Below, piece after piece: positions 1-64,000 of a DNA stretch of 64,000 nt. Where the stretch lies: positions 1-64,000 of the forward strand of contig NBLJ01000007.1 of assembly GCA_002084545.1 (NCBI GenBank), written 5' to 3'. The position numbers and the translations under genes are program-made. The notes under the pieces were generated by a model. That model was not told the origin of the DNA. It did no database searches and saw nothing but the letters and a program-made list of their open reading frames with translations. Source of the DNA: Desulfobacteraceae bacterium 4572_123 (GTDB lineage: Bacteria; Desulfobacterota; Desulfobacteria; Desulfobacterales; 4572-123). Within the stretch, counting starts at the first letter, position 1, and each line of letters begins with the position of its first letter.

Positions 1-3000
1 CGGTTCCGCTGCCGGTTATGGAGAGCCTGAAATACGGTCCGGCCGGAAGATCCAGGATAATGGTTTCATCGTCTGTGTCTATGGCGGGGTCGTGTCCCAG
101 AATAAACGTTTCGTTTATCTGATTATTTGTATTGTTGATGGCAATGCCGATGGCCCCGCTGAAAGAGACAGGGCCTACTTCAAGGGATTGAATATCAACA
201 GATACCTCTCCGGCAAGTCCGTCTCCTGAAATCAGCAGTGCACCGCTTATGTCTTCAATTGTGACAAGATTAGAGTTCCCGTCGTTTAACGACAGGGATG
301 CGCCGGCCACTGCAATCTTGATATCACCGGCTTCATTTTTACCCGGTGTGGCCGGATCATCCGCACCCTTTTCAAATAAAAAGGTTCCGGAAAGAACCTG
401 ACCGAGGATATCCAGATCAATGGTGGCCTCAAAGCGTCTTGCGCCGTAATTTATCGTATGATCGACACTGCCGCCGTTGCCGTCGGGTACGGAAACAATC
501 GTCTCACCGCTGATGTCACTGTATTGTACAACCGCACTGCCGGAAAAGGATACGCCCGGAATACCGAGAATCATGACCTCCCCTTCGGCATACAGGGCAT
601 AGGTGTATGGGCCTGATCCGGACCGGATCAGACCGATGTTGGCGTTGTCCAGGAGTACGCCCCTTGCATCGGGATTGATACTGCCGTCTTCAAGCTTTAC
701 CGGTCCCTGGCCCATGAAAACGGAGATTCCGCTGCCGGAAAAAGAGCCTCCGGTAATATTGATTTCATCGCCTTCAATGATGACGAAATCACCGATGTTG
801 ATGGAGGCTCCGGAAATGATAAAGTTAAAAAAGGTGGAAGGATCAGCGATCTCACCGTCACCAAATTCTATTGTAAGGCTCTGACCGTTAAGCTGAATCT
901 CCTCATAAACCGTATGCGATGTAGAATTCAGGCGCAGTTTCACGCCGGCACCTGCATCACAGCCGCCGATGCCAAGCGATAGCTGTCCGGAAACAAACCC
1001 GGCAATACCGTCGGAATAAATGACAAAAGCGCCCTGGCCCTGACTTATTTCAAAATTATCTCCATCAGAATAATCAAAAGAGACATCCGACATGGCAAAG
1101 CGGGTTATTTTTACATTATCAGCATTTGTGGTCTGGTCAAAAAAGAAATTGCCGCTGAAGGAGACACCGCCCACGGACAATGTCAATTCCACCACCGATA
1201 CCCTGACAAAGGAACCGCCCGCCAGATCGTTTTCATCTATATCGCCGTCATCATCCAGGTCAAAGGGAAGCGGTCTTGTGTTGATTTCAACCCTGGTTAT
1301 GCCGCCGCTCACGGTTACTCCGGGAATATTCAATATATCAAGTGTAACATCAAAACTTGCCGCAATCCCGAGGCTGTCAATAACAAAAACAGCGGAACTG
1401 CTGGTTACAAGGACAAAAGGATCTGAATCAGAACCTAATTTGAGTTCAAAATCGGTCACCCGGAGAGTGAGCCTGGTTCCTTGAGGCGTATCTTCTATTT
1501 CAATGGCAAGGCTTTCACAAACGATTGACTGCCCGGCAATATCAATATCAATATTCGTACCTTCGATGAAAAAACCATCTTCGATCAAAATTTCATCAAT
1601 AGTTTTTTCACTGCCCGTGGTGTTTATTTTCACCTGGAAACTGCCGTCAAAATCGACCCCCGGAACATTGACGCCCACGCTTCCGGAAAGATAACCGTAC
1701 AGGCCCTTTTCAACGACCACACCGTTTTCAAATATCTTTATGATTTCAAAAGCACCCTGGCCGTTTGTGACCTGTATTATACTGTTATCCCCTTCACCAA
1801 CCTTGAGTTCGACATCGGCAAAAGAGACCCTCACTGCCGTGGAAAGACCGGATGAAGTGCTCTGCTCAAAAACAAAACCGCCGGTGAGCAGAACCCCGCC
1901 CACTGAAAGCACAATACTGTCGCCTGCAACCCTCACATATGGACCGGCCGGCAGGTCCAGCGTTTCTTCAACGTCGCCTGTAATAAAAGTTTCATTAACA
2001 ATATGCCCGGTGGTGTTTATTTCCACGTCAAGGATTCCGCTGACAACGATACCAGGGATATTTAAAGATGCACTGCAGCCGAGGCTGCCTGCAATTCCAG
2101 TGCTGTCTATCACGAAATTGCCATGGCCGCTGCCCACCGTTAAAATGCCGCTGCCAATGTTCATGGCAACCTGGCCTGCGGAAATTTTGACAACCTTTTC
2201 ACCGCTGTCCCGGGTGGACTGCTCAAATGCAAAATTTCCACTCAGAGTTTGACCGAAAACGGAAAGGAGCACACTGTCACCGGCGATCAAAAGGTAAGGC
2301 CCGGCATCGAGTTCAAGTGTCAAAGTGCCGGATCCTGCCTGTATGATTTCCGATACCGCGGCATCGGTTGTATTGATCTTGAGTGTGAAATCACCGCTGA
2401 AGGATACATCGTCTCCTGCATCTACACTGACACCGGCAGAAAGAGTTCCGGCCGCACCGGCTCCGGTAAAAACAAAGAAGCCTTGCCCATCAGTCACGGA
2501 AACGATGCCGTCGGCAAGGGAGATCTCCACATCCGATGCGGCAACGCGCACTACTGCCTGCCCGTCTGCACCGGTAACCTGTTCGATGACAAAATTGCCT
2601 TCAAGGGTCTGACCCAGGAGTGAAAGGGATGCCCGAGTGGTGTCATCCACCCCGGTTACTGCAACTTTGAAATAAGGACCTGCCAGAAGAGCTGCAGGTT
2701 CGGCATCAGGTAAAAGCTGGATATCCCCGGCAGCAGCGGTGGTGTTCACCAGCACAGTAAAACGGCCGGATAAGGATATCCCGGATAAATTTACGGCAAG
2801 GTCCGTGGAGAGCCCGCCCATGAGCCCGGCACTGGATATTTCAAAAAACCCGTATCCATTTGAAAGGCTGATGACGGGCGTAGTGCCCCCAAGGGAGATG
2901 GCAACGTTTTCCGCACGGGCACGCACAAGTGTATCGGCGTTTTCCGTGACCTGTTCAAAGACAAAATCACCTGTCAATGTCTGGCCGGATATGGACAGGC

Positions 3001-6000
3001 TGACATCTGTCCCGGCAAGGCGCACATAGGGTCCGGCGGGAAGTTCAAGGGCCACGGGTATGGAACCGGCCATGATGGTTTCATGGACATCTACACCGGT
3101 TGTGTTGATCTGCAGGTTAAGGGTTCCGGAAACTGCAACATCCGGGATATGAACGGCAACACTGCCTGAAAGCTCTCCTGCCAGGCCCGCGTCTGTTATA
3201 AACAGGGCACCGGTTCCATGAGTAACTGTGACCAGATCATCTGAGCCGTTTTTCAGGGAGAGCGTCACGTTGGCAGCGGCAATCTTTACAATTTTTACAG
3301 GCTCGGGATCCGATGTAACCGTCTGTTCAAATGAAAAATCTCCGGAAAGACTCTGGCCAAATACCTCAAGCTGCAGGCCGGTCCCCTCAAATCTCAGGTA
3401 GGGTCCAGAGGGCAGGATTAATTCAAGAACATTTGAATCTACAAGGAACTGCTCATGAACGGCAAAGGTGGAAGTATTTACGGCGAGACTGAGATTACCG
3501 GCAAAGTTGATGCCCCCCGGGATTTCCATGGTGACCGTGCCTTCGAGTCTGCCGGCAAGGCCTGAATCGCTGATGACAAACATACCCTGTGCCTCTGTGA
3601 GGCTGAGGATATCATTTGATCCTGCTGTCAGGGAAAAGCTCACATTGTCCGCCGCCAGTTTCACGATGGATCCGCCGGCGGGCGATGTCAACTGCTCAAA
3701 GGCAAAATCACCGCTGAGCGTCTGCCCCATAAGTTCAAGGCTGACATCCTGACCTGCAATCCTCATAAACGGCCCGGCACGAATATCCATGACAAGCTGT
3801 TCTTCTCCGAATACAAATATCTGGTTCACCGCTGCATGGGTCGTATTGATTTCAAGGGCAAATGTACCCGCAAAATCCACACCGGGAATATTCTCGGTAA
3901 TGGCTGCCGATACGCTGCCGGCAATGCCGCTTCCCGTAAAAATAAAGGACCCGCTGCCCTGGGTGATACTGACAAGATCGGTTGATCCGTCACCCATGGA
4001 CATACTGACATCATTTGCAGCCACGCGAAGTGTGCCGGCCATATCGCCACTTGTTATTTTATCAAAGGAAAAGTCACCGGCAAGACTCTGACCGAAAAGG
4101 CAAAGTTCGGTATCGGCTACCTGCAGGCTAAGCACCTGGTCGCCGGAATCAAAGGTAACCGGGACGCCCTCGTCATTTGAACCCGGAATGGAAAGTGTTT
4201 CATTTATTGCCGTGCCGGTTGTATTGACCCTGACAGAGGCTGTTCCGCTGATGGTGATACCGTCAATACCGATAAGCGCAACGCTGCCCGTGGCATATAA
4301 TGCAAAGGTATCTCCCTGGGCCTGTGTAATTTTTATCAACCCTATTTTTGCATCGGAAAGAAGAACGCCCGAGGCAAGGGGATTAATATCTCCGTTATCC
4401 AGTTTTGCAGGCCCGCTGCCCATGAATATCATCAGTTCATCACCGGCAAAAACAAGCCTGTTGCCGTTTTCCACAAAACTGATATTGCCCTCGATTGAAA
4501 TAAAATCGGCAATATTCAAGGAAAGGTCTGAAATGGAAAAGGAAAAAATGTCGCCTTCGGATTCTCCAAAACGGATCACAATGGATCGGCCGTTAATATC
4601 TATGGTTTCATCAACGGCCCCGCCGGTTTTATTGACACGCAGGATAATATTTCCACTGGCATCGGCTACGCCTGCATCAAGGGATGCCGAGCCGGAAACG
4701 ACACCTGCGACACCTGCCGAAGATACGACAAATCCGCCTTCACCGTCGGTGAGACTCTGGTCTCCGATGGCCACTGTTACATCCGATACGGCCATCCGGG
4801 TAATTTTATCATCATTTTCATCCAGGCGCTGATCAAAATAGAAATTCCCTGAAATTGCAGGAGAACCGGCCCCGATGGTTATTTGCGCGCCGATGATGGC
4901 CACCCTGACAAATGATCCCGCGGCAAGATTCAGTGTGATGGTTTCACTGCCGATTTGAAATGTCTCGTTGACAGGGGCCGGGGTTGTATTGATTTCAAAG
5001 GAGACCGTTCCGCCGCTGATTGATACGCCCGGCACATTAAATACGGGATCTATTGAAAATCCGGCGGCCACTCCGGAACTGCTGATGATCATCGCACCGC
5101 TGCCGCCGGTTATGGCGACAAACGGACTGGCAGGATCGCCGAGAGTTAAATTAAGCGCCGATGCCCCCAGTCTGACAACGCGCTCTCCTCCTGCAGTGGT
5201 GATGGATTCAAAGGTAAAATTGCCGCCAAGGCTCTGACCGGCGATCTCCAGTGATACGCCAACGCCTTCTATCCTGACAAATTTATCCGCCGAAACCGTA
5301 TCGATCTCAAGGGCAAAGGTACCGGAAAAACTCAAATCCGGGATATTGGCGCTCAGTTCGGCACCTGCAATCTCCCCTGTTACACCGGCACTGCTTATGG
5401 AAAGATTGCCGGATGCAATGGCTGCGCTGATAAAATCGGTGGTCCCGTCACCAAATCCGACATATGCGTTGGAAAGAGCCAGTTCGATGACATCCCCGTT
5501 TTTTATAAAAGCGAAATCACCGCTGATGGTCTGACCGAGAATACTGATACTGACATCTTCTCCTGAAATTTTCAGATATGGCCCGACAGGAAGATTTAAA
5601 TAGATCGAACTGTCACCTGCGGTAAACAGTTCATTCACGGCAGCAGTTGTCTGGTTGATCTGCAGAGAAAATATTCCGCTTACATCAATTCCAGGGATTG
5701 TAATTGTAACAATACCGCTGATCTCACCGGCAAGGCCTTCGGGTGTCAGCAGGAAGCTGCCCTGCCCGTTTGACAGCGAAACAAGATCGGTTGACCCGTC
5801 ACTCAGAGCAAAGCTTATATTTTCAGCCGCCACCCGGACAAGCTGTTCACCGGTATCATTGATAACGCTTTCAAATGCAAAATCGCCGTGGATTGCCTGA
5901 TCGAAAATCACCAGGTCAAAGTCAACGGCCTCAAGGCGTATGTAGGGGCCGCCCGAAAGATCGAGTACCACACTTCGGCTGCCGGCAGTCATCGTTTCCA

Positions 6001-8543
6001 GCACAGGGCTGTCCGTAGTATTGACGGCAAGCTGGATATCGGATCCAAAATCAATCCCGCTCACGTTGCTCAACGATATGGAACCGCTCAAACGGCCGGC
6101 AATGCCCGATCCGGTTATGATAAAAATTCCATCGCACCGGGCCCGAACACCAAAGTCATCGCTTTCATCGGCTGTATTTTGATCATCACCGATAAAAATT
6201 TCAACATCCATGGCACCAACGCGAATGATTGAACCGCCGCCGTCCGCAGCGGCCATTTCAAAAATAAAACTGCCTGAAAGTGTCTGGCCCAGAATATCAA
6301 GCTCGATATCGGTCCCTGTAATTCTTAAAAAGGGCCCGGCAGCAAGGGTGACATCAACATCATTGCCGGTTGTAAAAGTGACCTCGGAGCCTGTGGTATT
6401 AATACCAATCCCCATGGCACCCTGGAACTCGACACCGGGAATATCAGCTGCGACAAAAGCACTGAGCACTCCGGTCAGGCCGTCGCTTGTATATATAAAG
6501 GTGCCCTGGCCATCGGTGACATCCAGAGAACTGCCTCCGGCCTGGCCCAGGGAGAGCGAGACACTGTCAGCACTTATTTCAATAACCCGGCTGTCGTCTT
6601 CATTGCCCGGCGTACCATCGGGGTCAAGGGTCAGCACCCCGAAGCCGAAATTACCGGTGAGGGTCTGGCCCAGCACCGTCAGTTCCATGTTGGTTGCCTG
6701 AAAGCTTTTGACCAGATCACCGGTGCTGAAAAAGACAGCAACATCACTGTCGGTTCCCGGAATTTCAAGAAGCTCATCCACAGCCAGGCCCGAGTTGTTG
6801 ATCCGAACCCTTGCCGTGCCTGAAATCGTGATGCCGTCAACGCCGATTATGGCCACTGTTCCCGTTGCATAAAGTGCAAACCGGCTTTCCGAATAGTTGA
6901 TCATCCCCACGGCGGCATCGAAAAGAAGGACACCGGCAGCAGCCGGGTTTATCTCCCCGCCGTTCAGCCGGGCAGGTCCCTGGCCTATGAAAATCTCAAG
7001 GCCAAAGCCTGCAAACCACTGGTAATCGCTTGCCGATGTATAGCTGAAACTGCCTTCGACGGAAATAAAATCAGCAATTCTAAGGCTCATATCAGCGCCG
7101 AAGATCTGGAAAAAAGGCGTTATGCCGCCCGCACTGCCGGAGGCCGTTTCGTTTTCACCGAAACCGACATGAATTAAACTCCCGTCAATTTCAACGTTTA
7201 CGTCCACCGCTGACAGGGTTGAATTAATTCGAAGGCCCAGACTGCCGCCGACACCGAAGTCATCTCCTGCGGCAATTGAAATTTCTCCTGAAATAATGCC
7301 GGCAATACCGCCGGGTGTAACCACAAAAGCACCGTCGGCATTTTTAACGCCGTTACCGTCAAAGGTGAATGAACCGTCAAGGACCGCCAGTGTAGTGACT
7401 GTTTCCAGCGTCCCTGCCCCGTTGTCTGTTGTCTGCTGCTCAAAGCCGAAGGTACCGGTGAGTGCCAGGGCATCGGCCTCGCCGATATTTACCGCAACAT
7501 TTTTACCCACTACCTTTATATAAGGACCGGCAGGCAGGTCCAGCAGGATATCGTCTGTACCTGGAAGCGAAAAGGATTCACTCACCGCAGCCGCACTGGT
7601 ATTGATTTCAACATCAAAGGATGCATCTGTCGTAAGACCGGTGATGCTGATATAAAAATCTCCCCCGATCATGCCGGCGATTCCGGTTTCCATGATCACA
7701 AGGGCTCCATGGGCGTTGGTGATGCCCACTGAATCCGACGCAAGGGAGACGCTGACCCCTGTTGCAGCCACACGGACGATCTTTTGATTATCGCCGGCGG
7801 TCAGTCCTTCAATCACAAAAACACCCTTTAAGGTCTGGCCGGCGATGGTCAGGACTGCAAGATCATTTTCATCTGCGCTGATTTCACCGCCTGCAATCCT
7901 GAAGTATTGAGCGGCCGTATCGATTTCAGCATTAAATATCCCGGCAAATTCGATGCCGGGCAGATCGACCTCTATTTGCGCCTGGGTCAACGTTCCGGCA
8001 ATACCGCTGCTGCTCATGGCAAGACTGCCCGATTCGATGGTGACACTTACAAAATCTTTTGTGCCGTCGCCAAGACCTATGTGCGCGTCACTGATGTGAA
8101 TCTCAACATCACTGCCGTTTTTAACAATGGAAAAATTCCCGCCGATGGTCTGGCCGAGCATTTCCAGCTTGACATTCTCCCCGCCGAACCGAGATGTGCC
8201 CGCGGCCAGATCCAGGGTCTTTGTGATATTGCCCACGGTGATCCCACGCAGAACAGCATCGGAGAAAGTGTTCTTCTGCATCCCGAGATCACCGGATAAA
8301 GTCACGCCGTCGATACCCACAACAGACGCCAGCCCCCCGGCCTCAAATGCATATCCGCCTGGAGCGATAAGCACCATGAGCTCGGCACCGGAAACACGGA
8401 CGCCGATTTCCTCACTGTCACTGCCCACAAAAAGATCCACCCCTGCAGCGGCAATCAGTATCTGTGTCGGGCCATCAGGTGATGTTGTCTTTTCAACGGC
8501 AAAACTGCCGGAAAGGTTCCCAAGGGGGGTTTCAAGGGTTATA
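1..8543 (-). CDS. Giant repeat protein, shifted-frame continuation (partial, runs off left edge)
   Basis: This is the downstream part of the giant repeat gene, read one frame away from the upstream part. I checked the frame at four places (codons starting at 2, 4631, 7223 and 8543 on the plus scale) and all agree, so one open frame of about 2,850 codons spans the region. It encodes the same ~120-residue beta-rich unit as the upstream part: a GPYxRV-like strand, a GQTLSGxFxFEQ strand, a GxGxFVIxxxGIAG strand and a closing VxINTT strand. There is no start of its own near 8543, only the frame break. The stop codon and any C-terminal secretion signal lie beyond position 1. If the frame break is an assembly error, this is simply the second half of one protein of more than 6,300 residues. 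If it is real, this half is untranslated or made only by frameshifting. Membership in the same gene is close to certain; function as an adhesin is inferred. Confidence 0.85.
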
Positions 8544-11500
8544 TCATCCGCCCCCGCCTTTATCCACGGTCTCATTATCATCACCTGCAAAAAACTCGAT
8601 GCCGGTGCCACCGGCAATAATTTCATTGGTTACGCTGTTCTTTTCAAAATAAAGTGATCCGGTCAGGTCTGCCACGGGGGTGGCCAAAGTAATTAAATCG
8701 CCCGAAAAACAGAGGAGATCGGTATCATCAGGCCCGAAATCAAGAACATGGTCCGTTCCATTGATATTGATCACCTGATGGACTTCATTGCCTGTGGTAT
8801 TGGCACGCATGGACAGGGAGCCGCCAAGGGAGAGGATGCCTTCAAGCCCGGTAAGCGCCACATCCCCGGATGCATCCGCCGCAAATGTAGAGTTGTCGTA
8901 AATCACCATCAGTAAAGAGGCGTCGCTTAATGAAATTCCCACCGAACCGGGTACACCGAGAAAAGTGTCCACATTAATGGCGCCGATCTTGATAACAGGG
9001 TCTGAAGGGCCGGTGGCATCGGATTTTTCAAAGAAAAAATCCCCCTGGATGGATACAAAATCCTCTATTTCTAGGTCTGCAAAACCGGACATGCGAATAA
9101 AACTGCCGGCTGCGTCAAATGTCAACGGTATGCCCGAGACTGTTTCATTGACACTGATACCGGTGTTGAACTCCAGATCAAGGCCGGCACTCATGACCAG
9201 ATCGTCAATGCCCGAAAGGTCCGCAACCCCGGCTGCCCTTCCGGCCATGCCGTCCCGGGTCAGGATAAAGGCGCCAAACCCGCCTGCAAGATCCAGGTGT
9301 ACATTTTCACTCCCGATGGAAAAAGTCACATCAGAGGCAGTAAAAATCATCGCTGTGCCTGATTGTTTAAAGACAAAGCTGCCCGTGAAAGTCTGGTCAA
9401 AAATAGTCAGATCGACCCCGGCAGCTTCCACGCGGATAAAAGGACCGGCGGAAACATCAACCACGAGCACCTCTGCCCCGGAATTTTGAATCGTTTCGTA
9501 GACAGCAATATGGGTGGTGTTTACTGCAAGCGTTATATCTGCCGCCATGTTGACCGCACCGGGAATATCGATGGTTGTATGAGCGGACACCTTTCCCGCA
9601 AGGCCCGTGGAAGTCAGTAAAAATACACCATTTATACCGGTGATTTCAGCAAGGGGGTCGGGGTCGTCTCCGTCGGTGAAAAGAATATTTCCGGAGGTAA
9701 CAGCCACGGTGACCGTCTGGGTGTCGTCATCGGTGCCGGCCTGCCGGTCCGGACCGTCTGCTCTCTTTTTCTGAAAAATAAAAGCGCCGTCGGTAATCTC
9801 CTGATCGGCAATCCCGAGGGTCAATCCAGTGCCGGAAACCGTTATATCGCTCCCGGAAATATCCAGGCTGATATCAGCGGTGAGGATTATGCCGGTATCC
9901 GGATTTACATGGACGTGAGCCGAGGCCGAACCGGTAAGGCCCGAATCACTGTTCAGGGTAAAACCGCCATGGACCTGAGTCACCGAGACCAGTTCGGTTG
10001 TACCGTCACCCAGCAAGAAGGCCACGTTATCAAAGGCCACATCTATCATTGCCTGGGTTCCTGAACTCACGTCAAAATCAAAATCACCTTCAAGGGTCTG
10101 GCTGGCCACATGAAGTTCCACCCCCGTGCCTGAAATACTGAAAAAGTTGGTTTCTTCATCTGAAAATTTTATCGATACCGTGTCGGTCCCCATCAGGAAA
10201 GTCTGATCCACAGCGCCATCGGTGGTATTCATGTCGAGGCGGAAGGCTCCCGAAAAATCAACATCAGGAACGTTGAAGGCAACCGAGGCGCCAAGGGTTC
10301 CGGCAAGCCCGGTACTGCTTATAACAAAAAATCCTTGACCGTCCGAGAGGGTTAAATACTCACTGTCTGCCGATCCAAAGCCGATCCTGACATTGGATGC
10401 GGCAGCGACTACGGTCTCTCCTGCCTTTTCAACGGCAAAATCACCGGTCAGGGTCTGCCCGTAAACCGTAAGTTCCACATCCCTGCCGTCAATACGGAAA
10501 TAGCTTCCCCCGGGCAGATCAAAATCAAAGTTAATGGTTTCACCGTTGACTTCAATGGCCCCTGTCTTTGCTACCGGAACAGGCATGGTGTTGACTGAAA
10601 CGGCCAGGCCCGCTCCGAAAGCGACATCAGCAGAAGCGTTGATTTCAATTCCGGCCTGCATGGTTCCCGCCAGCCCCTGGCTGTTAATTACAAAACAGCC
10701 GAACTGGCCTTCTCCCTGGGCAATGCTGACCGCATCTCCAAGATTAAGTTCCACACCGGAAAAACAGACCGTGAGCAATTTTTCACCATCTTCCGCCGTC
10801 ACCTGATCCAGAGAAAAAAAGCCGCTGAGGATCTGGCCGAGAACAATCAATTCAAGGTCGCCGGAAAAACTCATATCGCCGTCACTTACCGTGACGGGAT
10901 CACCGCCTGTCGTAAAGGTATAATCAAAACCGGTATTATTGAATCGAACCGATGCCGAGCCTGAAAGCTGCGCATCGGACACCCCGAGCAGTTCCACATC
11001 ACCTTCGGCATAAAGGGCGTATGAAGAACCGCTTTGAAAAATTTCCACAGATCCGTTGTCCATCAAAAAACCGCTGGCCGCAGCACTGGTTTCCCACAGT
11101 TCGGGATCATCACCTGTTTTGACCTTGGCAGGTCCTTTGCCCATGAAGATGCTCAGCCCGGTGCCGGAAAAAACTCCGTTGCCGCCAAAGGAGATCTCAT
11201 CTCCCTCTATGGTGACAAAACCGCCTATATTAAGGACAAGATCCGCACCGAAAAACATGAAATAAGGGCCGGTATCGCCGGCAGTTTCGGCAGCACTGAA
11301 ACTGATGACAATTTCACGGCCGTCCAGAATAATGGTTTCATCAACGGATAAACCGGTGGTATTGATCTTGAGTCCGATGCTGCCACCCATATCAAACCCG
11401 CCATCAGCGCTGACACTGACCTCACCTGAAACCGTACCGGCAATTCCGCCGATATCACTGCCGCTACCGGCAACTATGACAAAAGCACCCTCTCCGTTTA

Positions 11501-14500
11501 TAATTCCGTTGCCGTCGTAGGTCAGCGAAATACCGGTCATGGCAATTCTGGTCACGCTTGAACCGTCGGGCCGCTCACTTTGATCAAAACTGAAACTGCC
11601 TGTAAGTTCAGTGCCGTTGATGCCGAGGATCGCGTCGGTAACCACGATCCTTACAAACGGACCTGCGCCAAGGGATAGATCTATGGTTTCACCGGCGACC
11701 TCAAGGGATTCATAAACCGGGACATCCGTGGTGTTCAACTCAATCGACACCCCGGCATCGGCAAGTGATATTCCCGGGACATCAAAATAAGCCGTTGCTG
11801 CAAAACTGCCGGCCAGACCGATGCTGTTGAAAACAAAAACGCCCTGACCACCGGTAACTCCCACATAGTCATTTTCGGTACTGCCAAGAGTCAGGGCAAC
11901 ATCGGATAGGCCTATAAGGACAATGGCTGAATTGTCGGCGGCGGAAAACTGCTCGATGCTGAAATTTCCGGAAAGAGACTGCCCTGCCGCGGACAGGCTC
12001 ACATTACTGCCGCTTACCCGGACATATTTATCCGTGGGCGAGGTGGTATCGATGGCAACGGAAAATACACCTGAAAAAACAACTCCGGGAACCTGGGCTG
12101 TAACCAAAGCCTGGTCAAGAAATCCTGTAATACCGGAACTTTTAATCTCAAGACCGGCGAAATCCGCTGCCACATGGACAAAATCGGAAGTACCGTCCCC
12201 AAGAGAGAGCGTCACCGAATCAGCGGAAAGCGCAACCGTCGATTCACCGCTGTTACCGTCAAATCCGTATTCAAATTCAAAAATTGCGGCATTGAGCCGG
12301 ATACCGAGGATATGAATATGACCGCCGGCAAGTGCCGTCCGCACAAAAAAACCGCCCGGTTCCGCGGCTTCCACCGTCTCACCTGCCAGGGTATGGGCGG
12401 TTTCGGTGGTGTTGAAAAGCAGGGAGACCGTGCCCTCAAGGGTAATGTCACCGCCGAAATCAGGCCCCTGTACAGCGGCATTTACAGCCGCTCCGGCAAT
12501 ACCGTCCGGCGTAAAGATAAATGCAAATTCCGCATCTTCAATACTGATTACACGGGTCAGTCCTGCCTGCAGTATAAAGTCCAGGTTTTCACCGGAGATG
12601 GAAACATCTGCACCGCTCTTTTCAAGGGTAAACCGGTCGGCACTCAGCCTGTTTTCAAACACGGTCAGGCTTCCGGAAGCTATTTCCACCCGGACATAGC
12701 CGGTGGCAGCGGCATCTACTGTAATGGTCTGATCATCTATGACCAATGTCCGGGTCTGCCCGGTTGTGTTGACCAGGAGCGAAACGACACCGTCAAGTGA
12801 AATATTTTCCAGATCCGGTCCTGATACGACGGCATTGATCACACCGCCGGCAATGCCGGTGTCGGTAAATATGAATCCAAAATCAGCATCGTTGATCTCG
12901 ACAATCCGGGTTATGCCGGCCTGCAGTAAAAAGTCCAGATTTTCACCGGAGATTGATACCTCGGCCCCGCTTTTTTGCAGCACAAGGCTATCGGCTGTCA
13001 GGCGGTTGCCAAGAATTTCAAGGGCTGCGGGCTCGTCATCCGACAGGGCCGTTATGCCTAAATAAAAATAGGGACTGTTCGTCCCGGCCGCGGCAACGGT
13101 CAACGATTTTCCGTTTAATTCGAAGGTCTGCACTGTTGTGGTCGTATTAAAGGAGAGCGACAGTTCTCCGGCAAGAGAAATACCCGAAAGTGCAGGACCA
13201 TTAAAATCGGTTATCACAACCCCGCCGGCGATACCGTCATGGGAAAAAATGAATCCGAAGTCGGCCTGCAGGACTTCAACAATCGTCGTTCCACCGGCGG
13301 CAAGGTTGAAACTGAAGCCCTGACCGGTGACCGTCACTTCAGCGCCGCTTTTTTCAAGAACCAGACTCTGGGCCGTAATTGTGTTGTCCAGTATATCCAG
13401 TGTTGCCGGAGCACCTGTTTCGGTATCTTCACTGATTTCCACCCTGAAATAAGGGCTGCCCGTCTCGGCCCCTTCAACGGTGATAGTTTCAGTAGTGATA
13501 TTTTCAAATGACTGGATTGTTGCCGTTGTATTGACAAACAGCGACACCGAACCTTCAAGGGTGATAAAATCAAGATCCGGACCGGTCACATCCGCATTAA
13601 CCAGCACACCGGCAATACCATCGGAGGTAAAGCGGAATCCGAAAGCAGCATCATTTATCTCAATAATCCGGGTGGTGCCTGCCTGCAGGAGAAAATCAAG
13701 GCCCTGCCCCGAAACATCGATCACCGAACCGCTCTTTTCAAACACCAGGTGATCGGCTGTCAACGTGTTGCCCATAATGCCCAGCTCCGCATCAAAAATC
13801 ACAGCCTTGACATAGAAGCTGTCCGCACCGGCACCACTTACTGAAACAACCTGGCCGCCTGCCATGATCTCCCTGGTGGCCTGTGTTGTATTCACAAACA
13901 GATCGGCCCTGCCGCCAAGGGTAATTTCCCCGGCAAAATCAGGCCCAAACATCCGGGCATCGACAACGGCGCCGACTATCCCTTCCGAATTAAGCTCAAA
14001 TGCAAAATCCGCATTAGTGACAGAGAGTATCCGTCTGTTTTCAACCCCGAGCCGGAATGCAAAACTTAAATTGTTTCCTGAAATGCCGACAACGGCTGTA
14101 TCGCTGCTGTTTTCTTCAATCACCAGCTCATCGATGGAAAAGTCAAAGCTGTCCATCACAGTCAGTGTTATACCGGTACCGACAATTCTGACAAACGGTC
14201 CGGCTTCAAGACCCAGGGAAAGCAGGGTATCATCAATTGTTGTTTCCAGGTTTACAGCCAGGCCGGTGCTGTTTAAAGACAGCCTGAAAGTCCCTGCCAG
14301 GGCAGCTTCCGGACCGGCTATGGAAACCCTGGCCCCGCACTCGCCGGCAATACCTTGGGAATCAAGGATAAAAAACCCGCTGGCCTGATCGACAACGACA
14401 AGATTTGATCCGAGGTTAACTTCAACATCATTGAAAACGGCGGTCACAACCGCGTGATTTTCAGATGTAGTCTTCTGCTCTATGAAAAAACTGCCGCTCA

Positions 14501-16750
14501 GGGTCTGATCGCCCACGACAAGTGTTGCCGGGCCGGTTACTTCAATCCTGAAATAGGGGCCTGCGGGAACACTAAGATCAATGGTTTGCCCGTTGACCTC
14601 AAAGTTTTTTACAACAGCCTCACCGGTGCTGTTGACAGCCAGGGCCACATCACCCTGGAAAGAAAGGGAACCGATTGCCAGCCCGGCGCCAAGATCCAGC
14701 TTACCGGCAATGCCGGATTCCGTTATCAAAAGTGCACCGCTGATATCACTCAATGCTGCAAGGTCACCTGATTCATCACCTATATTCATAAAGGCGGCAC
14801 TCACCCCGATCTCTATGGCGCCGTCTCCTCCAGCGGATCTTTCAAAGGAGAACGTGCCTTCCAGCACCTGATCAAGAATGGTAAGAGCAATGCCCCCTTC
14901 AAAACTCAAGGCTCCTGCGATGACTGAAATCGTACGGTCATCGGCCAGAACAACCGACTCGTCACTGCCTGTGTTGTTCACCCGTATAACCGCAGTTCCT
15001 GAAAAGGATACGCCCGGAATTCCCAGCAGCATCACCTGACCTTCGGCATAAAAAACATACTCACCGGCAGCCGGAGTATAAAGTCCGAATGAGGCATCCT
15101 GGAGAAGAATACCGCTGGCACCGGGATTTATGGAGCCGTCATCAAGGACGCCCGGGCCTTCTCCAAGAAATATACTGGCATCTGCTGCAGAAAGCCGGCC
15201 GTCACCTCCGATGCTGAAACTGCCCTCGATGACGACAAAATCGGCGATATTGATTCTGCCGCTGCCGAAGAACTCAAAAAGATCGGTTTCCGAAGAATCA
15301 AAGAAAATGGTATAGATAACGCCGTTAACGTTGATGGTTTCATCAACCGATCCGCCGGTTTTGTTGATTCTCAGCCCCAGAGCCGCATCGACGCCGGCCT
15401 GGCCCCCTTCGACATGCAGATCGCCGGACATGACGCCTGCAATTCCCCTTGCGGTAATAACGATTGCCCCTGCGCCGTTTTCAAGGGTCTGGTCGCCGAT
15501 GGTAACTTCCACCTCAGTGAGTATGATCCGGGTAATGGCGGCACCGTCTGTTTCCCGCTGATCAAAATAAAAATTCCCCTGCAGCAGGCTTTCGCTGTTT
15601 CCGGCAATAGTTGCCGCTGCATTCAAGACAGCCACTCTTACATAGGGTCCTGCAGGGAGTTCAACAAGGTCAGGCGTTTCACCCATGGAAACACTTTCCG
15701 ACCGCGTATTGATCTCAATTAAAACATCTGTTGTATCCAGCTCGAACTGGTCAATCTCAAGGGCAATTGTACCACCCAGCACACCGGAAATGCCGGCATC
15801 ACTGATATTCAAAATACCGGTTGTGACCGCAGCTTCAACAAAATCGGTGTTCCCGTCACCAAGGGTAAGGTCGGCATTTGAAACCCCCAGTGTAATCTGA
15901 TCACCGCTCTTTTCAAACAGGAAAATACCGCCAAGGCTCTGGCCGGCCGCGGTAATGGAGCCTGCCAATTCGACCTTAAGATACTCGCTGCCCGCTTCAG
16001 TCGTATCAAGTTCCAGCTTAAAGCTGCCGGCAAGTGCAATACCTTCGATCCGAGAGGTAAAATTTTCAAGCAGATCCAGATCAATGGCGGCGATAATGCC
16101 GTTTTCGGTTATCTGCATGAAACCGCTGCCTGCAAGACTGACCAGGCTTTTTTCACCGGCGGCAAGTTCAAGTTCATCGATTCGGGTGGTTACGGCAATA
16201 TCAATGCCGTTTTTCTCAAAAATAAAAAGACCGGCTATGGACTGATCAAGGAGCGTCAGCGCCCCGTCTAATTCAACCCGCAAATAAGAATCACCGGTTT
16301 CATTGACAGCCAGGATTTCCGGAAGCGCCTCTCCGCCGATGGCGGTAATTGTTTCACCTGTGGTATTGAGCTTAAGTGTAAAACCGCCGTCCATTGCCAG
16401 ATGATCAAACCCGGTTGTAGAACCCGCGGCGACGGACAGTTCGATAAACGCACCAATACCGCTGGTGTTTATCAGCATTGAACCTGCACCGGTCAATTCA
16501 AACAGACTTATGTCGCCTGCCTTCAGCTCAAGGCTGTCGATATCTGCACCAGCCCTGATAGAGGCGCCGTCTTTTTCGAAAACAAATTTTCCGGCAAACA
16601 GTTGATTAAACGCTGTCAGGGTCCCATCCATCTCAATGAAAAAATATGCATCCCCGGCGTCATTTACCGCAAGCTCTTCCACAAGAGGCGTTCCACCTAT
16701 GTGGGTGACCGTTTCACCGGTGGTATTAATTTTAAGATGAAAAGTTCCGT
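1..16750 (-). repeat. Tandem ~360-bp coding repeats with a higher-order pattern
   Basis: The closing strand of each unit (INTT, VNTT, or variants such as INKTGG, INNSG and IDTT) recurs about every 300-420 bp. Examples on the plus scale are near 2008, 2365, 2728, 3098, 3838, 4208, 4984, 6391, 7590, 9510, 10222, 11355, 11728, 12405, 12765, 13525, 13885, 14628, 15358, 16360 and 16720. This gives roughly 45 units in the window. Units are diverged at DNA level, with no long identical blocks, so the array is old. A distinct module carrying (S/D)INPxAxGxLLxDA followed by an (A/F)LYAxG strand interrupts the array near 15.1, 11.05, 6.9, 4.35 and 0.65 kb, with a divergent copy near 8.9 kb. Confidence 0.85.
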
Positions 16751-18893
16751 CCAGTGAAACCAGATCGATGGTTGAATCCGCAGTCAATGTCAAATCAAAA
16801 ACGGCGGCAATGCCCTTTTCACTGATCTGGATAAAACTGTCTGTGATGGAAAACAGAGCAAGACTTTTAGCCTCATCTCCGGCACCTGTTTTTAAATCCA
16901 GGATAGCGGATGTGATATGAACAAAAATATTCCCATTGTCCAAACCAAAAGAAAAATCCCCCGAGATGGTCTGCCCCAGAATTTCCCAGGAACCGGAAAT
17001 ATCGGCAGACAGTGATTTGCCGGCCAGAAATGAGGCCAGTGCATTTTTCATACCTGGGTCATCCGCGGTACTTACCTGCAGATCATCAGAGGCGTTCACC
17101 ACTTCGAGTACCAGTTTATCAATTTCCAGAACCGGTTTGAGATAGCAGATCAGGGCATGATTCTCGTCATAAATACCAAGTCCCGTGAATTCGGCAAAAT
17201 CACCTGTAACGGAACCATAGGTCAGGATTTCAAACCGCTGTCCGGCTGATGGCTTAAAATCGTTGATAAAAACAATTTCAAGGGTTCCGTCAAGGGAAAC
17301 ACTTCCGCTGACGGCCAGGTTGTCATAACTGTCATCAGGATTGGAACCTTCAGGCCCGGTGGCAGGATTAATACCGCCAATCTCGATAGTCAGTGTGCCT
17401 TCGGCAGTTTGCGTAAATGTGTCATAGGTCTGGTAACCGGGCGAATTGCCGGGGCTGATTACGCCATAATTGATGACACTGCCTTTTACCTGTCCGCTGC
17501 CCGAAAGAATGTCTTCGGATTCAACGACCAATGGTTCATGGGCGGCAAGGGGTGTTTCAGGCGTTAAATGGATTTGTTTTGAAGCGGAATTTTCAGAAAA
17601 TGCAGGGGTGGATGCCGTCGGCATACGATCTGACGGACTATAGAATAAGGTATAACTTTCGAAGAAATCCGGGGGATCAAGCCCGGAAAAGGTAAATTTG
17701 GCGGAATTTACATCATCGGTACTGAAATTTAAAACCATATCCGCCGCACTGAAAGGAACGGCTGAATTAACGGCTTTAAAAAAATCCAGCAAATTTATCA
17801 GATCGGAAACACCCTCAATCCGACCTTCAATACGGACAGCGGAATCTATCTTTGCAAATTGTGCAAAACCGTCACTGCCGATATCCTGCAGTTCAATTGC
17901 GGTAATTCTATCAAGAGCCGAATCATGGGGTCGGATGGAAATAGAAACATCAAAGTGCAGTTCCTTGATAAGGTATTTGAATGCCTGGTCTGATTCATCG
18001 GCATGGGCATCGACAAACAGATGAAGGTCCGCCCCTTTAATAAAAAGCATGTTTTCATTATCAAGGTCGATACCGAACGAAACGGCTAATACGATCCCGG
18101 CAGAGTACCCGACATCTCCCATATCCTCAAGGCGCAAAACACCCTGCTGATTGGCGGAGAGAACCAGTTCAAATAGTACTTCGTGGGTTTCTTGGTTATA
18201 AACTCCTGTTATTTCAATTACTTCAAACTGAATCCCGGCATGGCCGGAATCCTGCAATCCATCTTCAATGGCTGAAACAAGTCCCTGGACATCGGGAGGG
18301 GAAAGGCTGTCGTTAAAATAATCGTAGACCGAGGAATTGATCCGCCCCTCAAATGAATCAAAGAAAAGCGGAACAAATTCTTTGGCCGGATTATGGCTTT
18401 TAGAAAATTCAGACCTGGTAAGAATCTGGTTTTCAAGAAGGTGTCCAAAATCAGCAAGCTCGCCGATTCCGTCGGTGATCGATTCCGACTCATCGGTATT
18501 CAGTATGTAGCTGTCGAAAGGGGCGTTTAAATTGAACCCGGATTCATCCTCCGCAAGATTGTCATCCAAGCCTGTGAGTTCCTCTGAGAAATTTTCAGCA
18601 GGATCGGCATCAGTTATCTCATTTTCAGAAAGTCCTGAAAATATACTGTCTAACTCAGCGTTCGGGTCATACCCGGAAATTTCCTGCTCCCCGGCGCCCT
18701 TATGCAACGCTGCCATGGAAACCTGGATCTCTTCGGCCGCCGCCACACCGATCTCCTGATCGGGCATCTGTTCCCCTGCATCCGGCGCAATAGTTCCCAA
18801 AGCGCCTAGCAGCGGATCAGCGGAAAGCAGGATCCTGGGTTCCAGATTTTCCAGCTCGAAAATATTTTCAGTTTTCGATCTATTCAAGGGCAT
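8544..18893 (-). CDS. Giant LEPR-XLL domain repeat protein (probable surface adhesin), N-terminal part
   Basis: About 3,450 residues in this frame. The chosen start is the ATG at 18893, because it places LEPRILLSAD at residues 17-26, as is usual for LEPR-XLL proteins. A TTG at 18914 gives 7 extra residues, and neither start has a convincing ribosome site. Layout: the LEPR-XLL motif; an acidic Asp/Glu/Ser-rich linker to about residue 120; a non-repetitive region to about 450 that I do not recognise; a segment at about 465-610 resembling autotransporter-associated beta-strand repeats (VISPGNSPG, then a LDGTLEIVF strand); then tandem ~120-residue beta-rich units to the end. Cysteine is almost absent. 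LEPR-XLL is known as an N-terminal motif of very large repetitive, probably exported proteins; the adhesin role is inferred. The frame ends at TGA 8544-8546, directly after a G tract, in mid-repeat, so the stop looks artificial or mutational. The coding resumes in another frame. Confidence 0.88.
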   Translation of the reverse strand: MPLNRSKTENIFELENLEPRILLSADPLLGALGTIAPDAGEQMPDQEIGVAAAEEIQVSMAALHKGAGEQEISGYDPNAELDSIFSGLSENEITDADPAENFSEELTGLDDNLAEDESGFNLNAPFDSYILNTDESESITDGIGELADFGHLLENQILTRSEFSKSHNPAKEFVPLFFDSFEGRINSSVYDYFNDSLSPPDVQGLVSAIEDGLQDSGHAGIQFEVIEITGVYNQETHEVLFELVLSANQQGVLRLEDMGDVGYSAGIVLAVSFGIDLDNENMLFIKGADLHLFVDAHADESDQAFKYLIKELHFDVSISIRPHDSALDRITAIELQDIGSDGFAQFAKIDSAVRIEGRIEGVSDLINLLDFFKAVNSAVPFSAADMVLNFSTDDVNSAKFTFSGLDPPDFFESYTLFYSPSDRMPTASTPAFSENSASKQIHLTPETPLAAHEPLVVESEDILSGSGQVKGSVINYGVISPGNSPGYQTYDTFTQTAEGTLTIEIGGINPATGPEGSNPDDSYDNLAVSGSVSLDGTLEIVFINDFKPSAGQRFEILTYGSVTGDFAEFTGLGIYDENHALICYLKPVLEIDKLVLEVVNASDDLQVSTADDPGMKNALASFLAGKSLSADISGSWEILGQTISGDFSFGLDNGNIFVHITSAILDLKTGAGDEAKSLALFSITDSFIQISEKGIAAVFDLTLTADSTIDLVSLDGTFHLKINTTGETVTHIGGTPLVEELAVNDAGDAYFFIEMDGTLTAFNQLFAGKFVFEKDGASIRAGADIDSLELKAGDISLFELTGAGSMLINTSGIGAFIELSVAAGSTTGFDHLAMDGGFTLKLNTTGETITAIGGEALPEILAVNETGDSYLRVELDGALTLLDQSIAGLFIFEKNGIDIAVTTRIDELELAAGEKSLVSLAGSGFMQITENGIIAAIDLDLLENFTSRIEGIALAGSFKLELDTTEAGSEYLKVELAGSITAAGQSLGGIFLFEKSGDQITLGVSNADLTLGDGNTDFVEAAVTTGILNISDAGISGVLGGTIALEIDQFELDTTDVLIEINTRSESVSMGETPDLVELPAGPYVRVAVLNAAATIAGNSESLLQGNFYFDQRETDGAAITRIILTEVEVTIGDQTLENGAGAIVITARGIAGVMSGDLHVEGGQAGVDAALGLRINKTGGSVDETINVNGVIYTIFFDSSETDLFEFFGSGRINIADFVVIEGSFSIGGDGRLSAADASIFLGEGPGVLDDGSINPGASGILLQDASFGLYTPAAGEYVFYAEGQVMLLGIPGVSFSGTAVIRVNNTGSDESVVLADDRTISVIAGALSFEGGIALTILDQVLEGTFSFERSAGGDGAIEIGVSAAFMNIGDESGDLAALSDISGALLITESGIAGKLDLGAGLAIGSLSFQGDVALAVNSTGEAVVKNFEVNGQTIDLSVPAGPYFRIEVTGPATLVVGDQTLSGSFFIEQKTTSENHAVVTAVFNDVEVNLGSNLVVVDQASGFFILDSQGIAGECGARVSIAGPEAALAGTFRLSLNSTGLAVNLETTIDDTLLSLGLEAGPFVRIVGTGITLTVMDSFDFSIDELVIEENSSDTAVVGISGNNLSFAFRLGVENRRILSVTNADFAFELNSEGIVGAVVDARMFGPDFAGEITLGGRADLFVNTTQATREIMAGGQVVSVSGAGADSFYVKAVIFDAELGIMGNTLTADHLVFEKSGSVIDVSGQGLDFLLQAGTTRIIEINDAAFGFRFTSDGIAGVLVNADVTGPDLDFITLEGSVSLFVNTTATIQSFENITTETITVEGAETGSPYFRVEISEDTETGAPATLDILDNTITAQSLVLEKSGAEVTVTGQGFSFNLAAGGTTIVEVLQADFGFIFSHDGIAGGVVITDFNGPALSGISLAGELSLSFNTTTTVQTFELNGKSLTVAAAGTNSPYFYLGITALSDDEPAALEILGNRLTADSLVLQKSGAEVSISGENLDFLLQAGITRIVEINDADFGFIFTDTGIAGGVINAVVSGPDLENISLDGVVSLLVNTTGQTRTLVIDDQTITVDAAATGYVRVEIASGSLTVFENRLSADRFTLEKSGADVSISGENLDFILQAGLTRVISIEDAEFAFIFTPDGIAGAAVNAAVQGPDFGGDITLEGTVSLLFNTTETAHTLAGETVEAAEPGGFFVRTALAGGHIHILGIRLNAAIFEFEYGFDGNSGESTVALSADSVTLSLGDGTSDFVHVAADFAGLEIKSSGITGFLDQALVTAQVPGVVFSGVFSVAIDTTSPTDKYVRVSGSNVSLSAAGQSLSGNFSIEQFSAADNSAIVLIGLSDVALTLGSTENDYVGVTGGQGVFVFNSIGLAGSFAATAYFDVPGISLADAGVSIELNTTDVPVYESLEVAGETIDLSLGAGPFVRIVVTDAILGINGTELTGSFSFDQSERPDGSSVTRIAMTGISLTYDGNGIINGEGAFVIVAGSGSDIGGIAGTVSGEVSVSADGGFDMGGSIGLKINTTGLSVDETIILDGREIVISFSAAETAGDTGPYFMFFGADLVLNIGGFVTIEGDEISFGGNGVFSGTGLSIFMGKGPAKVKTGDDPELWETSAAASGFLMDNGSVEIFQSGSSYALYAEGDVELLGVSDAQLSGSASVRFNNTGFDYTFTTGGDPVTVSDGDMSFSGDLELIVLGQILSGFFSLDQVTAEDGEKLLTVCFSGVELNLGDAVSIAQGEGQFGCFVINSQGLAGTMQAGIEINASADVAFGAGLAVSVNTMPVPVAKTGAIEVNGETINFDFDLPGGSYFRIDGRDVELTVYGQTLTGDFAVEKAGETVVAAASNVRIGFGSADSEYLTLSDGQGFFVISSTGLAGTLGASVAFNVPDVDFSGAFRLDMNTTDGAVDQTFLMGTDTVSIKFSDEETNFFSISGTGVELHVASQTLEGDFDFDVSSGTQAMIDVAFDNVAFLLGDGTTELVSVTQVHGGFTLNSDSGLTGSASAHVHVNPDTGIILTADISLDISGSDITVSGTGLTLGIADQEITDGAFIFQKKRADGPDRQAGTDDDTQTVTVAVTSGNILFTDGDDPDPLAEITGINGVFLLTSTGLAGKVSAHTTIDIPGAVNMAADITLAVNTTHIAVYETIQNSGAEVLVVDVSAGPFIRVEAAGVDLTIFDQTFTGSFVFKQSGTAMIFTASDVTFSIGSENVHLDLAGGFGAFILTRDGMAGRAAGVADLSGIDDLVMSAGLDLEFNTGISVNETVSGIPLTFDAAGSFIRMSGFADLEIEDFVSIQGDFFFEKSDATGPSDPVIKIGAINVDTFLGVPGSVGISLSDASLLMVIYDNSTFAADASGDVALTGLEGILSLGGSLSMRANTTGNEVHQVININGTDHVLDFGPDDTDLLCFSGDLITLATPVADLTGSLYFEKNSVTNEIIAGGTGIEFFAGDDNETVDKGGGG
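18816..18845 (-). other. LEPR-XLL motif
   Basis: Ten codons reading LEPRILLSAD, followed by P. The motif sits near the N-terminus and marks the family of very large repeat proteins in Gram-negative bacteria. It is preceded by a short basic-then-acidic stretch rather than a classical Sec signal, which fits a non-Sec export route such as type I secretion. That route is inference, since no transporter is in the window. Confidence 0.85.
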
Positions 18894-19068
18894 AAGCAAA
18901 TGACAACTGAGCAACCTGCCATTTTAGAAAGTGACAAACGGGCAGGCCTGAGTTAGAGTAATATCCGGATAATATAAGCTATTTGGAAACCCGGCTGGCA
19001 ACATAGTGTTTAATAATGCACCATAACGAACGTCTCTGCTGCAACTTTAAATAAAATATTATCTGCTG

Positions 19069-19096
19069 AATATACATTATTTTATTATTAAATCAA
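19069..19096 (-). promoter_or_regulatory. Possible sigma-70 promoter upstream of the giant gene
   Basis: Read on the minus strand, TTGATT (19096-19091) and TATATT (19074-19069) are separated by 16 bases. It lies about 180 bases upstream of the giant gene start and downstream of the decayed OYE gene. The surrounding DNA is very AT-rich, so a chance match is possible. Confidence 0.35.
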
Positions 19097-19131
19097 CAAT
19101 AATCAGCAAAATTGTTCCGGTAATGATTCAA

Positions 19132-19805
19132 TCACAGCTCCCTAATAAGAGATCTGGCCGTCTTCCAGAGCCCTCTCCTTTCTTCAATTAACTCGCGCAG
19201 TAATCGCACCCTGTTTTCAGTTGACCCGCCATATTCATCCGTCCGATTGTTGGTTTTAGAAGATAAAAAAGGTGAAATCAAATAGTTGTGGGTTGCATAC
19301 ACATAAATGATATCAAAGCCGGCGGTTTTGGCGCGCCTGGCAGCAGCCACATGCCATCTCCGAATTTTTTCTAATCGGATTTCCCCATAATACTGCTTTG
19401 AACCGGGTCATTGAATACGGCCGGTCTGCTGTATGCTGCCAACGGGGCCTCACGCGAATATAAATTCGCAACCTGATGCCCGCCATGCCATAGTTCAACG
19501 CCTGCCAGTGATCCATGTTCATGCACCTTTTCAACCATTAAGGCGTTTGCTTTAATGTCTTCTTCATCCCAGAGACAGGCATGCGGATACGGTATATCTT
19601 CTGAAGTAGGATGGATAGAACAGTATTCCGTATTAACGACACCCCAGCCCCCTTCCGCCTTCATTCCCCGCATCGCAGCGAGTGTATTGGGCATTCTGTA
19701 ACCCATGCCGGTGGCATGAGGCACCTGATAAAATCTGTTTTTTGCTGTGACCGGACCTATTTTTACCGGTTCAAATAATATATCAAAGTAGGGACTGCGA
19801 GTCAT
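19132..19805 (-). pseudogene. Decayed OYE/trimethylamine-dehydrogenase-type flavoprotein gene
   Basis: The chosen start is the ATG at 19805, preceded by AGGGAG. The first 144 residues are the N-terminus of an FMN-binding old-yellow-enzyme barrel (FDILFEPVKIGPVTAKNRF, then an LWHGGHQVAN strand). The frame stops at 19371-19373 just after MGKSD. Dropping one base restores LEKIRRWHVAAARRAKTAGF and then a second family block, RTDEYGGSTENRVRLLREL, which ends at 19132. So there is a one-base deletion in the middle, and the remainder of the barrel and any C-terminal Fe-S and FAD domains are gone: about 225 residues remain of a family usually 600 or more long. It is the last gene of the amine cluster, 83 bases below the first mttB. 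In an intact form it would oxidise a secondary or tertiary methylamine. Loss of function is nearly certain unless the assembly is wrong at several points. Confidence 0.85.
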
Positions 19806-19888
19806 GAAAACTCCCTTGTATTTATTAATGTTATGTACTTTCACCTGTTTTGATATCTTTGACAAATGTGGCGGAACCATCGACATTA

Positions 19889-21319
19889 TCAATCGGAAAG
19901 CACAAGTTTATCGTATTTTTCCAGTATTGTTTTTCCCTGTTTCAAAATTTCCGAATCCAGAGCAGGCACAACATGATTTTCAATTAGGTCTTTGGCTACT
20001 GCTCTCGCTTCCGGGACCATATTGTTGGACAGAGTTGTTTGCATAGCCAGTTTCTTTTTATCCCACAGGGTGAGTTCTTTCTTGAAATTGGCAAAAGTAT
20101 GTTCGTGCTGTAGAAAATCTTTACCGGGGCCCACCTCTTTAACAATATCCAAAGCTACTTTTTCTTCTGTGATTTCTTGATTTTTGAGAAAAGATTGATA
20201 GCAGTCCCATAAGTATGCATCAATCACCAGTTGTTCATAAGAGTTAGTTAACGCATTATTGGTAGATCCCAGTCCAGTGACTAAATCCGTCCCCATAACA
20301 GAAAGCGTTGTAGTAGCGGTTTCGCAGTAAGATTTGGACATACCGATAGCTCCGTCACTTCCTCCAAAGCACCCTGTTTCACAGGGCAGCCGATATCTTC
20401 CGGCCATTTGCGCTGCGGAATTGGAAATAAAAGGGAGTTCCGGCGCACGGTAGTTAACGCCGGCTGTTGTCATTTCCATGGGTGTGGACTCGACGGTATA
20501 TATGTGAGGTGCCCCGGGCGATGCGGTTTGAGTTATTACCAGACTGGCCAGGTTTTCGGTATTATTGTTGGATATCATCCCCGCTACTGTGATCGGTGCT
20601 GAGATCCCCCCCATTGACATGGACATGGAGCTGATTGGAACACCTGCTTTGGCGAATTCAACTTGCGCTTCCACGGCACCTTTTTCAAAGGTGAGAGGTG
20701 CTACAGGGCACACGACGACAGATAAAATCGGCTTTTTTTTCAGATTCTCTTTACCACCTGCCACCAGAGCAGCTAATTCGATCTGCATTAATGCATCTTC
20801 AGCACTCTGTGCAGTAACGCTGGTTACATGTTTCGTCGTATTCTGCAATGTGATCCAGGCTTCATGGGCGCCGTGAGTCATGGTTGGAACATCGGAAAGA
20901 GTGATGGATGTCCAAACGTACCCAACACTTTCCAAAGCATCCGCCAGCCTGATAAATTTGGTCAGGTCCTCTTTTGTGGCGTTCCGTTCTTCTCCGGTTT
21001 CCAGATCAGAAATAAAAACAGCCAATCCGCTGGTTGAGCATTTTGGCGGACCATTGACAGGAAGCGCAATATCATGTCTGGAATCCCGCCCGTAAAGAGT
21101 GAATTGACTGGGCGCGGATTGAAGCGCTTTGTTCACCAATATTTCCGGTATTTTAGCCACCATGCTGTCATAATCCACAACAGCACCCTGTTCTTCCAGC
21201 ATTTTCAGCACTTTTTCACTGTGGATGCAGACACCAATCTCATTTAAACATTTAATACTCATCTCATGGATTAAATCTTCTTCTTTTTGATCCATGGTAA
21301 CCATCTTTGCTTTGGCCAT
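19889..21319 (-). CDS. MttB-family (trimethylamine methyltransferase-like) protein, non-pyrrolysine, copy 1
   Basis: 476 residues, the usual length for the family. Start ATG at 21319 with AGAGG seven bases upstream. MttB-superfamily enzymes take a methyl group from a quaternary or tertiary amine and pass it to a corrinoid protein. Family blocks seen: TSGLAVFISDLETGEERNA at about 95-113, VVVCPVAPLTFEKGA at about 210, and NSAAQMAGRYRLPCETGCFGGSD at about 310. The frame has no in-frame amber codon, so it belongs to the non-pyrrolysine branch that includes glycine betaine, proline betaine and carnitine demethylases, not to true trimethylamine MttB. The substrate cannot be read from the sequence. 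It follows a saccharopine-dehydrogenase-like gene (125-base gap) and precedes the OYE remnant on the same strand. It is clearly diverged from the second copy at 22697. Confidence 0.92.
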   Translation of the reverse strand: MAKAKMVTMDQKEEDLIHEMSIKCLNEIGVCIHSEKVLKMLEEQGAVVDYDSMVAKIPEILVNKALQSAPSQFTLYGRDSRHDIALPVNGPPKCSTSGLAVFISDLETGEERNATKEDLTKFIRLADALESVGYVWTSITLSDVPTMTHGAHEAWITLQNTTKHVTSVTAQSAEDALMQIELAALVAGGKENLKKKPILSVVVCPVAPLTFEKGAVEAQVEFAKAGVPISSMSMSMGGISAPITVAGMISNNNTENLASLVITQTASPGAPHIYTVESTPMEMTTAGVNYRAPELPFISNSAAQMAGRYRLPCETGCFGGSDGAIGMSKSYCETATTTLSVMGTDLVTGLGSTNNALTNSYEQLVIDAYLWDCYQSFLKNQEITEEKVALDIVKEVGPGKDFLQHEHTFANFKKELTLWDKKKLAMQTTLSNNMVPEARAVAKDLIENHVVPALDSEILKQGKTILEKYDKLVLSD

Positions 21320-21444
21320 AATTACCTCTTTAAAAATGCTAATATTGTAGTGTGACTAAATTTAAGGAATGTTTCCTGCCTGGTTTGAAATTCATAACCT
21401 GATGTTTTTTGATAAAAAGCACTTACATATCCTTCTTTATTCTT

Positions 21445-22581
21445 TCAGGACCGCTGCATTCTGCAAAGGACACCTCGTTCGGCCAGATATCTCGCGACGC
21501 TTTCCCGGCATCCGTTAACACGCCCTACCAATTCGGGAGCACTTATCCCTGTTTGTGAATAACCGCCGTCAAGCACCAACCGGGTGACCGCTGCACAGGT
21601 GTACCCGGTCGTCCTGGCCATGGAAGGGGTTCCTGTTGCGGCATCGTATTCATCGTACATGTCGTAGGTGTAGGTCACGGGTTTTCCATCTTCCACGCCG
21701 GAGATGATAAGTCTCATGACAGTAAGATCAGCCTCGCCTGGTTCGTATTTCCAAATCGGGGTAAAAAGCTTCGCTGTCACATCGATGGGCCGCACCGAAG
21801 CGCCCTTCACCTGGATGGGGGCCTGGCTGAAAAATCCGGCATCATTGAAGATGCGCATCTGGTCTATATGCTCGGGATAGCGCAGCGTCTTCTCGAACAT
21901 GACGGGGATGTCGGAGACAGAGGTATGGATCAGGGTTCTGAGTCCATCGGAGTTGAGGCATGCCATGGTGCCGACCTTAGGGAGATCAATGGTCATGGTT
22001 TCGGAGAGCGCCGGCCTTTCGACCACCTTGCCATCTTCAACCATTCTGCCAGGGCCTGAGTATTCCTCAAAAACCTCAAGGACGGGAAAGTCCGTCTTGT
22101 ACCCTAAAGGCGCGTTCCTCGATTTTGGAAAGCCACCGACGTAGCACTCATAGCGGGCAACCTCCATCTTCCGCATATGATCGCCGAGAATGATGTTGGA
22201 CATACCTGGTGCCACGCCGCAGTCCACCACCGCGGTGACTCCCTTTTCCCTTGCCAGGTCGTCCAGTCCGAAGGGATCCTCTAAAAAGTACGAGATGTCC
22301 ACGATGTTCTTGCCTGCGCGAATGACAGCTTCAAGCATTGCGTATCCCAGGGGGCCGGGCACTGAACCGATGACAATGTCCGCATCCTCAACGGCCCGCG
22401 TGACGCCTTCCACCGTGGAGAGATCCTCTACCCGGATCTGAACGGGATGTTTTTTGGCCAGGTGCTCCAGAGCATCCTGGTTGATGTCTACCGAGATAAT
22501 CTCACAGGCGGGGTCCTTGCACAGATCGATGGCAATGTGTCTTCCCACTGGTCCACAGCCAAGGATTACCATTCTGTTCAT
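21445..22581 (-). CDS. Saccharopine dehydrogenase-like / lysine 6-dehydrogenase-like oxidoreductase
   Basis: 378 residues. Start ATG at 22581 with a GGAGA ribosome site. The N-terminus is a Rossmann fold (VILGCGPVGRHIAIDL, residues 5-20) with an acidic residue after the second strand (SVDIN), suggesting NAD preference. GVAPGMSNIILG at about 125-136 is typical of the saccharopine dehydrogenase/lysine 6-dehydrogenase group. Members oxidise or reduce a C-N bond of an amino acid or amine using NAD(P). Lying between two mttB genes, it may process the demethylated amino-acid product, but that is inference. No transmembrane segment or signal peptide is seen. A homospermidine or carboxynorspermidine synthase role is possible but less supported. 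Confidence 0.8.
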   Translation of the reverse strand: MNRMVILGCGPVGRHIAIDLCKDPACEIISVDINQDALEHLAKKHPVQIRVEDLSTVEGVTRAVEDADIVIGSVPGPLGYAMLEAVIRAGKNIVDISYFLEDPFGLDDLAREKGVTAVVDCGVAPGMSNIILGDHMRKMEVARYECYVGGFPKSRNAPLGYKTDFPVLEVFEEYSGPGRMVEDGKVVERPALSETMTIDLPKVGTMACLNSDGLRTLIHTSVSDIPVMFEKTLRYPEHIDQMRIFNDAGFFSQAPIQVKGASVRPIDVTAKLFTPIWKYEPGEADLTVMRLIISGVEDGKPVTYTYDMYDEYDAATGTPSMARTTGYTCAAVTRLVLDGGYSQTGISAPELVGRVNGCRESVARYLAERGVLCRMQRS

Positions 22582-22616
22582 ATTTTTCTCCTTTTCCTTT
22601 AAAGATAAGCTTTTGG

Positions 22617-22692
22617 CTTTTAGCAGTTAGCCATTAGCTAAATGAATCCTTTGTCATTTCGAGCTTGAAAGCCAATAGCTAACAGCTAAAAG
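22617..22692. repeat. Imperfect inverted repeat of TTAGC-type intergenic filler
   Basis: Arms at 22617-22639 and 22670-22692 pair over 23 bases with 3 mismatches (left arm begins CTTTTAGCAGTTAGCC, right arm ends AGCTAACAGCTAAAAG). It fills the gap between mttB copy 2 and the saccharopine-dehydrogenase-like gene. It could form a hairpin in the operon transcript. Similar TTAGC-rich dispersed repeats are common in this kind of genome; that it is one of them here is inference. Confidence 0.7.
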
Positions 22693-22696
22693 TTAA

Positions 22697-24130
22697 TTAC
22701 GCCATTGCTGAAGCACGCTTGCAGATTTTATCCAGTTCTTGTTCAACATCATCATCAAGGGGCAGTGGCTCATGATTTTTTAATATTTGATTCACTTTTT
22801 CATGTGCTTCTTCCAGAACATCTTTTTTCCCCTTCTCTTTCCAGCGATCATATGTTTCATGGGAACCCAAATCTGAAATATACCAGTCATCACTGCGGAC
22901 GGCTTTGACTGTGGATTCTTCAAGCAGGTAAGTGCCGCCCGGACCTGTTTTTTTAATAAGATCGGTTAACCACATTTCGTCATTGGTATTGACACCGCGC
23001 TGGGCATGTCTGCCCAAACGGAAAATCTCTGTATCAATTACAAGTTTTTCCAGGCTGGAGACCATTGAACCATCCAGCATTCCAGGGCCGACGATAATAT
23101 CCGGGCAGGAAAGGATGGTTGGAAGATTCATGGCAGCATTCTCATAAGCCTCCTGGATATTTACAACATGGGCATCTGATCCGCCGGGTGATGACTCTGA
23201 GGGTATCCCATAATAGCCGGCCATTTCAGTGGCAGCAGAATCCATAATGGAAAATTCCATACTGGCATAACCGGGTGTTGCCGTTCTGGGATTCATGACG
23301 GCCAGGGCCGGTGCATAAATAATGGGAAGCCCCGGTTCATTTGCCTCGAGCAGGCAGATCATGGAAAGTACCTCGCAATTTCCCTGGATGATCGTTGAAA
23401 TCATATTTCCAGGAGCACTGGAGCCCATCAGGGGCATCGGCATGATACCAACCGGTATGTTCCAGCCTTTCGTGGCCAGATAAGCATCGGTAAAGGTTTT
23501 ATCGATTGAAAGTGGAGACTGGGGGCAAAGCAGCCAGGAAACCGGGTGATTTTTTCTTATTTCTTCTCTGGACCCGAAAATTGTTTGCAGAATTTCAAGA
23601 TACCAGGGTGCTTCATCAACCTTATCGATGCCTTCCTGGATATGTTTGGAAAAATTTCTGAAAACCCGGCACAGATAATCAACTGTGCCGCCAATATCAC
23701 CAACCCTGTCACCGGGCTCTACCTGGCACCAGAAAACACCGATTTCGTCCAGGGCATCTGACAATCTTGTTACGTTTTCCCAATCAGCGTAAGTTGCCGG
23801 GCGCCGTTCACAAGTTTTATAATCTAAAACCATTGTCCCGTTGCCATCCAGGCAAAGCGTGCTGTTTCCTTTGTTCATGATCAAGTCGTGACCAGGCCTT
23901 CGTGCACTTAAGGTAAATTCCCTGGTGATCTGTTTAAGGGATGTTTCAACGAGTGTTTTGGGAAACTTAACAATTTTATTGTTTTCATCTACCACGGCGC
24001 CGGCATCTTTCAATATCCGCCGGCCCAGGTCTGTTTCAATACGAACACCTGTTGTTTTAAGAATGTCCAATGATTCTTCGTGGACACGATGTCGTTCATC
24101 TTCCGAGAGTACTTGAAAAAATGATTTCAT
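22697..24130 (-). CDS. MttB-family (trimethylamine methyltransferase-like) protein, non-pyrrolysine, copy 2
   Basis: 477 residues, full family length. Start ATG at 24130 after GGGGAA. Recognised by LCLDGNGTMVLDYKTCERRPAT at about 92-113, which matches the SGLAVFISDLETGEERNAT block of copy 1, and by AATEMAGYYGIPSESSPGGSD at about 310-330. There is no in-frame amber codon. It presumably transfers a methyl from a quaternary amine to a corrinoid protein, but no corrinoid protein gene is beside it. It follows the DAO oxidoreductase gene by 36 bases and is probably in its transcript. Divergence between the two copies suggests two substrates, or two steps of one pathway, rather than a recent duplication. 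Confidence 0.92.
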   Translation of the reverse strand: MKSFFQVLSEDERHRVHEESLDILKTTGVRIETDLGRRILKDAGAVVDENNKIVKFPKTLVETSLKQITREFTLSARRPGHDLIMNKGNSTLCLDGNGTMVLDYKTCERRPATYADWENVTRLSDALDEIGVFWCQVEPGDRVGDIGGTVDYLCRVFRNFSKHIQEGIDKVDEAPWYLEILQTIFGSREEIRKNHPVSWLLCPQSPLSIDKTFTDAYLATKGWNIPVGIMPMPLMGSSAPGNMISTIIQGNCEVLSMICLLEANEPGLPIIYAPALAVMNPRTATPGYASMEFSIMDSAATEMAGYYGIPSESSPGGSDAHVVNIQEAYENAAMNLPTILSCPDIIVGPGMLDGSMVSSLEKLVIDTEIFRLGRHAQRGVNTNDEMWLTDLIKKTGPGGTYLLEESTVKAVRSDDWYISDLGSHETYDRWKEKGKKDVLEEAHEKVNQILKNHEPLPLDDDVEQELDKICKRASAMA

Positions 24131-24166
24131 AAATATTCCCCAATAATAGATACAATTTTTTCTTGA

Positions 24167-25534
24167 TTATAAATGTCCTGCGTTCTTGACAACATTCACC
24201 ATGTACCATTTTTTCAAAATGCTAAAAGATGCCCGCAAAAACTTCGGCCCGGCATAGGGAATAGGCCGGTTAATGATAAAGTGCTCGGTAAATTCATTTT
24301 TTTCACCGGTCATCAATTCCGCTATCATTTTACCGCCGGTCTGTGTGGAAGGAACCCCCTCGCCGTATCCCACACCATAATAGATATTATGATGATCGCC
24401 CATAACGCCGACCGACGGTTGACGATCCAGACTACCGGCGGTCGGACCGCCCCAGGCATGATCAATCTTAATTCCGGCAAGTGAAGGAAAGGTTTCAACC
24501 AGATCTTTGAGAATCAATTGTGAAACAGATTTATTATTTCCAGGAGCAATGCGATCATTATCATAGTATATGGCATCCGACCCGCCGATAATGATCCGTC
24601 CGTCGGCACTGGGGATCATATAATTAAACAGCTCCCTGTAATCTGAAATGCCCTGCCGGTTTTGCCAGCCGATAGCCTGCCATTGCTGATCACTTAAAGG
24701 TTCAGTGGCAATCACATAGGTATACAGGGGAAATACCCGGTTTTGAAAAAATCCTAATTTATGGGAATAGGCGTTGGTGGCAATCACAAGGACAGGTGCT
24801 TTTACATCTCCCAGTTCCGTATCCACATGATTGACTTTACCGGGGATCACACGGGTTACAAGGGATCGCTCCCTGATTTCAACCCCCATATCTTCAACAA
24901 TTTTTTTCATCCCCCGTGCCAGTTTCGCCGGATTAAGGGTCGCGCCATGGTCCATTTTGAGGGCCGCAATATATCTTGGGGATTTAATTTCCTTTTCAAG
25001 ATCTTTTCCATGGAGCATTTCAACATTAAGTCCCCAATCCTTGAAAATTCTGTAATCCCTTTCCATGACTTTGACCTGCCCTTTATTCATGGCAGTGTCC
25101 AGCATTCCCATTTCATCAAAATCACAATCCAGGCCATAAACACTGATAAATTCTTTAATTTGATCAAGGCCCTGCAGGCTGACTTTCAGGTTTCTTTTAC
25201 GGGCATGCGTATCCTTACAATTCACATCTATCAACGAGGTTGCAACACAAAAACCGCCGTTTCTGCCGCTGGCGCCATAACCGCAGCAGGCACCTTCCAG
25301 TATCATGATTTTTTTATCGGCAAATTTTTTATGGATATTATAAGCTGCTGAAAGTCCGGTATAGCCACCGCCGATAATCACGATATCCGCTTGATGGCTG
25401 CCGCGCAGGGGTTGGTTAATAATTTCATTTTCCAGGCCGGCAGCTTTAAACCAGAAGTTGTCCAGAAAATATTCATAAATACTGGGGGGTTCTAATCCCA
25501 GCCGCCTGTTGTAAATTGAAGAAAAATGTTTCAT
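24167..25534 (-). CDS. DAO-family FAD-dependent amine oxidoreductase
   Basis: 455 residues. Start ATG at 25534 after a GGGGGAA ribosome site. The FAD-binding dinucleotide motif is IVIIGGGYTGLSAAYNI at about 51-67, followed by GASGRNGGFCV at about 87-97, the flavin-contact block of the DAO family (dimethylglycine, sarcosine and gamma-glutamylputrescine oxidases). A C-terminal block, GVGYGEGVPSTQTGGKMIAEL, is also typical. It would oxidise a C-N bond of a small secondary or tertiary amine in the cytoplasm. The context of a Pot-type importer upstream and two mttB genes downstream supports a role in clearing N-methyl groups or opening the amine left after demethylation. The substrate is not determinable. 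Confidence 0.87.
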   Translation of the reverse strand: MKHFSSIYNRRLGLEPPSIYEYFLDNFWFKAAGLENEIINQPLRGSHQADIVIIGGGYTGLSAAYNIHKKFADKKIMILEGACCGYGASGRNGGFCVATSLIDVNCKDTHARKRNLKVSLQGLDQIKEFISVYGLDCDFDEMGMLDTAMNKGQVKVMERDYRIFKDWGLNVEMLHGKDLEKEIKSPRYIAALKMDHGATLNPAKLARGMKKIVEDMGVEIRERSLVTRVIPGKVNHVDTELGDVKAPVLVIATNAYSHKLGFFQNRVFPLYTYVIATEPLSDQQWQAIGWQNRQGISDYRELFNYMIPSADGRIIIGGSDAIYYDNDRIAPGNNKSVSQLILKDLVETFPSLAGIKIDHAWGGPTAGSLDRQPSVGVMGDHHNIYYGVGYGEGVPSTQTGGKMIAELMTGEKNEFTEHFIINRPIPYAGPKFLRASFSILKKWYMVNVVKNAGHL

Positions 25535-25558
25535 ATAAAAATTCCCCCGGTATTCCAG

Positions 25559-26686
25559 TCACGCCCCCAGCACGTTATTGTATTTCCAATCCCAGTACGC
25601 CGTGATTTTGGAACCGGCCTCAATGGATGAATTATAATGGATGGCGCGATTTAAATGGACGGTCAAATCATCACTACTGTCATTGAGCTCAATGGTGAGT
25701 TCACTGAATTCGCCCTGGTAGAATGTTTCTTTCACTTTCCCCTGGAATACGGTGTACTGATCCCGGGAAAGTTTTTGATTGTCGGGCGGGTCCCGGGAAA
25801 TGGAAATCAGCTCGGGATGAATCGAAAATCCGGTTATATTTTTTTGGGCAATCCCGTTTTTTTTCGGTACAAAAATTTTTTGCCCGCTGTCTGTTTTTAA
25901 TTCAAGCCGGTCATTTTCTCCGGCTTCCACCCTGCCTTTGAAAATATTGGTTGCACCGATGAAAGAAGCGACAAACTGTGATTTCGGTGTTTCATAAATG
26001 TCCCGGGGACTGCCCATCTGGATCACGGCACCATTTTTCATAACGGCAATTTTGTCGGACATGCTCAACGCCTCTTTCTGATCATGGGTCACGTTCAAAA
26101 AGGTAATCCCCACTTCTCTCTGGATTCTCTTTAATTCGGTCTGCATCTCTTTTCTCAGCTTGCGGTCAAGTGCTGCCAGGGGTTCATCAAGCAAAAGAAT
26201 TTTGGGTTTGAGCACCAGGGATCGGCTCAGGGCAACCCGCTGCTGCTGACCTCCGCTGAGCTGGGCAGGAAGCCTTTTCCCCATTCCGGTCAGGTTGACG
26301 AAGTCTATGGCTTCATTCACCAGTTTTTGAATCTGGTTTTTGGGCAGCCGTCTTTCCGTCAATCCAAAGGCAATGTTGTCAAACACCGTCATATGGGGGA
26401 AAAGCGCATGCTGTTGAAACACAATATTGCACTCTCTTTTATCGGGGGGAAGGTGGTTGACTTTTTTTCCTCCTAAAATAATGTCTCCCAGGTTGGGGCG
26501 CTCAAAGCCGGCAACTATGCGCAACAGCGTAGTTTTACCGCAGCCGCTCGGCCCCAGCAGAGAAAAAATCTCTCCCTTTGGAATCTCAATACTCACAGCA
26601 TCAACGGCGAGCAGATCGCCAAACCGTTTGGTTACATTCTTTATTTCGAGAACCGGTTTTGCCTTGTCATTTTCTATTGATGTCAT
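25559..26686 (-). CDS. ABC transporter ATP-binding protein, PotA-type
   Basis: 375 residues. Start ATG at 26686 with AGGAAA upstream. Walker A is GPSGCGKTT (about 42-50), the Q-loop is VFQQH, the signature is LSGGQQQR and Walker B is ILLLDEPLAALD. The C-terminal ~130 residues form a TOBE-type regulatory domain, as in spermidine/putrescine and other polyamine-type importers. It energises the PotB- and PotC-like permeases encoded just upstream (17-base gap). The next gene, the DAO oxidoreductase, begins 24 bases downstream, so transport and catabolism are probably co-transcribed. Confidence 0.93.
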   Translation of the reverse strand: MTSIENDKAKPVLEIKNVTKRFGDLLAVDAVSIEIPKGEIFSLLGPSGCGKTTLLRIVAGFERPNLGDIILGGKKVNHLPPDKRECNIVFQQHALFPHMTVFDNIAFGLTERRLPKNQIQKLVNEAIDFVNLTGMGKRLPAQLSGGQQQRVALSRSLVLKPKILLLDEPLAALDRKLRKEMQTELKRIQREVGITFLNVTHDQKEALSMSDKIAVMKNGAVIQMGSPRDIYETPKSQFVASFIGATNIFKGRVEAGENDRLELKTDSGQKIFVPKKNGIAQKNITGFSIHPELISISRDPPDNQKLSRDQYTVFQGKVKETFYQGEFSELTIELNDSSDDLTVHLNRAIHYNSSIEAGSKITAYWDWKYNNVLGA

Positions 26687-26703
26687 ATTAAATTTTTCCT
26701 GTC

Positions 26704-27486
26704 TTAAAATCTTTTGTTCTTATTTTCCAGTGCCATACTAAGCAGAAGCAGGGTAATTGAAATCATCATGAGTATGGTTCCGATACAGTTAATCGTTGGC
26801 GTTGCACCAAATCTTAACTGGGAAAATATATAGATCGGCAAGGTGGCGTTCCCCACACCTGCAACAAAATAGGTGATCATAAAGTCATCAAACGACCAGG
26901 GAAAAATTACCAGTGCGGATGCCCCGATGGCCGGCAGCAAAAGCGGCAGCGTGATCCTGAAAAAGGTCCTGATCTTTGATGCACCCAGATCCTGGGCTGC
27001 CTCCTCCCATGCCCAGTCGATCCGCTGCATTCTGCCGAGAATGATAAAAACAGCCAGGGGCGCGGTCCAGGAAAGCTGGGCAATAACGATGCTGAAATAT
27101 CCCAAAGGGACATGTACGATCCGTTCAAAATAAACCAGCAAAGAACCACCCATGACAACACCGGGCAAAACAATGGGGACCAGGATGGCGATCCTCAGCA
27201 TTCTCTTGAATCTGAATTGTAATTTATAGAATCCGTATGCACCCAGTGTACCGATAATACAGGAGAAAATGACCACAACTACCGATACCGCCAAGCTCCT
27301 GAACAAGGCATCGTGCAATTGTGAATTATCAAGAAGGGTGCGGTACCATTTGAAAGTAAATTTTTTCCAGACCACCCCCAATTTGCTCTCATTAAAGGAA
27401 AAAATTACAACAACGAGAACCGGTACCCAAAGGATAAAATAGACCAGTCCGGTGATGACCTTAAGCAATATATTATCTTTTTTCAT
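26704..27486 (-). CDS. ABC transporter permease, PotC-type
   Basis: 260 residues with about six hydrophobic segments. The EAA loop reads EEAAQDLGASKIRTFFRITLP at about 161-181, where it docks on the ATPase. The ATG at 27486 overlaps the potB-type stop by four bases (ATGA), so translation is coupled. It forms the inner-membrane channel with the neighbouring PotB-like protein. Confidence 0.92.
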   Translation of the reverse strand: MKKDNILLKVITGLVYFILWVPVLVVVIFSFNESKLGVVWKKFTFKWYRTLLDNSQLHDALFRSLAVSVVVVIFSCIIGTLGAYGFYKLQFRFKRMLRIAILVPIVLPGVVMGGSLLVYFERIVHVPLGYFSIVIAQLSWTAPLAVFIILGRMQRIDWAWEEAAQDLGASKIRTFFRITLPLLLPAIGASALVIFPWSFDDFMITYFVAGVGNATLPIYIFSQLRFGATPTINCIGTILMMISITLLLLSMALENKNKRF

Positions 27487-28400
27487 ATGACCTTCTCCAA
27501 TGCGTCTTCCCCGCCTTTTTTGATGATGATGAAAAGAACAAGAATCAATATGGCGGTCAGGACAACACCGAAGGCACTGCCTCCCGGAATATCGCCCGCG
27601 GTTATATACTTATGGGTGACCAGGTTTCCAACCATCATCACTTTTGAACCACCCAGAAAAGTCGGTACCAGGTAATCACCCAGTGCCGGAATAAAAACCA
27701 GAATTGTTCCGGCAAAAACGCCTCCCTTGGTCAGCGGGAGTATCACCCTGAAAAACCGACGGATGGGAGTTGCCCCCATGTCGGTGGCGGCTTCAAGAAG
27801 CGCCGGGTTAAGGCCTTCCAAAGAAGCATAAATCGGCAGAATCATGTACGGCAGCGAATAATAAACCAGTCCGAACATGACGGCAAATGGCGAATACAAC
27901 ATACGGATGGGTGAATCAATCAGGCCCGTACCCATCAGAATATTATTGATCACCCCCATATTGCCCAGCATGGTTTTAACGGCATAGATTCGAATGATAA
28001 CCGCCGTGGTTTCCGGGATGATCAGCATGAGAATGAGAAAGGCTTTCCACCGGCCGCCGTACTGGGTAATGTAATAGGCCACCGGAAACGCAATAATAAT
28101 GCACAGAATATTGGTTTGAACCGCATAGTAGAAAGATCTTAAAAAAATTTCCCCGTAAGCTCCGGAAAATGCATTGATGTAGCTCTGTAATGAAAAAGAG
28201 TTGGTCATCAAACCATCATCCCCTAATTTCAAAAAACTGAAAAACAGTGTAATAAGAAGGGGTAAAAAAGTAAAAAGGACAACCAGCAATGTGAGAGGCC
28301 CGATGAGAATGGAGAACTCAAGATCAAAAAATCTTTTTTTGTGTATGGGTGTGTCTTCAGAGATCACTTCATCCATTGAGTGATCTAATGTGCGGTTCAT
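27483..28400 (-). CDS. ABC transporter permease, PotB-type
   Basis: 305 residues. Start ATG at 28400 behind AGGAGA. A ~30-residue cytoplasmic N-terminal tail precedes six predicted membrane segments, the first being ILIGPLTLLVVLFTFLPLLI. The EAA loop is LLEAATDMGATPIRRFFRVILP at about 202-223. It is the partner of the PotC-like permease. It follows the binding-protein gene across a 127-base gap containing a strong hairpin, an arrangement that often lets the binding protein be made in excess. Confidence 0.92.
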   Translation of the reverse strand: MNRTLDHSMDEVISEDTPIHKKRFFDLEFSILIGPLTLLVVLFTFLPLLITLFFSFLKLGDDGLMTNSFSLQSYINAFSGAYGEIFLRSFYYAVQTNILCIIIAFPVAYYITQYGGRWKAFLILMLIIPETTAVIIRIYAVKTMLGNMGVINNILMGTGLIDSPIRMLYSPFAVMFGLVYYSLPYMILPIYASLEGLNPALLEAATDMGATPIRRFFRVILPLTKGGVFAGTILVFIPALGDYLVPTFLGGSKVMMVGNLVTHKYITAGDIPGGSAFGVVLTAILILVLFIIIKKGGEDALEKVI

Positions 28401-28457
28401 TTAATTTTCTCCTGGAAATAAAGCCCTTAAAAACCTGAAGCCTGCAGTAAAATTGAT

Positions 28458-28489
28458 GCGGCGGACAACAGAAAGTTCCTGTCCGCCGC
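28458..28489 (-). terminator. Stem-loop between the binding-protein and permease genes
   Basis: Perfect 10-base arms GCGGCGGACA (28458-28467) and TGTCCGCCGC (28480-28489) with a 12-base loop. On the minus (coding) strand only a short weak T run follows, so it more likely stabilises the upstream binding-protein mRNA or attenuates transcription than stops it. The long T run (28494-28501) is on the plus-strand side, away from the operon's direction. Confidence 0.65.
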
Positions 28490-28527
28490 ACCGGTTTTTT
28501 TTGTTTCATCAATACGGATTAAAATGC

Positions 28528-29655
28528 TTACCTTTTTATCTTTTCCCAGATTTTAGCCCTGAGAGCGCGGCCTTTACCTACGGCTGCTTCATAATTTGGC
28601 AGTATGCATTTTTTTAAGTATTCCGATGAAAGAGACATGGCCGGGAATGACTTGACCTTATCTGAAAGCATATGGGGTGTTGCTTTATGGGTGGGGGCAT
28701 ACCCGATCCCTTCTATCAGTTTTACATGATTTTCCGGGCTCCAGATCCAGTTTAAAAACAGGTGGGCGGCGGCAGGGCTTTTCCCGCCCTTGGCAATGGC
28801 AATGGAATCAAATCCCATCATGGTGCCTTCCCTGGGTAATGACAATTTAATTCCTGGGACCTCTTGGGCAGTCCAATAGACATCACCGGCCCACATGACG
28901 GACAGAACGGTTTCCTGCTCAGCAAACAGGCGCGTGGGGTAGGCATCATAGGCTATCAGGTTCGGTTTTTGTTTGAGCAGCAGGTCCGTGGCTTCTTTCA
29001 GCTCTTTTTCATCACAGGAGTTAGGGTTGTAACCCAGATACATCAATGCGGAACCAACCGCCTCATAGGAATCGTCGAGGGCGGTCATCCTGCCTGCGAA
29101 TTCGTTCTTTTCAAAAACAATCTTCCAGGAATCCAGATCTTTGGTATTGGGGTCGACTATGTTCGAATTATAGGCTATTCCGGTTATATAAATACTTAAA
29201 GGGGCATAATATTCAAAATTCGGGTCGAATTCCGTCTTTTTAAAGTCGTCCATGATGTAATTGTCAACATTGGGGATCCATTCATGATTCAGTTTTTTTA
29301 ATGCGCCAAATTCTTTCAACAGCATAAAAGAACCGGAACCTATACTGACGATATCATACGGCACTTCCGGATTCAGCCTGAATTTTGTGTTCATTTCCTC
29401 TGTGCTGCCATAGTTGTCCCGGATAATTTTAATTCCGTATTTTTTTTCAAAACCCGTGTATAACTCTTCAGGCCACCATTCCGCCCAATCGTAAATGCGG
29501 AGTACGCCCTCTGTTTTAGCCTGGGCAATACATGCTTCGGGTGGTTCAAAATTCGAGTAGTTATCCGCGGCACAAACAGGCTGAGATATGGCACACAGCA
29601 GGATGAAAGTGATCATTGCAAAAAAAATCGTACTTTTTCTCGGGAATGTTTTCAT
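28528..29655 (-). CDS. Periplasmic substrate-binding protein, PotD-type
   Basis: 375 residues from the ATG at 29655, which has GGAGG eight bases upstream; longer readings to 29718 add a tail without support. A Sec signal peptide (basic KTFPRK, a hydrophobic core, cleavage after VCA) is followed by a mature protein with ALSIYDWAEWW-like polyamine-binding family features (LRIYDWAEWWPEEL, then FEKKYGIKIIRDNYGSTEE). It captures a cationic amine, polyamine or related betaine in the periplasm for the PotB/C/A complex. It is the first gene of the cluster and has its own promoter. Substrate specificity is not fixed by family: in this context a methylated amine is more likely than putrescine, which is inference. 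Confidence 0.9.
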   Translation of the reverse strand: MKTFPRKSTIFFAMITFILLCAISQPVCAADNYSNFEPPEACIAQAKTEGVLRIYDWAEWWPEELYTGFEKKYGIKIIRDNYGSTEEMNTKFRLNPEVPYDIVSIGSGSFMLLKEFGALKKLNHEWIPNVDNYIMDDFKKTEFDPNFEYYAPLSIYITGIAYNSNIVDPNTKDLDSWKIVFEKNEFAGRMTALDDSYEAVGSALMYLGYNPNSCDEKELKEATDLLLKQKPNLIAYDAYPTRLFAEQETVLSVMWAGDVYWTAQEVPGIKLSLPREGTMMGFDSIAIAKGGKSPAAAHLFLNWIWSPENHVKLIEGIGYAPTHKATPHMLSDKVKSFPAMSLSSEYLKKCILPNYEAAVGKGRALRAKIWEKIKR

Positions 29656-29679
29656 TGTTGCCTCCAAGTTTATGGTTAA

Positions 29680-29709
29680 ATTAAAGTGGGACATGTCCAT
29701 CATTGTCAA
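29680..29709 (-). promoter_or_regulatory. Putative promoter with palindromic operator for the amine operon
   Basis: On the minus strand TTGACA (29709-29704) and TTTAAT (29685-29680) are 18 bases apart, ending about 25 bases before the binding-protein ATG. A perfect 10-base palindrome GGACATGTCC (29689-29698) lies in the spacer, where a bound regulator would block or reshape RNA polymerase access. The promoter elements are good, but the operator role is inferred from position. Confidence 0.5.
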
Positions 29710-29718
29710 AATGAGCAT

Positions 29719-30264
29719 TTCAGAAAATTATATTTGTTTTAGTATAAAGCGGCTGTATCGGGGTGTTTTTAATTATTCATTCGCTCATTTCCGATAATTG
29801 TTCAACCCGGGTTTTGATCTGGTCTATCACCTCCTTTTTTACTGCCGTATAAAGGCGGGCTGGTAAGATGCTATAATTGCAACGCCCCTACTGACAGAAT
29901 GATGTAACATTTTTAGGGAGGAGATTCCGCAACTGTAACCGCTATCCCGCACCTGGGACAGAATGATGTTGATGAATTCGGCTTGAATGAGCGTTACAGT
30001 ATTTTGTTGCTTTTCGTCAAAAAGGCCCGTTACATTATTTGGATCTTATAACGCGGTTGGAAAGATTTTTTCATATCTGCAATTCTTAAGCATTATGTAG
30101 AGCTTAACAGGGATGTTCTTTTTTCAGATCGGATTTGACATAGATTTGGCATAGATTTAACTTTTATTTTTAATAAATTTCTAGTCGAAGATACTAACAA
30201 AAACAAAAAATGGTGTTAATACAGAAGAAATTCAAACTGCGGATAGACTTTTATGGCGGACAAT
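29719..30264. other. Non-coding stretch with a 13-bp direct repeat
   Basis: No convincing gene. GACAGAATGATGT occurs at 29893-29905 and again at 29957-29969, 64 bases apart, and TGTAAC or its complement recurs at about 29904, 29934, 29993 and 30031. The pattern could be regulator sites for the neighbouring amine operon or a worn remnant of a mobile element; nothing in the sequence decides. Confidence 0.4.
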
Positions 30265-32445
30265 TTACAGAAGTTGTTCGCCGGCCCATGTTGATTTTGA
30301 CGGGAAGCCGCCTTGAAGCAGTTTTTCCATTAAATCATCCGTGGCATTATCAGGATTAATCGATAATTCATTTTTCAGCTTTGCCCTTAATTGTTTATAG
30401 ACTCTGGGTATTTCATTCCGGTTTCCGGAATAGACACAGGCTATCATCAATAATCTATATGCGGATTCACAGCAGGGATCATGCTCAATAAGTTTTTTTG
30501 AACTTTGCCGTGCCTTATGGTAATCACCAATATCCAGATAAAGTTTAGTTGAAGCATGCAAAATGAATCGAAATTTCTTTTTCAGGGAGACCCTCTCCTG
30601 ATTGATCAGATCATCATATAAGTCAAAGTCAATGAAATCTCCCTTATACAGGTCTGCCGCCGCTTCAAACATTTGCAAAGCTGCCGGAGTATCATTTTTC
30701 TGAAGCCCTTTTTTTCCCAGGGAATAATAATTTTCAAATATATCCGCGTCCAGCCAGTATGTATCCTTTAAAAGCCGGATATTTTCCCCTTCAGATTCAA
30801 TAAAATCATGCTTTGTTCCAAGCAGATTACGCATACGAAATAAGAGGTTATGTAAATTTGTCCGGGCTGACTTTATCGGGTAATTCTGCCAGAAAGTGTT
30901 GTAAATGACCTCCTTTGGCACATATGATTTTCGATGAACAATAAGAAATTTTAACAGCCGGCTCAACATCTTCTGCCGGTTCAAATTAAATCCCGGAATA
31001 TCCTGCCCATCAATTTTTAAATGCAGTGTCCCGAATGTGTAGATCTTGATACAAATATCAGTTGAATCTGTTTCAGATCCTGAAGTGGTCAGCCGGTCAT
31101 CCCCGAGATACGATTTATAATTAGACCGCTGCTGATTCAAATGCTGAACAAGTTTACTGCCGGATCTATCCTCAATCTCTTTTAAAAGATCATTATTGTC
31201 GGCCTGGAGTCCTTCAACTTCATGTTCTATCAACACTTTTTCCATCAGACTAAAATACTTTTCAGACGCTTTTTTATTATTATTCCTGTCGTGCAATACG
31301 CCCATCATGGCATAACCCGACGCAACAGCCAGCGGGAACTTGCTTTCCGGGGCCTCTTTTATAAAATTATCAAGTGTCTTACACACCTCGGAATCGTTTC
31401 CAATAAACAGACTGGCTTCTGCATAATACAAATATGTATCCGGATAATAAAAGAGAAAATATTTATGATTTTCTCTTTGTTTAAGGCGGTTGCAATAATA
31501 TTCAACCTTTTCTCTGTCTTTTGCAAGGTAAGCGCTTCTCAATTGGGCGAAAAACATAAACCCCTGTTTGAAATACGAATCAGTGGCCGGGTATTCATAC
31601 AATATTTTATCAATAATCTGTTCACATTCAGAGAGCTCTTCAGGAATACGATAACAATAATAAAGAACAGCATATAAGTTATAACGAAATGTAGAATCCT
31701 GATCAAGAAGTGCCAGCGCTTTATCAACCTCTTTTTTTGCCTTGTTGCTGGAACCCATAATGAGAAGGGTATCTGCTTTATGGTAACGTATCAGGGGCTC
31801 ATAAATATGGTAGTATAACTTTTTGTGAATGATTTGAAGCGATTTGTCATACTGCAGCAGGGCTTTTTTAAATTTTCCGCGGTCATTATAGAGGCGGGCC
31901 ATTGCCAGCCGGGAAAAAATTAATACTACCTCATCTTTCAGTTCAAATGCATGCTCTTCAGTATCAAGTATTACTTCAAATGCCCGGTCATATTCCAGAA
32001 AAATCCACCATTTCCCCAGACTGATCCACATGTCTAAAATCTTGGTTGAGCGTAACTTGAGCTTTGATTTATTCACTTCAAGAAAAACCTGGGCATCTTC
32101 AATGAGTTTTAATAAATCATTATTGTATTCTTCATAATACATGTAATTTATCAGTAGTTCAGAGTAAATTGCGGCAATCCGGTCCAATTCATTTTGAGAA
32201 GAAAATTTCCCGATAAGAGAAAACAGCTTGTCACGGGCAGTGAAAGGAAAAGTCAAATGTGTTGATAGGTGATAGTAATATTGTATTAACAGGTTGCCGC
32301 ATCGTAAATCATCCGGTAAAACTTCAATATTAGATCGAATCCGAACGTAGTCACCTTGATCCAAAAGAGATGCCGCTTCGTTTAAAAATTGAGATGCTGC
32401 ATCTTCGTATTCATTTCTTGAGATAGCATCTTCAAAAGATAACAT
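30265..32445 (-). CDS. SARP/BTAD-type transcriptional activator with long N-terminal repeat-like region
   Basis: 726 residues. Start at 32445; the ribosome site is weak. The C-terminal ~260 residues hold a winged-helix OmpR-like DNA-binding domain (IYTFGTLHLKIDGQ from about 472, then ARTNLHNLLFRMRNLLG) and a bacterial transcriptional activator domain of TPR-like helices (LYLDIGDYHKARQSSKKLIE, then ESAYRLLMIACVYSGNRNEI). The N-terminal ~450 residues are helical and look like degenerate TPRs (for example ALLQYDKSLQIIHKK). Such regulators usually activate nearby catabolic or biosynthetic operons, with the repeat part as sensor or oligomerisation surface. It is the gene directly upstream of, and co-oriented with, the amine import operon, so it probably controls it. 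No phosphoacceptor or ATPase domain is seen. Confidence 0.85.
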   Translation of the reverse strand: MLSFEDAISRNEYEDAASQFLNEAASLLDQGDYVRIRSNIEVLPDDLRCGNLLIQYYYHLSTHLTFPFTARDKLFSLIGKFSSQNELDRIAAIYSELLINYMYYEEYNNDLLKLIEDAQVFLEVNKSKLKLRSTKILDMWISLGKWWIFLEYDRAFEVILDTEEHAFELKDEVVLIFSRLAMARLYNDRGKFKKALLQYDKSLQIIHKKLYYHIYEPLIRYHKADTLLIMGSSNKAKKEVDKALALLDQDSTFRYNLYAVLYYCYRIPEELSECEQIIDKILYEYPATDSYFKQGFMFFAQLRSAYLAKDREKVEYYCNRLKQRENHKYFLFYYPDTYLYYAEASLFIGNDSEVCKTLDNFIKEAPESKFPLAVASGYAMMGVLHDRNNNKKASEKYFSLMEKVLIEHEVEGLQADNNDLLKEIEDRSGSKLVQHLNQQRSNYKSYLGDDRLTTSGSETDSTDICIKIYTFGTLHLKIDGQDIPGFNLNRQKMLSRLLKFLIVHRKSYVPKEVIYNTFWQNYPIKSARTNLHNLLFRMRNLLGTKHDFIESEGENIRLLKDTYWLDADIFENYYSLGKKGLQKNDTPAALQMFEAAADLYKGDFIDFDLYDDLINQERVSLKKKFRFILHASTKLYLDIGDYHKARQSSKKLIEHDPCCESAYRLLMIACVYSGNRNEIPRVYKQLRAKLKNELSINPDNATDDLMEKLLQGGFPSKSTWAGEQLL

Positions 32446-32653
32446 TGGAGAGTGCCTTTATTTAGAGGAAGCTGAAAAAACATTATTGCTGTTATCAGTA
32501 AGTCGTATTGAACCATCATATCAAGGCGTGTTTTTAAGCATAATATATGAAACAAAAATAATTGCAAGATGAGAAAAAGAGGAATCAGCATAAAAATGCC
32601 AGGTGGTGCCACTCGCAAAGTGACCTGCCCCTTCCACCCCATCCCATCCATAC

Positions 32654-32716
32654 GCGACAACCAGCGGACTGGCCGTGTTCGTCACCGACTATGAAACCGG
32701 TGAATATCGACATTCT
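32654..32716 (+). pseudogene. Short remnant of an mttB-family gene
   Basis: In one plus-strand frame this reads ATTSGLAVFVTDYETGEYRHS, matching the block TSGLAVFISDLETGEERNA of the intact mttB copy at 19889 in 13 of 19 positions. No other part of an mttB gene is recognisable on either side. It lies in the 309-base gap between the regulator gene and the MFS transporter, on the strand opposite to both. It shows that a further mttB paralogue was once here and has been almost wholly deleted. The rest of the gap (32446-32653) shows nothing clear. Confidence 0.75.
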
Positions 32717-32754
32717 ATCCGCCCTCAGAGAACGTCCCCTGAACAGAATGCATT

Positions 32755-33924
32755 TCATGGATCATGCCGCCTTGCCGGCCGTGCAGGCAGCAACAAAATA
32801 AATGGGGTCCCGGCCAGACCTAAAATTGCACTTACCGCCAGGGCAGACTGCATCCCGATATGGTCCGCCAACCATCCAACCGAAACCGTTACCCCGGCCA
32901 GAACAAGAAAACTGATGCCCATGTACAGTCCATTTGCCATACCGCGATGATCGGCACTATGATCCTGAACAATGGCCAGTTCGATGGGAGCGATGGTAAA
33001 CAGCGTAAGGCCCAGCAAAACAAGAAACGGTATAGTCAGCCAGTCGGGAGCGTATAAGAAACCCAGGGTCAACAAAGAGGAAAACGGTATGGCAACAGCC
33101 AGAACTCGTCTGCGGCCTAGTCTATCGGACAAGGTCCCTCCAACCAGGGTCCCCAGGGCACCGAAGCCTTGCATCACAGCCATGGCAAAACCGGCAACCC
33201 AGAGGCTTTTGCCGCTGGAAACCATAAAAGTAGGAAGAAAAGCGGAAAGACTTGAGACCATCAAAGAATCGGCAATTAAAATTCCGGTCAAGGGCAGCAT
33301 CACTCTGCGCAGGCTGTGCAACGTTCCGGCCAAATCACTGTTTGATTTCGAGGCCATTCTGAAATCGGTCCCTTTGAGTTGTAAATGGAGAAGAAATGAG
33401 GATAGTAATCCCAGGAGCATCACCGGGTAACAATTTTCAAACCCCCAGTAAGAGACCGCCCAAACTCCAAGAATGGGCCCTAATGTGCGGGCCATCTCTC
33501 CACCGGTCATCCAGAAACTCATACCGCGCCCCAGATTTGAACCGGCAACTTGTGCGATCATTACCGGCCCCACCACATGAAACATGGAGGCGCTGAATCC
33601 GACTAAAAACAGCAACAGGCAGACAGCGGAGTAAGAGGGCGCCACTCCCAGAAGACTCATGCCGACAGCAGTAATGGCCGGGCCCCAGATCGCAAAGCGG
33701 GACAGATCGACACGGTCGGAGATAATTCCAAAAACAGGATTTAGCAGACTGGGAGCCCTGAAAAACACAGTAAATGCACCTGCCAGCGCCATGCTCAGGG
33801 AAAATTTGGCGATCAAGAGCGGCAGAAAAACCGCAAGAAAGCCGGAGAAAATATCATGTGAAAAATGCCCCGCGGATATTAACACAATTTTTCGAAATTG
33901 AAACCCGCTCAAATTCTCAGTCAT
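32755..33924 (-). CDS. MFS transporter, Fsr (fosmidomycin resistance)-like
   Basis: 389 residues from the ATG at 33924, which overlaps the upstream methyltransferase stop by 8 bases. A longer reading to 33987 would sit inside that gene and is rejected. Twelve hydrophobic segments are visible. The first carries GHFSHDIFSGFLAVFLPLL, the Fsr-type opening, and loops carry the MFS patterns GIISDRVDLSR and GGTLSDRLGRRR. Proton-driven efflux of a small molecule is likely; the substrate is unknown. Translational coupling with the methyltransferase gene suggests co-expression without implying a shared pathway. Confidence 0.85.
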   Translation of the reverse strand: MTENLSGFQFRKIVLISAGHFSHDIFSGFLAVFLPLLIAKFSLSMALAGAFTVFFRAPSLLNPVFGIISDRVDLSRFAIWGPAITAVGMSLLGVAPSYSAVCLLLFLVGFSASMFHVVGPVMIAQVAGSNLGRGMSFWMTGGEMARTLGPILGVWAVSYWGFENCYPVMLLGLLSSFLLHLQLKGTDFRMASKSNSDLAGTLHSLRRVMLPLTGILIADSLMVSSLSAFLPTFMVSSGKSLWVAGFAMAVMQGFGALGTLVGGTLSDRLGRRRVLAVAIPFSSLLTLGFLYAPDWLTIPFLVLLGLTLFTIAPIELAIVQDHSADHRGMANGLYMGISFLVLAGVTVSVGWLADHIGMQSALAVSAILGLAGTPFILLLPARPARRHDP

Positions 33925-34687
33925 AATCAGCCCCCGGATAGATCTTGTTGGGATAAGCTTCCACCTGTCTCCCGAACATTTTTTCAACTGTCGGCGTATA
34001 AGTTCCGTCTTCGCGGTAAATGATCAGCGGCGGAGCTATTTTCATTCCCGGACGTCCGCCCTTGACGCCTTCGATAACCATCAGCTTTGCATGTGTTTTT
34101 TGGCTGGAATGAATCATGCACAGCCATTTCGGTTCAATGCCGGCACTGCTCATCCGGGTTAATATATCGGCCATCCTCTCGGCCGGATAAATAACGACAA
34201 ACCTCCCCGCCCTCTTCAGCAAACGCAGGGCCGTCATTATAACGCCTTCAAGGGTAATATTGATTTCGTGTCTGGCAAGGGCCTTTTGAGAATCCGGATT
34301 GATCCTTCCCGATCCTGATTTGCGGTAGGGTGGATTGCTGATCACCAGGTCCACGGGTCCGCCCACGAATCCGGTTGTCAGAGTTTTCATATCCACCTGC
34401 AAAATCGTAATTTGATCCTGCATATGATTTGCGGAAACATTGTCTTTGGCGGCAATTACAAGTTCCTGCTGCAGCTCGATCCCATACAGTCTGATGTCAG
34501 GATATTTGTAGGCCAGCAGCAGAGACACGATGCCGCATCCAGCTCCTAGATCGACAACACGTTCACCCGGACGGACCACGGCAAGGTGGGCCAACAGTAC
34601 CGCATCAATGGAAAACCTGTATCCATGCCGACTCTGTTTGACGCTTAGCTGGCCGTTAAAAAATGTATCTGTAGTGTAAATCGACAT
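33917..34687 (-). CDS. TrmN6-like tRNA (adenine-N6)-methyltransferase
   Basis: 256 residues from the ATG at 34687, which has AGGAAG seven bases upstream; upstream in-frame starts to 34732 lack such a site. The SAM-binding motif is VVDLGAGCGIVSLLLAYKYP, and the N6-adenine methyltransferase catalytic motif is SNPPYRKSGSG. The size and the opening YRFSIDAVLLAHLA match the YfiC/TrmN6 family, which methylates A37 of valine tRNA in E. coli. Other small RNA or protein substrates cannot be excluded in this lineage. It lies between dciA and the MFS gene in an apparent three-gene run. Confidence 0.85.
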   Translation of the reverse strand: MSIYTTDTFFNGQLSVKQSRHGYRFSIDAVLLAHLAVVRPGERVVDLGAGCGIVSLLLAYKYPDIRLYGIELQQELVIAAKDNVSANHMQDQITILQVDMKTLTTGFVGGPVDLVISNPPYRKSGSGRINPDSQKALARHEINITLEGVIMTALRLLKRAGRFVVIYPAERMADILTRMSSAGIEPKWLCMIHSSQKTHAKLMVIEGVKGGRPGMKIAPPLIIYREDGTYTPTVEKMFGRQVEAYPNKIYPGADYD

Positions 34688-34775
34688 ACAAATCTTCCTC
34701 ATATAGCCTGTCACATAATTAATATGGGGCAACCTGCAAGGCCAAATTGATCATGGACAATGCACCGGAAAATAA

Positions 34776-35129
34776 TTAGCCCGACCGCATGGTGGCTCCG
34801 ATGGTTCCAATTTTAAACTTAATCTCCTCCACCAGATCCTGGCCCAGTGCATCATTGATTTTGACAATTATATCTTTTTTTAAAAACTGGAGATGATGTA
34901 TCCAGGTTGAACTGCTCACCTTGACAATCAATATTTTCCCTTTGAATGCTTCCGGCTGCGCATCAGCGGCAATAACTGCGCCTACGGCGGCATCCCAGAG
35001 ATCCCAGACACGGATTAATGTCTGATCCGAATGCCCTCGGCAGGACTGCAGTACCCGGGGAAGAATACGACCGATGGCAACAGGGGGCCCGTATTTTGTT
35101 TTCCTTTGCATATCAGGCAAAATACCCAA
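34776..35129 (-). CDS. dciA: DciA-type (DUF721) protein
   Basis: About 117 residues. The best ribosome site, AGGGAG, precedes a TTG at 35129; an ATG at 35111 and a TTG at 35153 are alternatives. The body shows the DUF721 pattern: IRVWDLWDAAVGAVIAADAQP, then GKILIVKVSSSTWIHHLQFLK, then a KINDALGQDLVEEIKFKIG tail. DciA proteins help load the replicative helicase DnaB in bacteria that lack DnaC. It is a short, single-domain form, first in a minus-strand run with the TrmN6-like gene (88-base gap). Confidence 0.82.
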   Translation of the reverse strand: MGILPDMQRKTKYGPPVAIGRILPRVLQSCRGHSDQTLIRVWDLWDAAVGAVIAADAQPEAFKGKILIVKVSSSTWIHHLQFLKKDIIVKINDALGQDLVEEIKFKIGTIGATMRSG

Positions 35130-35153
35130 GAAAAACTCCCTTATAAATTCCAA

Positions 35154-35460
35154 TCATCTCGTCACAATCATAAATTACTTCTTCTGTTGCGGCAAATAGC
35201 GAAGTAACAACGAGATGCGCCATATCCTTTACCGATGCCGATTTTTTGGATTTTTCTTGACTTGCAGGAATACGTAATTTAAAAATACACCATTATGGAA
35301 AAAATTCGGGGCAGATTCAAATAGACGTCAATCAACAATCGCGCCTGCCTCCATAATACTTGACATTTAGAAATACAAACTTTCCGCCTCCGAAATTGAT
35401 ATCTAAATCCGGGGTGCAGGGACAAACAATTTACAACGAACAGTTAACGGAGCTGTCATT
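35154..35460. other. Divergent intergenic region between dciA and hflK
   Basis: It must hold divergent promoters. A TTGACT (35257-35262) and a TTGACA (35360-35365) are present on the plus strand, but neither has a good -10 box at the right distance. The hflK ribosome site GGAG lies at 35450-35453. Nothing else is recognised. Confidence 0.5.
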
Positions 35461-36498
35461 ATGAGTTGGGACTGGGAAAAACTTAAAGAACAGCAACAAA
35501 GCAAAGGCGGAGGCGGGGGCGTTCCGCCACAGGTAGATGACATTGTAAACAAATTCAAGGAGTTCAAACTGCCGGGCGGCCCCATATTGTTGCTTCTCAT
35601 TGTGGCTGCACTGCTGGCTTCCTCTACTTTTTATACGGTGGGAGTCGATGAAGTAGGAGTTGTACAGCGCTTTGGCAAATTTATCAGAACCAGCCAGCCC
35701 GGCCTTAATTTCAAATTACCGGCCGGCATTGAAAAAGTTACCAAAACCAAGGTAAGAAGGGTGTATAAAGAGGAATTCGGTTTTCGATCCCTTCGTGGCA
35801 GCAGCCAGGAACGGTTTTCGTCGCAAAGTTCAGATGCCAACGTTGCCCTCATGCTCACCGGCGACCTGAATGTTGCCATTGTACCCTGGATCGTGCAGTA
35901 CCGGATTAAAGACCCCTATCAATACCTGTTCAAGGTTCGGGATATCCGAAAACTTTTACGGGACATGTCAGAAGCGGCCATGCGGCTGGTTGTCGGCGAC
36001 CGCAGCATCAACGAAGTCATCAGCAAACGTGAACAGATCGCGGTTGAAGCCCGGCATGTGCTGCAGAAGGAACTGGATATCGCTGAAAGCGGAATCCATA
36101 TTGTCACAATCGAGATGAAAAAAACAAATGTGCCCGGACCTGTACAAAACTCTTTCAATGAGGTCAATCAGGCGACCCAGGAAAAAGAGCAGATGATCTA
36201 CCAGGCAAAGGAAGACTACAATAAGGCGATTCCGGCTGCCAAGGGTGAGGCCGAAAGAACCATCAAGGCTGCTGAAGGTTATGCCCTGGACCGTGTTAAC
36301 CGCGCCAAGGGAGATGCATCCCGGTTCACGGCCCTGTATACCGAATATACAAAGGCCAAGGATATTACCAAACGGCGCATGTATCTTGAAACGATAGAGG
36401 AACTTTTTCCCAAACTGGGTCAAAAATATATTGTCGATTCCGATCAGAAAAATCTTTTACCCTTACTTAATATTGGAAAACAGGACGGTGCTAAATAA
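35461..36498 (+). CDS. hflK: HflK, membrane protease regulator
   Basis: 345 residues, ATG with GGAG seven bases upstream. A soluble N-terminus containing GGGGG precedes one membrane anchor (ILLLLIVAALLASSTFYTV, about 40-58). It is followed by an SPFH/Band-7 domain beginning EVGVVQRFGKFIRTSQPGLNFKLP and a charged coiled coil (AKGEAERTIKAAEGYALDRV). HflK and HflC form large periplasm-facing cages around FtsH and limit its proteolysis. Its stop overlaps the hflC start by one base (TAATG). Confidence 0.95.
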   Translation: MSWDWEKLKEQQQSKGGGGGVPPQVDDIVNKFKEFKLPGGPILLLLIVAALLASSTFYTVGVDEVGVVQRFGKFIRTSQPGLNFKLPAGIEKVTKTKVRRVYKEEFGFRSLRGSSQERFSSQSSDANVALMLTGDLNVAIVPWIVQYRIKDPYQYLFKVRDIRKLLRDMSEAAMRLVVGDRSINEVISKREQIAVEARHVLQKELDIAESGIHIVTIEMKKTNVPGPVQNSFNEVNQATQEKEQMIYQAKEDYNKAIPAAKGEAERTIKAAEGYALDRVNRAKGDASRFTALYTEYTKAKDITKRRMYLETIEELFPKLGQKYIVDSDQKNLLPLLNIGKQDGAK

Positions 36499-37466
36499 TG
36501 AAATCTAAAAGCATTATTCTAATCATAGCGGTATTAGTGGCTATATTGGGGTTTACCTCGGCTTACATCGTCGATGAAACAGAGCAGGTCGTTGTCACCC
36601 AGTTCGGACGGGTTGTAGGATCTCCAAAACTGGCACCGGGGCTCTATTTTAAACTTCCGTTTATTCAAAACACGACCTATTTTCCCAAAAATCTACTGGA
36701 ATGGGACGGTGACCCGGGGCAGATTCCAACCCTTGATAAAACCTACATATGGGTAGATGCTTTTGCCAGATGGAAAATCGTAGACCCGATTAAATTCTTC
36801 CAGACGGTCAACAACACGGCCAGTGCGATGGGGCGCCTTGATGATATTCTTGATCCGGCGGTTCGCAATTTTGTGACATCCTACGAATTGATTGAGACCG
36901 TCCGGAATACCAATCGCGTAATGGATACATTTGAAATCGGACTGGCGGCAAACGATGCAACAGGCACCGCTACGCCAAAAACTGCCGAGGGCCACCCCAG
37001 ATATGACATAAAGACAGGAAGGGAAAAGCTCACCGAGGGGATCATGAAACAGGCCCAGCCGAAACTGCGCCCCTTTGGCATCGAAATTGTCGACGTCAAG
37101 ATCAAGCGGATTAATTACGTGGAACAGGTCAGGAAATCCGTTTACGGCCGGATGATTGCCGAACGAAATCAGATTGCGGAAAAATTTCGTTCAGAGGGCC
37201 AGGGTGAGGCACGAAAAATTCTGGGTGAAAAGGAACGTGATTTAAAGCAGATCACATCCCAGGCTTATAAAACCGCCCAGGAGATCAAGGGCAGGGCCGA
37301 TGCCGAAGTGACCAAACTGTTTGCTCTGGCATATGGGGTTGATCCTGAATTTTATTCGTTTTCCAAGACCCTTGAAACTTACAATAAGGCCCTGGATAAA
37401 AATATCTCCGTCGTACTTTCAACGGATTCGGAATTCCTGAAATATCTTAAAGGGTATACCAAATAG
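36498..37466 (+). CDS. hflC: HflC, membrane protease regulator
   Basis: 322 residues. An N-terminal membrane segment (IILIIAVLVAILGFTSAYIV, residues 5-24) leads into a Band-7 domain (ETEQVVVTQFGRVVGSPKLAPGLYFKLP) and a coiled-coil with AERNQIAEKFRSEGQGEARKILG. It is the partner of HflK in the FtsH-associated cage. Translation is coupled by the TAATG overlap with hflK, and a strong terminator follows nine bases after its stop. Confidence 0.95.
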   Translation: MKSKSIILIIAVLVAILGFTSAYIVDETEQVVVTQFGRVVGSPKLAPGLYFKLPFIQNTTYFPKNLLEWDGDPGQIPTLDKTYIWVDAFARWKIVDPIKFFQTVNNTASAMGRLDDILDPAVRNFVTSYELIETVRNTNRVMDTFEIGLAANDATGTATPKTAEGHPRYDIKTGREKLTEGIMKQAQPKLRPFGIEIVDVKIKRINYVEQVRKSVYGRMIAERNQIAEKFRSEGQGEARKILGEKERDLKQITSQAYKTAQEIKGRADAEVTKLFALAYGVDPEFYSFSKTLETYNKALDKNISVVLSTDSEFLKYLKGYTK

Positions 37467-37475
37467 CAGACACCC

Positions 37476-37526
37476 CTGAAACAGAAAAAGCACCGCATTT
37501 TTGCCATAGTGCTTTTTCTGTTTCAG
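37476..37526. terminator. Bidirectional hairpin terminator after hflC
   Basis: Perfect 18-base arms (37476-37493 and 37509-37526), the right arm containing GTGCTTTTTCTG, with a 15-base loop. It ends the hflKC transcript and sits 19 bases below the stop of the small minus-strand gene at 37546, so it probably serves both directions. Confidence 0.8.
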
Positions 37527-37545
37527 TAATTTATTCCAGTCAGCA

Positions 37546-37644
37546 TTATTTACCCTTTCTACGCTGATGCCGAGTGCGGGCTAAAAGCTTTCTGTGCTTA
37601 TGTTTTCGCATTTTCTTTCTTCGTTTTTTTACGACGCTGCCCAA
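37546..37644 (-). CDS. COX24/AURKAIP1-domain micro-protein (ribosome-associated type)
   Basis: 32 codons, start TTG at 37644 preceded by GGGGGTGAT, stop TAA at 37546. The product begins MGSVVKKRRKKMRKHKHRK and ends RTRHQRRKGK; about 60 percent of residues are Lys, Arg or His. This matches the short AURKAIP1/COX24-domain proteins found across deltaproteobacterial genomes, which are thought to bind the ribosome. It is commonly missed by gene finders because of its size. It overlaps the 5-prime part of a longer plus-strand reading frame, which argues for a downstream start for that gene. Confidence 0.82.
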   Translation of the reverse strand: MGSVVKKRRKKMRKHKHRKLLARTRHQRRKGK

Positions 37645-37755
37645 CTGATCACCCCCATTCTTTATTTAATAAAATGTATAAAAAATTTAGATAACACTAT
37701 TTATTATCATTTGTCCATGTTTTTTTTACATAATCGGGAGATGGCGGGACAAAGT

Positions 37756-38316
37756 ATGAACTTTCTTTGCGGGCTAAAAAAAATGGAAAAAAAATTCAGT
37801 AAAAAACAGATTACGGCGGTTAATAACTCGGTAACCATGGCCGAAGAATTGGTCAGCAATTACTATAAATTATCGGCGGCCCAATGGCTTCGCCAGAAGT
37901 ATGATGTAAAAACAGTTGCCGACCTCGCCCCGAAAGAGATAGTTAAAGGTCCCTTCGCCCAGATTGTCCGCTATAAGGGGCAGCGCCGGGATACCGCACT
38001 GGGCAGCGCCACCTATGATTTTTACAAAATATGTCTGCAGGATCATGCTATTATTGACACACTGAAAAAATTCAACGCTTTGCGCATTTTCCCCTTTACC
38101 CTCTATATCATTACTCATGAGCTGATTCATATTGTCCGATTCAGCAAATTTTTACAAAACTTCAGTGCTTCCTCCGCGGAAAAAATGGCCGAAGAAATTC
38201 GTGTGCACAAAAAAACCAACAAGATCCTGCAACCCGTTCAGGTTCCAGGCTTAACATCTACGCTTGATTTCTTTGTCAACTGGCACTCATCCCTTGATGA
38301 CCTGGCCGGCAACTGA
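37756..38316 (+). CDS. Conserved-looking protein of unknown function with HExxH motif
   Basis: About 186 residues. The start is uncertain: ATGs at 37741, 37756 and 37783 are possible; 37756 has a GGGA seven bases upstream, and any start before 37660 would collide with the small ribosomal-type gene on the other strand. I do not recognise the family. Visible features: a basic N-terminus; a central segment, WLRQKYDVKTVADLAPKEIVKGPFAQIVRYKGQ; a hydrophobic stretch, RIFPFTLYIITHELIHIVRF, containing HELIH; then AEKMAEEIRVHKKTNKIL, where Glu or His could be a third metal ligand; and an Asp-rich end. HExxH often marks zinc peptidases, but with no other family evidence this is only a hint. No signal peptide is evident from 37756. 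Confidence 0.6.
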   Translation: MNFLCGLKKMEKKFSKKQITAVNNSVTMAEELVSNYYKLSAAQWLRQKYDVKTVADLAPKEIVKGPFAQIVRYKGQRRDTALGSATYDFYKICLQDHAIIDTLKKFNALRIFPFTLYIITHELIHIVRFSKFLQNFSASSAEKMAEEIRVHKKTNKILQPVQVPGLTSTLDFFVNWHSSLDDLAGN

Positions 38317-38493
38317 TCCAAACGGGTTCAGGACCCGGATAGGTAATCGCAGACTCCGAAAACAGGTTCCCGTTTTAAGCGCTGATGCATCCTCATCCCC
38401 CTGGCTGCGTACAAAAGCTTAAAATATACCTCCACAAAGCCGCCCTTTAACAAAAAACGGATAAATTGGCCCGGAATCTGTCGGATTACGGCC

Positions 38494-38521
38494 TTGACAA
38501 TCGATTATTTCAAACTATATT
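38494..38521 (+). promoter_or_regulatory. Sigma-70 promoter for the fmdB-type gene
   Basis: TTGACA (38494-38499) and TATATT (38516-38521) with a 16-base spacer. The start codon at 38555 follows after a short leader with a strong GGAGG (38542-38546). Confidence 0.7.
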
Positions 38522-38554
38522 TAAATCAAATCAAAAATAGCGGAGGTTTTGTAA

Positions 38555-38872
38555 ATGCCCATCTATGAATATGAATGCGCCGAATGCGGTAATAAAGAAG
38601 AGGTGCTTCAAAAATTTTCCGACCAGCCGTTAACCACATGTAACAAATGTTCCGGCAAACTGCACAAACTCATTTCACACAGCAGTTTCCATCTCAAGGG
38701 ATCCGGATGGTATGTCACGGATTATGCCGATAAATCAAAACAAACTAAATCCCGGGAAAAATCTCCGGAATCAAAAGCATCCGATGCAAAATCAACCAAA
38801 ACAAAAACGTCTGACGTAAAAACTACCAAAAACTCTGAAAAAAAACAGAAAAATATAAATCAACCTTCCTGA
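38555..38872 (+). CDS. FmdB-family zinc ribbon protein with Lys/Ser/Thr-rich tail
   Basis: 105 residues. The first ~60 are the FmdB zinc ribbon: MPIYEYECAECGNKEEVLQ, then TTCNKCSGKLHKLIS. Two CxxC pairs (Cys 9/12 and about 29/32) bind zinc. FmdB was named as a putative regulator of formamidase and amidase genes, but most members, including short ones like this, have no proven role. From about residue 65 the chain is almost entirely Lys, Ser, Thr, Asp and Glu with repeated SKxTK- and DxKTTK-like steps. This looks disordered and basic and might bind nucleic acid. It sits alone before groES with its own promoter. Confidence 0.85.
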   Translation: MPIYEYECAECGNKEEVLQKFSDQPLTTCNKCSGKLHKLISHSSFHLKGSGWYVTDYADKSKQTKSREKSPESKASDAKSTKTKTSDVKTTKNSEKKQKNINQPS

Positions 38873-38935
38873 GTTCAAAAACAGGTAAGATACAAATAAA
38901 ATGCAAAAATGAATAAAAATTTATTTCAACCATTC

Positions 38936-39006
38936 TTTACAACTAAAAATGTATGCTTATAGTTTGATACAAACAATAGTATCTCTTCGAGATCGTGCGG
39001 CCCGCA
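38936..39006 (+). promoter_or_regulatory. groESL promoter followed by three small palindromes
   Basis: TTTACA (38936-38941) and TATAGT (38958-38963) are 16 bases apart. Just after them come three consecutive inverted repeats: GATAC/GTATC (38966-38983), ATCTC-TTC-GAGAT (38981-38993) and TGCGG-C-CCGCA (38996-39006). No CIRCE element (TTAGCACTC with its complement) and no clear sigma-32 promoter is visible. The palindromes could be an operator or fold in the leader RNA. Confidence 0.5.
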
Positions 39007-39068
39007 TACAACAACATTTTTTTTATCTATCGTAATCTTAATTGATTAAAAAAAGGAGAAAGTAAATT

Positions 39069-41043
<1,975 letters not shown>

Positions 41044-41116
41044 TCCCACCACTCATTAATAAAACGGCGGATGGACACTATGATACTGCTGTCCGCCGGT
41101 TTAAAAATCTGATAAC

Positions 41117-41156
41117 AAAAAAGTCTTCCCGCATTTTATCGCGGGAAGACTTTTTT
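41117..41156 (+). terminator. Rho-independent terminator after groEL
   Basis: 16-base perfect stem (41117-41132 with 41141-41156, core AGTCTTCCCGC) with an 8-base loop. The right arm runs into seven T residues. Confidence 0.9.
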
Positions 41157-41322
41157 TGTTTTAAGGTACCGGCATGGAAAACCTTGACAAACAGATTGCA
41201 AACAGAGTACTGATATATAACATAATATTGAGGTGTTCGGGAATATTTTCCCTCTACCTCTAAAAATTCTGAAATTCAGTATCCAAAATCGCCTTATTTA
41301 TTAATAAAAAATGGGGAAACCA

Positions 41323-42281
41323 ATGAAACTAAAAGTAAGACTGCATATGATCATGTTCTGTTTCATCTTAGCCGCAATAACTGCTTTTTGCCGGACAGCT
41401 CTTTTTGCACAGGAAAATAAAATTGCGCTTACCCATGAAGCCGGTTTTTACTATACCATCAATAAAGGAGATACCCTGTGGGACCTGTCGGACCAATTTT
41501 TTGATTCACCCTGGGTATGGCCTGATCTGTGGAATAAAAACCGCCAGATACCCAACCCGCACTGGATTTACCCCGGAGAACGTATCCGGCTTTATCAGGG
41601 TGAAGGTACCGATAAACTGACCCTGACACCCCCCATACAGCCATCATCAAATACGCAAATGGCAACTCCGGAGAAAATGCCGTTCTATCTGTATACCTCC
41701 ATCGACCAGGTCGGATTTATCAAAAAAACAGCGGTTTCCGCAAACGGGTCCATTTTTAAAGTCGATGGTGACCATGATATGATCAGCACCGGAGACATGG
41801 TTTATGTTCAGCCCGCATCCGGCAAATCACTCATACCTGGCAGTCGTCACACAGTTTACCGCACCATGGTACCTGTCACCGATAGTCCATTGTAATTGAT
41901 ACATACCGTGAAATCAAAATCGGCGACAGCCTGCTGCCGTTTCGGCCCAGGAATTCTGAAATTCCCCTTAAACCCAGCCCCAGGAACATAAAAGCCCTGG
42001 TGATCGTTTCAGAAGAACATGCGCAACTGATCGGTGAAAACACAACGGCGTTTATCGACAAGGGAAGTAAAAACGGAATTGAGCCCGGCCAGCAATATAG
42101 TGTTTATTACCAGGATACGAAAAAACTTGATGCGACCTCGGATGAGACCATACTCTTGAACCCGGTAAATTTCGGCACGCTTCTGGTTCTGCACACCGAA
42201 GAAACAACCTCCACGGTTATTGTCACTTATTCAAATAAAGATATTCACCCCGGAGATAAAGTCTGCAGCCCGATGCAGTAA
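41323..42281 (+). pseudogene. Secreted LysM-domain protein gene, broken by frameshift
   Basis: The start chosen is the ATG at 41323, with GGGGAA five bases upstream; 41311 is an alternative. The first frame encodes a Sec signal peptide (cleavage near LFAQ), a LysM domain (YYTINKGDTLWDLSDQFF, then NPHWIYPGERIRLY) and part of a downstream domain, ending at 41895 after VPVTDSPL. Another frame then continues: VIDTYREIKIGDSLLPF, then KALVIVSEEHAQLIGENTTAFIDKGSKNGIEPGQQYSVYY, stopping at 42281. Both parts belong to one LysM family of roughly 350 residues seen in this lineage. The join lacks the expected ~30 residues around the middle (the GxxYLxG-like segment), so both a deletion and a shift have occurred. 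Intact proteins bind peptidoglycan in the periplasm or outer envelope. The family reading is from memory; the split is directly visible. Confidence 0.75.
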
Positions 42282-42321
42282 GAGGTGGGAAATCGGAGGA
42301 CAGAAGTCGGAAGTAACTTCA

Positions 42322-44112
42322 TCACTCCTGCCCCCAGGTAACCCGGAGTACTTCCTGATAAGTTGTCTCTCCATTTAACAGTTTTTCGATGGCATTTTCC
42401 CTGAGAGTAACCATGCCCTCCTGCCTGGCCTTTGCGGACAGACTTTCCAGATCGGTTGCAGGGTTCGTCATTTTTTTAAGTGCTTCGGAATACGGCAACA
42501 CCTCAAGGATAGCCGTTCGACCAAAATAACCGGTTCCCCGGCACCGTGGACATCCTTTGCCCCTGGCAAGATGAAGCAATCCTGTCCGGCCGACTTGCAG
42601 CCCCATGGCCTTTAATTCGACCGCATCCATCTCAAATATTTCCCGGCACTTGCTGCATACCTTGCGAACAAGACGCTGACTCAATATGCCCACGAGCGTG
42701 GCCTTGATCAAAAAAGGCGGCACCCCCAGATCCAGCAGTCGAGTGATGGACGACGGAGCATCATTGGTATGCAGGGTCGATAATACGAGATGCCCGGTCA
42801 GGGCCGCCTGAACTGCATTTTCGGCGGTTTCCAGATCACGCATTTCCCCGATCATGATAATATCGGGATCCTGCCTTAATATGTTTCTCAAAATGGTGGC
42901 AAAGGTGATCTCTATCGCCGGCTGGACTCCGATTTGATTAAAACTTTCGTGAACCATTTCAATGGGATCTTCCACGGTCGTAATGTTGATTTCAGGGGTT
43001 GCAATCTTTCTCAAGGTTGAATACAGAGTCGTTGATTTTCCGCTGCCGGTGGGTCCGCAGACCAGTACGATGCCATGGGGCCGGTTAATGAATCCGTCAT
43101 AGCGGGCCAGATCCTGATCGGTAAACCCCAGTTTATCAAGTTTCTGAAAAAGAATATCCGGGTCCATGATACGCAGCACAACTTTTTCACCAAAGGCAAC
43201 CGGGATCGTGGATACCCGTATTTCAATCTCGACATCCCCCTTGTCGGTCTTGATTCGTCCATCCTGGGGCCGTCGTTTTTCGGCCATATCCATCCGTGAA
43301 AGATTCTTTATGCGGCTGATAACCGCGGAATGCACATTTTTAGGCAGCTCATAAATCATATGCAGAACGCCGTCGATTCTCATCCGGACAAGACTTTTGT
43401 CCCGCTTGGGTTCTATGTGGATATCGCTGGCCCGCTGCTCAAAGGCATGGCTCAGCAGGTGATTCACGGCATTAACTACATGCTGATCATTAGAAGGCAG
43501 TTCATCTGCCGATTTTAAACGCACATACTGCTCCAGGTTTCCCAGATCCACGGATGGTGCGGCAAATTGGTGTTCAGCGGCTACAATTGAGCGTTTAAAA
43601 CCGTAAAATTCGTTAATAATTTTTATAATATCGGATTTAGAGCTTACGACTGTCTTAATTTTCAGATCACTGGCCCGGGCAATATCCTCCATGACCTCGG
43701 AGTTAAAGGGATTGGGTGTTGCCACCGTCAGATGCCCGTCACTCACAGCTATGGGTAGTGCCAGATGTTTCATGGCAAAAGAACGGGGGAGTGTGGTTGT
43801 CACCACATTAAGATCAAGCTTCAAAGGATCGATTTTAACATACGGGACTTTCCACTCGGCGGCAAGGGCCTGGAAAATCGTATCTTCATCCAGTTGTCCG
43901 GATAAGCCGTCGGCCCGGTTCAAATTAAGAGATGCAATAATATCGATAATAGTGACAGGCTGACTGTGATTCTTTTCAAGATGCTGCCGGATCGCTTCTT
44001 TTTTTGATAATATTTCAAGAGCCCGAGCCTTGCCGAGCAGCTTATTTTTGATAAGTATACTAAAAACCTTTTTTGCAGAAAACAACCTGTTTGACTTTTG
44101 AGAAATAGGCAT
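42322..44112 (-). CDS. GspE/PilB-family secretion or pilus ATPase
   Basis: 596 residues. The N-terminal ~160 residues form a MshEN-type domain (ALAAEWKVPYVKIDPLKLDL, then LALPIAVSDGHLTVATPNPF). The C-terminal ATPase has Walker A GPTGSGKST, an Asp box DPDIIMIGEMRD, Walker B and a His box (TLHTND). A zinc-binding tetracysteine follows (VCSKCREIF, then CPRCRGTGYFGR). It drives assembly of a type IV pilus or type II secretion pseudopilus from the cytoplasm. No pilin, GspF/PilC or prepilin peptidase is nearby, so which machine it serves is unclear. The gene upstream, on the same strand with a 133-base gap, is an unknown 793-residue protein. Confidence 0.9.
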   Translation of the reverse strand: MPISQKSNRLFSAKKVFSILIKNKLLGKARALEILSKKEAIRQHLEKNHSQPVTIIDIIASLNLNRADGLSGQLDEDTIFQALAAEWKVPYVKIDPLKLDLNVVTTTLPRSFAMKHLALPIAVSDGHLTVATPNPFNSEVMEDIARASDLKIKTVVSSKSDIIKIINEFYGFKRSIVAAEHQFAAPSVDLGNLEQYVRLKSADELPSNDQHVVNAVNHLLSHAFEQRASDIHIEPKRDKSLVRMRIDGVLHMIYELPKNVHSAVISRIKNLSRMDMAEKRRPQDGRIKTDKGDVEIEIRVSTIPVAFGEKVVLRIMDPDILFQKLDKLGFTDQDLARYDGFINRPHGIVLVCGPTGSGKSTTLYSTLRKIATPEINITTVEDPIEMVHESFNQIGVQPAIEITFATILRNILRQDPDIIMIGEMRDLETAENAVQAALTGHLVLSTLHTNDAPSSITRLLDLGVPPFLIKATLVGILSQRLVRKVCSKCREIFEMDAVELKAMGLQVGRTGLLHLARGKGCPRCRGTGYFGRTAILEVLPYSEALKKMTNPATDLESLSAKARQEGMVTLRENAIEKLLNGETTYQEVLRVTWGQE

Positions 44113-44245
44113 TTTAGTTTAACAGCTCCAGATAATTCAAACATCCGTTAGAATTCAGCCGTCCAGGGTGAACCGTACCTACCAAACAGGCGGTATGTTT
44201 TTGAAAATTAAGAAGTTGGGAAACTGAAGATTAAAACCTGCAATA

Positions 44246-46627
44246 TCAGGCATTTCGGCTGATGTTTTTTGCAGCCGTTTCGACCCATCCTGAAATACGT
44301 TTCACCAGCATCTCATGCCGGACAGTCTCTCTCAGACGCTGGAATCTCCTGATCTTGCTTTTGATCTTTTGTAATAACACCAGATCAGGCTGCCTGCCGA
44401 TTCGTCCCAATCCGCGAATCAGGATAATCAGATGCTGCAGCAGAACATCGGTATGGTCCGGGCTTTCGGGTTGAACAAACACACTTGATTCGGGATCACC
44501 ATAAATCTTTACAGCACTGCGCAATACTGTTCGGGCGGTCTTTCCGCCCACCAGGGCCAGGAATATAAATATCTCCCTTTCAAGACTTGCCAGAAACCGA
44601 AACGGCATTGCCTGCGATGCTGTCCCCGGAGTCTGGAGAGATTTAACGATTGCCCGATGGATAGTTCGGATCTTGGTTATGAATTTCTCCCGATCACTCT
44701 CTATACGCCAGGCAGCATAAGTGACCACTTCACGCTCCAGACCTTCTTTGACCAACAATACTTCTTCGGGAGTAAGTTCAATGTCGAGATTAAGTTCCTT
44801 GTTGTATTTGCGCACCAGTAAATTCGCCAGCATCAGCCCATTTCGATCAGCATAATCGATCACTCCGGAATCGGCACAGAAGTCAGCTATCAAAACACGA
44901 ATGGCCCTTTTGGGCTGATTCATCTTGGCAATCAACAGCTGTAGGGAGTTCAAAAAAGCCACCCGGTCACTGCGAAATCTGGTTTCCTTGAGATACTGCC
45001 ATAAAAATTCAAATATTTTTTTTTCATGACGAATAAATTCAGAAATATTTCTTTCAAATGGTCCCCTGAGAAAATGTCCCTTATCATCAAAACAGCTCTT
45101 TAACAGATCAATAATATCCTTCGTATCTTCAACCGATACATCGAATTCAGCAGCAATAACATCATAATCCCCTGCGTCAAAATCAGCATCACCGCTCACC
45201 AGTGCCTTTATTTTTTTACGCGTCAAAGCCCGGGATTTGTAAAACTCGATCTTCTGCAGCAGGTTGTCATTAACCCCGTCAATTACAAATGAATTGTCTC
45301 CGTCCTTGATCTTGAGATTATCTCCCCCGACAGCAATATTATCATACACATCATCCCGGACCTGTTCGAGCCGATTTTGAAAATCATCAAACACTTTTTC
45401 TATAATATTCAACCCCTTGGGTGATTGCTCCACTGCCGCAAGCAGATCGCTGAGAATGCCGATTTTCTGTCCGAGTTTTCCGGAATCAATTTTGGCAAAA
45501 TCATCTCCATAGATATTTTTCATTATTTCATTAATTTTTTCCGGAGATTCCACAGCTTCAAGCAATTCCACGGCCAGGCCAAGTTTTTTTTCAACTGTTT
45601 TTGAGTCAAGCTTTTCCAGTGTCCGGCCGTAAACTCCCGCCAACACCTTTTCAGCCTTCCCGGGATTACCTTTCTTTCCGGCGGCCATGTTACGAGTTCG
45701 GTCTTTCGGGGCTAAATCTCCAGGTTTATCGCCATCGATCATCAACCACTGAACGTTGTTTATTTCAAGGGGCGGTTTGATCAGCTTTTCTTTCAAGCTC
45801 TTGACTCCGAAAAAAGCGTTATAAACGCCGGCAAAACGTCGGCCCTCCCCCTCTTTTGCAGCACGTTTCATCCAGGAATCGACTTTTAAAATCAGGGTCT
45901 GCATCTGCTCGGAGTTTAAACTGTTTAATCCTGCCACAAGCGTCAGATTCGGATCGGGCTGTTTTTTTTCATCCATTACCGGCTGAATGGAAAAAGATTT
46001 CCCCTCGATCTCAAAAACAATGGGCGTATTGGTTTTAATGGCATGGGCATACCTGGAAACAATGTTCAGACAAAGATACATGCGATTTAATTCATTATCG
46101 GTTTTTCCGGGCGGATCGATACATAATGTTCGGATTCCCTGATCGGCAAAAACAGCAAAAGCCTTGTCCAGCCGACCGGCAAGATGAGACATGCGAATTC
46201 CCAAACGCTTGATCATGCCCGGCGTCACTGACGCATCCACCGTCAGATCTCCAAAAGAAACCACATAATCGGTCCTGGCGGAGCCCCTGGAAGCAGTAGG
46301 AAGCCCTCGATAACGAATCAGGATCGGCTCATGCCGGTCAGACAGCCCGGCAAGTTGCGAAAACGTGTGTGACAGCTGCTCAAACGTATCCTTTTCCGCA
46401 TCAACGCCCTCCCAATAGCGAACATCCATAAAATAGGCACTTAAAAAATGTGCCATGTCGATCAGGTGCGATCGCCGGCCATCAAGAACCTTTTCCTCGT
46501 CTGCATTCCGGGTGTTTGTCTCTGTTTCAAAGCCATGCTCATCAGATGCTTGATCCGCATCAATCCGCCTAAGCTCCTGAAACAGCTTTTCAACATTCGC
46601 ATCCGATGTTATTTCGTTGTCTGTCAT
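44246..46627 (-). CDS. Large protein of unknown function with an internal duplicated helical unit
   Basis: 793 residues from the ATG at 46627. I do not recognise any catalytic motif, signal peptide or membrane segment, so it is probably cytoplasmic. Visible features: a charged N-terminus; residues about 50-290 with mixed structure (YVVSFGDLTVDASVTPGMIKR); a duplicated ~48-residue unit at about 318-420, where GKAEKVLAGVYGRTLEKLDS resembles EIMKNIYGDDFAKIDSGKLG and each is followed by a K(L/I)G-LxxLLxAVE helix; and a C-terminal, mostly helical half with many Leu/Arg/Lys heptads ending in an Arg-rich stretch (KIKSKIRRFQRLRE). Being directly upstream of the GspE/PilB ATPase gene on the same strand, it could be functionally linked; this is inference only. 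Confidence 0.7.
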   Translation of the reverse strand: MTDNEITSDANVEKLFQELRRIDADQASDEHGFETETNTRNADEEKVLDGRRSHLIDMAHFLSAYFMDVRYWEGVDAEKDTFEQLSHTFSQLAGLSDRHEPILIRYRGLPTASRGSARTDYVVSFGDLTVDASVTPGMIKRLGIRMSHLAGRLDKAFAVFADQGIRTLCIDPPGKTDNELNRMYLCLNIVSRYAHAIKTNTPIVFEIEGKSFSIQPVMDEKKQPDPNLTLVAGLNSLNSEQMQTLILKVDSWMKRAAKEGEGRRFAGVYNAFFGVKSLKEKLIKPPLEINNVQWLMIDGDKPGDLAPKDRTRNMAAGKKGNPGKAEKVLAGVYGRTLEKLDSKTVEKKLGLAVELLEAVESPEKINEIMKNIYGDDFAKIDSGKLGQKIGILSDLLAAVEQSPKGLNIIEKVFDDFQNRLEQVRDDVYDNIAVGGDNLKIKDGDNSFVIDGVNDNLLQKIEFYKSRALTRKKIKALVSGDADFDAGDYDVIAAEFDVSVEDTKDIIDLLKSCFDDKGHFLRGPFERNISEFIRHEKKIFEFLWQYLKETRFRSDRVAFLNSLQLLIAKMNQPKRAIRVLIADFCADSGVIDYADRNGLMLANLLVRKYNKELNLDIELTPEEVLLVKEGLEREVVTYAAWRIESDREKFITKIRTIHRAIVKSLQTPGTASQAMPFRFLASLEREIFIFLALVGGKTARTVLRSAVKIYGDPESSVFVQPESPDHTDVLLQHLIILIRGLGRIGRQPDLVLLQKIKSKIRRFQRLRETVRHEMLVKRISGWVETAAKNISRNA

Positions 46628-46986
46628 ATTTTAAACACTAAGAATCCCGGAAAACAGCAAATATTCTCCATCGGGTTTGTCATTGATAGAAAAATCCCAA
46701 AGGCAACATCGTCATTCATACCAAGCCTGTCGAAAGAGCGGATTTTATGATTTCAGATTAAATTATCGTGTAAGTATAGAGGAATGGGGATAAAGTGTCA
46801 ATTCGGAATTCTTGTTTCGCTATTGTTACAAAGGCTGACTTCAAGTCCTGCACAGGGTAAAATTAGATGAGAGCCACGGTCCGTGTACAAAATTTATCTT
46901 TGGCATGTTCTCATTCCCGGCATGCTCCCTTAAAGAATCAACCTTTTTCTTGAACTATAAAAAAATTCCAAAGCACCCTGCAAAAC
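46628..46986. other. Intergenic region without recognised features
   Basis: Between the 793-residue unknown gene and the tRNA-Leu terminator. I see no open frame with a ribosome site, no tRNA and no clear promoter on the minus strand other than general AT-richness near 46750. Confidence 0.5.
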
Positions 46987-47018
46987 TAAAAAAGCCGCAA
47001 TCTATTGAGATTACGGCT
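46987..47018 (-). terminator. Terminator after tRNA-Leu
   Basis: On the minus strand AGCCGTAATC pairs with GATTGCGGCT around a 6-base loop (stem 47018-47009 and 47002-46993, one mismatch), followed by a run of T. It lies 12 bases downstream of the tRNA 3-prime end and closes the transcript. Confidence 0.8.
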
Positions 47019-47030
47019 AATTCTTTTTAA

Positions 47031-47119
47031 TGGTGCCGAAGGCCGGACTTGAACCGGCACGGGCGTAGCCCACTACCCCCTCAAGATAGCGTGTCTACCA
47101 AGTTCCACCACTTCGGCAC
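47031..47119 (-). tRNA. tRNA-Leu (anticodon GAG)
   Basis: 89 bases with encoded CCA. Acceptor arms GTGCCGAAG and CTTCGGCAC pair; the T arm has GGTTCAAGTCC; the anticodon stem CTATC/GGTAG encloses loop TTGAGGG with anticodon GAG; and a class II variable arm (TGGGCGTAGCCC) is present. It lies just downstream of secG, a common order in this lineage, and is probably co-transcribed with it. Confidence 0.95.
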
Positions 47120-47142
47120 GTAAGGTATCAATCAAAAATACA

Positions 47143-47487
47143 CTAATCGGTTTTCGCCGGCTGTGCAGATTCTGCTTGTGAGGCACTGCCTGTATCCTGC
47201 GCCGCAGGCTGTTCGATCGGTGCCGGCGAATTCTTCATGATGGAAGTTCCGGTTTTCTGATGACTGGACGCGTAAGCCAGCACAAGACAGGTCAGCATAA
47301 AAACCACTGCCGCAACTGTCGTGGCCTTGCTCAGAATCGTAGAAGCACCGCTGCTGCCAAACAGGGTCTGGCTGCTTCCGCCGCCGAAAGCGGCACCCAT
47401 ATCCGCTCCCTTGCCGGTCTGCAGCAGGACGATAAGAATTAAGGCGATAGAAACAATAACGTGTATAATTATAAAAAATACTGACAT
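47143..47487 (-). CDS. secG: Protein translocase subunit SecG
   Basis: 114 residues with two membrane helices (FFIIIHVIVSIALILIVLL and ATTVAAVVFMLTCLVLAYA) separated by the typical QTGKGADMGAAFGGGSSQTLFGSSG loop. The C-terminal Pro/Ala/Gln-rich tail is variable in the family. It assists SecYEG-mediated export. It follows tpiA by 25 bases and precedes tRNA-Leu. Confidence 0.95.
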   Translation of the reverse strand: MSVFFIIIHVIVSIALILIVLLQTGKGADMGAAFGGGSSQTLFGSSGASTILSKATTVAAVVFMLTCLVLAYASSHQKTGTSIMKNSPAPIEQPAAQDTGSASQAESAQPAKTD

Positions 47488-47512
47488 AATTTTTTCTTAC
47501 TAAACGGTCGGC

Positions 47513-48025
<513 letters not shown>

Positions 48026-48030
48026 TTACT

Positions 48031-49035
48031 TTACAGTTGCTCTCCGATCATGGCGGCCAGGTCAATCATGCGGGTTGAATAACCGGTTTCGTTATCATAC
48101 CAGGAGAGCACCTTGACCATATTGTCTATTGCATAAGTAGTCCCTGCATCAACGATGGACGAGAGGGCCGAGCCATTAAAGTCGGTAGAGACCAGCGGAT
48201 CTTCGCAATATCCAAGAACGCCTGCCAGCAATCCTTCGGAAGCTTCCTTGAGTGCGTTGTTGACATCGGATACGGTCACCCCTGATTTATCCAGGGTGGC
48301 CACCAGATCCACAATGGAAACATTGGGAGTGGGAACCCTTACCGAAAGACCGTTGAGCTTGCCGGCCAGCTCGGGAAGTACCAGAGACACGGCCTTGGCG
48401 GCGCCGGTGGTTGTGGGAATCATGGAAAGGGCCGCGGCCCTGGCACGGCGAAGGTCCTTGTGCGGGAAATCAAGAATCCGCTGATCGCCGGTATAAGCAT
48501 GAATGGTGGTCATGAGTCCGCACCGGATGCCGAAATTTTCCAGCAGCACCTTGGCTACCGGAGCAAGACAATTGGTCGTGCAGGAAGCATTGGAAATAAT
48601 ATGGTGACTGCGCGGATCATACTGGCTTGAATTGACACCCATCACAATGGTAATATCAGGATCTTTGGCAGGGGCGGATATGATAACCTTGCGGGCACCG
48701 GCGGAAAGATGTTTGGATGCGCTTTCGGCATCCCTGAACAGCCCGGTGCATTCGGCAACGATATCCACGCCAAATTCTTTCCATTTGAGAAGAGCCGGGT
48801 CTTTAACAGAGGTTATGGGGATGGATCGGCCTTCAACTTCAATCGCGTCCTCTCTGGCTGATACCTTTTCCGTCAGCTTGCCGTGGACACTGTCATAAGT
48901 TAACAAATGGGCCATGGTCACCGAATCCGTGAGATCGTTGATGGCAACGACTTCAACATCAGGATGCTTCATGGCTGCCCTGAAAACCACTCGTCCGATT
49001 CTTCCAAATCCATTTATACCTATTTTTATACTCAT
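48031..49035 (-). CDS. gap: Glyceraldehyde-3-phosphate dehydrogenase, type I
   Basis: 334 residues from the ATG at 49035, which has GGGAGG upstream; an upstream in-frame start adds four residues without support. NAD-binding GINGFGRIGR, catalytic NASCTTNCLAP with Cys at about 151, and C-terminal SWYDNETGYSTRM are all present. It interconverts glyceraldehyde 3-phosphate and 1,3-bisphosphoglycerate. tpiA follows after 80 bases; no pgk gene lies between them, although pgk often does in related clusters. Confidence 0.96.
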   Translation of the reverse strand: MSIKIGINGFGRIGRVVFRAAMKHPDVEVVAINDLTDSVTMAHLLTYDSVHGKLTEKVSAREDAIEVEGRSIPITSVKDPALLKWKEFGVDIVAECTGLFRDAESASKHLSAGARKVIISAPAKDPDITIVMGVNSSQYDPRSHHIISNASCTTNCLAPVAKVLLENFGIRCGLMTTIHAYTGDQRILDFPHKDLRRARAAALSMIPTTTGAAKAVSLVLPELAGKLNGLSVRVPTPNVSIVDLVATLDKSGVTVSDVNNALKEASEGLLAGVLGYCEDPLVSTDFNGSALSSIVDAGTTYAIDNMVKVLSWYDNETGYSTRMIDLAAMIGEQL

Positions 49036-49165
49036 AATACCTCCCAATTAAATTTTCGACAATCATTTGCCGGTGTTTGTTTCAATCGTTGCTGCCGTTT
49101 ACCGGCCGGGAAAAACCAAAACCAAAATTCCCGCACCCTATCATTAACTCAGAGCGCAGTTTTAT

Positions 49166-49180
49166 GTGCACATAATGCAC
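49166..49180. promoter_or_regulatory. Inverted repeat upstream of gap
   Basis: GTGCACATAATGCAC: 5-base arms GTGCA/TGCAC around a 5-base centre, about 130 bases before the gap start and just after the mannose-type EIIA gene. It could be an operator or part of a leader hairpin. It does not match the Rex consensus I know. Confidence 0.3.
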
Positions 49181-49218
49181 AAAAACACAAACTATTTTTA
49201 AAAAATATATAAAATCGT

Positions 49219-49635
49219 TTAACTCCGCTTATTACCTTTTAATATACCGCTGGCCATGGATATGCTTTTTTTACCGTAAACCTCCAGACATTCCGTCAGT
49301 TTGCTCAAATCCATGGTGGATCTGGCGCTGACCGCCTTGATCAGAATAGGGAGATTAACTCCCGACAAAACTTCCACACGGCCTTCATCGAGAAAGGAAT
49401 AGCTCAGATTGGAAGGTGTCCCGCCAAACATGTCGGTCAGAATGACAACACCCTGCCGCCGGTCGACATTTTTTATTCCATACGCAATTTTGTCGCGCAG
49501 AATTGCAGCGTTTTCGTTTATATTGATGGAGACCGCCAGAGTGGCTTCAAGTTTTGCAGCAAGAATAAATTCAGCCGCATCGATCAATGCATCTCCAAGC
49601 TTTTCATGAGTTACTATCAGTATTCCGATCATAAG
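49219..49635 (-). CDS. PTS mannose/fructose-family EIIA-type protein
   Basis: 138 residues from the ATG at 49635, which has AGGAAA upstream; the longer reading to 49671 has no site. GILIVTHEKLGDALIDAAE carries the phosphoacceptor histidine (residue 8) of the mannose-family IIA domain. GVVILTDMFGGTPSNLSYSF is the family loop around the active site. With PtsN and RapZ upstream and no sugar permease nearby, it probably acts in regulatory phosphotransfer rather than sugar uptake. It takes the position that NPr has in the E. coli rpoN operon. Confidence 0.9.
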   Translation of the reverse strand, partial: LMIGILIVTHEKLGDALIDAAEFILAAKLEATLAVSININENAAILRDKIAYGIKNVDRRQGVVILTDMFGGTPSNLSYSFLDEGRVEVLSGVNLPILIKAVSARSTMDLSKLTECLEVYGKKSISMASGILKGNKRS

Positions 49636-49697
49636 ATTTCCTATTTTTTGTTGAGGCATTCGATCTTGCACCTCTTTTCCCGGCCCTTAAGCGGCAA

Positions 49698-50561
49698 CTA
49701 TAGCTCTATATCCCTGTGTGTAATCCCTGTCTTATATCCGGATTTTTTTAAATATTCATATAACTCGGTTGCAATGGCGACAGAGCGGTGACGACCGCCG
49801 GTACAGCCGAAGGCAATAGTAAGATAGGCTTTACCCTCCTTTATGTAGAGGGGAATCAGATAGTCAAGCATATCAAGGTAATGCTTTAGAAATTTACTGC
49901 AGTCAGCATTGTTTAAAACAAATTTCCGAACAGCCGGATTGCTGCCGTCCAAATCTCTAAGATCAGGCACAAAATAAGGGTTCGTAAGAAACCGAACATC
50001 CATCACAAGGTTGGCATCCATCGGGATTCCGTATTTGAATCCAAAGGAAAGGATGCCGATGCGCATAGCCGATTGATTCCTGTTTTTCCGGGCCAGACTT
50101 TGAATGCGGGCTTTCAGTTCATGCACATTGAAATGAGATGTATCGATGATCCTGGCGGCGGCGGATCTCAAATCATGCAGCAGATTATACTCATAACGAA
50201 TTCCATCCAAAAGCGTTTTTTCGCCGGACAGCGGATGCTGCCGGCGGGTCTCGCTGAAGCGCTTCATTAGAATCTCTTCAGCGGCTTCAAGATAGATAAT
50301 TTCAAAATCGTATCCATCAGCCCTGATAGAGTTCAAAATGGATCTGTATTCCGTTAAAAATCCTTTTTCCCGCGAATCCATTACAAAAGCAAAGCCGGCA
50401 ATTTCCGGATCGGTTTGAATTGGTAAACCAAGAAATGCAGGCAGTAAAGCGATGGGCATATTGTCGACACAATAAAATCCTGAGTCTTCAAAAGCATCAA
50501 GGGCTGTACTTTTACCGGAACCGGCGCAGCCTGTAATTATAAATATTTTTAAATCATTCAC
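49698..50561 (-). CDS. rapZ: RapZ, RNase adapter / nucleotide-binding protein
   Basis: 287 residues. Walker A GCAGSGKSTALDAFEDSGFYCVDNMP near the N-terminus; C-terminal FGCTGGRHRSVAIATELYE typical of RapZ/YvcJ. In E. coli RapZ binds small RNAs and guides RNase E to regulate GlmS; in other phyla the role is less clear. It lies 12 bases after ptsN, and the mannose-type EIIA gene begins 62 bases after it. Confidence 0.95.
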   Translation of the reverse strand: MNDLKIFIITGCAGSGKSTALDAFEDSGFYCVDNMPIALLPAFLGLPIQTDPEIAGFAFVMDSREKGFLTEYRSILNSIRADGYDFEIIYLEAAEEILMKRFSETRRQHPLSGEKTLLDGIRYEYNLLHDLRSAAARIIDTSHFNVHELKARIQSLARKNRNQSAMRIGILSFGFKYGIPMDANLVMDVRFLTNPYFVPDLRDLDGSNPAVRKFVLNNADCSKFLKHYLDMLDYLIPLYIKEGKAYLTIAFGCTGGRHRSVAIATELYEYLKKSGYKTGITHRDIEL

Positions 50562-50573
50562 GGTAGTTTAGAT

Positions 50574-51032
50574 TTAAAACTCTTCGTCTACCTCCTTTAT
50601 AATGGAAAATATTTCATCGCTGTCAACTGCATTTAACAGACGCTGCTTAAACTCATCATTTTTAAGAATTCTCGAAATTTTAGCAAGTACTCTCAGATGG
50701 AGGCCGGTTGAGTTTTCAGGTGTGACAAGAAGAAAAAACAGATGTGTCGGCAGACCGTCAATGGATTCAAAATCAACCCCCTTATGGCTGAGGCCAAACC
50801 CCAGACACAGCGATTTTAAATTTTTGAATTTACCGTGTGGAATGCCGACGCCTCCTCCAATTCCAGTGCTGCCGAGGCGTTCACGTTCAATGAGAACTCT
50901 GACAAGGTCTTCCTTGTCCTGGTTTGCGATACGTGCTACCGGGGTTGCCAGTTCATCAAGCACCCCTTTTTTATCCCTGGCATTCAGGTTTACTAAAATC
51001 GCTTCTTTTTGCAGTACTTCAAGTATTTTCAT
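50574..51032 (-). CDS. ptsN: PtsN, nitrogen-type PTS EIIA regulatory protein
   Basis: 152 residues. IGGGVGIPHGKFKNLKSLCL contains the phosphoacceptor histidine at about residue 65, in the fructose/nitrogen-type EIIA domain. It senses the state of the phosphotransfer chain and tunes regulators. It lies 17 bases after hpf and 12 bases before rapZ, the classical rpoN-operon order. Confidence 0.94.
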   Translation of the reverse strand: MKILEVLQKEAILVNLNARDKKGVLDELATPVARIANQDKEDLVRVLIERERLGSTGIGGGVGIPHGKFKNLKSLCLGFGLSHKGVDFESIDGLPTHLFFLLVTPENSTGLHLRVLAKISRILKNDEFKQRLLNAVDSDEIFSIIKEVDEEF

Positions 51033-51049
51033 ATCTATTTATTAATGTG

Positions 51050-51583
51050 CTACCTGTTTGGCTGAATTAATCCGTAATGACCGTCTTTGCAGTGATAAAG
51101 CACATTCACCTTATCGGTACGAGCATCTGTAAATACAAGGAAATCCTTGTTTACAAGTTCCATCTGCATAACCGCTTCTTCAACATCCATGGGCTTGAAT
51201 TCAATATTTTTAACTCTGATCTTGGTTACACCTTCATCATCCGGAGGAGCATTGGCGGCGGATTCGAATTTTTCAGCCTTGCCTTTGAATGCACTCCGGC
51301 GCTCCCTGATTTTCTGTTTATTTTTTTTAATCTGTTTTTCAAGCTTATCCAGAACCATGTCAATGGCGGAATACATATTGTCGGTTTCTTCCTTACTGTT
51401 TATATTCAACCTGTCTCCGGAGATATTGATTTCAGCCTGATGTCTGAATTTCTCCACCGCAAGGACGACACTGGCCTCCGCCGGATTGTCAAGGAATCTG
51501 TCAAACCGGTCGAGCTTGTTACACACATATGATTTCAAATTTTCGGAGGAATCAAGGTTCTTGAATGTTACAGCCGTCTGCAT
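51050..51583 (-). CDS. hpf: Ribosome hibernation promoting factor, long form
   Basis: 177 residues from the ATG at 51583, with AGGAGG seven bases before; the TTG two codons further up is unneeded. The N-terminal S30AE domain (AVTFKNLDSSENLKSYVCNKLDR) binds the ribosome decoding region. A charged linker leads to the C-terminal dimerisation domain (KPMDVEEAVMQMELVNKDFLVFTDARTDKVNVLY), typical of long HPF that joins 70S ribosomes into 100S pairs. It follows rpoN by 108 bases. Confidence 0.95.
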   Translation of the reverse strand: MQTAVTFKNLDSSENLKSYVCNKLDRFDRFLDNPAEASVVLAVEKFRHQAEINISGDRLNINSKEETDNMYSAIDMVLDKLEKQIKKNKQKIRERRSAFKGKAEKFESAANAPPDDEGVTKIRVKNIEFKPMDVEEAVMQMELVNKDFLVFTDARTDKVNVLYHCKDGHYGLIQPNR

Positions 51584-51691
51584 ATACAACCTCCTTATGT
51601 AATGGGTTTGAAGGTATTAATCCGGACAAACCGCTTGATAAAAACCACAAATGTCCATTGACCTGGAGTCCGATTCTTGTCCTCTCGCCTT

Positions 51692-53131
51692 TTAGAACTG
51701 CTTGCGCTTGCTTGAGGAGAGTACGCCAAGAATCTCCCGGTACTTGGCAACTGTTCGTCTGGCAATATCTATATTGGATTCTTTCAATATCATTTCAATT
51801 TTTTTGTCGCTGTACGGTTTTTTATGATTCTCCCGTGCAATAATCTGCCTGATTTTTTCCTGCACACTGGTCGACGCAATGGCATCGCCATGAATCCGCT
51901 TAATAGAACTATTAAAAAAATATTTCAATTCAAAAATACCCTGGGGGGTAAAGGCGTATTTATTGGTTGTTACCCGGCTGATGGTCGATTCATGCATTTC
52001 AATATCGTCGGCAACATCCCTTAATACCATCGGTTTTAAATGCGTTACGCCATGTTCGAAAAAATCGCTCTGAAAGCGCAAAATGCTTTCCATAACTTTA
52101 TAAATCGTTTTCTGACGCTGATGAATACTGCGGATCAGCCATGTGGCCGAACGAAATTTTTCCTGAATATATTCTCGTGCCTGCGCAGACACTTTTCGGC
52201 CCTGCAAAGCGGCCTGTCTGTAAAAATTATTGATCCGCAGTTTCGGCATTCCGTCATCATTGAGCATGATGACAAATTTCCCCTCCATCTTGTAAACATA
52301 GATATCAGGGGTGATATAAATCGGTTCCTCTTCACTGAATTCCCTTCCCGGGCGGGGTTCCAGGCCTTTGATAACTTCAACCGCGGAGACAACCTCCTCA
52401 ATACTCACTTTCAAAGCCGAAGAGATGGCCTTGTAATTCTTGTTCTCGAGATAATTGATATGATGGTTTATAATATCGGTAACAAGGCTGTTGTCGATCT
52501 TGAAATGCCGAATTTGAATCAGGAGGCATTCTTTTAAATCACGGGCACAAATACCGATGGGGTCAAAGGTCTGCATCAGCGACAGAACATCCGCCACCTT
52601 TGAAGGATCGATATTGCTGCGTTCCGCTATTCCTTCGACCGATGCATCCAGATACCCTTTTTCGTCCAGATTGCCGACAATCAGGCTGCCGATGATTTCC
52701 TGCTCCCCTGTCGGGCCGGTCATGGCAAGTTGCCAGAGAAGATGATCCCTGAGTGTTGTCCTGCCGGCAAGAAAAGTTTCAAAACCGGGCCGGTCATTTT
52801 TTTCCGACTCAAAATGAATTTTACCTGCGGAGCTGTATTCATCCAGATAGTTGGACCAGTCTATTTCATCCTGAATTTTCTCCTCAATGGTAATTTCCTT
52901 TACTTCCGGCGAATCGGCAGTATCACTTTCACGACCATCGACCTCAACTGATGTTTCTTCAGCGGCGACCTCCTGCATTTCCTCGAGCGCCGGATTTTCT
53001 TCTATTTCCTGGCGTATTACATCCATAAGCTCCAGACGCGACAATTGCAGCAGCTTAATCGCCATCTGCAACTGCGGGGTCATAATAAGCTGTTGGGTCA
53101 ACTTCAGTTGTTGTCGTAGTTCAAGAGCCAT
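51692..53131 (-). CDS. rpoN: RNA polymerase sigma-54 factor RpoN
   Basis: 479 residues. The Gln/Leu-rich region I (QQLKLTQQLIMTPQLQMAIKLLQLSRLEL) is followed by an acidic region II, the core-binding domain and the C-terminal RpoN box (ARRTVAKYREILGV). It directs polymerase to -24/-12 promoters that need enhancer-binding activators. It begins two bases after the lptB stop, so it is translated from the lpt operon message. Confidence 0.97.
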   Translation of the reverse strand: MALELRQQLKLTQQLIMTPQLQMAIKLLQLSRLELMDVIRQEIEENPALEEMQEVAAEETSVEVDGRESDTADSPEVKEITIEEKIQDEIDWSNYLDEYSSAGKIHFESEKNDRPGFETFLAGRTTLRDHLLWQLAMTGPTGEQEIIGSLIVGNLDEKGYLDASVEGIAERSNIDPSKVADVLSLMQTFDPIGICARDLKECLLIQIRHFKIDNSLVTDIINHHINYLENKNYKAISSALKVSIEEVVSAVEVIKGLEPRPGREFSEEEPIYITPDIYVYKMEGKFVIMLNDDGMPKLRINNFYRQAALQGRKVSAQAREYIQEKFRSATWLIRSIHQRQKTIYKVMESILRFQSDFFEHGVTHLKPMVLRDVADDIEMHESTISRVTTNKYAFTPQGIFELKYFFNSSIKRIHGDAIASTSVQEKIRQIIARENHKKPYSDKKIEMILKESNIDIARRTVAKYREILGVLSSSKRKQF

Positions 53132-53133
53132 AG

Positions 53134-53856
53134 TTAGAGTTTAAACTCATCCCCCAGGTATATTCTTCGGGCAATTTCGCTTGCGGCTATTTTCTCGGGC
53201 GTGCCTGATTCGATGATCTTGCCGTCGCTTAGTATATACGCGCTGTCGCAAGCTTCCAGGGTTTCTCTTACATTATGATCAGAGATCAAAACACCTATAC
53301 CGCGATTTTTCAAATGCGCAATAATTTTTTTTATATCGATGACAGCCAAGGGATCAATGCCTGCAAAAGGCTCATCCAGCAAAATAAATGAAGGTCCGGT
53401 AGACAGTGCGCGTGTAATCTCCAGTCGGCGCCGCTCTCCACCGGATAGAACGCCGGCCTTTTGATGGGCAAGATGCCCTATTCCCAGTTCATTCAAGAGT
53501 GAATCGGTTAATTTTTTCCTCCCGGATTTTTTCCCCGGCAAAACTTCAAGAATAGCCATAATATTCTGCCTGACCGTCAACTTCCTGAAAATGGATGTTT
53601 CCTGGGGCAGATATCCTAATCCTTTTCGAGCCCGCACATACATCGGATCATCCGTAATATCTTCCTTATCGAGAAATACACGGCCGCTATCCGGTTTTAT
53701 CATTCCAACGGTCATATAAAAAGTAGTGGTTTTGCCGGCACCGTTGGGGCCCAGTAAACCAACCACACAACCGCACGGAATATCCAAATCCACGGAGCTT
53801 ACTACCTGTCGACCATGATATTTTTTTACCAATCCCTGTAATCGTAACATCGTCAT
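53134..53856 (-). CDS. lptB: LPS export ABC transporter ATPase LptB
   Basis: 240 residues. Walker A GPNGAGKTT, signature LSGGERRRLEITRAL, Walker B FILLDEPFAGIDP. It powers LptFG-mediated extraction of lipopolysaccharide from the inner membrane. lptA lies 28 bases upstream and rpoN two bases downstream. The start at 53856 has a weak ribosome site; an ATG two codons further in is possible. Confidence 0.96.
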   Translation of the reverse strand: MTMLRLQGLVKKYHGRQVVSSVDLDIPCGCVVGLLGPNGAGKTTTFYMTVGMIKPDSGRVFLDKEDITDDPMYVRARKGLGYLPQETSIFRKLTVRQNIMAILEVLPGKKSGRKKLTDSLLNELGIGHLAHQKAGVLSGGERRRLEITRALSTGPSFILLDEPFAGIDPLAVIDIKKIIAHLKNRGIGVLISDHNVRETLEACDSAYILSDGKIIESGTPEKIAASEIARRIYLGDEFKL

Positions 53857-53884
53857 CGCATATATTCAGTGTCTGACTAAAAAA

Positions 53885-54463
53885 TCAGTTAAGACCCTTT
53901 CCGTTGGTAAAGAACAACGCCCTGACCTGATTTTCCGCACTGTTTTCAACTGTTATCCGTCCAGTGGCCCGATCCAGTGTTATCTTGGAGCCTGTAATGG
54001 AATTCTTGCCGCTTTTGACCGTTGAATCAGGTCCCGACAGGACAAGCAACCGGCTTGCATTAATATAGGAAGCCTCGCCGGCAGCTGCAATTATATCCCC
54101 TGTGTTTATTTTTACGTGGCCGCTGGCCGTTATTTTTTCCACTGCATCTTCACCCACACTTAACTTCCCGGAATTATTCCGGCTGCTTTTGAAATAGATT
54201 CTGATCCTATCCGCTGCAATGACGGTATCTCCCTGAGTGGCCTTAACATTGCCGCTGAATTCCGAATAGCCTTCCTTGACATCGGCGTCAAGCCGATCGG
54301 CGGTAATAAGCAGCTCTTGTTCCTTACCGTCATGGTTACCGGCTCCCGGCAGCGGGTTGTCAGCCGATTCCGTTACTGATACCCCCGAATAGAAAAAAAT
54401 AAATGTTATCATAACAATTAACAAAAACCAAGAATCGAATTTTTTAAAATATACTGGAACCAT
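53885..54463 (-). CDS. lptA: LPS transport periplasmic protein LptA
   Basis: 192 residues. An N-terminal hydrophobic segment (WFLLIVMITFIFFYSGVSV) acts as signal or anchor. The OstA-like domain starts near ELLITADRLDADVKEGYSEFSGNVKATQGD and continues with beta strands to the end. It forms the periplasmic bridge that passes LPS from LptC to LptD. Its start overlaps the lptC end by 20 bases. Confidence 0.92.
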   Translation of the reverse strand: MVPVYFKKFDSWFLLIVMITFIFFYSGVSVTESADNPLPGAGNHDGKEQELLITADRLDADVKEGYSEFSGNVKATQGDTVIAADRIRIYFKSSRNNSGKLSVGEDAVEKITASGHVKINTGDIIAAAGEASYINASRLLVLSGPDSTVKSGKNSITGSKITLDRATGRITVENSAENQVRALFFTNGKGLN

Positions 54464-55025
54464 TAAAATTTCCTTTTACAGAACCGGCAAGGCTGGTTCT
54501 TCTGGTATTTAAATCAAAAAAAAGCGTATCCGCCGTAATTTTCACTGCCGGTCCCGTAATTTCGACCGGCCGATCAGATGAGATGATGCGTTTCTCATGC
54601 TTATAATCCATACGTTCGGTTTTAAGTTGGTATTTTTCATTATTTAAAACTACATCACCAGATACCTCAATATCCCTGCTGGCGGTATGAAGTACTCCTT
54701 TCAGGGCCTTGAGAAAAAGCTGTTCACCGTTTTCCAGGAAAAAAACAATAGAAATATTATCCAATACCACCTCGTTTTTAAACTCGCTGTAATTTGCGTA
54801 ATCCGCCTTCATGGTCCATTCAGTTACCCCGTTGCGAGTTGCTGTTTGAGAAATTTTTTTTATGGATAAAGTACCCCCCTGACTTAAATTTACGGAAATG
54901 CCATCCGGCCGATTCATTGCATTTCTATATTTTGCGTAAATAACAATCAGGGAGCAGAGAACCCCGATAACCACCAGGATTAACAACAGCTTTATTTTTT
55001 TTGTTTTATCACCTTGTTGATACAT
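54444..55025 (-). CDS. lptC: LPS export protein LptC
   Basis: 193 residues. One N-terminal membrane helix (IKLLLILVVIGVLCSLIVIY, about 11-30), then a periplasmic beta-jellyroll (TRNGVTEWTMKADYANYSEFKNEVVLDNI). It anchors the LptA bridge to the inner-membrane transporter. It overlaps the kdsC stop by one base and lptA by 20 bases. Confidence 0.92.
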   Translation of the reverse strand: MYQQGDKTKKIKLLLILVVIGVLCSLIVIYAKYRNAMNRPDGISVNLSQGGTLSIKKISQTATRNGVTEWTMKADYANYSEFKNEVVLDNISIVFFLENGEQLFLKALKGVLHTASRDIEVSGDVVLNNEKYQLKTERMDYKHEKRIISSDRPVEITGPAVKITADTLFFDLNTRRTSLAGSVKGNFNGSSIF

Positions 55026-55543
55026 TACTGTAAAAAATGGCCGATAATTCTATCCCAAAGCCCTTTAGCCTTGAGAATCGATTCACAAACTTCCCGCACG
55101 GCCCCGGCTCCACCTTTTGCAGATGTTATCATATGAGCATGTTCCAGTACGGTTTCATGGGCATCGGCCACGGTTACGGCCAGCCCCACTCTTTTCATCA
55201 GCGGCAGATCCACAAGATCGTCACCCATAAAGGCGATTTCCATGGAATCAATGCGGGTCTGCTCTAATACCGATTCCAGCACACTGCCTTTTTCGATTAT
55301 ACCATCAAATATTAGGCTGATTCCCAGATTTTTACACCGATGCATAAGAACACCGGATTTTCTTCCGGTGACAATGCCGACCTTTATGCCCGCATCCATA
55401 AGCAATCTCAGGCCCAGACCATCGCGGCAGTTAAATTTTTTAATCTCCTCGCCGTGATCATTGTAAATAATACCGCCGTCGGTCATAACACCGTCCACAT
55501 CCAGCAAAAGCAGTTTAATGCGTTTTAGCTTCTCAATAACCAT
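55025..55543 (-). CDS. kdsC: 3-deoxy-D-manno-octulosonate 8-phosphate phosphatase KdsC
   Basis: 172 residues, HAD superfamily. LLLLDVDGVMTDGGIIYNDHG holds the nucleophile and general-acid aspartates (DVDGV), GIVTGRKSGV is motif II, and AFMGDDLVDLPLMKRVG is motif IV. It dephosphorylates KDO-8-phosphate for LPS core synthesis. It starts 13 bases after kdsA, matching its metabolic order. Confidence 0.95.
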   Translation of the reverse strand: MVIEKLKRIKLLLLDVDGVMTDGGIIYNDHGEEIKKFNCRDGLGLRLLMDAGIKVGIVTGRKSGVLMHRCKNLGISLIFDGIIEKGSVLESVLEQTRIDSMEIAFMGDDLVDLPLMKRVGLAVTVADAHETVLEHAHMITSAKGGAGAVREVCESILKAKGLWDRIIGHFLQ

Positions 55544-55556
55544 GAATTTTCACTTT

Positions 55557-56378
55557 TCAATTAACAGCCGCCGTACGGATTGCGTTGAACACTGTAAGCA
55601 GTTCGGCCAGAGAATCTATAGGCAGGGAGTTTGGTCCATCGCAAAGAGCCCTGTCCGGATCAGGGTGAACTTCCATGAACAAACCATCCACACCGACAGC
55701 AACAGCGGCTTTTGCAAGCACGGGAGCAAATTCGCGCTGCCCGCCGGAAGAGCTGCCCGATCCGCCGGGCAACTGGATACTGTGAGTTGCGTCAAAAATG
55801 ACCGGCCAGCCCATCTCCTGCATGATCTTCAGCCCCCGAAAATCCACCACCAGATTATTGTAGCCGAACATCACCCCCCGTTCAGTCAGCAGAATCCGGT
55901 TGTTGCCGGTAGAAGTGGCCTTATCCACCACATTGGCCATATCCCAGGGAGCCATAAACTGCCCCTTCTTGATATTAATGGTCTTGCCGGTCTTGGCAAT
56001 TTCCATAATTAAATCAGTCTGGCGGCATAAAAATGCTGGAATTTGAATGATATCAAGAACTCGTGAAGCTTCGGCAATCTCCTCAACGGAATGGACATCC
56101 GAAAGAATCTGAATACCCAGTTCCTTTTTGATCTGTCCGAGAATATCGATGCCTTCCTTTAGCCCGGGACCTCTGTAAGAGCTGACAGAGGTCCGGTTTG
56201 CCTTGTCATAGGATGCCTTGAAGATAAAGCCGATGGCCAGAGTGTCCGTGAGTTCTTTCAAAAAACTGGCAATTTCAAAAGTTGTTGTATAATCTTCGAT
56301 GACACAGGGTCCCGCGATCAACACCAGCGGACACCCCCTGCCTATTGAAACAGAACCTGTTTTAACAATGTGGCTCAT
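55557..56378 (-). CDS. kdsA: 3-deoxy-8-phosphooctulonate synthase KdsA
   Basis: 273 residues. LVLIAGPCVIED opens the barrel; FKASYDKANRTS, then TDLIMEIAKTGKTINIKKGQF, then VIFDATHSIQLPGG and FMEVHPDPDRALCDGPNSLP are the substrate and metal blocks. It condenses arabinose 5-phosphate with phosphoenolpyruvate. It is the first gene of the minus-strand KDO/LPS/rpoN run. Confidence 0.97.
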   Translation of the reverse strand: MSHIVKTGSVSIGRGCPLVLIAGPCVIEDYTTTFEIASFLKELTDTLAIGFIFKASYDKANRTSVSSYRGPGLKEGIDILGQIKKELGIQILSDVHSVEEIAEASRVLDIIQIPAFLCRQTDLIMEIAKTGKTINIKKGQFMAPWDMANVVDKATSTGNNRILLTERGVMFGYNNLVVDFRGLKIMQEMGWPVIFDATHSIQLPGGSGSSSGGQREFAPVLAKAAVAVGVDGLFMEVHPDPDRALCDGPNSLPIDSLAELLTVFNAIRTAAVN

Positions 56379-56529
56379 AATTTTTATCCATTAGAACTTT
56401 CAATCAAGTGTACGGGTTAACTCTGCCTGCGAATCCACGGCATCCGTCCGCCGGATGCCAGTTACGTTTCTTTTTTTCATTTACCGTGCAGGTGTTGAAA
56501 AGTCAAGCAGCGAAAAAGGAAATCAGGTC

Positions 56530-56558
56530 TTGATTACATTTACGCAAGCTGTTATTAT
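56530..56558 (+). promoter_or_regulatory. Sigma-70 promoter for the M23 peptidase gene
   Basis: TTGATT (56530-56535) and TATTAT (56553-56558), 17 bases apart, about 40 bases before the start codon at 56600 and its AGGGTGG ribosome site. Confidence 0.6.
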
Positions 56559-56599
56559 TGCATGATTATTAAATCAAAGACTAAGGGTGGTGTAACCAG

Positions 56600-57979
56600 T
56601 TGAAATCAAAGAAAATAAATTTAAAAGCCTGGCTGCTGACGATCGTTTTCATGATCATATTCCTACCGCTTGCATGGCTTCTGTTCATACGCATGGAAGG
56701 CGAGGCGCCCTCTGTGAAGTTACTGCCGCAAAAATCGGCAATCGGTATCTCCCAGACAATTCAGATCCATGTGTCGGATATCAAAAGCGGCATCAAACAA
56801 GTCAGGCTGATCTGTCTGCAGGACAAAAAAGAAACTGTTTTGTTTGAACGCGATTTCTCCTCCGCCGGTTTTTTAAAGGGCGGCACGGACCATACATCCG
56901 ATGTGGATGTTCTGTTTGAACCAGCGAAACTGGGAATAAAAGACGGCAGGGCTGTCCTGCACCTGGCTGCCGGGGATTTTTCCTGGCGCAAGTTTGGAAA
57001 GGGAAACAGGACGGAAATTCAAAAACAGGTCATAATCGACAGCGTCGCTCCGGAAGCGGATATACTCAGCCGTTCCCATAACATTGCCCAGGGAGGATCG
57101 GCCCTGGCTATTTACCGTCTCTCCGAGCCCTGTATAGAAAGCGGAGTACAGGTCGGAAAGAATTTTTTTCCGGGCCATGCTGGATATTTTTCAAACCCGG
57201 ATATCTTTCTATCTTTTTTTGCTCTGAACCATACCCAGGGCAAGGATACCCGAATTTTCGTCAGGGCCGTGGATGCCGCGGGGAATAATACACAGGCCGG
57301 TTTACCATACTATATCAAAGGCAAGACGTTTAAAAAAGACAGGCTTAACATTTCAGACCGGTTTCTTGCCCTAAAAATGCCTGAATTCAAGCTGTCTGAT
57401 TCCGAAGACACGGGCATTGACCCGGTTGAAAAATTTCTTAAAATTAATCGTGGCCTGCGCGAGGCAAATTTCAAGACAATTCTGAAGATCAGCCAAAACA
57501 CGGAAAATCAACTCTTTTGGAAAGGAGCCTTTTCAAGACTGCCCGGATCGGCCCGCCGGGCCGGATTTGCCGATCATCGGGAATATCTGTACAACGGCCG
57601 GGTGATTGATCAACAGGTTCACATGGGAATAGACCTGGCTTCGGTAAAAAGGGCTGCCGTACCGGCATCCAATTCCGGCAGGGTCGTATTTTGCAGTCCC
57701 CTTGGTATTTACGGTAAGGCAGTAATACTGGATCATGGTTTCGGCCTGTTCAGCATGTATGCTCACTTAAGTCGGATCGATGTAAAAAAAGGGCAGGTAT
57801 TGGCAAAAGGCGACATTCTTGGCAAAACCGGACGTACCGGCATGGCTGGAGGTGACCACCTGCATTTTGGCATGATGATCCATAATACTTTTGTAAATCC
57901 CGTCGAATGGTGGGATAGTGCATGGATCAAAAACAATGTTATGACTAAAATAAATGACGTTAAAGCTGGGATAAAATAA
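56600..57979 (+). CDS. Membrane-anchored M23 (LytM-type) metallopeptidase
   Basis: 459 residues. Start TTG at 56600 with AAGGGTGG upstream. One N-terminal membrane segment (AWLLTIVFMIIFLPLAWLLF, about 10-29) is followed by a long beta-rich periplasmic part with Ig-like wording (VHVSDIKSGIKQVRL, then VRAVDAAGNNTQ). The C-terminal M23 domain begins near 340, with HMGIDLAS (first zinc ligands) and GGDHLHFGM (HxH ligand). It cuts peptide cross-bridges in peptidoglycan, in remodelling or division. Both halves of the zinc site are intact, so it is likely active rather than a regulator. It is the first gene of the plus-strand run leading to alaS. Confidence 0.92.
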   Translation: MKSKKINLKAWLLTIVFMIIFLPLAWLLFIRMEGEAPSVKLLPQKSAIGISQTIQIHVSDIKSGIKQVRLICLQDKKETVLFERDFSSAGFLKGGTDHTSDVDVLFEPAKLGIKDGRAVLHLAAGDFSWRKFGKGNRTEIQKQVIIDSVAPEADILSRSHNIAQGGSALAIYRLSEPCIESGVQVGKNFFPGHAGYFSNPDIFLSFFALNHTQGKDTRIFVRAVDAAGNNTQAGLPYYIKGKTFKKDRLNISDRFLALKMPEFKLSDSEDTGIDPVEKFLKINRGLREANFKTILKISQNTENQLFWKGAFSRLPGSARRAGFADHREYLYNGRVIDQQVHMGIDLASVKRAAVPASNSGRVVFCSPLGIYGKAVILDHGFGLFSMYAHLSRIDVKKGQVLAKGDILGKTGRTGMAGGDHLHFGMMIHNTFVNPVEWWDSAWIKNNVMTKINDVKAGIK

Positions 57980-58019
57980 AAAAAACAAATTACCGGACGG
58001 AAAGGGCTTTTTTTTAGGA

Positions 58020-59063
58020 ATGAAAAAATATAAAATCAACAAAACATACCAGGATATCAACGCAAAAATAAAGTCCGGCAAGGTTGTTGTGGCGACTGCC
58101 GAGGAGATCATCGGCATGGTAAAAGATGCCGGCGCGGTTGAAACGGCACGGCATGTGGACATCGTGACCACCGAACTTTGTGAAGACGACCCATTAAACA
58201 AAGTATACCCCGGAGAATTCAACTATGGCGGCGGGCATGTCATTCAAGACCTTACCGCCGGGAAAAAAATCCAATTAAGAGCTACCGGGTATGGAACCGA
58301 CTGCTATCCCCGAAAAGATCTGGAACAGGAGATCACCCTGTCATCGCTGCCCTATGCCATGCTGTGCAACCCCAGAAACGCATACCAGAATTACAATTGC
58401 GCCGTAAATTTAACCGACAAAACGGTTTATACCTATATGGGCACTCTGAAGCCCAGGGCCGCTAATGCAAATTACTCTTCCGCGGGCGAGTTAAGCCCCC
58501 TGTTCAATGATCCCTATTTTAAAACCATCGGACTGGGAACCCGCATTTTCCTTGGCGGCGGCATCGGCTATGTCACCTGGAGCGGCAGTCAGCACAAAGG
58601 TGTCGTCAAACGCACCGGCAGGGGCGTACCCTTAACGCCGGCAGGCACCCTGTTTGTCATGGGTGAACTCAAGCAGATGAGCCCCAAATGGCTGGTGGGT
58701 GTCAGTATTCAAGGATACGGCGCCTCTCTGGCCGTGGGCCTGGGTATTCCGATTCCCATTTTAAACGAGGAAATGGTTCAATATACCGCGATTTCGGACG
58801 AAGAAATATTTACTCAGGTAATCGATTACGGCAGGGATTATCCTGCCGGCGCTGCAAAAAGCCTAAAGCAGATCAGTTACGCCGAACTGAAAAGCGGTCA
58901 TATCGAGTTGAACGGCGAGCAGGTGCCCACGGTTCCCCTGTCCAGCATGGTAAGGGCCCGTGAAATTGCCGGGATCCTGAAAAATTGGATCGTAGAAGGC
59001 AAATTTTTCCTGGGTGAGCCCCAGGTGACACTGCCCTCGACCGGTGGTGGACAGGCATTTTAA
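58020..59063 (+). CDS. Homocysteine biosynthesis protein (DUF39, HcyBio type)
   Basis: 347 residues. A conserved N-terminal block ends in GYGTDCYPRKDLEQEITLSSLP (with a candidate active cysteine), followed by AMLCNPRNAYQNYNCAVNLT, IGLGTRIFLGGGIGYVTWSGSQHKG and PLTPAGTLFVMGELKQM. DUF39 proteins work in a route that uses sulfide to turn aspartate semialdehyde into homocysteine, found in methanogens and sulfate reducers. This version has no C-terminal CBS or ferredoxin domain; the ferredoxin-like partner is not beside it. It starts 40 bases after the M23 gene, and thpR follows after 11 bases. Confidence 0.88.
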   Translation: MKKYKINKTYQDINAKIKSGKVVVATAEEIIGMVKDAGAVETARHVDIVTTELCEDDPLNKVYPGEFNYGGGHVIQDLTAGKKIQLRATGYGTDCYPRKDLEQEITLSSLPYAMLCNPRNAYQNYNCAVNLTDKTVYTYMGTLKPRAANANYSSAGELSPLFNDPYFKTIGLGTRIFLGGGIGYVTWSGSQHKGVVKRTGRGVPLTPAGTLFVMGELKQMSPKWLVGVSIQGYGASLAVGLGIPIPILNEEMVQYTAISDEEIFTQVIDYGRDYPAGAAKSLKQISYAELKSGHIELNGEQVPTVPLSSMVRAREIAGILKNWIVEGKFFLGEPQVTLPSTGGGQAF

Positions 59064-59074
59064 CGGAGCCGGAG

Positions 59075-59644
59075 ATGTGTCGAAAAACCATGAGAACATT
59101 TATCGCATTTGCACTGCCCAGGGTTATCATCTCGGCCATCAGCAGTATTCAGGAAGATTTAAAAACCCACGGCCTCAGGGTGCGCTGGGTACCTCCCGAG
59201 AATATTCACCTGACCCTGAAATTTTTAGGCGAAATCAATCCGGATGACGTGAGTAGAATCATAGCTGCAATTGAGTCGGCGGCAACGAAGCAAAGGCCTT
59301 TTTTTCTGTCAATCGGGGCTGTGGGTGTTTTCCCCGGGCTCAGCCGTGCCCGTGTCATCTGGGCCGGGGTGACCGGACAGGTCGATGCCCTCGCGGAAAT
59401 TCATAATTCCCTGGAGACCGGTCTTAAAACAATCGGCTTCCCGGAAGAAGGCCGCAAGTTTAAAGGCCACTTGACAATAGGACGCATTAAGGAAAAAATA
59501 GCTCCCCAAAAATTGGACCGCGCAATCACGGCTTGCCGGAATTTCAGTTCCAAGCCGTTTGCAGCCGATAAACTGATTTTATTTAAAAGTGACTTACAAC
59601 CTTCAGGAGCAGTTTACACCAGGCTTGCAAGTATAAGCCTTTAA
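59075..59644 (+). CDS. thpR: RNA 2',3'-cyclic phosphodiesterase ThpR
   Basis: 189 residues; an ATG at 59090 would give the more usual N-terminus [10 protein letters not shown]. The two HxT motifs of the 2H phosphoesterase family are [10 protein letters not shown] (about 49) and HLTIGRIKE (about 135). It opens 2',3'-cyclic phosphates on RNA ends. It sits 11 bases after the homocysteine gene and 44 bases before recA. Confidence 0.93.
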
Positions 59645-59688
59645 AAAACTTATACCGACCGGCCACCAACAGGCTAAGGAGAACACAC

Positions 59689-60717
59689 ATGAATAAAACA
59701 CCCGACCGGGAAAAAGCCATAAATTCCGCAATGACCCAGATTGAGCGCCAGTTCGGCAAAGGTTCCATAATGAAGCTCGGCAGCCGGGCGGTTATGGATG
59801 TACCGGTTATTTCCACCGGTTCCATTGCATTGGACAGAGCGCTTGGTATTGGCGGCCTTCCCCGCGGCAGAGTGATCGAGATTTTTGGACCGGAAGCATC
59901 CGGCAAAACAACCCTGGCCCTGAATGCCGTGGCCGAGGCTCAAAAAAATGGCGGGATTGCCGCTTTTATCGATGCCGAGCATGCCCTTGATACGGTATAT
60001 GCGAAAAAACTGGGGGTTAACTGTGATGAACTGCTTGTATCTCAGCCGGATACCGGAGAGCAGGCCCTGGAGATCGCCGACATGCTGGTAAGAAGCGGCG
60101 CCATCGACATACTGGTCATCGATTCGGTAGCCGCCCTGGTACCGCGTGCTGAAATTGAAGGAGAGATGGGCGATTCACATATGGGACTTCAGGCCCGGTT
60201 GATGTCCCAGGCATTGCGCAAGCTCACCGGCACCATCGGCAAAACCATGACATCCATGATTTTTATCAATCAGATCCGGATGAAAATCGGTGTGATGTTC
60301 GGCAACCCGGAGACCACAACCGGCGGAAATGCCCTGAAATTTTACGCCTCGGTGAGACTCGATATCCGGCGTATCGCGGCCATTAAAAATGGTCAGGAAG
60401 TAGTGGGAAACCGTACCAGGGTGCGGGTGGTCAAAAATAAAATGGCGCCGCCTTTCAAAGAGGCTGAGTTCGATATTATGTATGGTGAGGGAATATCCAA
60501 AACAGGCGACCTGCTTGATATCGGAGTGCAGGCCGAAGTGGTTGACAAGAGCGGTTCCTGGTACAGCTTCAATGGCGAACGAATCGGACAGGGCCGCGAG
60601 AATGTAAAAAAATTCATGAACGAAAATCCTGATATTTACACCTCAATATACGATAAAATACGCGAAGAACTGGGGCTTGCCAAAAAAAAAGAGGCTCCGG
60701 TGGAAAATATTAAATAG
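59689..60717 (+). CDS. recA: Recombinase RecA
   Basis: 342 residues, AAGGAG ribosome site. Walker [10 protein letters not shown], Walker [14 protein letters not shown]-binding loop region [25 protein letters not shown], with an intact C-terminal domain. It catalyses strand exchange in repair and triggers LexA self-cleavage. No recX follows; alaS begins 119 bases later across a purine-rich spacer. Confidence 0.98.
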
Positions 60718-60836
60718 GAAACAGGAAATGGAAAGCCGGAACCGGGAAACTTGCAACCTGTAATCCGAGACAATAAATCAATGCGGTTACCAAGAAAGCG
60801 CAAGCACCGTTACAAATCAACTTCATGGAGCATTTC

Positions 60837-63464
60837 ATGACAGGCAATGAAATACGTAAAAAATTTTTTGAATATTTTGAAAAACACAATCACCGGAAAG
60901 TCAGGAGCTCATCGCTGGTTCCCAGGGATGACCCCACCCTCCTGTTTGTCAACGCCGGCATGGTGCAGTTTAAGCGCACCTTTCTCGGCGAGGAAAAAAG
61001 AAACTACGTACGCGCAGTAACTTCCCAGAAGTGTGTCAGGGCCGGAGGAAAGCATAATGACCTGGAAAACGTGGGATACACAGCCCGGCACCACACCTTT
61101 TTTGAAATGCTGGGCAATTTTTCATTCGGAGATTATTTCAAGGAAAATGCCGTTGAGTTTGCCTGGGACCTGCTGACCGGAGGATATGGACTGGATCCTG
61201 AAAAGCTGTGGATCTCCATCTATCTGGATGATGATGAGGCCTATAATCTGTGGCATGATAAAATCGGCGTGCCGCCTCATCGGATCGTGCGGCTCGGTGA
61301 AGAGGAAAATTTCTGGTCCATGGGCGATACCGGGCCCTGTGGTCCGTGCAGTGAAATCCATCTGGATCGTGGCGAGGCTTTTGGCTGCGGCCGTCCCGAG
61401 TGCGCCGTGGGATGCGACTGCGATCGTTTTCTGGAAATCTGGAACCTGGTTTTCATGCAGTTTAACCGGGATGCGGCCGGGAAAATGACCCCGCTGCCCA
61501 AACCCAGCATCGATACCGGACTGGGCCTGGAACGGATGGCCTCTATCATGCAGGATGTGCCCAATAATTTTTTAACCGACCTGATGCTGCCTATTATCAA
61601 CAAAGCCGAAGAACTTTCGGGGAAAACCCTGGGCACGTCATTTGAAACCGATGTGGCCATGAAGGTCATTGCAGACCACAGCCGTGCCGCGGCCTTTTTA
61701 ATCGGTGACGGAATTCTACCCTCCAACGAGGGCCGGGGATATGTGCTGCGCAGGATTATGCGCCGGGCCATCCGCTATGGCCGCAATATCGGTCTGACCC
61801 GGCCGTTTTTGCACGAAACCGCAAAGGTTGTGTTTAAGATCATGCAGGATGCTTATCCGGAATTAAATGAGGCCGGCGCCTTTATTACAAATGTAATTAA
61901 AAACGAGGAAATCCGTTTTTCCGAAACCCTGGATCACGGCCTCAAAGTGCTCAACGACACCCTCTCGGAGATGAATGCCAAAGGCCGAACAAAAGTCTCC
62001 GGATCGGTTATATTTAAATTATATGACACTTTTGGATTTCCCGTGGACATCGTCCAGGATGTTGTACGGGATCAGAATATGACCCTGGATATGGATGGCT
62101 TTGAACTGGCCATGGCGGGCCAGCGGAAAAAGTCCCGCTCAAAAATTGCTTTTTCCAGCGCATCAAAAGCATTTCGCAGCCTGTCGGCAAAGGGAATCAA
62201 ACCCGATTTTGTCGGTTATGACAGGATTTCGGACAAGGGCAGCATACTGCTCATTGTAAAAGAGGACCAGGCTGTCCAGGTTGCCGAAGCCGGCCAGAAT
62301 GTTGAAGTTGTTACAGACCGGACGCCTTTTTACGGCGAGTCCGGCGGGCAGGCCGGAGACAGGGGCATAATAACTGCACCCGGGTTTGAAATGCGGATAA
62401 AAGACACGCTCAAGGATCCCACCGGGCTGATTATTCACAAGGGTAAAATCGTTTCGGGCAGCATCAAAACAGGAAATATGGTCAACCTTGAGGTGGATAA
62501 AAACACCCGCGAGGCCACTGCCTTGAATCACACGGCCACCCATATTCTTCACAGTGCCCTGCGCCAGGTGCTTGGTGATCATGTCAAGCAGGCCGGTTCA
62601 ATGGTGTCCGCCGACCGGCTGCGTTTTGATTTTACCCATTTTTCACAGGTGGAACCCTCCACGATAAATGAAATCGAAGCCGTGGCCAACTTGAGAGTCA
62701 GAGAAAACGTACGGGTCGGCACCACTGAAATGGACGCTGAAGAAGCTTTTAAATCCGGGGCCACCGCGCTTTTTGAAGAAAAGTACGGGGACCGGGTGCG
62801 GGTCATCGATATGGCCGGTTTCAGCAGAGAATTATGCGGCGGCATCCACACCGGCCGTACCGGCAATATCGGAATGATCAAAATCGTCAGCGAGTCCAGT
62901 GTGGCGGCAGGGGTTCGCCGCATCGAAGCCCTGACTGGATCGGCAGCCCTTGCATTCACCCAGAACCGGGACAAAATCGTGTCGGATATATCCGGAATCG
63001 TGCGCGAAAAACCCGAAGCCGTGACATCAAGGGTTAAAAAACTCATTGCCGATCAAAAAGCCCTGGAAAAAGAGATCGATCAGCTAAAAACCACCATTGC
63101 ATCCAAATCCGTGGCAACCGCGGCTGATGAAATCAGGCATATCAACGGGATCAAAGTGCTGGTCAAAAAAGTGGATATAGACAAGCCCGCGGCCTTGAGA
63201 GATCTTGCCGATCGCTTCAAGGATAAGATCGAGTCGGGCATCGTTGTCCTTGGCGCCGTCATAGAGACCAAGGTTCTGCTAATCGTCATCGTCACCAAAG
63301 ACCTGACAGACCGCTATCATGCCGGCAAAATCATCAAGCAGGTGGCAGCCGTTGTGGGCGGAGGAGGCGGAGGCCGCCCCGACATGGCCCAGGCGGGCGG
63401 GACAAAGCCTGAAAACCTGGACAAGGCCTTTGATAAAGCATATGAAGTGGTGACATCGGCCTGA
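60837..63464 (+). CDS. alaS: Alanyl-tRNA synthetase
   Basis: 875 residues from the ATG at 60837, with GGAG nine bases before; an upstream ATG at 60825 adds four residues. Class II catalytic core motifs are seen (RSSSLVPRDDPTLLFVNAGMVQFK; ARHHTFFEMLGNFSFGDYF; GLGLERMASIMQ). The editing domain has HTATHILHSALR and CGGIH, followed by the C-Ala domain (GGGGGGRPDMAQAGG). It charges tRNA-Ala and clears mischarged Ser or Gly. It is full length. Confidence 0.98.
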   Translation: MTGNEIRKKFFEYFEKHNHRKVRSSSLVPRDDPTLLFVNAGMVQFKRTFLGEEKRNYVRAVTSQKCVRAGGKHNDLENVGYTARHHTFFEMLGNFSFGDYFKENAVEFAWDLLTGGYGLDPEKLWISIYLDDDEAYNLWHDKIGVPPHRIVRLGEEENFWSMGDTGPCGPCSEIHLDRGEAFGCGRPECAVGCDCDRFLEIWNLVFMQFNRDAAGKMTPLPKPSIDTGLGLERMASIMQDVPNNFLTDLMLPIINKAEELSGKTLGTSFETDVAMKVIADHSRAAAFLIGDGILPSNEGRGYVLRRIMRRAIRYGRNIGLTRPFLHETAKVVFKIMQDAYPELNEAGAFITNVIKNEEIRFSETLDHGLKVLNDTLSEMNAKGRTKVSGSVIFKLYDTFGFPVDIVQDVVRDQNMTLDMDGFELAMAGQRKKSRSKIAFSSASKAFRSLSAKGIKPDFVGYDRISDKGSILLIVKEDQAVQVAEAGQNVEVVTDRTPFYGESGGQAGDRGIITAPGFEMRIKDTLKDPTGLIIHKGKIVSGSIKTGNMVNLEVDKNTREATALNHTATHILHSALRQVLGDHVKQAGSMVSADRLRFDFTHFSQVEPSTINEIEAVANLRVRENVRVGTTEMDAEEAFKSGATALFEEKYGDRVRVIDMAGFSRELCGGIHTGRTGNIGMIKIVSESSVAAGVRRIEALTGSAALAFTQNRDKIVSDISGIVREKPEAVTSRVKKLIADQKALEKEIDQLKTTIASKSVATAADEIRHINGIKVLVKKVDIDKPAALRDLADRFKDKIESGIVVLGAVIETKVLLIVIVTKDLTDRYHAGKIIKQVAAVVGGGGGGRPDMAQAGGTKPENLDKAFDKAYEVVTSA

Positions 63465-63526
63465 TTCGGTGATAGGGAATTCCTGACCAGTGCATATTGC
63501 CCGCTTAATATTCGTACACGGCTCCC

Positions 63527-64000
63527 CTACCCCGACAGATCTTTTTGACGATGCCTTATTCCTGTGTACAAAAGCAGTAAAATCCCCGATAACAGGGAAA
63601 TTCGCCCCAGATAATCTCCATGCCGGGCAAAAAAAGTCCGGCCTTGGCGAAGGTGAATCTCTCCTTTGAGAGTGGCCTTTTCCCACCAGGGCGTTCTGGC
63701 GGTTACCATGCCCCTGGCATCGATAAAAGCAGAGATACCTGTATTGGCCGCCCTGATCATATCCCGCCGGCATTCAATGGCCCGAACCGGACTGAAATTG
63801 AAGTGGTGTTGATAACCCGGCGTGTTTTTCCACCATCCGTCATTTGTGATCATGCAGATAAACCCTTTTTTCCTTGGCAGATTTTTTGAACAATATGCGC
63901 CGAATACCGACTCAAAACAGACAATCGGCAGTATGCGAACCATATCGCCCGGCAGATTAAAAGTTTCACTTTCCTGGCGAAGGCTGTAGGTGCCGACGTA
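63527..64000 (-). CDS. lnt: Apolipoprotein N-acyltransferase, C-terminal part (cut by right edge)
   Basis: The frame is open from the window edge (VGTYSLRQESETFNLP precedes the internal Met at 63943) to a stop at 63527. The nitrilase-like domain is visible: ILPIVCFESVFGAY with the catalytic Cys-Glu-Ser surroundings, MITNDGWWKNTPGYQHHFNFSPVRAIECRRDMIRAANTGISAFID, and a final membrane helix (GRISLLSGILLLLYTGI). Lnt adds the third acyl chain to lipoproteins in the inner membrane. The N-terminal membrane region and the start are outside the window. It converges with alaS, 62 bases apart. Confidence 0.92.
   Translation of the reverse strand, partial: YVGTYSLRQESETFNLPGDMVRILPIVCFESVFGAYCSKNLPRKKGFICMITNDGWWKNTPGYQHHFNFSPVRAIECRRDMIRAANTGISAFIDARGMVTARTPWWEKATLKGEIHLRQGRTFFARHGDYLGRISLLSGILLLLYTGIRHRQKDLSG

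Follow-up and report, generated by a model that had tools for sequence, protein, structure and literature searches.

RTX repeats are usually a mark of type I secretion, accessory Sec systems dedicate a second SecA-type ATPase (SecA2) to large surface proteins, and PqqD-like domains bind peptide leaders. Among the RTX adhesins with long repeat arrays, MpAFP contains about 120 identical units of 104 residues each (PMC4083281). The LEPR-XLL giants are already known by name (NF012209, LEPR-8K), and the one from Vibrio sp. VB16 has RTX at its C terminus (PMC10868602). Here we describe a LEPR-XLL gene of an uncultured bacterium in the order Desulfobacterales. The DNA analyzed (the window) comprises the first 64,000 bases of contig C68, 86,552 bases long, of a MAG that has 168 contigs and is 88% complete and 7.5% contaminated (G000). 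We conclude, with a probability of roughly two in three, that the gene encodes a LEPR-XLL giant that is exported to the cell surface, likely through a leader-guided SecA/PqqD-M50/HlyD/TolC route.

A giant LEPR-XLL gene at a contig end

A preliminary description of this DNA had placed a single coding unit, still open on the left, across the first 18.9 kb. One protein does occupy that interval on the minus strand, beginning at an ATG at position 18893, but its coding sequence is divided between overlapping frames at 18914-8544 and 8626-2, with a single switch near position 8550 (Table 1). Bridging the break gives a product of 6,304 residues, in agreement with the earlier figure of more than 6,300, and the contig stops while the repeats continue. 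The full-length ortholog described below is one uninterrupted frame. The window starts at position 1 of C68, the end of the assembled contig, so that nothing lies further left, and a search of the other contigs of this MAG with the unit profile and for RTX repeats did not find the missing C terminus. The size of several thousand residues that goes with LEPR-XLL giants is found both here, in a gene that is still open, and in the ortholog.

The N-terminal motif noted earlier, LEPRILLSAD (LEPRILLSADP at 18795-18860), was borne out by the NCBIfam LEPR-8K domain (NF012209), which matched residues 19-39 of the giant above its curated cut-off, and the VISPGNSPG-type segment is likewise present ahead of the unit array. 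A Pfam search of the bridged product returned nothing significant.

Table 1. Features of the giant gene, its upstream neighbor, and the export operon of the same MAG
Feature	Position	Strand	Remarks
Giant CDS, N-terminal part	8544..18893	-	ATG at 18893; open frame from 18914 (TTG)
Giant CDS, continuation in another frame	2..8626	-	Open at contig end
Single frame break of giant CDS	8544..8570	-	Run of five G near 8550
LEPR-XLL motif, proposed N-terminal export leader	18795..18860	-	NF012209, 29.4 bits (cut-off 17)
N-terminal region with YDYF..PP motif	17570..18794	-	Common to G017, G111, and G486; no Pfam family
PGNSPG segment	17019..17549	-	Common to G017 and G486; E 4e-36 and 6e-34, small database
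Array of 47 beta-meander units, ~120 residues each	89..17018	-	Iterated self-profile
Broken gene for an FMN-dependent oxidoreductase; roughly its first third and a fragment in another frame	19150..19892	-	Directly upstream of giant gene; context only
TolC-type channel (OEP), HlyD, GAF-HlyD, M50, SecA paralog			Operon on contig C81 (G000)

Elsewhere in the window, a minus-strand group at 19889-29718, containing two MTTB family (trimethylamine-methyltransferase) genes together with saccharopine-dehydrogenase-like, FAD oxidoreductase, and binding-protein-dependent ABC transporter genes, looks like a cluster for methylated-amine uptake and use. A triosephosphate isomerase (TIM) gene at 47513-47950 (minus strand) has only 145 codons; about 100 residues are missing in frame from the middle of its product, pointing either to a damaged copy or to a deletion introduced during assembly. 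Two open frames, 44246-46627 (minus strand, 793 residues) and 37594-38316 (plus strand, 240 residues), had no Pfam match.

Order and predicted fold of the repeat array

An iterated self-profile detected 47 units, with i-E values from 2e-7 to 3e-36. The units thus have the length and array arrangement first described, about 120 residues each, with 47 rather than about 45 of them visible. Pairwise identity among the 47 averages 27% and reaches 64% at most, and TRF found no tandem repeat at the DNA level across the array. A three-unit block with an insert-rich middle unit (FMGxGPAKL..NPxASGVLL) occurs five times, starting at about residues 1089, 2418, 3796, 4666, and 5900. The array is acidic, with 730 acidic versus 193 basic residues, and contains 9 Cys. 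Profile searches detected the unit on none of the other contigs of this MAG and in 4 of the 116 genomes of the order, this MAG included; among the 395 genomes of the phylum two further genomes matched weakly, and the plasmid collection gave no match.

A full-length ortholog (DYJE01000008.1) was found in G017, a MAG filed as Desulforapulum autotrophicum in the order Desulfobacterales. Its 17,239 residues and 58 units are encoded in one gap-free open frame, it matches the window giant in the N terminus, the PGNSPG segment, and the order of the units, and its C terminus contains 14 RTX stretches (E=6e-70). For 36 of the 47 window units, the best match lies at the corresponding position of the ortholog's array, whereas 20,000 random draws never placed more than 7 on one diagonal. 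These positional matches are 37 to 66% identical, compared with 27% on average within one protein. The array is thus old, and its units have stayed in order since the common ancestor with this distant relative. By the same comparison, the lost C terminus of the window giant most likely carries RTX calcium-binding repeats. The PGNSPG segment and related units are also present in G486. Most of the LEPR giants that we examined have bodies other than the beta-meander unit.

Contig C252 of G111 (L067 and L056-L060) contains, at 12643-116594, a LEPR-XLL open frame 21,117 residues long and, between it and the end of the contig, two more frames of 10,683 and 2,892 residues; if both breaks are assembly errors, the protein would be longer than 34,000 residues. 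G111 has six LEPR-XLL matches. Similar genes adjoin LEPR-XLL giants of the MEPLEPRLLLSAD subtype on contigs C10 of G012 (L102, 324-6045) and C38 of G027 (L110, 2511-7482), and by eye one of these genes is radical SAM-like and one is methyltransferase-like.

AlphaFold2 predicted the structures of three units (mean pLDDT 91.5, pTM 0.83) and six units (mean pLDDT 86.7, pTM 0.65), the six-unit alignment consisting of 12 nonoverlapping rows. Both are confident models of a continuous antiparallel meander. Each unit contributes about eight strands, and six of these are 12 to 16 residues long. The aligned units alternate hydrophobic and polar residues along the strands and have conserved glycines in midstrand. 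Against the PDB, Foldseek reported only local similarity, to outer membrane barrels, LptD, and ApoB100; among the matches listed, the TM score did not exceed 0.29 with the three-unit model or 0.19 with the six-unit model, and against viral models it was at most 0.34. None of the 50 structural matches listed per search was a solved global counterpart of the fold. The models are compatible with an open groove, a folded two-layer sheet, or a tube, all of which are possible shapes for the array. The unit had been described as matching no nameable adhesin repeat, and this view stands. A known repeat family was rejected after Pfam, NCBIfam, PDB profile, and Foldseek searches without a convincing match, and no known extender repeat (Ig-like, cadherin-like, or similar) was recognized by sequence or by global fold.

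Association of LEPR-XLL giants with a SecA/M50/HlyD/TolC operon

A weak HlyD match in this MAG pointed to five consecutive genes on contig C81. The operon is thus present in the same MAG as the giant gene but on a different contig, and the MAG is contaminated. The SecA paralog of the operon has 658 residues with SecA_DEAD, cross-linking, and P-loop domains, and no wing/scaffold domain was reported in it. The SecA paralogs (658 to 675 residues) have conserved ATPase motifs and score below every SecA2 cut-off. A comparison of the paralog with phage records gave generic SecA-like matches. The M50 proteins conserve HExxH, and their core scores 158 to 173 bits against daptide_HExxH (NF041824), for which the cut-off is 300. 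Seven of the eight M50 N termini tested matched PqqD (E values of 2e-5 to 8e-3), one of them over the Pfam cut-off. The copy in this MAG has a HlyD-like tail, and its gene is damaged at the start by a small deletion that shifts the frame. The gene order TolC, HlyD, GAF-HlyD, M50, SecA is common to G000, G017, G486, and G081; the giants of the first three carry the unit and the N terminus, and G081 belongs to the family of G017. A search of the open-access literature found nothing on SecA/M50/HlyD genes in connection with the export of giant proteins.

In 116 genomes of the order, M50 scores were either higher than about 670 bits or lower than 370, and 23 genomes belonged to the high-scoring group. 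LEPR-XLL was found in 17 of the 116 and together with this M50-operon group in 14 (Fisher p=1.1e-9, kinship ignored), leaving 9 genomes with the operon and no detected LEPR motif and 3 with LEPR and no operon. The 17 LEPR genomes are spread over 15 families, so that the association does not come from one clade counted repeatedly. In 8 of the 14 genomes, a LEPR gene and operon genes share a contig and are no more than about 10 kb apart (G012, G014, G040, G069, G088, G104, and G111, and G086 via a TolC-type gene only). A LEPR gene also adjoins operon genes in G486, which lies outside the 116-genome set.

As an independent test, we searched a plasmid collection with the M50 protein alone and took the ten top records. 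In every one, a gene for a LEPR-XLL giant lies upstream of the operon. They come from three Rhizobium plasmids and one each of Mesorhizobium ciceri, Ensifer, Sinorhizobium, Methylosinus, Pseudosulfitobacter, Alisedimentitalea, and Rhodobacteraceae M382; nine are from rhizobia or roseobacter relatives and therefore do not represent ten independent events. The giants are mostly 8,000 to 13,000 residues long, those of R. beringeri and M382 being in pieces. A SapC family gene adjoins the LEPR-XLL giant or sits inside the export operon on the alphaproteobacterial plasmids L149, L154, and L157, and a DUF3467 gene does so on three others, L148, L150, and L155; both are possible further parts of the export system. 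What LEPR giants have in common is the motif at the N terminus, in most cases preceded by a basic stretch, whereas their C termini differ, a pattern that fits an N-terminal leader.

Proposed export route and comparison with known systems

Export of the giant, proposed at the outset on the basis of its size and pattern, is well supported by the RTX C terminus of the ortholog, the acidic, Cys-poor composition, and the link between LEPR giants and the operon. We infer that the operon exports the giant, with the LEPR-XLL motif as leader. The motif would be bound by the PqqD-like domain fused to the M50 intramembrane protease, M50 would cleave it, and the short SecA-like ATPase would push the chain through the HlyD-type adaptors and the TolC-type outer membrane channel. 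The product would then sit at the cell surface as an adhesin or coat, a role suggested by its size, its repeat architecture, and the RTX C terminus of the ortholog; the adhesin role of the window giant is put forward by analogy.

A conventional RTX adhesin exported by classical type I secretion through a C-terminal signal, with the operon linked to LEPR giants for some other reason, is an unlikely account. RTX repeats at the ortholog's C terminus and an LssB-type exporter with an adjacent HlyD in G017 speak for it. Four LEPR carriers (G008, G012, G017, and G111) have the type I pair or its HlyD as well, and together with the RTX repeats this counts against the SecA/M50 route, as do the location of giant gene and operon on different contigs of a contaminated MAG, the damaged M50 gene, and the 9 and 3 genomes that have the operon or LEPR alone. 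LEPR-XLL, however, has no statistical link to type I HlyD, the control for the association above: type I HlyD is over the cut-off in 27 of the 116 genomes, 6 of which are among the 17 with LEPR-XLL (Fisher p=0.22), and in ten LEPR carriers the SecA/M50 operon is present but type I HlyD does not reach the cut-off. The search with type I C-terminal target models reported none on the C terminus of the ortholog, and the C termini of LEPR giants differ from one another. Nor were the nearby type I genes anticipated earlier found among the window genes tested or recognized on the rest of C68. In the 88% of the genome that this MAG is estimated to cover, no type I HlyD or LssB-type exporter passed its cut-off, and the ABC_membrane matches over the cut-off lie in MsbA-like genes adjoining LpxB-like and LptF-like genes. 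Two different LpxB-MsbA-LptF regions occur in the MAG (L079 on C61 and L078 on C158), and the MsbA gene of one of them is broken, in keeping with the contamination estimate. The SecA/M50/HlyD/TolC operon is the better-supported export route.

We regard as still less probable that the array is a long amphipathic beta-sheet serving as a hydrophobic groove or coat for lipids or other hydrophobic ligands rather than as a stalk. The strand alternation, the midstrand glycines, and the weak local similarity to LptD, outer membrane barrels, and ApoB100 are in keeping with such a role, but the alternation is seen in any beta-sandwich, the global TM scores listed do not exceed 0.29, and AsmA, TamB, and VPS13 had no Pfam match and were absent among the 50 structural matches listed per search. 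Equally improbable, in our judgment, is that the giant gene has become a pseudogene and is decaying in this organism. Its frame break, the broken FMN-oxidoreductase gene upstream, and the damaged M50 gene of the operon speak for decay. The giant gene, however, has one break in 18.9 kb and two frames free of internal stops, its units are still 37 to 66% identical to their positional orthologs, and the middle is missing from the essential TIM gene of the window as well, a pattern that points to the quality of the assembly.

Taken beyond this gene, the leader-guided reading holds that LEPR-XLL is the mark of proteins carried by a not yet described secretion system that spans the envelope of Gram-negative bacteria, among which Desulfobacterota and Alphaproteobacteria have it here. 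In such a system a SecA-type motor would take the place of an ABC exporter, a PqqD-M50-HlyD protein would read and cut the leader, and chains of up to more than 10,000 residues would pass through HlyD and TolC to the surface. We consider this generalization somewhat better than an even bet. If true, it would give a function to the orphan LEPR-XLL motif, name the export machine of some of the largest bacterial proteins, and describe a cell exit in which a Sec-type motor works together with a TolC channel. With the beta-meander array, the known architectures of surface proteins would come to include an amphipathic sheet that is continuous and very long.

Compared with the LEPR-XLL giants described before, the window protein has the same N-terminal motif, a length of thousands of residues, and, in its ortholog, an RTX C terminus, but its body differs, the beta-meander unit being unmatched in the libraries searched. 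It resembles the LapA/MpAFP-type RTX adhesins in its long array, its acidic, Cys-poor makeup, and the ortholog's RTX C terminus; its units, however, are divergent with their order kept rather than near-identical and have no Ig-like fold match, and LEPR giants have no link to classical type I genes. The operon shares HlyD-type adaptors and a TolC-type channel with classical type I secretion, but a SecA-like ATPase and an M50 protease stand in place of the ABC exporter, and its proposed cargo shares the N terminus rather than the C terminus. Like accessory Sec, it has a second SecA-type ATPase, although this paralog falls below the cut-offs, is joined to HlyD and TolC parts, and occurs in Gram-negative hosts. 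With the PqqD/M50 peptide maturation modules (daptide_HExxH), it has in common an M50 core and a PqqD-like domain, and it differs from them in the HlyD-like tail of the M50 copy tested and in its link to giants instead of small peptides.
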